Shown here one piece after another: positions 1-20,676 of a DNA stretch of 20,676 nt. A program made the translations under genes and the position numbers. The stretch is from positions 1-20,676 of the IMG/VR virus record IMGVR_UViG_3300042553_000748; one strand, given 5' to 3'. The DNA comes from a virus. Below the pieces are notes generated by a model. The model was not told the origin of the DNA. It ran no database searches and worked only from the letters and a program-made list of their open reading frames with translations. How positions within the stretch are numbered: the stretch's first letter is position 1; each line of letters opens with the position of its first letter.

Positions 1-9
1 ACGCCGTGA
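1..9 (+). CDS. 3' tail of an upstream gene (partial)
   Basis: The first nine bases read Thr-Pro-stop in the frame that overlaps the next gene's GTG by GTGA. The same Thr-Pro-stop ends the genes finishing at 308, 840 and 1058. The window therefore probably opens on the end of another member of this gene chain. Nothing else of it can be seen. Confidence 0.5.
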   Translation, partial: TP

Positions 10-308
10 CGCTCATCTCGCAGCAGGAGGTCAAGTCCGCGCGTCGGCAGCACCGGTGCGACTGGTGCGAGACCGCGATCAACGCTGGCGAGCCGTACAC
101 CCGCCAGCGGTACGGCGGCAGCGACGGCCCTGGCGTCGTGCGGTGGCACCTGGAGTGCTTCGCGGCGCTGGACCGTCTGCCGCAACACGAGCAGGAGGAT
201 TCGCTGTTCAACGCCCCGTACACGCGAGGATGCACCTGCGATCGGTTCGACGCAGCACGCTGCAACACCCACGAGTTCCATGCCCAAGAGGCGAAGGGGA
301 CGCCGTGA
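6..308 (+). CDS. Small Cys/His-rich zinc-binding phage protein
   Basis: This 100-residue protein starts at GTG, overlapping the preceding stop as GTGA. It has a CDWC pair near residues 18-21, a WHLEC motif near 47-51 and a CTC...C cluster near 76-86, all spaced like metal ligands. The pattern 'CxWC, GxxY, then WHxEC' recurs in small uncharacterised phage proteins thought to bind zinc. The actual role is unknown; nucleic-acid or protein binding is plausible. It is an early member of the translationally coupled small-gene chain. Its C-terminus (EAKGTP) is encoded by the recurrent junction sequence that also supplies the purine-rich ribosome site for the next gene. Confidence 0.8.
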   Translation: MTLISQQEVKSARRQHRCDWCETAINAGEPYTRQRYGGSDGPGVVRWHLECFAALDRLPQHEQEDSLFNAPYTRGCTCDRFDAARCNTHEFHAQEAKGTP

Positions 309-571
309 CCGACATCGACATCGACAAGCTGGAGAACATGGCGTTGCTGGCCCGAAGCGGTTTCGACTGGCAGGACCGCCTTGAGATGTACAAGCGGGAG
401 TTGTTCCGCGCCGCCCCCGCGCTGATCGCCGAGATCCGGCGGCTGCGCGCGATCGAGGCGGCGGCGGTGAAGCTGATGCGCGGCACCACCGTAGATGCTT
501 GGGCATGGATGGAGCGGAGTCGCTTCGCAGCTTTCAAGGCCGCGCTCGCGGCGAAGGAGAACGGGAAGTGA
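305..571 (+). CDS. Small hypothetical protein, paralogue of the next gene
   Basis: I do not recognise a family for this 88-residue protein. The GTG start overlaps the upstream stop (GTGA) and has the purine run GAAGGGGA upstream. The start giving MTDIDIDKLENM is preferred over longer in-frame versions, which would run deep into the preceding gene. The protein is helical and charged. Its central part has the motif RRLRAIEAAA and it ends in AALAAKENGK. The next gene has the matching RLRAIEVAA and ends in RALAAKDTP, so the two look like diverged tandem copies. No metal-ligand pattern or membrane segment is seen. Function is unknown, and being in the same transcript as the zinc proteins does not settle it. 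Confidence 0.75.
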   Translation: MTDIDIDKLENMALLARSGFDWQDRLEMYKRELFRAAPALIAEIRRLRAIEAAAVKLMRGTTVDAWAWMERSRFAAFKAALAAKENGK

Positions 572-840
572 GCAGTATCGACAACGAGACGTTGCTGCTC
601 GCTATCCGCTTCGGCCACTGTTCTGCCGTCCACGCCGCGACGTTGCGCGAAGCGGGTGGAACATGGGCACTCGATGCACTCCGGGCAAACGAGATGCAGC
701 GCGCCGAGGTCGACCGGCTCCGCGCCATCGAGGTGGCGGCGAGGGAGTATGTGCTGGAGACGACCCGAGGAACTTTTGAGAGTGCTGGCAAGGCGTTCTT
801 CGTCCTCGGTCGCGCGCTCGCGGCGAAGGATACGCCGTGA
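568..840 (+). CDS. Small hypothetical protein, paralogue of the preceding gene
   Basis: This 90-residue protein starts at a GTG that overlaps the preceding stop as GTGA, with GGAGAACGGGAA as the likely ribosome site. It shares the RLRAIE(A/V)AA segment and the terminal ALAAK segment with the gene before it, in the same order and at similar spacing, which supports local duplication. The body is predicted helical (NEMQRAEVDRLRAIEVAAREY). No catalytic motif or transmembrane segment can be seen. Longer in-frame starts exist inside the upstream gene but break the regular 4-nt overlap pattern. Function is unknown. Confidence 0.75.
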   Translation: MSSIDNETLLLAIRFGHCSAVHAATLREAGGTWALDALRANEMQRAEVDRLRAIEVAAREYVLETTRGTFESAGKAFFVLGRALAAKDTP

Positions 841-1058
841 CCACCGCCGACCTCTATAAACTTATGAGCGACAGCAGCCCGCTATACCGCACGATGACAC
901 TTACGCTAATCGGTGCCCGATGGCACGCATGCCTGACGCAGCGATGCTCGGACGCCGACTGCGGAACGTGCAGTTGCGAGGAATACACGATTGCCGAGGC
1001 TAGCGGCTACGCAATCACAGAGGTCCTGGCCGCGCTCGCGGCGAAGGGGACGCCGTGA
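837..1058 (+). CDS. Small Cys-containing hypothetical protein
   Basis: This 73-residue protein starts at GTG with a GTGA overlap. A cysteine cluster, CLTQRCSDADCGTCSCEE (about residues 32-49), holds five Cys in 18 residues and could bind a metal ion, though it fits no zinc family I can name. The C-terminus is again LAALAAKGTP, encoded by the common junction sequence. A similar gene end in an unrelated body suggests that the junction, rather than the protein, is what is conserved. Function is unknown. Confidence 0.7.
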   Translation: MTTADLYKLMSDSSPLYRTMTLTLIGARWHACLTQRCSDADCGTCSCEEYTIAEASGYAITEVLAALAAKGTP

Positions 1059-1306
1059 CTACGCGCACAAAGGCGATCTCTGCGCTTGAGGAACTCGCCG
1101 TCATGTTTTCGTGGATTAGGTGCGAGCACTTGCACCACAAGACTGCTGACCGGCACGACAGCAACGACTCGTGTCCTGCTCTTGGAAGGCTCAGGGATTC
1201 CTTCACGGTGCTAGGTGATTACATCTCCCAGTCCACGATTGTCGTGGAGCAGGAGCAGGCAAAACCGAAGCGCAAGAAGCCCAAGCGGGCGAAGGAGGAG
1301 AAGTGA
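1055..1306 (+). CDS. Small hypothetical protein with basic tail
   Basis: This 83-residue protein starts at GTG with a GTGA overlap and the ribosome site GAAGGGGA at 1043-1050. The first half is hydrophobic-helical (KAISALEELAVMFSWIRCEHLHH). Cys and His residues at CEHLHH and later CPALGRL could form a loose metal site. It ends in a strongly basic stretch, KPKRKKPKRAKEEK, typical of nucleic-acid contact. The KKPKRA coding segment is repeated almost exactly at the end of the next gene. No known family is recognised. Confidence 0.7.
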   Translation: MTTRTKAISALEELAVMFSWIRCEHLHHKTADRHDSNDSCPALGRLRDSFTVLGDYISQSTIVVEQEQAKPKRKKPKRAKEEK

Positions 1307-1503
1307 AAAAGCAGACGTTCAAGGCGTGGGCGCTGATGGATGGCGACGTTTTGCATCGCAACAGCTACGAAAAGGCATCTCTGTTTCTAACGCAGCAGAT
1401 GGCGTCGTTGGAAGCCAGCTACTACGGCTTCCTCAACGTGAAGAGCGTCGAGGTCACCATCGAGCCGACCAAGAAGCCCAAGCGGGCGAGGGGGAAGAAG
1501 TGA
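1303..1503 (+). CDS. Small hypothetical protein with basic tail
   Basis: This 66-residue protein starts at GTG with a GTGA overlap behind a GAAGGAGGAG purine run, an excellent ribosome site. The body has an alternating beta-like pattern (FKAWALMDGDVLHRNSYEKA ... VKSVEVTIEP). That pattern resembles small phage proteins that handle a display value or 'DUF' beta sheet, but I cannot name a family. The C-terminus KKPKRARGKK matches the end of the preceding gene, encoded by an identical 19-nt stretch. Function is unknown. Confidence 0.7.
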   Translation: MKKQTFKAWALMDGDVLHRNSYEKASLFLTQQMASLEASYYGFLNVKSVEVTIEPTKKPKRARGKK

Positions 1504-1880
1504 GAAATCCAATCTGGCCGATGTGGCCGTGCGCATGCTGTGATGCGGCAGCGACGCATCGAGACGAAGCCGGCAACGCTCGGTGCGAGGAGCACCGTCT
1601 GTCCGGAGACATCGACACGATGGACGCCGAACGGTTGCGGCAGCTAGTCCGCAACCTGCAAGCCGATCTTCAGATCGCCGCGACACCGAGCGATCGGGAG
1701 CGCAGCCTGCACACCAAGCTTGACGCTCTGCGTGAAGAGCACCGCCGCTTGCGCACAGCCCACTACAAGTTGCTGGACAAGAACCCGTACCCGAACGAAG
1801 AGTGCAAGAACTGTCTGTGCAACATGCGAAGCGGCTGCGAACTGCAACAAGAATGGAACCGCAAAAAGGCAGGCTTATGA
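1500..1880 (+). CDS. Cys-rich coiled-coil hypothetical protein
   Basis: This 126-residue protein starts at GTG overlapping the upstream stop by GTGA, with GAGGGGGAAG as the ribosome site. Its N-terminus has CACC and then CEEH, likely zinc ligands. The middle (about residues 40-95) is a long charged helix rich in Arg, Glu and Leu (MDAERLRQLVRNLQADLQ ... LDALREEHRRLRTAHYKLL), probably coiled coil. The C-terminal part has another Cys cluster (CKNCLCNMRSGC). Small zinc and coiled-coil proteins of this sort occur in phage early regions, but no specific function follows. A longer in-frame reading starting near 1215 is unlikely because it would overlie two other genes. Confidence 0.75.
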   Translation: MRNPIWPMWPCACCDAAATHRDEAGNARCEEHRLSGDIDTMDAERLRQLVRNLQADLQIAATPSDRERSLHTKLDALREEHRRLRTAHYKLLDKNPYPNEECKNCLCNMRSGCELQQEWNRKKAGL

Positions 1881-2086
1881 ACACCGTTGACGACAGTCTT
1901 TTGCAGGCCCTGTTCCGCGCCCTGCACGCAGCCGAGCGCAACAACATCGGTCGCATCGACATCGAGGCCGCGACCAAGGACGGCGTGGCGGGGCTGACGG
2001 TCATGGCTATGCCGACGCAGTTGGCGGACTACGTTGGCCAGCAGTTGGCGTCCTTCACCGTGATCGACATCGGGAGGCAGAAGTGA
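1877..2086 (+). CDS. Small hypothetical protein
   Basis: This 69-residue protein starts at ATG with an ATGA overlap. I do not recognise a family. It has a helical N-terminus (LLQALFRALHAAERN) and a beta-rich middle (GRIDIEAATKDGVAGLTVMAM). It ends in TVIDIGRQK, where the codons for GRQK (GGGAGGCAGAAG) form the ribosome site of the next gene. The longer in-frame reading from 1802 would overlap the preceding gene and lacks a good ribosome site. Confidence 0.7.
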   Translation: MNTVDDSLLQALFRALHAAERNNIGRIDIEAATKDGVAGLTVMAMPTQLADYVGQQLASFTVIDIGRQK

Positions 2087-2475
2087 GCGGAGCCGGATTT
2101 CGCAGCAGAACGCATTGCCATCGCGGGCACGATTTGGCGGTGCCCGATGCCATTGGATTCGACAGCAACAGCGGCAAGCGGTTCTGCCGGCTATGCCGCA
2201 ACTTGCGCAAGAGGCAGTCGCTGGAGCGGCAGCGCGTGCGCGAAAAAGCGTGCGGCCACTGTGGAGCCCGCATTCCGATCGAGCGCAAGTGGCGCTTCTG
2301 TTCGTCCTCGTGCGAAGAGCAACATCGCCAGCGCAACGATTTGACCATGCGGCAAGAGGACGCGACCTACACGCTGGAGCTTCTGGCGTTGTACGACCGG
2401 CTAGACCGCGCCGCTACCTCGTGGGAGCGCGCGGACATCAAAGCTCTGATCGAACAGCGGAAGAAGTCTCCATGA
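2083..2475 (+). CDS. Zinc-finger protein with HNH-type N-terminal ribbon
   Basis: This 130-residue protein starts at GTG with a GTGA overlap and a GGGAGG ribosome site. The N-terminal pattern THCHRGHDL ... GKRFCRLCR (about residues 10-43) matches the zinc ribbon that precedes the nuclease core in many phage HNH endonucleases. A second ribbon, CGHCGARIPI...FCSSSC (about 58-82), follows. No HNH catalytic core (HH...N...H) is visible in the remainder, which is a charged helix. The protein is therefore better described as DNA- or RNA-binding than as a nuclease. It could be a decayed or minimal HNH relative, or a regulator. Confidence 0.75.
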   Translation: MSGAGFRSRTHCHRGHDLAVPDAIGFDSNSGKRFCRLCRNLRKRQSLERQRVREKACGHCGARIPIERKWRFCSSSCEEQHRQRNDLTMRQEDATYTLELLALYDRLDRAATSWERADIKALIEQRKKSP

Positions 2476-2657
2476 CTACGCGAAGAAGCAATGCGCCATT
2501 GTGGCTGCTTGCCATCGTGGCCGTGGCCGCGCTGCTGTATGCCATCTGGCGCGATTGCAGGATTCCCAAGCAGCCTACAGCGATTGAGCGCCTGCAAGAG
2601 ATCCACCAACAGGAGCGAGCCGCAAAGCGGGTCCGCGAGTATTTGGAGCAACGATGA
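2472..2657 (+). CDS. Small single-span membrane protein
   Basis: This 61-residue protein starts at ATG with an ATGA overlap. Residues 8-26 (APLWLLAIVAVAALLYAIW) form one clear transmembrane helix behind a short basic N-terminus (MTTRRSN). A charged helical tail (AIERLQEIHQQERAAKRVREYLEQR) follows. This layout resembles spanin-like or inner-membrane accessory proteins of phages. The gene sits among early genes, and no lipoprotein partner is adjacent, so an Rz role is not supported. It may anchor or modify a membrane complex. Confidence 0.75.
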   Translation: MTTRRSNAPLWLLAIVAVAALLYAIWRDCRIPKQPTAIERLQEIHQQERAAKRVREYLEQR

Positions 2658-2833
2658 ACTACGGTTACGACATGCGCGAGACGTCCGATCGGGCTGCTTT
2701 GTACGCTCGGGTGTGGGTGGAAGTTGGCGGTCGCCGCGTGCCGCTGCACGAGACTGGCTACCGAAAGGCTCTTGCTCAGGTGCGGCAGGACGCCGAGAAG
2801 TGCATCGCCGCGATCAAGCTGGCCTGCAAGTGA
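2654..2833 (+). CDS. Small hypothetical protein (59 residues)
   Basis: This short gene keeps the 4-nt overlap pattern at both ends: ATGA with the membrane-protein gene before it and GTGA with rusA after it, which is the main reason to accept it. The product begins MNYGYDMRETSDRAALYARV, has a likely beta hairpin (RVWVEVGGRRVPL) and ends in an amphipathic helix (YRKALAQVRQDAEKCIAAIK). I do not recognise a family. Without it, 180 bases of an otherwise gapless chain would be empty. Confidence 0.7.
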   Translation: MNYGYDMRETSDRAALYARVWVEVGGRRVPLHETGYRKALAQVRQDAEKCIAAIKLACK

Positions 2834-3249
2834 GCTACCACTTTTTCGCGGAGGGCGAGCCGAAAGGCCAGCCGCGCGTCAAGGCGGCTCGTCGCGGTAA
2901 GTTCGTGCGGATCTACACGCCGAGCGTTGCTGATGCCTGGAAGGCGGCGGTCGCCTCGGCGTCGCTGGTTGCTAGGCCTTCAGCCCTTCTGACGGGGCCG
3001 CTACTGGTGCGGCTGGTGTTCTGGATGCCGCGCCCGCGTGCGTTGCAGGCTCGCAAATACGCAGGCGAGAAGGCCCGCCCGCACACCAGCAAGCCGGACA
3101 TCGACAACTTGGCGAAGGCGGTCCTTGATGCCATGCATCTGTGGTGGGAGGACGACGACCAAGTTACCGTTCTCATGGCGTCGAAGTGGTATGCCCCCGT
3201 GGGCCGCCCGACCGGCGTCGATGTCCACATCCAAGAGCTACAAGCCTAG
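2830..3249 (+). CDS. rusA: RusA-type Holliday-junction resolvase
   Basis: RusA is a dimeric endonuclease that cuts four-way DNA junctions, resolving recombination and replication intermediates before packaging. This 139-residue product fits the family's usual length of about 120-140. The N-terminal EGEPKGQPRVK (8-18) and FxMPRPR (64-70) are family hallmarks. The catalytic segment KPDIDNLAKAVLDAM (88-102) supplies D90, D92 and K96, and the acidic run EDDDQV (107-112) supplies a further metal ligand. The GTG start at 2830 overlaps the upstream stop as GTGA; much longer in-frame readings are ruled out by the overlapping genes. It closes the early chain and lies just upstream of the exonuclease/RecT module. 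Its stop shares a CTAG with the convergent minus-strand regulator's stop. Confidence 0.92.
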   Translation: MSYHFFAEGEPKGQPRVKAARRGKFVRIYTPSVADAWKAAVASASLVARPSALLTGPLLVRLVFWMPRPRALQARKYAGEKARPHTSKPDIDNLAKAVLDAMHLWWEDDDQVTVLMASKWYAPVGRPTGVDVHIQELQA

Positions 3250-3452
3250 CTGCCGGCAGCGATCGCCTTCTGGACGGCAGCAGGCGTCACTTCTAGGTAG
3301 TGCGCTATCGCCAGCAGGGTAGCCCGATGCGGCTTCACCTTGCCAAGCCGCAGGTTGTAGAGCGTGCGCGTCGAGACGCCAAGCTCCTCGGCCACCTCGT
3401 CCCAGGTGCCATCGACGCGCTCAAGCAGTTGTTCCAGCGTAGGTTGCTTCAT
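3246..3452 (-). CDS. Small XRE-like helix-turn-helix regulator
   Basis: This 68-residue protein is the only convincing minus-strand gene in the window. It reads MKQPTLEQLLERVDGTWDEV and continues with a helix-turn-helix (WDEVAEELGVSTRTLYNLRLGKVKP, about residues 16-40) and LLAIAHYLEVTPAAVQKAI, the typical five-helix Cro/XRE fold. It probably binds DNA as a dimer. Position and orientation fit a repressor or Cro-like regulator facing the recombination genes. I prefer ATG at 3452; a TTG at 3470 would add six residues but has no better ribosome site. It has no C-terminal protease or dimerisation domain, so it is not a full CI repressor. Its end overlaps the rusA stop by 4 nt. Confidence 0.8.
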   Translation of the reverse strand: MKQPTLEQLLERVDGTWDEVAEELGVSTRTLYNLRLGKVKPHRATLLAIAHYLEVTPAAVQKAIAAGS

Positions 3453-3465
3453 GCCTGCGTAGAGT

Positions 3466-3494
3466 AGCAAGATTTCTTTCGGTTTCCACTTGCT
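3466..3494. promoter_or_regulatory. Candidate operator in the divergent region
   Basis: AGCAAG at 3466-3471 and its exact complement CTTGCT at 3489-3494 form an inverted repeat. The half-site centres are 23 bp apart, about two helical turns. It lies between the minus-strand regulator and the plus-strand gene at 3528 and overlaps a possible -35 element. Autoregulation by the XRE protein is an inference. Confidence 0.35.
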
Positions 3495-3518
3495 GCCGAA
3501 GGCCCTCCTGGGTATTCA
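3490..3518 (+). promoter_or_regulatory. Candidate sigma70-like promoter for the recombination module
   Basis: TTGCTG at 3490-3495 and TATTCA at 3513-3518 are separated by 17 bp. Transcription would start at about 3525, leaving almost no leader before ATG 3528, so translation might use ATG 3537. The right arm of the candidate operator overlaps the -35 box. Support is by motif only. Confidence 0.3.
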
Positions 3519-3527
3519 TGCAAGGGC

Positions 3528-3812
3528 ATGAGCGAGATGCAAAACAACGAGCCTTCGACCGCTCTCTTGGTCGATCTTCCGCAGACCAGCAACGATTTGT
3601 GCAATTTGCTGCTGAAGCTGTGGCCGAGCCTGTGCGCGCTGAACCAGAAGATGAATCGATGGCCCAGCCTTGACGCTGCTGCATGGGAGGCGTTTGAGGC
3701 TGGGACGCAGCAGCAGGTACACGATGGCCTCATGGACGCCATCCAGCGGTACTTCGGGGCACACGGCCATGGCTACCGGTCCATCTTTGCCCACGAGCAG
3801 AAGGATGGATGA
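3528..3812 (+). CDS. Hypothetical protein upstream of the exonuclease gene
   Basis: This 94-residue protein is not assigned to a family. It begins MSEMQNNEPSTALLVDLPQT and appears mostly helical (NDLCNLLLKLWPSLCALNQKMNRW ... AAWEAFEAGTQQQVHDGLMDAIQRYFGAHG). No membrane segment or metal-binding motif is visible. The start at 3528 has CAAGGG only three bases upstream, so the in-frame ATG at 3537 is an alternative. It is the first plus-strand gene after the divergent regulator and is followed within about 50 nt by the exonuclease gene. It probably belongs to the recombination transcript, perhaps as an accessory factor. Confidence 0.65.
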   Translation: MSEMQNNEPSTALLVDLPQTSNDLCNLLLKLWPSLCALNQKMNRWPSLDAAAWEAFEAGTQQQVHDGLMDAIQRYFGAHGHGYRSIFAHEQKDG

Positions 3813-3873
3813 CCTCTCGTGGGTCGCTGACCTCATCACCAAGGACGAAAAGGAGAACCAAGATGCAACGTGA
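3805..3873 (+). CDS. Possible 22-residue leader ORF before the exonuclease
   Basis: An ATG at 3805, just before the upstream gene's stop, opens a 22-codon frame beginning MDDLSWVADLITKDEKENQD. It ends 11 bases inside the exonuclease gene, so it spans that gene's ribosome site and start. The peptide is acidic and plausible, but there is no well-spaced ribosome site. It could couple translation of the two genes or be chance. Confidence 0.25.
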   Translation: MDDLSWVADLITKDEKENQDAT

Positions 3874-4801
3874 AAGCACACCCGTAACCGACGAACAGGC
3901 GTGGCTCGCAGCCCGCGCGCACGATGTGACCTCGACCGAGGTCGCCGCCCTGTTCGACGTTTCCCCGTACACCACCGTCTACGAGCTTTGGCACCGCAAG
4001 AAGGCGGGCGAAGTCGCCACCAAGGCGGACAACGAGCGCATGAAGTGGGGCCGCCGCTTGGAGTCGGCCATCGCCCTCGGCGTCGCAGAGGACCAAGGCT
4101 GGAAGGCCAGCCCGCGCAAGGTCTACGAGCGGCTGCCCGAGCTTCGCCTCGGCGCGTCGTTCGACTTCCAAGCGGAGCGCGATGGCCACCTCGGCCTCAT
4201 CGAGGTCAAGAACGTGGACAAGCACATCTTCGTCGACCAGTGGCACGGCGAGGGCGAGTCGCTGATCGCCCCGACGCACATCGAGTTGCAGCTTCAGGCG
4301 CAGCTTCTTGTCTCTGGCCTGACCTGGGGCTGCATCGTCGTGCTTGCCGGCGGCAACAGCGCGCACATCCTGCACCGCGAGGCCGACAAGCAAGTGCATG
4401 AAGCGATCCGCCTCCAAGTGGCCGGCTTCTGGCGCAGCATCGAAGATGACGCTCCTCCGCTGCCAGACTTTGAGCGCGACGCCGACGAAGTGCGCCGCCT
4501 GCTGATGGATGTGAACCAGTTTGAGGTGCTTGAGGCCGACGAGAAGCTGGACGCCAAGATCGCCACGCTGCTGCACGCGCAGGAGCAAGCGGCACATTGG
4601 GAAGCGCAGGTCGAAGCCGGCAAGGCTTCGATCCTGTACGACGCCGGCACCGCCAGCAAGATCCGCTCCCGCTTCGCCACCATCTCCTGCGGCGTCGTCG
4701 CCGGCAGCGCAGGCAAGATCATCACGCCCGAGATGGTCGGGCAGACGATCAACGCTCGCTCGGGCTACCGAGCCTTCCGCCTCACCAAGAAGAAGAAGTG
4801 A
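3863..4801 (+). CDS. YqaJ-type viral exonuclease (recombination)
   Basis: This 312-residue protein is the 5'-3' exonuclease partner of the RecT annealase encoded next; such pairs carry out single-strand annealing recombination. YqaJ family marks are visible: an N-terminal DVTSTEVAALFDVSPYTTVYELW (21-43), a conserved WGRRLESAIA (62-71), and the PD-(D/E)XK core with D101 in GASFDF and E114/K116 in IEVKN. The helix HIELQLQAQLLVSG (139-152) corresponds to the family's QxxxY-like motif. The start at 3863 is chosen because AGGAG lies 7 bases upstream. An in-frame ATG at 3809 adds 18 low-complexity residues and is less likely. The C-terminal third (helices, then a Lys-rich RLTKKKK tail) may contact DNA or RecT. 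Confidence 0.9.
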   Translation: MQRESTPVTDEQAWLAARAHDVTSTEVAALFDVSPYTTVYELWHRKKAGEVATKADNERMKWGRRLESAIALGVAEDQGWKASPRKVYERLPELRLGASFDFQAERDGHLGLIEVKNVDKHIFVDQWHGEGESLIAPTHIELQLQAQLLVSGLTWGCIVVLAGGNSAHILHREADKQVHEAIRLQVAGFWRSIEDDAPPLPDFERDADEVRRLLMDVNQFEVLEADEKLDAKIATLLHAQEQAAHWEAQVEAGKASILYDAGTASKIRSRFATISCGVVAGSAGKIITPEMVGQTINARSGYRAFRLTKKKK

Positions 4802-4803
4802 CC

Positions 4804-5658
4804 ATGACCGAAAGCAACGTTCCCGCGCCGGCACAGACCCGCGCTCTCTCGCCCATCGAGGGCTTCCGTCAGACCCTCCAGACCATGGAGCGCGAATTCG
4901 CCGTCGCGCTGCCGCCGCAGATCCCGGTGGGCAAGTTCGTTCGCACGGTCATCACGACCGTCCAGATGAACCCCCAGCTTCTGGAGTGCGACCGGCGCAG
5001 CCTGTTCGCCACCGCCATGAAGGCGGCCCAGGATGGGTTGCTGCTCGACGGGCGCGAGGCTGCGCCTGTGGTGTTCCGCAGCAAGAACGGGCCGCAGGTC
5101 CAGTACATGCCGATGATCGGCGGGCTGCTGAAAAAGCTCCGCAACTCGGGCGAGTTGAAGTCGATCTCGGCGCACACCGTCCACGAGCACGACACCTTCG
5201 ACTACGAACTCGGGGACGAGGAGCGCATCGTCCACAAGCCGCGCCTCGACGGCGACCGTGGTCGCGTGATCGCCGCCTACGCCGTGGCGCGGACGAAGGA
5301 CGGCGGCATCTACCGCGAGGTGATGAGCCTCGACGAGATCGAGAAGGTCCGCAACGTCAGCCGCGCCAAGGACGCCGGCCCGTGGGCTAGCTGGTACGAG
5401 GAGATGGCCAAGAAGACCGTCCTGCGCCGGCTGATGAAGCGGTTGCCTTCCTCGGCGGATCTGGACGCCGTGGTCGAGGCGGACAACGAGACCTACGACC
5501 TCAAGCAGGCCAAGCCGGTCGATCAGGCTCCGCCGGTCAACCCGATGGCGGCCCTGAAGGCCAAGATCGGCATCGAAGAGGCGACGCCGCCCTCGGCTCC
5601 CCCGATGGAAGACCACCCCAACGCCCCGCGCCCCGAGGACTTCCTCGACGCCCAGTGA
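4804..5658 (+). CDS. recT: RecT single-strand DNA annealing protein
   Basis: RecT coats single-stranded DNA produced by its partner exonuclease and anneals it to complementary strands. At 284 residues it fits the family's usual length of about 270-300. Recognisable RecT segments include NPQLLECDRRSLFATAMKAA (about 57-76), DGLLLDGREAAPVV, the strongly conserved VQYMPMIGGLLKKLRNSG (about 99-116), VHEHDTFDYELG (about 125-136) and SWYEEMAKKTVLRRLMKRLP (about 197-216). The C-terminus is Pro/Glu-rich and probably disordered, as is usual. ATG 4804 lies two bases after the exonuclease stop, with AAGAAGAAG as ribosome site, so the two genes are coupled. A TTGACA-bearing inverted repeat follows the stop. 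Confidence 0.95.
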   Translation: MTESNVPAPAQTRALSPIEGFRQTLQTMEREFAVALPPQIPVGKFVRTVITTVQMNPQLLECDRRSLFATAMKAAQDGLLLDGREAAPVVFRSKNGPQVQYMPMIGGLLKKLRNSGELKSISAHTVHEHDTFDYELGDEERIVHKPRLDGDRGRVIAAYAVARTKDGGIYREVMSLDEIEKVRNVSRAKDAGPWASWYEEMAKKTVLRRLMKRLPSSADLDAVVEADNETYDLKQAKPVDQAPPVNPMAALKAKIGIEEATPPSAPPMEDHPNAPRPEDFLDAQ

Positions 5659-5670
5659 TTGACACGCTTG

Positions 5671-5698
5671 CGGTGCCGGCGCACACTTGCCGGCACCG
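5671..5698 (+). promoter_or_regulatory. Perfect 10-bp inverted repeat after recT
   Basis: CGGTGCCGGC (5671-5680) and GCCGGCACCG (5689-5698) are exact complements with an 8-base loop. A consensus-like TTGACA lies at 5659-5664, right after the recT stop. There is no T-run after the hairpin, so a simple terminator is unlikely. It may be an operator over a weak promoter, or a hairpin controlling the GTG start at 5698, whose G is its last base. Confidence 0.5.
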
Positions 5699-5892
5699 TG
5701 AGCACGACTGACGATTGCTGTGAAGCCTGCGGGCGCAGAATGGGCGGCATGGGCTTGACCGCCCGCCGCTGGAACGGCGATCGCCTACAGGTGTGCTCCA
5801 GCTGCTTCACGCAGGGAGGTCACCATGGCGATTGTGCGGATCAAGGTCAGCCGCTTGGGAAACAAGTGCGGCCAGCATCACCACCGAGCTAA
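5698..5892 (+). CDS. Small four-cysteine zinc-ribbon protein
   Basis: From GTG 5698 this 64-residue product reads MSTTDDCCEACGRRMGGMGL and later DRLQVCSSCF, giving two CxxC pairs about 25 residues apart. That is the standard zinc-ribbon spacing. Its last 22 codons overlap the next gene in another frame; there the protein loses its composition, so only the first 42 residues or so are likely conserved. A TTG start at 5659 is possible but would cover the inverted repeat. Function is unknown; a small DNA- or RNA-binding accessory of the recombination module is possible. Confidence 0.55.
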   Translation: MSTTDDCCEACGRRMGGMGLTARRWNGDRLQVCSSCFTQGGHHGDCADQGQPLGKQVRPASPPS

Positions 5893-6160
5893 GATCACCG
5901 ACTCGCTGGTGCAGAAGCTGCGCGACCTGAACGAGAACTGGGGGCTGGGCTGGCGCAAGCTGGCGGCGCAGTTCGAGCTAAACCCTCACACCGTCAAGTC
6001 GATCCTGTCCATGGCGCGGCGCAATACGCTCGCCGTCGAGTGGCGGTGGGTCGATACCGACAACCCCTACCCGAACAAGGGCAAGAAGCGCAGAGGCAAG
6101 CCCAAGCCGCCCGTCATCCACCGGCCCGACTTGGCCGAACGCATCGCCGCACTCCCCTAA
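5825..6160 (+). CDS. Helix-turn-helix DNA-binding protein
   Basis: This 111-residue basic protein has a strong ribosome site, GGAGGT, at 5816-5821 before ATG 5825. Residues 22-66 (AKITDSLVQKLRDLNENWGL, then GWRKLAAQFELNPHTVKSIL) form a helix-turn-helix like the Hin/resolvase-type or 'RAKLTDEEV' DNA-binding modules common in phage regulators and HNH proteins. A Lys/Arg/Pro-rich linker (KGKKRRGKPKPP) and a short helical tail follow. No catalytic domain is present. It may regulate the downstream block or act as a late regulator. It is the last gene of the recombination module. Confidence 0.75.
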   Translation: MAIVRIKVSRLGNKCGQHHHRAKITDSLVQKLRDLNENWGLGWRKLAAQFELNPHTVKSILSMARRNTLAVEWRWVDTDNPYPNKGKKRRGKPKPPVIHRPDLAERIAALP

Positions 6161-6358
6161 GCTGCACACGTTCGACGCCTGAACAGGTGCCGCACTCCCC
6201 TTGTCGGCAAAGCCGGCGCGGCTGATCGGGTTTCGAGGGCCGCCGGGCGAACCTGGGGCGGGCGAGGCTGGGCGTTCCGCCGCGCCAACGGATGGCGAAC
6301 GAACACAAGGCGAACGCGGGCGCGGGAAGGGGGCGCAGAATATTTCGCCCGCCGGGGG

Positions 6359-6386
6359 TTGCATCGTGCGGCGCGGTTGCTATCCT
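6359..6386 (+). promoter_or_regulatory. Candidate promoter before the GC-rich block
   Basis: TTGCAT at 6359-6364 and TATCCT at 6381-6386 are 16 bp apart, about 65 bp upstream of ATG 6451. They are the best sigma70-like pair in this gap, but match only partly. Confidence 0.35.
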
Positions 6387-6414
6387 CACGCGCGCCGCCC
6401 GCTAGTCGCGCGGC

Positions 6415-6435
6415 ACCGCCCCGTAGGGGGGCGGT
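6415..6435 (+). promoter_or_regulatory. Leader hairpin before the 6451 gene
   Basis: ACCGCCCC (6415-6422) pairs with GGGGCGGT (6428-6435) around a 5-base loop. The ribosome site AGGAG follows directly at 6436-6440. A structure this close to the ribosome site could influence translation or protect the 5' end. Confidence 0.5.
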
Positions 6436-6450
6436 AGGAGTTCCGATCCG

Positions 6451-6882
6451 ATGCACGATTCAGACACTACGGGCGCACCCGCGCCGGTTCTAGCTTCCCC
6501 CGGATTGCAACGGGGTTTCCTCGCGGTCTACAACGTCGACCGCCACTACGGTGGGCCGGAGGAAGGAGGATGGTACTACGATGCCGGGAGACTGGTTTCC
6601 CGCGTTGCCGCCGTTCGCTATGTGGACGCCGACGGCTACCCGGAAACCGTTGCCGAAAGCGAACACCCGGACGATGCGGGGATCCCCGCGTGGCACTTGG
6701 ACGGTGCAACGGCCCGGTGGCTTGCCGCCACGGTTGCGGCATTTCGTAGGGATTTCGGCCCGCACGCATTCGCCATCGGGCGGGTTTCTTCGGTAGCCTA
6801 TGACGGCTTCGCGTATTCCGTCCAATGGCGGAACGCGGAACCGGAGGAATACTACCCGGCGGAGGGGGCGCGCTACGAATGA
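6451..6882 (+). CDS. Hypothetical protein, opening the GC-rich block
   Basis: This 143-residue acidic protein starts at ATG 6451 behind AGGAG at 6436-6440. It is rich in aromatic residues (FLAVYNVDRHYGGPEEGGWYYDAG ... PAWHLDGATARWLAATVAAFRRDFGPHAF ... SVQWRNAEPEEYYPAEGARYE) and looks like a compact alpha/beta fold. No family, catalytic motif, membrane segment or metal cluster is recognised. It overlaps the following XRE gene by ATGA, so the two and the following Cys-rich protein are probably co-translated. Confidence 0.7.
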   Translation: MHDSDTTGAPAPVLASPGLQRGFLAVYNVDRHYGGPEEGGWYYDAGRLVSRVAAVRYVDADGYPETVAESEHPDDAGIPAWHLDGATARWLAATVAAFRRDFGPHAFAIGRVSSVAYDGFAYSVQWRNAEPEEYYPAEGARYE

Positions 6883-7112
6883 AAGCCTACGCCTACAACC
6901 TGGAAACGCTCGCCGCTACCTTGCGATCGGCCCGCATCGCCGCTGGCCTTTCGCAAGGCGAGGTCGCCGATGCTGCTGGCCTTTCGCGGCAGGCCGTGTC
7001 CCGCATCGAGACGGCGACCGACTGCCCGCTTGTTTCATCCGTCGCCGCGATCGTCGCGGCTACCGGGGCCGATCCCGTGGCCGTGCTGCGGCAAGGGGGC
7101 GACCATGGCTAA
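6879..7112 (+). CDS. XRE-family transcriptional regulator
   Basis: This 77-residue protein has a standard HTH_3 domain: LAATLRSARIAAGLSQGEVADAAGLSRQAVSRIE (about residues 11-44), then LVSSVAAIVAATGADPVAVL. The motif GLSQxEVAxxAGLSRxxVSRIE is diagnostic. It is a single-domain DNA-binding protein like many phage Cro-like or antitoxin-like regulators. No toxin-like partner is visible: the upstream gene is acidic and unknown, and the downstream gene is a Cys-rich protein. It starts at ATG overlapping the previous stop (ATGA), with GGAGGGGG about ten bases upstream. The GC-rich block thus has a regulator distinct from the minus-strand one at 3452. Confidence 0.88.
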   Translation: MKAYAYNLETLAATLRSARIAAGLSQGEVADAAGLSRQAVSRIETATDCPLVSSVAAIVAATGADPVAVLRQGGDHG

Positions 7113-7818
7113 GCCGACCGGCTACGAAATGTGGCGCGGTGCCAGCGTGATCGACGGTGCGCCCATCGTTGTCATCGCCACGGTCAGAAGCAACAATCGG
7201 AAAACTGGCGCGATGGTGCAAACCTGGATCATCCGCCAGGATGTGGACCCCGTGGCGGCGGTGCGGTCCGGCGACGATGCGGCAATTTGCGGCGCATGCG
7301 TCCATCGGGGGAATAGGGCGAAGGGGCGCAAACGGTCGTGTTACGTGAACGTCGGGCAAGCCCCGCTTTCGGTGTATCGCGCATGGAAGCGGGGCCGCTA
7401 TCCGGTGGCCACGCTGGCCGATGTAGTGGCGTGGCATCCGGTCCCCCTACGGATCGGCGCATACGGTGACCCTGGGGCCGTCCCCGCTAGCGTATGGTCC
7501 GCCGCCGCTAGCGTGCCGCGCACCGGCTACACGCATCGGTGGCGCACGCGGCCCGATCTGCGGGGCCTCTGCATGGCCAGCGTGGATACCGTGGCGGAAG
7601 CCGCAGAAGCGGCCGCGCAAGGGTGGCGCGCTTTCTTGGTTGTCGCCGATGCCGCCGCGATGCCGCCTACCTTGGATTCCCGACGTGTGGTCCCTTGCGT
7701 TGCCGTCACCAAAGGCACGACGTGTGCCGCTTGCCGATTGTGCGACGGCGCGGCGTCGAGGAAGCCTCATGTTGCTATCGCGGCGCACGGTAGCGGCGCG
7801 GCACACTTCAGCCCTTGA
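7105..7818 (+). CDS. Cys-rich conserved phage/plasmid protein, function unknown
   Basis: This 237-residue protein resembles a Cys-rich family found on phages and plasmids (from memory, Pfam DUF7227; not verified). Landmarks are CGACVHRGN...SCYVNVGQAPLSVYRAWKRG (about 67-101), LRIGAYGDPGAVPASVW (about 114-130), GYTHRW (about 140-145), LCMASVDTVAEA, GWRAFLVV and a C-terminal TTCAACRLCDGA with a HGSG near the end. The spaced cysteines suggest a metal or iron-sulfur cluster. The order 'Cys cluster, then GAYGDP, then GYTH' recalls radical-SAM-like phage proteins, but no CxxxCxxC is visible, so this is only a suggestion. The start at ATG 7105 has AAGGGGG just upstream and overlaps the XRE gene by 8 nt. 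Confidence 0.75.
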   Translation: MAKPTGYEMWRGASVIDGAPIVVIATVRSNNRKTGAMVQTWIIRQDVDPVAAVRSGDDAAICGACVHRGNRAKGRKRSCYVNVGQAPLSVYRAWKRGRYPVATLADVVAWHPVPLRIGAYGDPGAVPASVWSAAASVPRTGYTHRWRTRPDLRGLCMASVDTVAEAAEAAAQGWRAFLVVADAAAMPPTLDSRRVVPCVAVTKGTTCAACRLCDGAASRKPHVAIAAHGSGAAHFSP

Positions 7819-7843
7819 CGGTCGGCAACCCGTAGGTTAAGTT
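7815..7843 (+). promoter_or_regulatory. Candidate promoter overlapping the 7818 stop
   Basis: TTGACG at 7815-7820 is followed 17 bp later by TAAGTT at 7838-7843. The -35 is close to consensus and the -10 is weak. It would serve the genes from 7913, through the hairpin at 7849-7881. Confidence 0.35.
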
Positions 7844-7848
7844 TCCCC

Positions 7849-7881
7849 CCGCCCCGCCGGATGCGCCCACGGCGGGGGCGG
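7849..7881 (+). terminator. GC-rich hairpin with short T-run
   Basis: CCGCCCCGCCG (7849-7859) pairs with CGGCGGGGGCGG (7870-7881), with one bulged G and a 10-base loop, and TTT follows. It may be a weak terminator for the upstream operon or a leader hairpin. It sits about 30 bases before the start at 7913, like the hairpin before 6451. Confidence 0.45.
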
Positions 7882-7912
7882 TTTCACCTAGGGCGCAGGA
7901 GTAGGTAGACCG

Positions 7913-8095
7913 ATGCGAAACCAGACGAACGAAACGGCCGGTCATCCCGGCATCGCCCCGTGCGCGGCGGAACCCTGGACGGGGGACCGTTGCGCACAAA
8001 TGGCAGACCGCTACGGGGCCACGCCGTCCGGCCCCGTCCCCGCGTGCGCCGATTGCGCCCGCATTTTGGCCGCAGCCTACGGGGGCGCGCAGTGA
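7913..8095 (+). CDS. Small Cys-containing hypothetical protein
   Basis: This 60-residue product begins MRNQTNETAGHPGIAPCAAE and contains GDRC and a CADC pair, so four cysteines could bind one zinc ion. ATG 7913 has GCAGGAGTAGG upstream, a clear ribosome site at 7896-7902. It overlaps the next gene by GTGA. I do not recognise a family, and function is unknown. Confidence 0.6.
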   Translation: MRNQTNETAGHPGIAPCAAEPWTGDRCAQMADRYGATPSGPVPACADCARILAAAYGGAQ

Positions 8096-8310
8096 AGCCG
8101 CCAAAAGGTTGGCGGGTCTTCCACGCCCGCCGGGCCGCCCTTCCCGCCCGCCACGGCGTCGCGGCGGGTTACGACGGCGACTGGCACTTCGCGCCCGATG
8201 ATGCGCCTATCGGCATCGTGTGGTCGGACGGCTACCGAACTCGCAAGGACGCAATCGCCGCAGTGTGGCGCGAGGTGTCGCAAGCCGCGTGGGAAGCCGC
8301 CGACGAATAG
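8092..8310 (+). CDS. Small hypothetical protein upstream of terS
   Basis: This 72-residue protein starts at GTG with a GTGA overlap. It reads MKPPKGWRVFHARRAALPAR and then GDWHFAPDDAPIGIVWSDGYRTRKDAIAAVWREV. This resembles a small beta-sheet plus helix domain often seen in phage proteins of unknown role ('DGYRTRKDAIAAV' is a common type of motif). No catalytic residues stand out. It is followed by a 69-bp gap with palindromes and then terS. Confidence 0.65.
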   Translation: MKPPKGWRVFHARRAALPARHGVAAGYDGDWHFAPDDAPIGIVWSDGYRTRKDAIAAVWREVSQAAWEAADE

Positions 8311-8345
8311 CGGCCCGCCCCGCCCCGCCCGTAGTGTGGGGCGCA

Positions 8346-8406
8346 TCGTCGCGACGAACACTGCACTATATCGCCGGCCATGCCCGGCGAAGTGCAACAT
8401 AGTGCA
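8346..8406. promoter_or_regulatory. Palindrome cluster around the terS start
   Basis: TCGTCGCGACGA (8346-8357) is a perfect 12-bp palindrome. TGCACTAT (8362-8369) is exactly complementary to ATAGTGCA (8399-8406). Inside, CGCCGG (8372-8377) pairs with CCGGCG (8384-8389), leaving the terS ATG in the 6-base loop. Possible roles are operator, translational hairpin, or small-terminase binding site (pac). No Shine-Dalgarno is visible for this ATG. Confidence 0.5.
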
Positions 8407-8850
8407 TGGTCTCCCGATCTTGCGGCGGCGGTCGTGGCGCTTGTGAGCGAGGGGAAGTCTCTTGCCGAAATAGCTTTGCGGCCGGGCATGCCGAGCGAGG
8501 GGGTGGTGAAGGGGCGGAGGAAGGCCGACCCCGCGTTCGCCCAGGCCCTGGCCGATGCTCGCCGCGATGCGGCCGACCGGCTAGCGTCCGAATGCCTGCG
8601 GATCGCCGACGCGAGGGACACCGACGACCCCGACGACGTGGCGCATCGACGCCTGCGAATCGAAACGCGGCAACGGCTAGCCCGCGCATGGCATCCGGCG
8701 ACCTACGGTGACGCGACGCGCACGACGCTGGCCGGCGACCCCGCCGCGCCGATCGCGCTAACCGATGCCGACCGGGCCGCTCGCATCGCGGCCATCCTGG
8801 CGAGCGCCGGGGAGCAAGGTGCGCCCGCGTTGCCGGCACCCGACGCCTAG
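8380..8850 (+). CDS. terS: Small terminase subunit, Sf6-like
   Basis: TerS recognises the packaging site on phage DNA and delivers it to TerL. This 156-residue protein has the Sf6-type layout. An N-terminal helix-turn-helix (LAAAVVALVSEGKSLAEIAL, then GMPSEGVVKGRRKADPAFAQAL, about 14-57) is followed by helical oligomerisation segments (ARRDAADRLASECLRIAD, about 60-77). Then comes the diagnostic HRRLRIETRQRLARAWHPATYGD (about 89-111). The C-terminus is Ala/Pro-rich. ATG 8380 lies in the loop of a hairpin and has no good ribosome site, so regulated translation is possible. It is unusually far (2.2 kb) from terL, separated by a repeat-rich gap and two unrelated genes. Confidence 0.82.
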   Translation: MPGEVQHSAWSPDLAAAVVALVSEGKSLAEIALRPGMPSEGVVKGRRKADPAFAQALADARRDAADRLASECLRIADARDTDDPDDVAHRRLRIETRQRLARAWHPATYGDATRTTLAGDPAAPIALTDADRAARIAAILASAGEQGAPALPAPDA

Positions 8851-8860
8851 GGCGATCGAC

Positions 8861-8889
8861 GGCAGGGCAGGGCAGGGGCAGGGCAGGGC
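8861..8889 (+). repeat. GGGCA tandem repeat, G-quadruplex candidate
   Basis: Five runs of at least three G (starting at 8865, 8870, 8875, 8881 and 8886), each separated by CA, lie just after the terS stop. Short loops and more than four G-runs satisfy the usual G-quadruplex pattern on this strand. Confidence 0.65.
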
Positions 8890-8892
8890 CGA

Positions 8893-9000
8893 CGCCAGGA
8901 CGCTAGGGCGCAGCACGCCAGGGGGCGAGGGGCCGACGCCAGGGGGCATGCCGCGCCGCGCCAGGGCAGGCGCAACGCCCGACCGCGCACGCCAGGGGGG
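8893..9000 (+). repeat. Five phased CGCCAGG direct repeats
   Basis: CGCCAGG starts at 8893, 8916, 8937, 8959 and 8990, mostly extended to CGCCAGGGG. The steps are 23, 21, 22 and 31 bp, close to two or three helical turns, so all copies would face the same side of the DNA. This is iteron-like and could bind a terminase or initiator. Confidence 0.6.
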
Positions 9001-9024
9001 TGGGGTGGGGGTACCCCCCTTTTT
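8995..9024 (+). terminator. G/C hairpin followed by T5
   Basis: GGGGGG (8995-9000) can pair with CCCCCC (9014-9019), followed by TTTTT at 9020-9024. The 12-bp palindrome GGGGGTACCCCC occupies 9007-9018. CCACCCCCC at 9046-9054 offers an alternative partner for 8995-9003. It is a plausible intrinsic terminator after terS. Confidence 0.5.
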
Positions 9025-9164
9025 GCGGTCGCTCGCGGTTTGTTACCACCCCCCTTTCCCAAGGGCCAACCATTTCAATCTTCTCGGCAAGACTGCCGTG
9101 CATCTTGAAGTTGTTGTCGTTCTGCTCCCTGGTCCTACCTTATGTAGCAAGCAACCGTTGTCCT

Positions 9165-9182
9165 ACCACAAGCTGTTGTGGT
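9165..9182. promoter_or_regulatory. Inverted repeat ACCACAA-N4-TTGTGGT
   Basis: Seven-base arms at 9165-9171 and 9176-9182 are exactly complementary around GCTG. The symmetry and size suit a dimeric regulator site. No adjacent start is evident. Confidence 0.4.
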
Positions 9183-9239
9183 TTGGGTGCTTGTCCAAGT
9201 GCAGGCCGTGTTGATGGTCTGCTTGCTCTCTCCTGCACC

Positions 9240-9297
9240 GTTACGGTGGACTGCATCTGTTACGGCGAACACGCGTAACGTTTGGCGTTTCGTTACG
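9240..9297. repeat. GTTACG array, left cluster
   Basis: GTTACG starts at 9240, 9259 and 9292, and its complement CGTAAC at 9274. The last copy is part of the 14-base GGCGTTTCGTTACG (9284-9297), which recurs exactly at 9676-9689. Confidence 0.6.
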
Positions 9298-9650
9298 TCA
9301 CGCGAATCGGCAAGATCCTGCGTGTACGGAGTCGTTGCAGCCGACGGTTGCTGCGTTTTCCCAGATGCGGTGCTTCGCACCTGACGCTGCGCTTCGCTCC
9401 GCTACTGTTGTACGGGGAGAGGGGATCAGGATCGCTGTTGTGCGATCTGATGAGCAGCAGAGCAGAGTTGCGAGGTTTGCTTCTGCTCTTCTAGCGGCGT
9501 GCGTACTGGGGCCGTTGAGGTAGTAGTCTGTACCATGCCGGGAGACTTTTTTCAACGCCGAAGTTGGTCTGCGTAGGAGAGATTCCTTGGGAATCCGTGT
9601 TCCCCTGGTGTTTTTGGGGTGTGGCGGCTCTCAGAATCTTGCCGATTGGC

Positions 9651-9725
9651 GTTACGCGTAACGTTACGTAACGGAGGCGTTTCGTTACGGTGCCGAGCGT
9701 AACAAATGGCGATGTTCGGCGTAAC
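9651..9725. repeat. GTTACG array, right cluster, with two 12-bp palindromes
   Basis: GTTACGCGTAAC (9651-9662) and CGTTACGTAACG (9662-9673) are perfect palindromes sharing one base. Further copies are GTTACG at 9684 and CGTAAC at 9698 and 9720. The cluster ends about 75 bases before the start of the exported-protein gene, so operator, initiator and packaging roles are all possible. Confidence 0.65.
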
Positions 9726-9801
9726 AGATGCGCGTCAGCGTAAATGGGTGGGAGTTGCTCGGTGCTGGCGCAGCTTCGGTCGAGCGTGTACGGTTGGGGT
9801 G

Positions 9802-10554
9802 ATGCAAACCGTTGTTCTTGCCGTTGTGGCCTTGTTGGCCTGCGTGCTGCCTGCGCAGGTCGTCACCCTGTTCAACCCGACGCCGTGGCCGATGCTGGGA
9901 TGGCTGCCGGCGCAGACGACGTTGGTCACGCCATCGCTGACCGGCTTCGACCCGATGTCCTTTGCCAGCTACCACGCTGGAGCGCAACAAGAGCCGGGGG
10001 CGTCCACGGTGTGGGTCCGGACGTTCATCCCGGCGTTCGGCACGGAACAGGTTGACATTGCGGCATGCGTTCCGTCGGCGCAGCCCGTCAGCGCCCCGCC
10101 TGACTGGGCGGTGGAGTATGGTGCATGGTTGGAGATCGACGGCACCGTCCTGAACTTCCAGATCGTCGAACAAGACGGCCCGTTTTGGGTGTTGCGCGGC
10201 ATGCGCATGATCGATCCCAGCGTCGGCATGATCTGCACCGTTCGATGGACTCGCGGTATGCGCTACATGGCCCAGATCGAAGCCAGCGTCGTCTACGCAG
10301 GCTCATCGCTGGCACCTCCAACGATCATGCTGCCCAACTCGGTCAAGGCCAGATGGGGCTCCGCAGAACTGTGGAACGGGCCGAACATCAACAGCGACAC
10401 CGCAACCTTGGTCCCAGCCGGCTTGCGGCTGCGCAAACTGGAACCCGTGCATGTACACACCACCGCCGTTTGGTTGAGCATGGCCTCGCCACTCGAACTC
10501 AACACCGCACGAGCACTGCACTCCGCACAAACCTTCGCCGTCGCCGTGCCCTGA
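9802..10554 (+). CDS. Predicted exported protein of unknown function
   Basis: This 250-residue protein begins MQTVVLAVVALLACVLPAQV, a hydrophobic segment like a signal peptide. Cleavage might follow the Ala at 18; LLAC is an imperfect lipobox. The N-terminus lacks the usual positive charge. The mature part is beta-rich with many Trp, Pro and Thr (PTPWPMLGWLPAQTTLVTPS ... WVRTFIPAFG ... WTRGMRYMAQIEASVVYAGS), suggesting a secreted or surface fold. I do not recognise a family. ATG 9802 is preferred because the signal-like segment starts there, although an in-frame ATG at 9706 exists inside the repeat cluster; neither has a strong ribosome site. It sits between terS and terL, where cargo genes can insert. 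Confidence 0.6.
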   Translation: MQTVVLAVVALLACVLPAQVVTLFNPTPWPMLGWLPAQTTLVTPSLTGFDPMSFASYHAGAQQEPGASTVWVRTFIPAFGTEQVDIAACVPSAQPVSAPPDWAVEYGAWLEIDGTVLNFQIVEQDGPFWVLRGMRMIDPSVGMICTVRWTRGMRYMAQIEASVVYAGSSLAPPTIMLPNSVKARWGSAELWNGPNINSDTATLVPAGLRLRKLEPVHVHTTAVWLSMASPLELNTARALHSAQTFAVAVP

Positions 10555-10577
10555 AAACCAACATCTTCAAGTAGGAC

Positions 10578-10606
10578 TTGACCGCAGACACGAAAGCCGG
10601 TAGTCT
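10578..10606 (+). promoter_or_regulatory. Sigma70-like promoter for the terL operon
   Basis: TTGACC (10578-10583) and TAGTCT (10601-10606) are separated by exactly 17 bp. This is among the best promoter matches in the window. It lies in the gap between the exported-protein gene and the gene at 10715, giving a leader of about 100 nt. Confidence 0.5.
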
Positions 10607-10652
10607 TGCCGCCAGCCCGTTGGTTTCGCTCGTTTCTGACGGGTCAACTGAC

Positions 10653-10691
10653 CTGGGGGGCTTCGGCACTCGTCGTGTCGAAGACCCCCAG
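10653..10691 (+). promoter_or_regulatory. Long leader hairpin upstream of the terL operon
   Basis: CTGGGGG (10653-10659) pairs with CCCCCAG (10685-10691). CTTCG (10661-10665) pairs with CGAAG (10679-10683), and CAC (10667-10669) with GTG (10675-10677), closing on a 5-base loop. One G/A mismatch and one G/T wobble separate the blocks. It ends about 23 bases before ATG 10715. The following ACTTTACC is a poor T-run, so attenuator, mRNA stabiliser and operator roles are all open. Confidence 0.6.
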
Positions 10692-10714
10692 ACTTTACCT
10701 GTAGGGAGCTACCG

Positions 10715-11101
10715 ATGATGAACCACTTTGACGGCTGGCTGATGCGCTGCGAGCAGTCGCTTGAAACGTTCCGTGGCGAGATGATCTCTCTCGCCGGGGC
10801 GTCCGATGAGATGTTCAAGGGCGGCGACGAGGCTCTGGCGAAGGCAGTCCAGCGGCTGACGCAGTTGTTCGGGCAGGCCGTTGGCCCGATTATGTCCGAG
10901 ATGTCCGGCATGGGGACGATCATGCTGGAGGGGCAGCGCAACCCCTACGACGAGACGAAGCTCTACTCGCTGTGCTTGGCGACGAACGACGCCGGCACGA
11001 TGCTGAAGGACTGGGCCATGGAGCAGGCTCAGGGGCGGCTGGAGGCTGCAAAGAAGGCCGGCCACAAGTACGCTTTCGAGTGTGACGACGATCAGTCCTG
11101 A
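10715..11101 (+). CDS. Hypothetical protein upstream of terL
   Basis: This 128-residue protein starts at ATG 10715 (or 10718) behind GTAGGGAG. It is mostly helical, with Met-rich segments (FRGEMISLAGASDEMFKGGDEALAKAVQRLTQLFGQAVGPIM ... MLKDWAMEQAQGRLEAAKKAG), and ends in an acidic tail (ECDDDQS). No family is recognised. Its end overlaps terL by 20 bases, so it is translated with the terminase. It could be a packaging or head accessory protein, or an unrelated early product. Confidence 0.7.
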   Translation: MMNHFDGWLMRCEQSLETFRGEMISLAGASDEMFKGGDEALAKAVQRLTQLFGQAVGPIMSEMSGMGTIMLEGQRNPYDETKLYSLCLATNDAGTMLKDWAMEQAQGRLEAAKKAGHKYAFECDDDQS

Positions 11102-12632
11102 GGTTCTTGCTCGCCTTTCGCCCGAGAAGCGGAAGGAGTTGGACGAACTTCTTGCGGCGGACACGACGCTGTGGAGGCCGCTGCCTGGGCCGCAGACGAT
11201 GGCCTTCCACAGCAAGGCCGATGTGGTTGGGTACGGCGGCGCGGCTGGTGGAGGAAAATCGGATCTAGCGGTCGGCCTGTCGATCACCCAGCACCAGAAG
11301 GTGGGGATCTTCCGCCAGAACGGAACCGAACTGGTCGGCATCATCGACCGGATCGGGGAGATCCTGAAGACGAAGGACGGCTACAACGGCAAGGACCACA
11401 TCTGGCGGTTCCAGCGTCCTGACGGGGCACAGGTTCAAATCGAGTTCGGGTCGTTTCCCAACCCCGGCGAAGAACGCAAGTACCAGGGTAGACCACACGA
11501 CCTGCTGGTCTTTGACGAGGCGTCGAACATGCGGGTCGAAGCCGTCCGGTTCCTGCTGGGCTGGCTGCGCACGACCGACCAAAGGCAGCGGTGCCGCGCC
11601 CTGTTCACGTTCAACCCGCCCACGACCGCCGAAGGTCGGTGGGTGGTCGAGTACTTCGGCCCGTGGCTGAACAAGAAGCACCCGAACCCTGCCCAGCCGG
11701 GCGAACTGCGGTGGTTCGCCGTGATCGACGGCAAGGAGGTCGAGGTCGCGGACGGCAAGCCGTTCATGTCGGGGGCAGAGAAGATCCTGCCGCAGTCCAG
11801 GACGTTCATCCCGTCGCGGATCGCTGACAACCCCTACCTGATGGGCACGGGCTACATGGCGCAGCTACAGAGCCTGCCAGAACCTCTGCGCAGCCAGATG
11901 CTGTACGGCGACTTCTCCGCCGGCATGGAGGACGACCCGTTCCAAGTCATCCCCACCGGCTGGGTCGAGGCAGCACAGGCCCGCTGGAAGATGCCCGACA
12001 AGCTGGACGAGATGACCAGCCTGGGCGTGGACGTTGCCCGTGGCGGTCGGGACCAAACCATCATCGCCCGCCGGCATGGCATGTGGTTCAACCAGCCGCT
12101 GGTCTACCCAGGCACCCAGACCCCAGACGGGCAGACCGTGGCCGCGCTGGTCATGGCAGCCAAGCGCAACCAAGCCCCGATCCACATCGATGTGATCGGC
12201 GTCGGAAGCTCGCCCTACGACTTCCTGCGGGAGATGGGGCACCAGACCATCGGCGTCAACGTGGCCGAGTCGGCGCGCTCGACTGACAAGAGCGGACGCA
12301 TCACCTTCAAGAACCTTCGCAGCGAACTGTGGTGGCGGATGCGGGAAGCCCTAGATCCCGCCAACAACACCGGCATCTGCCTGCCCCCAGACCCGCGCCT
12401 GCTGGCAGACCTCTGCGCGCCAACGTGGAAGTCGGTCGGCACCACCATCGCCGTCGCCAGCCGCGAAGAAATCTACGAACGCATCGGACGATCACCAGAC
12501 TTCGGCACCGCCTACGTCCTTGCCCTCATGCAGACCACCAAGACCGGCACCCTGCTGGAAGACTGGCGCGCAAACGTCCGAGACAACGCCCAGTACAACC
12601 CGTACGACATCCTGCGGATGGACCTGCGCTAA
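11082..12632 (+). CDS. terL: Large terminase subunit (packaging ATPase/nuclease)
   Basis: TerL threads DNA into the procapsid through the portal using ATP and cuts it with a C-terminal nuclease. The 516 residues fit the family. The ATPase domain has Walker A GGAAGGGKS (52-60) and Walker B DLLVFDEAS (140-148), followed by a coupling-motif-like FTFNPP. The RNase H-like nuclease domain begins near LGVDVARGGRDQT (about 314-326), with D317 as first acidic ligand. HIDVIGVGSSPYDFL (about 367-381) carries the next. GTG 11082 gives the N-terminus MTTISPEVLARLSPEKRKEL and overlaps the preceding gene by 20 bases with a weak ribosome site. The element ACGGGGTGCAT starts on the last base of its stop. Confidence 0.95.
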   Translation: MTTISPEVLARLSPEKRKELDELLAADTTLWRPLPGPQTMAFHSKADVVGYGGAAGGGKSDLAVGLSITQHQKVGIFRQNGTELVGIIDRIGEILKTKDGYNGKDHIWRFQRPDGAQVQIEFGSFPNPGEERKYQGRPHDLLVFDEASNMRVEAVRFLLGWLRTTDQRQRCRALFTFNPPTTAEGRWVVEYFGPWLNKKHPNPAQPGELRWFAVIDGKEVEVADGKPFMSGAEKILPQSRTFIPSRIADNPYLMGTGYMAQLQSLPEPLRSQMLYGDFSAGMEDDPFQVIPTGWVEAAQARWKMPDKLDEMTSLGVDVARGGRDQTIIARRHGMWFNQPLVYPGTQTPDGQTVAALVMAAKRNQAPIHIDVIGVGSSPYDFLREMGHQTIGVNVAESARSTDKSGRITFKNLRSELWWRMREALDPANNTGICLPPDPRLLADLCAPTWKSVGTTIAVASREEIYERIGRSPDFGTAYVLALMQTTKTGTLLEDWRANVRDNAQYNPYDILRMDLR

Positions 12633-12669
12633 CGGGGTGCATCAACCTTTTCTTGGCGACCTAGCGTCG
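12632..12669 (+). promoter_or_regulatory. Two-part repeated element, copy A
   Basis: ACGGGGTGCAT at 12632-12642 and TAGCGTCG at 12662-12669 are separated by 19 bp. The same pair with the same spacing recurs at 20247-20284. In both places the element starts on the last base of a stop codon and ends 5-6 bases before the next start. It may be a phage-specific promoter or regulatory site. Confidence 0.55.
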
Positions 12670-12674
12670 CCGAG
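12652..12674 (+). promoter_or_regulatory. Hairpin just before the acetyltransferase start
   Basis: CTTGGCGAC (12652-12660) pairs with GTCGCCGAG (12666-12674), with one wobble and a 5-base loop. It ends one base before ATG 12676, where it would hide the ribosome-binding region. Confidence 0.5.
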
Positions 12675-12675
12675 A

Positions 12676-13113
12676 ATGCGGTATGCCACCCACGACGACA
12701 TCCTGGCTCTCGTAGAGCTAGGCCGCCCCTTCGTTGAACAGCACCCAATGCTGAAGGGCGTCGCCGTCTCGGACGAAAGCCTCGCCACGACCCTCAGCAA
12801 CGTCATCGAGCATGGTGTCATCATCGTCGCTGAAGACACCAACGGCCAACTGATCGGCTTTCTGGCGGGAATGCTGGCACCAGTTTGGTGCGCACCGAAC
12901 TACAAGGTCGCCGCCGAACTCGCATGGTGGATGAAGCCGGGTCATCGCAACGGCATGACCGCCATCCGCATGCTGCGCCAGTTTGAGAACTGGGCCGAAG
13001 GCCAAGACGCTGCCCAAGTCATCGTCAGCAGCATCCCATCCATCAGCCAAAAGGTGGGGGATCTGTACGGCAAGCTGGGCTACCAACTCGTCGAAAACTC
13101 CTACAGGAAGTAA
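12676..13113 (+). CDS. GNAT-family N-acetyltransferase
   Basis: GNAT enzymes transfer an acetyl group from acetyl-CoA to an amine on a small molecule or protein. This 145-residue protein has the fold pattern: N-terminal MRYATHDDILALVELGRPFV, a beta pair VIIVAEDTNGQLIGFLAGM (about 48-66), then WWMKPGHRNGMTAIRMLRQFENWA (about 84-107), where GHRNGM matches the acetyl-CoA-binding loop. It ends with a beta strand and LYGKLGYQLVENSYRK, the standard 'F/Y-x-K-x-G-Y' ending. Such enzymes often lie between terminase and portal genes of related podoviruses. The substrate is unknown; a virion protein or host factor is possible. Confidence 0.85.
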   Translation: MRYATHDDILALVELGRPFVEQHPMLKGVAVSDESLATTLSNVIEHGVIIVAEDTNGQLIGFLAGMLAPVWCAPNYKVAAELAWWMKPGHRNGMTAIRMLRQFENWAEGQDAAQVIVSSIPSISQKVGDLYGKLGYQLVENSYRK

Positions 13114-13115
13114 CC

Positions 13116-13451
13116 ATGCCCATTGGTACTACAGCGGCGATTCTCGTCGGCAGCGCGCTAACTGCCGCAGCGACGACCTACGCAGCCGAAACGGCCAAGA
13201 AAGGCCAGAAGCAAGCCCTTCGCCAGCAAGAGAAGGCGCAGACCGAAGCGACTCGCATGGCAACCGCAGAACGCGAGATGGCCGGCGCGGAACGCCGCCG
13301 CATGGAAGGCAAGACGCCGGATGTCGCCGCCCTTCTGACCGGCGAACAGGGCGCGCAGGGCCGAGGTGCCGCCAGCACGTTGCTGACCGGCAACACCCGC
13401 ATCGGTGACCAAATGGACCGCATCGGCAAGAACAACCTCTTGGGTGAGTGA
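13116..13451 (+). CDS. Small helical protein upstream of portal
   Basis: This 111-residue protein starts at ATG 13116, two bases after the acetyltransferase stop. It has an Ala/Gly-rich hydrophobic start (TTAAILVGSALTAAATTYAA, about 5-24) that could be a membrane segment. A long charged, Gln/Glu/Arg-rich helix (KKGQKQALRQQEKAQTEATR) follows, then a Gly-rich tail. Proteins of this type precede the portal in several podoviruses and may be internal virion or ejection proteins, but the role is not established. A holin is less likely, since only one hydrophobic segment is seen. Confidence 0.7.
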   Translation: MPIGTTAAILVGSALTAAATTYAAETAKKGQKQALRQQEKAQTEATRMATAEREMAGAERRRMEGKTPDVAALLTGEQGAQGRGAASTLLTGNTRIGDQMDRIGKNNLLGE

Positions 13452-13453
13452 CC

Positions 13454-15139
13454 ATGGACAAGCGTACGCTTCGCCAACGCCTTCAAGAGCGCCATAGCGC
13501 GCTCAAGACGGAGCGTACGTCATGGGACACCCATTGGCGCGAAATCACCGAGTACCTGCTGCCGTGGTCGGGTCGCTACTACACGACCGATCGAAACAAG
13601 GGCAACAAGCGGCAGACCAACATCTACGACAACACGGCGACCCGCGCCCTGCGAACGCTCAACTCGGGCCTGATGGCCGGAGCGACTTCGCCAGCGCGAC
13701 CGTGGTTCCGACTCGCCGCGCCAGACCCTGACCTCAACCAGTTCCACCCGGTCAAGGTCTGGCTGGAGGACGTTCAGCAACGCATGATGCGGGTGTTCCA
13801 GCGGTCGAACGCCTACCGCGCACTGCACTCCATGTACGAGGAGCTTGGCGCGTTTGGCACAGGCGTCTCCATCCTGCTGCCTGACCCCGAGAAGGTGATC
13901 CACCTCTACCCGATCACCGCAGGCGAGTACTGCCTGTCGCAAGACCCTCAAGGCAAGGTCTGCGTCTTCTACCGCGAGTTTGAGATGACCGTCGCGCAGG
14001 TCGTCCGCGAGTTCGGCTACGACAAGTGCTCGCACTCAGTACGCACGCTGTACGACCGTGGCACGCTGGAAGGCGGCATCACCATCATCCATTGCATCGA
14101 GCCTCGCTACGACCGCGACCCGTCGAAGCTCGACAAGATGAACATGCCGTACCGCTCGGTCTACTACGAGCAGAGCAACAACGAGCCTGTCGTGCTGCGC
14201 GAGTCGGGTTTCGAGAAGTTCCCGGTGCTGGCTCCGCGTTGGTCGGTGACGGCAAACGATGTCTACGGCAACAGCCCCGGCATGGAGGCGTTGCCAGACA
14301 TCCGCCAGCTTCAGCACGAGCAACTTCGCAAGGCGCAGGGCATCGACTACCAGACCCAGCCGCCGTTGCAGGCCCCGACCAGCATGCAGGGCCGTGCGGT
14401 CAACATGCTGCCGGGCGGCGTCACGTTCCACGACGCGCCGCAGCAGCAGGGAATCCGTACTGCGTTTGAGACGAACCTCAACCTCCAGTACCTGCTCAAC
14501 GACATCCAAGACGTTCGCTCGCGCATCAGCCGGTCGTTCTACGAAGACCTGTTCTTGATGATGCAGAACGACCTCCGCAGCAACATGACTGCGCGAGAGA
14601 TCCAAGAGCGGCACGAGGAGAAGCTGCTCATGCTCGGCCCGGTCATGGAGCGGTTGCAGAACGAACTGCTGGAGCCGCTGATCGACCTGACCTTCGACGC
14701 GATGCTGGAGCAGGGCCTCATTCCGCCGGCACCAGAAGAGCTTGGCGGCGTCAACCTCGGCGTCGAGTTCGTGTCGGTTCTCGCGCAGGCCCAGCGCGCC
14801 GTTGGCAGTTCGTCGGTGGATCGCTTCATCGGCAATGTCGGCGCGGTCGCGCAGATGCGTCCCGAGGTGCTTGACAAGCTCGACACCGACACGCTGGTCG
14901 ATCGCTACGGCGACATGCTCGGCATCGATCCGAACATCATCGTGCCGACTGAGAAGGCCCAGGCCCTGCGCGATGCGCGCAACAAGGCGATGGCCGCACG
15001 CGAACAGGCAGCTGTCATGCAGCAGTCCTCGCAGACCGCCAAGAACTTGGCCGCCGCCAAGACGACCGAACCCAGCGCGCTGACCGATGTGATGAACATG
15101 TTCAGCGGCTACAACAGCCCAGCGTCAACGGAGCTTTAG
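13454..15139 (+). CDS. Portal (head-to-tail connecting) protein
   Basis: The portal forms the dodecameric ring at one capsid vertex through which TerL packages DNA and to which the tail attaches. The 561 residues fit the podovirus head-to-tail connecting family. Typical segments are WDTHWREITEYLLPWSGRYY (about 24-43), an N-terminal NSGLMAGATSPARPWFRL (about 69-86), YEELGAFGTGVSILLPDPEK (about 126-145), PVLAPRWSVTANDVYGNSPG (about 253-272), and MTAREIQERHEEKLLMLGPV (about 378-397). The C-terminus is Ala/Gln-rich and helical. I chose ATG 13454; a GTG at 13448 would add two residues. It is the firmest evidence for podovirus type. Confidence 0.95.
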   Translation: MDKRTLRQRLQERHSALKTERTSWDTHWREITEYLLPWSGRYYTTDRNKGNKRQTNIYDNTATRALRTLNSGLMAGATSPARPWFRLAAPDPDLNQFHPVKVWLEDVQQRMMRVFQRSNAYRALHSMYEELGAFGTGVSILLPDPEKVIHLYPITAGEYCLSQDPQGKVCVFYREFEMTVAQVVREFGYDKCSHSVRTLYDRGTLEGGITIIHCIEPRYDRDPSKLDKMNMPYRSVYYEQSNNEPVVLRESGFEKFPVLAPRWSVTANDVYGNSPGMEALPDIRQLQHEQLRKAQGIDYQTQPPLQAPTSMQGRAVNMLPGGVTFHDAPQQQGIRTAFETNLNLQYLLNDIQDVRSRISRSFYEDLFLMMQNDLRSNMTAREIQERHEEKLLMLGPVMERLQNELLEPLIDLTFDAMLEQGLIPPAPEELGGVNLGVEFVSVLAQAQRAVGSSSVDRFIGNVGAVAQMRPEVLDKLDTDTLVDRYGDMLGIDPNIIVPTEKAQALRDARNKAMAAREQAAVMQQSSQTAKNLAAAKTTEPSALTDVMNMFSGYNSPASTEL

Positions 15140-15144
15140 TCACC

Positions 15145-15651
15145 ATGGTTGCACCTCTCTACAACGTCGATCCCGTGGGGCAGCACACCTACGGGTTGGC
15201 TCATCCGTTTCCGGTCGCACACGCGGGTACTACTCCGCAGCACGGCACCGTCACCACGGGTTCGACTACGACCACCATCAACCCAAACGGCAAGACGGGA
15301 ACGTCCAACTCGGTCGGATTGCGGATTAGGTTTCTTGATGGTCCTGCTGCGGGGCAGACTGCGATTGTGGCGCAGGACAACGCCACCAACTTTGTGCTAG
15401 CTACGGCGTTGACCGCTGCCCCGGCGTCTGGAAACTCGTTTGTCTTGGAGTTTGCGACGCCATGCAACGCGATCTACGTCGGCCCCAGCACGACGGTCAG
15501 CGTAGACGTTGACACCACCCTCGCCGTCGTAGGCGGGACCGGAACGACGCAAATGTCGTTTGCCACGGGTGCCGCGCAGTCGCTCTGGCTGCCCATCAAG
15601 GCGCGTCGCATGTTCGCCACGACCGGCACCACCGCAGTCGCCTTCTGGTAA
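15145..15651 (+). CDS. Probable virion protein with beta-rich module
   Basis: This 168-residue protein is Thr/Gly/Ala-rich and beta-predicted, like virion decoration or fibre proteins. It starts at ATG 15145 six bases after the portal stop. Residues 59-103 (GLRIRFLDGPAAGQTAIVAQ ... ALTAAPASGNSFVLE) resemble two segments of the Kelch-like protein at 17512 in pattern: 'I-x-x-L-x-GP-x-x-G, then polar loops, then SA/SG-x-x-Y/F'. The N-terminus (YNVDPVGQHTYGLAHPFPVAHA) may be a virion-attachment segment. Its exact role is unknown. Confidence 0.65.
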   Translation: MVAPLYNVDPVGQHTYGLAHPFPVAHAGTTPQHGTVTTGSTTTTINPNGKTGTSNSVGLRIRFLDGPAAGQTAIVAQDNATNFVLATALTAAPASGNSFVLEFATPCNAIYVGPSTTVSVDVDTTLAVVGGTGTTQMSFATGAAQSLWLPIKARRMFATTGTTAVAFW

Positions 15652-15884
15652 TGTCTGGAAGCAGCAGACGCGGCGGCGAGCGCGACCAGCCTACAAACAT
15701 ACCTGTGGCTGGCGAAGTGCTGCGTCGTGAAGTGCTGCGACTGGGATTCGCGCAAACCAACGTCATTCAAGCGTCCGGTCAAACAGGCCAACCACCTGCT
15801 GCGGTTTTGCAGTGGGCCGGACCTTGGGACGGTCCAATCCCCGACGGCATCTTCGTCTCTAGCTATGTAGGAGATTGGGCGTGA
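15651..15884 (+). CDS. Small virion-associated protein, possibly part of a split module
   Basis: This 77-residue protein starts at ATG 15651 sharing one base with the preceding stop (TAATG). It is polar at first (SGSSRRGGERDQPTNIPVAG), then ends AAVLQWAGPWDGPIPDGIFVSSYVGDWA. The Trp-rich end WAGPW resembles the start of a chitin-binding-like module whose remainder (YYRGQVVSNDGSSYVC) opens the next gene. No membrane segment or enzyme motif is seen. It is translationally coupled to the fibre gene by GTGA. Confidence 0.6.
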   Translation: MSGSSRRGGERDQPTNIPVAGEVLRREVLRLGFAQTNVIQASGQTGQPPAAVLQWAGPWDGPIPDGIFVSSYVGDWA

Positions 15885-17053
15885 CCGTCTACTACAGAGG
15901 GCAAGTCGTAAGCAACGATGGGAGCAGCTACGTCTGCATCCTCGACCATACTAGCAGCGCAACTGACGAGCCTGGGGTTGGCGCATCATGGACGACGTAT
16001 TGGGCACTTGTCGCGGAAGCAGGCCAAGGTATTACGACTGGCACGAAAGGCGACATCGATGTCACCAATAGCGGTGCAACGTGGACCATCATACAGAATG
16101 CGGTAACCTACGCCAAAATACAGGATGTCACCGCAACGGATCGCCTGCTCGGGCGCAGTTCGGCGGGTCCGGGTGACATCGAGGAGATCCCATGCACGGC
16201 GGCAGGAAGGAGACTCCTTGACGACGTTGATGAGGCAGCGCAGCGCACGACGCTGGGCCTTGGCACGCTGGCAACGCAAAACGGCACCTTCAGCGGCACC
16301 ACCAGCGGCACGAACACAGGCGATCAGACCATCACGCTGACCGGCGATGTCACCGGCAGCGGCACGGGCAGCTTCGCGGCGACGATCGCCAACGATGCCG
16401 TGACATACGCCAAGATTCAGAACGTCTCGGCGGCCTCGCGGCTGCTTGGCCGTGGCGACAGCGGCTCGGGCGACGTGCAAGAGATCACGCTCGGGGCTGG
16501 CCTTTCTATGACCGGCACCACGCTGGAGTCGACTGGTGGCGGCGTGACGGACGGCGACAAGGGCGACATCACCGTCTCGGCGTCTGGCGCAACGTGGACC
16601 ATCGACCATGCGGCTGTCACGTTCGCCAAAATGCAGGACATCACCAGCCAACATCTGGTTGGCCGGCACGCTGGTAGCACCGGGGCATCGCAGGAAGTCG
16701 GCGTAGGCAACGGTGTCGAGTTCCACGGTAGCGGCATCAGGCGCAGCCAGTTGCTTGGCGATGTCGAGGCATCCGCCGGCAGTAACACGACTACGATCGC
16801 CACGGGCGCGGTCACGTTGGCAAAGATGGCGAACCTCGCCACCGACACGCTGATTGGTCGCCAAACGGCTGGAACAGGCGTTCCAGAAACCATCGCGTGC
16901 ACAGCTGCGGGCCGCGCCATACTTGACGATGCCAGCGCCTCGGCGCAGCGTACAACGCTAGGGCTTGGCACAGCGGCCACGCAAAACATCAGCAGCGGAA
17001 CGGCGTCGCCAACCGGCGGCGCTGACGGCGACATCTACCTCCAGTACGTCTGA
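15881..17053 (+). CDS. Repeat-rich tail fibre / surface protein
   Basis: This 390-residue protein starts at GTG 15881 behind TAGGAG at 15868-15873. Residues 4-45 (YYRGQVVSNDGSSYVC ... HTSS...WTTYWALVAE) look like a small carbohydrate-binding module. Four repeats follow around residues 75-103, 173-202, 246-273 and 311-339, with the core 'AVTYAKIQ(D/N)V-x(4-5)-RLLGR-x(5)-GD-x-x-EI'. A second repeat, CTAAGR-x-(L/I)LDD-x(6)-QRTTLGLGT, occurs at 105-129 and 340-364. Both repeat types are common in phage fibre and structural proteins. It probably forms a trimeric beta-rich fibre or tip that contacts the host surface. The C-terminal SPTGGADGDIYLQYV is a typical short capping motif. Confidence 0.8.
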   Translation: MTVYYRGQVVSNDGSSYVCILDHTSSATDEPGVGASWTTYWALVAEAGQGITTGTKGDIDVTNSGATWTIIQNAVTYAKIQDVTATDRLLGRSSAGPGDIEEIPCTAAGRRLLDDVDEAAQRTTLGLGTLATQNGTFSGTTSGTNTGDQTITLTGDVTGSGTGSFAATIANDAVTYAKIQNVSAASRLLGRGDSGSGDVQEITLGAGLSMTGTTLESTGGGVTDGDKGDITVSASGATWTIDHAAVTFAKMQDITSQHLVGRHAGSTGASQEVGVGNGVEFHGSGIRRSQLLGDVEASAGSNTTTIATGAVTLAKMANLATDTLIGRQTAGTGVPETIACTAAGRAILDDASASAQRTTLGLGTAATQNISSGTASPTGGADGDIYLQYV

Positions 17054-17055
17054 CC

Positions 17056-17508
17056 ATGGCCGACAACGTAGGATACACCCCAGGGACCGGCGCAACGGTC
17101 GCAGCCGACGAGATCGGCGGCGTTCTCTTCCAGCGCGTGAAGCCCGTGCATGGTGCGGACGGCACCGCGACGGACACCAGCGCGACGAACCCGCTGCCGG
17201 TCGCCGCGTACGGCGAGCTGGTCGAATCCATCGAGGCCTTGCGCATGGCGGTCCACTCGCTGACGCGGAGTATCGGCCAGTCGCTGCCGTCTGCGCAGGG
17301 CTGGCCGATCATGGAGGCGAGGCAGCCGACGGCGGCCAACCTCGCCGTCACCGCCAGCATCGCAGGATCACAGACGCTTGCGACGGTCACGACCGTCAGC
17401 ACACTGACCAATCAGACGCAGATCGGCGGCTTCGCCGCAAACGACTACATGCCGGCGCTGCTGCACATGCAGTCCGACAATCTGCGCCGCAACATCTCGG
17501 TGAACTGA
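17056..17508 (+). CDS. Conserved virion structural protein, function unknown
   Basis: This 150-residue protein begins MADNVGYTPGTGATVAADEI, then GGVLFQRVKPVHGADGTATD. This start is frequent in phage structural proteins (from memory). A helical part follows (VESIEALRMAVHSLTRSIGQSL, about 56-77), then a Thr/Ser-rich stretch (QTLATVTTVSTLTNQTQIGG) and a C-terminal MQSDNLRRNISVN. It is likely a virion or tail-assembly protein that associates with the adjacent fibre and Kelch-like proteins. ATG 17056 lies two bases after the fibre stop. Confidence 0.75.
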   Translation: MADNVGYTPGTGATVAADEIGGVLFQRVKPVHGADGTATDTSATNPLPVAAYGELVESIEALRMAVHSLTRSIGQSLPSAQGWPIMEARQPTAANLAVTASIAGSQTLATVTTVSTLTNQTQIGGFAANDYMPALLHMQSDNLRRNISVN

Positions 17509-17511
17509 CAC

Positions 17512-18942
17512 ATGGCAACAACGAACGGCAATCGCAAGATCCTCGACTTGAAGCGGTGGGAGTTCTGCAACCCCGCTCCAATCGCCACCGCCACCGCATC
17601 GTGCATCGCCTCGTCGCGGCACTTCCGGCAGCAGCAGTTCTTCCTCCGCAGCGCGACGGAGGCGTACATCTACAACCCGAGCGAGGACGGATGGGTGCTG
17701 CTTGCGTCGCCGGCTCTGACTCCCGCGCTGGCAGCTGGCGCGTCGGCGGTGGCTAGCGCATGGTCCACGGGTTCGACGGTGGGCGCGGCGTCGCTCACCG
17801 CGACGGCGGGCACGACCTCGACGATCACGACCAACCAGACGTTGGCGCGTGACCTGCGCGGCTACAAGATCCACATCTTGTCGGGTCCGAACAACGGTGC
17901 GGTGCTCGACATCGTGCGCAACACGGTGGGCGCGACGGCGGTGATCACGGTAGCGACGCAGGCGAGCGCGTTCTCGGCCTCGACGGTGTACCGCCTGCTG
18001 ACGCCGCGATGGTATCTGCTGACTGGGGGCACGCTCGCCGCCGGCAGCTTCCGCGTCTACGACTACGCGACGAACACCTACACGACGCTTGCGCAGGCGG
18101 GACTCGCGGCTTCGCTCGGCACCGACGGCAAGCTGGTGGCCACGCCGTCGATCATCGACGGCGACTTCAAGACGTTCGCCACCGGCACCGCGACGAGCGC
18201 GACGGCCACGACGCTCGTGCAGACGGGCAAGACCTGGACGGCCAGCCAGTGGATCAACTCGCAGGTGCGAATCACCGGCGGCACCGGCGCGGGCCAGATC
18301 CGCACCATCACGGCGAACACCGCCGACACGCTCACCGTTGCAACGTGGACCACGACGCCGGACGCGACCAGCGTCTACGCGATCGAGGGCAACGACAACT
18401 TCCTCTACTACCTGGGCAACAACGCCGTCACGCTCTACCGCTACGACATCACGGCGAACACCTGGAGCACGTTGTCGCCCGGTGCGGCGCGTGCGGCGGC
18501 TCCTGGCGCGGGCATGAGCGCTCACTGGGTGCACAGCGCGACCGAAAGCGACTGGACGAACGAGTCGGCAATCCTGAACGGGCGGTACATCTACTCGTTC
18601 CAGGGCGCGGGCACGGCGGCCCTGCACCGCTACGACATCGCGGCGAACACCTGGGCGACGATCACCTACTCGCCGAACGCGGAGACGTTCACGACGGGCA
18701 GCAAGTACGCGCTGCTCGACGGCATCCTTTACCTCCAGAAGGAGGCGACGGGCCGCTGGTTCGCGTTCGACTTCGCCCGGTCTGAGATGTTCCCGTGGTC
18801 GACGATGCTGTACCCGCAGGGCGCGGCGATCGTCGGCGACACAGCGTTCGACGTGGTCTACAAGGACGGCGCGACGGAGATCTTCTACGTCCACATGGTT
18901 CACAACACGTCAACGATCCACCTGCGTGAGATGGTGATCTGA
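17512..18942 (+). CDS. Kelch-like beta-propeller virion protein, probable receptor binding
   Basis: This 476-residue protein begins MATTNGNRKILDLKRWEFCN. Kelch-type motifs recur: AYIYNPSEDGWVLL (51-64), FRVYDYATNTYTTL (180-193), LYRYDITANTWSTL (308-321) and LHRYDIAANTWATI (371-384). The 'Y-D-x-x-x-N-T-W' pattern strongly suggests a beta-propeller. Between blades lie two copies of a module also seen in the 15145 protein: GYKIHILSGPNNG...VYRL (117-162) and SQVRITGGTGAGQIRTITAN...VYAIE (250-292). The C-terminus (VYKDGATEIFYVHMVHNTST) may form an assembly tip. No enzyme motif is seen. It is probably a tail or spike component. ATG 17512 is three bases after the previous stop. Confidence 0.75.
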   Translation: MATTNGNRKILDLKRWEFCNPAPIATATASCIASSRHFRQQQFFLRSATEAYIYNPSEDGWVLLASPALTPALAAGASAVASAWSTGSTVGAASLTATAGTTSTITTNQTLARDLRGYKIHILSGPNNGAVLDIVRNTVGATAVITVATQASAFSASTVYRLLTPRWYLLTGGTLAAGSFRVYDYATNTYTTLAQAGLAASLGTDGKLVATPSIIDGDFKTFATGTATSATATTLVQTGKTWTASQWINSQVRITGGTGAGQIRTITANTADTLTVATWTTTPDATSVYAIEGNDNFLYYLGNNAVTLYRYDITANTWSTLSPGAARAAAPGAGMSAHWVHSATESDWTNESAILNGRYIYSFQGAGTAALHRYDIAANTWATITYSPNAETFTTGSKYALLDGILYLQKEATGRWFAFDFARSEMFPWSTMLYPQGAAIVGDTAFDVVYKDGATEIFYVHMVHNTSTIHLREMVI

Positions 18943-19103
18943 TGAACACCGCCCAACGGATCGAACTGTACGAGGTCGCGCTGGTCAACCTTGGCACGCA
19001 GCGCACCTGCGCGCTTCGCATCGGCGACGTGGACCGCATCGAGCAGATCGACGCCGAGATGGCGCAGATCGCTGCCGACCTCGAAGTCCTGCGCGCTAGC
19101 TAG
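18942..19103 (+). CDS. Small helical protein (53 residues)
   Basis: The product reads MNTAQRIELYEVALVNLGTQ and continues to a charged amphipathic helix (DVDRIEQIDAEMAQIAADLEVLR), probably coiled coil. ATG 18942 shares its A with the preceding TGA (TGATG), so it is coupled to the Kelch-like gene. No family is recognised by name. Its close packing between virion genes suggests a small virion or assembly factor. Confidence 0.7.
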   Translation: MNTAQRIELYEVALVNLGTQRTCALRIGDVDRIEQIDAEMAQIAADLEVLRAS

Positions 19104-19105
19104 CC

Positions 19106-19267
19106 ATGCTGCTGACTCTGCTCGCACCGACTGGAGCACCACCGACCAACACGGTCGTCTGGCTCAAGGTCGGCGGCGTGTGGAAGCAGGCGACGGTCTG
19201 GCTGAAGGTGTCCGGGGTCTGGAAGACCTGCACAACCTTCGTCAAGGTGTCCGGGGTCTGGAAATAA
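19106..19267 (+). CDS. Small protein of three WLKVxGVWK repeats
   Basis: This 53-residue protein starts at ATG 19106, two bases after the previous stop. Three near-identical units follow a short leader: VVWLKVGGVWKQA, TVWLKVSGVWKTC and TFVKVSGVWK. Such 'VKVGGVWK' repeats are known from tail-associated phage proteins, where each unit makes a small beta hairpin. The repeats are also near-identical in DNA, which suggests recent unit copying. It probably decorates or caps the tail fibre complex. It is the last gene before a terminator. Confidence 0.75.
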   Translation: MLLTLLAPTGAPPTNTVVWLKVGGVWKQATVWLKVSGVWKTCTTFVKVSGVWK

Positions 19268-19280
19268 GCCACGGAAACTC

Positions 19281-19322
19281 TTAGCGGCAAAACAGAAAAA
19301 AGATGTTTGCCTTTTTCGCTAA
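19281..19322. terminator. Nested intrinsic terminator after the virion genes
   Basis: GGCAAAACA (19286-19294) pairs with TGTTTGCC (19304-19311), with one bulge, and is followed by TTTTT at 19312-19316. An outer pair, TTAGCG (19281-19286) with CGCTAA (19317-19322), encloses it. It ends the virion transcript. Confidence 0.7.
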
Positions 19323-19343
19323 ACTTCTAAGTACACGAATGTT

Positions 19344-19706
19344 ATGGCTGTAAGCATGAGCCACGCAATTTTGTCTGGCCTTGCGGCTATTGTCGCCGGA
19401 GGCAGTGTTGCGATTGTCACCGGATCGGCAATGCCACAAACGGACATCGCCGCTATCCCGTGGGACAAGTTTCTTGGCGTCGGCAGCGGCGGCTTGGCAT
19501 TCGGAGTAGCGTGGTATTTCTTGCAGCGCGAAGAACGCATGCGGAAGGCTCACGACGAGTTGACGCAGAAGCACCTAGAGACGACCAGCATGATTTCGCG
19601 CACGTTCGCTGAGACGACCCACACGATGGTCCGCGAGGTCCGCGACGAAGCGGAGAAGCGCGAACAGCGCATGCTAGACTTGTTGCACAAGAAGAACATC
19701 GCATGA
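19344..19706 (+). CDS. Two-membrane-segment coiled-coil protein, holin-like
   Basis: This 120-residue protein has two hydrophobic segments: ILSGLAAIVAGGSVAIVTGS (about 9-28) and FLGVGSGGLAFGVAWYFL (about 43-60). A long charged helix (REERMRKAHDELTQKHLE ... REVRDEAEKREQRMLDLLHKK) follows. Two membrane spans plus a cytoplasmic coil match many phage holin or membrane-associated lysis proteins. Its position directly before a lipoprotein gene supports a lysis role, but no endolysin is nearby. ATG 19344 is used; ATG 19356 is also possible, and neither has a strong ribosome site. Confidence 0.7.
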   Translation: MAVSMSHAILSGLAAIVAGGSVAIVTGSAMPQTDIAAIPWDKFLGVGSGGLAFGVAWYFLQREERMRKAHDELTQKHLETTSMISRTFAETTHTMVREVRDEAEKREQRMLDLLHKKNIA

Positions 19707-19945
19707 ACACCCTCGTCCGTCGTGCCGCGCTTGCGGCGTCCCTGCTTCTTGCTGCGTGCGCTTGCCCAGACGCTCAGATGGCGTCGGCGGATGTGGCAAC
19801 GTACGAATGGTTTGCGCCTATGTTCGCATCGTACGTTGAAGACGACACCAAGTTGTCGGATGCGGACAAGGCGACATACCTTCGAGGGCTTGAGGCGTGG
19901 CGCGAGCGCGTGATGGCGGCGGCCAAGTCCGCTGGGGTGCGCTGA
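19703..19945 (+). CDS. Small lipoprotein, lysis-cassette type
   Basis: This 80-residue protein starts at ATG with an ATGA overlap. MNTLVRRAALAASLLLAACA has a basic start, a hydrophobic core and the lipobox LAAC, giving a lipidated Cys19. The mature part (DVATYEWFAPMFASYVEDDTKLSDADKATYLRGLEAWRERVMAAAK) is acidic then helical. Similar short lipoproteins accompany lysis genes in many phages. It could act as an outer-membrane spanin-like partner or inhibit superinfection; neither is proven. It is too long and too Pro-poor for a typical Rz1. Confidence 0.75.
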   Translation: MNTLVRRAALAASLLLAACACPDAQMASADVATYEWFAPMFASYVEDDTKLSDADKATYLRGLEAWRERVMAAAKSAGVR

Positions 19946-20247
19946 TGGCTGTGCCCAACCAGATCGAGTCGATCGTCAAAGACGAGCTGCATGCCCTGCT
20001 GGAGTCTCTGAAGACCGATGTCGAAGACCCTCGGCTGCGGGCAAACTTGCTCGCAATGGCCGAAGATGCGGCAATGCTTCCGATTCGCATAGCTAGAGGC
20101 GAGGATGTGGACAGCATCTATCGGTCGTTGTCCGCCGAAGCGCAGAATCGGGCCATGGCCCATCGCATCAAGGTACAGGAGATCGTGCGCGCTGCGTGGA
20201 CGAAGGCGTTGGCGCGCATTCTGACGGTCGTGGTCTCCGCCCTGTGA
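19945..20247 (+). CDS. Hypothetical helical protein
   Basis: This 100-residue protein starts at ATG 19945 overlapping the lipoprotein stop (TGATG). The sequence MAVPNQIESIVKDELHALLE and onwards is almost wholly helical and charged, then ends with a hydrophobic helix (AAWTKALARILTVVVSAL) that may touch or cross the membrane. Its GTG-rich ending and its position suggest a third member of the lysis or envelope cassette. It has no catalytic motif. A longer in-frame start at 19897 would overlap the lipoprotein gene and is not supported. Confidence 0.65.
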   Translation: MAVPNQIESIVKDELHALLESLKTDVEDPRLRANLLAMAEDAAMLPIRIARGEDVDSIYRSLSAEAQNRAMAHRIKVQEIVRAAWTKALARILTVVVSAL

Positions 20248-20284
20248 CGGGGTGCATAGAGTATTTGCGCCGTCCATAGCGTCG
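20247..20284 (+). promoter_or_regulatory. Two-part repeated element, copy B
   Basis: ACGGGGTGCAT (20247-20257), 19 bp, then TAGCGTCG (20277-20284) matches copy A at 12632-12669. GTG 20290 follows 5 bases later. CGCCG and CGGCG around it can form a short hairpin, as in copy A. Confidence 0.55.
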
Positions 20285-20289
20285 GCGTA

Positions 20290-20610
20290 GTGAGCGACTA
20301 CAACCCACACGACATCGAAGGCCAGAAGGCCGCAGAGCAAGACAGAGCTTTGCGGGAACGTCTGGCCTCTGAGGCGGAAGTGGATGATGTGAAGTGGCTC
20401 ATGGGCAAGAAGCAGGGCCGACGCATTGTGCATCGGTTGCTGTCCAAGGCCGGAGTCTTTCACTCCATCTTCAACACCAACTTCGGGGTCATGGCCTTTG
20501 AGGAAGGTAGGCGAGATGCGGCGCGCAGGATTCTGAGCTTGGTCAACCTGCATTGCTCCGACCTCTACCCGCTGATGATGCGCGAAGCCGCGCAAGACAA
20601 GCATGACTGA
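20290..20610 (+). CDS. Bbp19-like phage protein
   Basis: This 106-residue protein contains the segment DVKWLMGKKQGRRIVHRLLS (about 33-52) and KAGVFHSIFNTNFGVMAFEEGRRDAARRILSLV (about 53-85). These match the Bbp19-like domain known from BPP-1-type podoviruses, whose usual place is beside the scaffold and capsid genes. It is probably a virion or assembly protein of unknown exact role. GTG 20290 begins a few bases after the repeated element and overlaps the next gene by 8 bases at its end. Confidence 0.75.
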   Translation: MSDYNPHDIEGQKAAEQDRALRERLASEAEVDDVKWLMGKKQGRRIVHRLLSKAGVFHSIFNTNFGVMAFEEGRRDAARRILSLVNLHCSDLYPLMMREAAQDKHD

Positions 20611-20676
20611 AATGCTGACGGGGGCCGCCCCAACCACCAACCAAGGCCAAGCCGCAGCGACTACGCCTGCGCAGAC
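20603..20676 (+). CDS. Start of a probable scaffold protein gene (partial)
   Basis: ATG 20603 overlaps the preceding stop and stays open to the window end: MTEMLTGAAPTTNQGQAAAT and onward, Ala/Gln/Thr/Pro-rich. Low-complexity starts like this are usual for scaffold or scaffold-protease proteins that precede the major capsid gene. The position after a Bbp19-like gene agrees. Only 24 codons are visible, so this is tentative. Confidence 0.45.
   Translation, partial: MTEMLTGAAPTTNQGQAAATTPAQ

Follow-up and report, generated by a model that had tools for sequence, protein, structure and literature searches.

What is the function of a two-part element that recurs with exact spacing in two gaps of a phage late region, and which protein reads it? 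The element lies in the 20,676-base virus record IMGVR_UViG_3300042553_000748, the whole of which was analyzed here (the window). Two exact copies of ACGGGGTGCAT-N19-TAGCGTCG are present, at positions 12632 to 12669 and 20247 to 20284, both on the + strand. Each copy overlaps a stop codon by its first base, i.e., a TAA ending at 12632, which closes the terminase large subunit gene (11082 to 12632, + strand), and a TGA ending at 20247; the copies end 6 nt ahead of an ATG (12676) and 5 nt ahead of a GTG (20290), respectively. Site 1 precedes a gene for a GNAT-like acetyltransferase (12676 to 13113, + strand; PHROG 1249, E 2.7e-21), which occupies the position of bbp24 and is followed in the same unit by the gene for the head-to-tail connector, or portal (13448 to 15139, + strand; Pfam Head-tail_con, E 3.2e-183). 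Site 2 precedes a gene for a Pfam Phage_Bbp19 protein (20290 to 20610, + strand; E 1.7e-10), the first of the protease/capsid unit. Neither of the two leading genes has a Shine-Dalgarno (SD) sequence. The two-part pattern gave 0 matches in 100 dinucleotide-preserving shuffles, and a search of the record tolerating up to 3 mismatches returned only these two copies. These data confirm the pair described in the original prediction, which had judged a chance origin very unlikely and proposed a phage-specific promoter or regulator site as its most probable nature.

In IMG/VR, carriers of the exact element have it in these two gaps, either one or both, and nowhere else. When spacers of 15 to 23 nt were allowed, 11 stretches were recovered, and the spacing was exactly 19 in every copy. 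Abutting a stop codon is not a constant property. Other relatives have the element clear of stop codons; in L074/L077, for instance, it sits before Bbp19 after a terminator-like T run. A better description of the functional unit is a box, GGGGTGCAT, followed by 19 nt and the hexamer TAGCGT. On the + strand of the window, site 1 then comprises a box at 12634 to 12642, equivalent in position to the GTRCCCGTA boxes of the relatives described below and apparently in place of a −35 element, and a −10-like hexamer at 12662 to 12667, with the ATG 8 nt downstream; site 2 comprises a box at 20249 to 20257 and a −10-like hexamer at 20277 to 20282, with the GTG 7 nt downstream.

Among annotated phages, those closest to the window are Limnohabitans phage DC33, phage zth2-2, and Bordetella phage BPP-1, which serves as the model for diversity-generating retroelements. 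Diverged versions of the element occupy the equivalent gaps of BPP-1 and of dozens of related podoviruses. In BPP-1 these read GGGGTGCCCGTG-N17-TACTGT-N7-ATG before bbp24 and GGGGTGCCCGTG-N17-TAGAGT-N6-ATG before bbp19. The general form, from the same gaps of terminase relatives in IMG/VR, is a GTRCCCGTA box or a variant of it, separated by exactly 17 nt from TANNNT. The variants of the box include GTACCCGTA, GTGCCCGTA, GTGCACGTA, GTGCGCGTA, GTGACCGTA, and GTGCCCATG, while the window's kin and phages near it have GGTGCAT, GGTACAT, or GGTCCAT as their box. The spacer was 17 nt in 35/44 distinct IMG/VR matches to GGTACCCGTA-N(10-26)-TAGATTG, the other spacers being scattered. In 12 genomes, the 9-bp box proper to each genome was found 44 times as an exact match; TANNNT lay at exactly 17 nt from 41 of these, and all 41 were on the late strand. 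A regular expression combining the box, N17, TANNNT, and a start codon matched the fetched phage loci at 58 distinct sites, versus 1 match in a reversed-sequence control. In Caulobacter phage BL94, a GTGCGCAT box precedes Bbp19, yet no TANNNT follows at 17 nt. Copies scattered at random inside genes, which had been named beforehand as evidence that would speak against a promoter, were looked for and none was seen.

Complete relatives mostly have four such sites, all on the single (late) strand, located before the acetyltransferase/portal genes, the Bbp19/protease/capsid genes, the gene for a bbp12-like internal virion protein, and the gene for a bbp9-like tail fiber. The four sites of DC33 are at positions 34055, 22240, 4584, and 963 on the minus strand of that phage. 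BPP-1 has three (before bbp24, bbp19, and bbp9), the bbp12 site being absent. In the window's subgroup (G001, G002, and G003; records of 42 to 44 kb) the search recovered the first two sites only; no clear further site could be seen upstream of bbp12 or downstream of bbp10. The original prediction that the two sites start the head-tail and capsid transcripts fits this arrangement, in that the relatives' copies precede these same units and transcription would initiate there.

The distance from the hexamer to the start codon is bimodal in the 12 genomes. It is either 5 to 7 nt without an SD, as at most first and second sites, or 21 to 29 nt, as at most of the other sites, where an SD is usual. 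In the window, site 1 has a distance of 8 nt and site 2 one of 7 nt, and among the relatives an SD core was found upstream of Bbp19 in just 1 of 49 distinct regions. Such a bimodal distribution would follow from a transcript 5′ end that is set by the −10. From the short distance combined with the missing SD we predict, with good though not full confidence, that the mRNAs of both window sites are leaderless or nearly so.

The same SD-less starts might be taken to mean that the elements work at the mRNA level, either as a hairpin for translational control or as a displaced ribosome-binding site, and site 1 does have an 11-bp hairpin right before its ATG (z −2.8). However, site 2 folds no better than shuffled sequences (z −0.2), the spacer that bears the stem is not conserved between the sites, Rfam has no match for the element, and the like elements of relatives that lie 21 to 29 nt before a start codon are mostly followed by genes with an SD of their own. 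We consider a role in the mRNA very unlikely. The constant spacing between box and hexamer together with the variable distance to the start codon points instead to a promoter and not to a translation signal. The fixed 17 nt between box and TANNNT suggests, more specifically, a promoter in which the −35 element is replaced by a phage-specific box. With the fixed spacing, the restriction of copies to the late strand, and the variable start-codon distance all pointing the same way, we regard the identification of the elements as phage-specific promoters as a strong one, very probably correct.

Which polymerase would use these promoters? A T7-type phage RNA polymerase was rejected, as PF00940 was found in 0/18 records (some of them incomplete) while the T7 positive control scored 9.9e-110. 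A plain sigma-70 promoter was discarded as well: a sigma-70 consensus scan found no promoter at either window site, where TAGCGT is a weak match to the −10. Sigma-70 promoters have a −10 hexamer near TATAAT with a −35 element 16 to 18 nt upstream; in the relatives the box lies 17 nt 5′ of TANNNT (41/44), but it is not TTGACA-like. An alternative sigma factor of the host would be expected to leave sites with a spacing of 17 in bacterial genomes. The genomes of 84,980 bacterial and archaeal species, one per species, were scanned with GGTGCCCGTA..TAGATTG, which covers the GTGCCC variant of the box only. The spacer histogram was flat, with 3/79 matches at 17, one of the three (L224) falling at the Bbp19 site in a contig from a BPP-1-like prophage. 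A host alternative sigma promoter was consequently set aside for the variant tested.

A candidate for the protein that reads the box emerges from gene content. Only one non-structural, non-terminase protein is common to the 14 genomes that were compared. It is homologous to BPP-1 Bbp27 and encoded before terS. Its gene lies directly upstream of terS in BPP-1 and DC33; in the window it is found at 5825 to 6160 (+ strand), 2.2 kb away from the terminase small subunit gene located downstream (8380 to 8850, + strand; PHROG 1482, E 9.6e-24). Bbp27-like proteins are typically 78 to 111 aa long, a few open reading frames being longer through early starts, and their best Pfam matches are of a generic helix-turn-helix (HTH) type. 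The predicted structure of the window protein has helices at residues 26 to 39, 43 to 50, and 54 to 61, with a pLDDT of >90 there and 77 overall. Fold comparison identified nothing more specific than a tri-helical HTH (Z of 6.5 or less), with sigma region 4 among many HTH folds that score equally; in Foldseek, the model matched sigma-E region 4 on DNA with a probability of 0.97 but an E value of 0.62. Pfam Sigma70 region 4 gave nothing above its curated cutoff in 18 records (BPP-1 Bbp27, 14.3 bits versus 25.7). Since only weak HTH matches were obtained, with Sigma70_r4 below cutoff, the idea that Bbp27-like proteins are sigma factor homologues was dropped. The annotation of BPP-1 Bbp27 as an "endonuclease" was likewise not upheld: Pfam detects no nuclease domain, the best matches being of HTH type, and the PHROG "endonuclease" match of the Bbp27-like protein spans only part of that profile.

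Covariation can be seen both between the two boxes of a genome and between the boxes and the HTH protein. Within genomes, the boxes of site 1 and site 2 are identical at positions 3 to 6 in 32/32 distinct genomes (against a mean of 8.5 and a maximum of 16 after shuffling), whereas the 17-nt spacers of the two sites are just 39% identical. This bears on the possibility that the pair is a recent duplication or some other functionless repeat of shared descent, as two similar segments within one genome might suggest. Spacers and flanks have diverged, yet the same box is kept in all these genomes across several box types, and the spacing holds across dozens of phages; we find a functionless repeat the least credible of the readings weighed here. 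Between genomes, 65 distinct HTH/box pairs were compared in an anchored HTH alignment. The best HTH column for box position 3 was the recognition-helix residue three before an RR pair, where Arg went with G in 29/35 cases and a non-Arg residue with A in 29/29. For box position 5 it was the residue six before the RR pair, with Lys accompanying CCC, ACC, or TCC (50/50), Arg accompanying CAC (5/5), and Asp or Gly accompanying CGC (4/4). On a portal tree, the supported independent pairs were concordant in 4 to 5 of 6 cases for position 3 and in 3/3 for position 5, none being opposite; on a terminase tree, usually 3 to 4 of 5 pairs were concordant for position 3, again with none opposite. The covariation is thus strong in count and modest in independent events, because these tree-based tests are small (sign tests of p 0.06 and 0.25 when taken alone). 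Exceptions to the residue code are the window (Ser and Ser with GTGCAT), L055/G009, L078/L090, and L298; the box of the window's subgroup is differently shaped and fits the code poorly. The naturally varied pairs suggest a partial protein-DNA recognition code in the wider group.

That the bases of the box vary in step with one small phage protein indicates that this protein is probably an unrecognized activator. We consider the Bbp27-like HTH protein a well-supported candidate for the activator that reads the box. The sites might also be late promoters whose box is read by something else, either another phage protein or an alternative sigma factor of the host. The case for Bbp27 draws on the location of its gene, on conservation, and on covariation; in Pfam it matches generic HTH families and stays below the sigma region 4 cutoff; and the window's own protein-box pair breaks the residue code, all of which leave some room for a different reader. 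Against it stand the status of Bbp27 as the lone common non-structural, non-terminase gene, the recognition helix that tracks the box, and, for a host sigma factor, the flat bacterial histogram. A reader other than Bbp27 therefore appears improbable to us, though less so than the mRNA and repeat explanations.

The architecture, positions, and number of the sites, the covariation of the boxes, and, in the wider group, that of the HTH residues can be read from the DNA; from these we infer the use of host RNA polymerase, binding by Bbp27, activation, and the 5′ ends of the transcripts. In the mechanism that we propose, the TANNNT −10 would be read by a host sigma-70-type factor, and the usual −35 would be replaced by a phage-specific 9-bp box, of the GTRCCCGTA type in relatives and with GGTGCAT in the window phage. 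The Bbp27-like HTH protein, encoded before terS, would bind the box and let the polymerase start, and the virion genes would in this way be switched on after early expression. In the relatives, four promoters would start the acetyltransferase/portal, Bbp19/protease/capsid, internal-virion, and tail-fiber units; at the window's two sites, transcription would begin at the start codon or within 1 to 2 nt of it. We believe this explanation as a whole, i.e., late promoters for the host RNA polymerase with a phage box for the −35 and a Bbp27-like activator, to be likely. It extends the promoter idea of the original prediction with further copies in relatives, predicted leaderless starts, and a candidate activator. 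A more far-reaching proposal, tentative and rather doubtful in its entirety, is that Bbp27-like proteins could be minimal stand-ins for sigma region 4. An HTH protein of about 80 residues at the −35 would then reprogram the host polymerase at up to four late promoters, with coevolved, mutually exclusive specificities and leaderless leading mRNAs.

A literature search, outside of which most subscription papers lay, returned no prior account of the element, of Bbp27 as a regulator, or of BPP-1 late promoters, and the matches to "bbp27" were unrelated. The data offer a testable answer to how virion genes are switched on in a large group of podoviruses, namely, a defined late regulon plus a candidate activator, the latter a protein labeled as an endonuclease. 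The element may also be used as a DNA tag for the late promoters of this group in metagenomes.

Among known systems, BPP-1 (Rauchvirus) resembles the window phage in gene order, in the HTH protein, and in having sites before bbp24 and bbp19, to which bbp9 is added; it differs in its box, GTGCCCGTG, with a 17-nt spacer versus GGTGCAT with 19 in the window, and in having bbp27 annotated as an endonuclease. The resemblance of the candidate to sigma-70 region 4 lies in the position of the box, the 17-nt spacing, and the modeled tri-helical HTH fold, but Sigma70_r4 is below cutoff where checked and many other HTH folds score equally. The late regulators of Gram-positive temperate phages (the RinA and Ltr families and TP901-1 Alt) are small proteins that are encoded upstream of terS and activate late promoters; Ltrs reportedly do so by binding some four imperfect direct repeats ahead of a single promoter, and drive one long transcript (PMC13123087). 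The Bbp27-like protein is also small and encoded upstream of terS in all 14 genomes, but here there is a single 9-bp box at the −35 and up to four dispersed promoters, two of them with predicted leaderless starts. At the middle promoters of T4, where MotA/AsiA act by sigma appropriation, the distance between the MotA box and the −10 is 12 ± 1 bp (PMC2988021). A phage box for the −35 and a retained sigma-70 −10 are common to both systems; the box here is 17 nt from the −10 and virion rather than middle genes are concerned, and no AsiA-like cofactor was identified in the present phages. Without claiming membership in either, we would regard Ltr/RinA and MotA/AsiA as the closest working analogues of the putative Bbp27-dependent late promoters.

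The bbp27 gene of Bordetella phage BPP-1 (positions 26337 to 26573), the namesake of the helix-turn-helix (HTH) proteins that are candidate activators of these promoters, is annotated as an "endonuclease"; despite this label, its only matches of note were of the helix-turn-helix type. In the terminase tree used to allow for kinship in the HTH/box covariation, approximately 34 contigs with this promoter/HTH system sit on a very long branch (34 rows of the tree, e.g., L299 to L323, L354, and L390). Either these contigs have a different terminase or the frame was wrongly picked.

Among the relatives, Caulobacter phage BL94 carries, in the region 7190 to 7290, GTGCGCAT upstream of its Bbp19 gene, but TANNNT is absent at 17 nt from it; the -10 at this location may be of the alphaproteobacterial type. 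Limnohabitans phage DC33 (PQ492659.1) is classified under the Inoviridae, despite a 39-kb genome with terminase, portal, and Bbp19 genes that are all BPP-1-like.

In the window, a strong predicted RNA hairpin (12650 to 12675) directly precedes the acetyltransferase ATG at site 1, and no counterpart was predicted at site 2, before the Bbp19-like gene. The early region pairs a YqaJ-type exonuclease with a RecT annealase (3809 to 5658), and in the ~850 bases from terS to the next long ORF (8851 to 9705) the late strand lacks any clear gene. Between portal and Bbp19 (15145 to 20247) lie ~5 kb of genes, comprising a tail-fiber/kelch-like gene (17512 to 18942) and several small ones, of which one (19344 to 19706) weakly matches DUF7269, whereas in BPP-1 this interval holds only bbp20.
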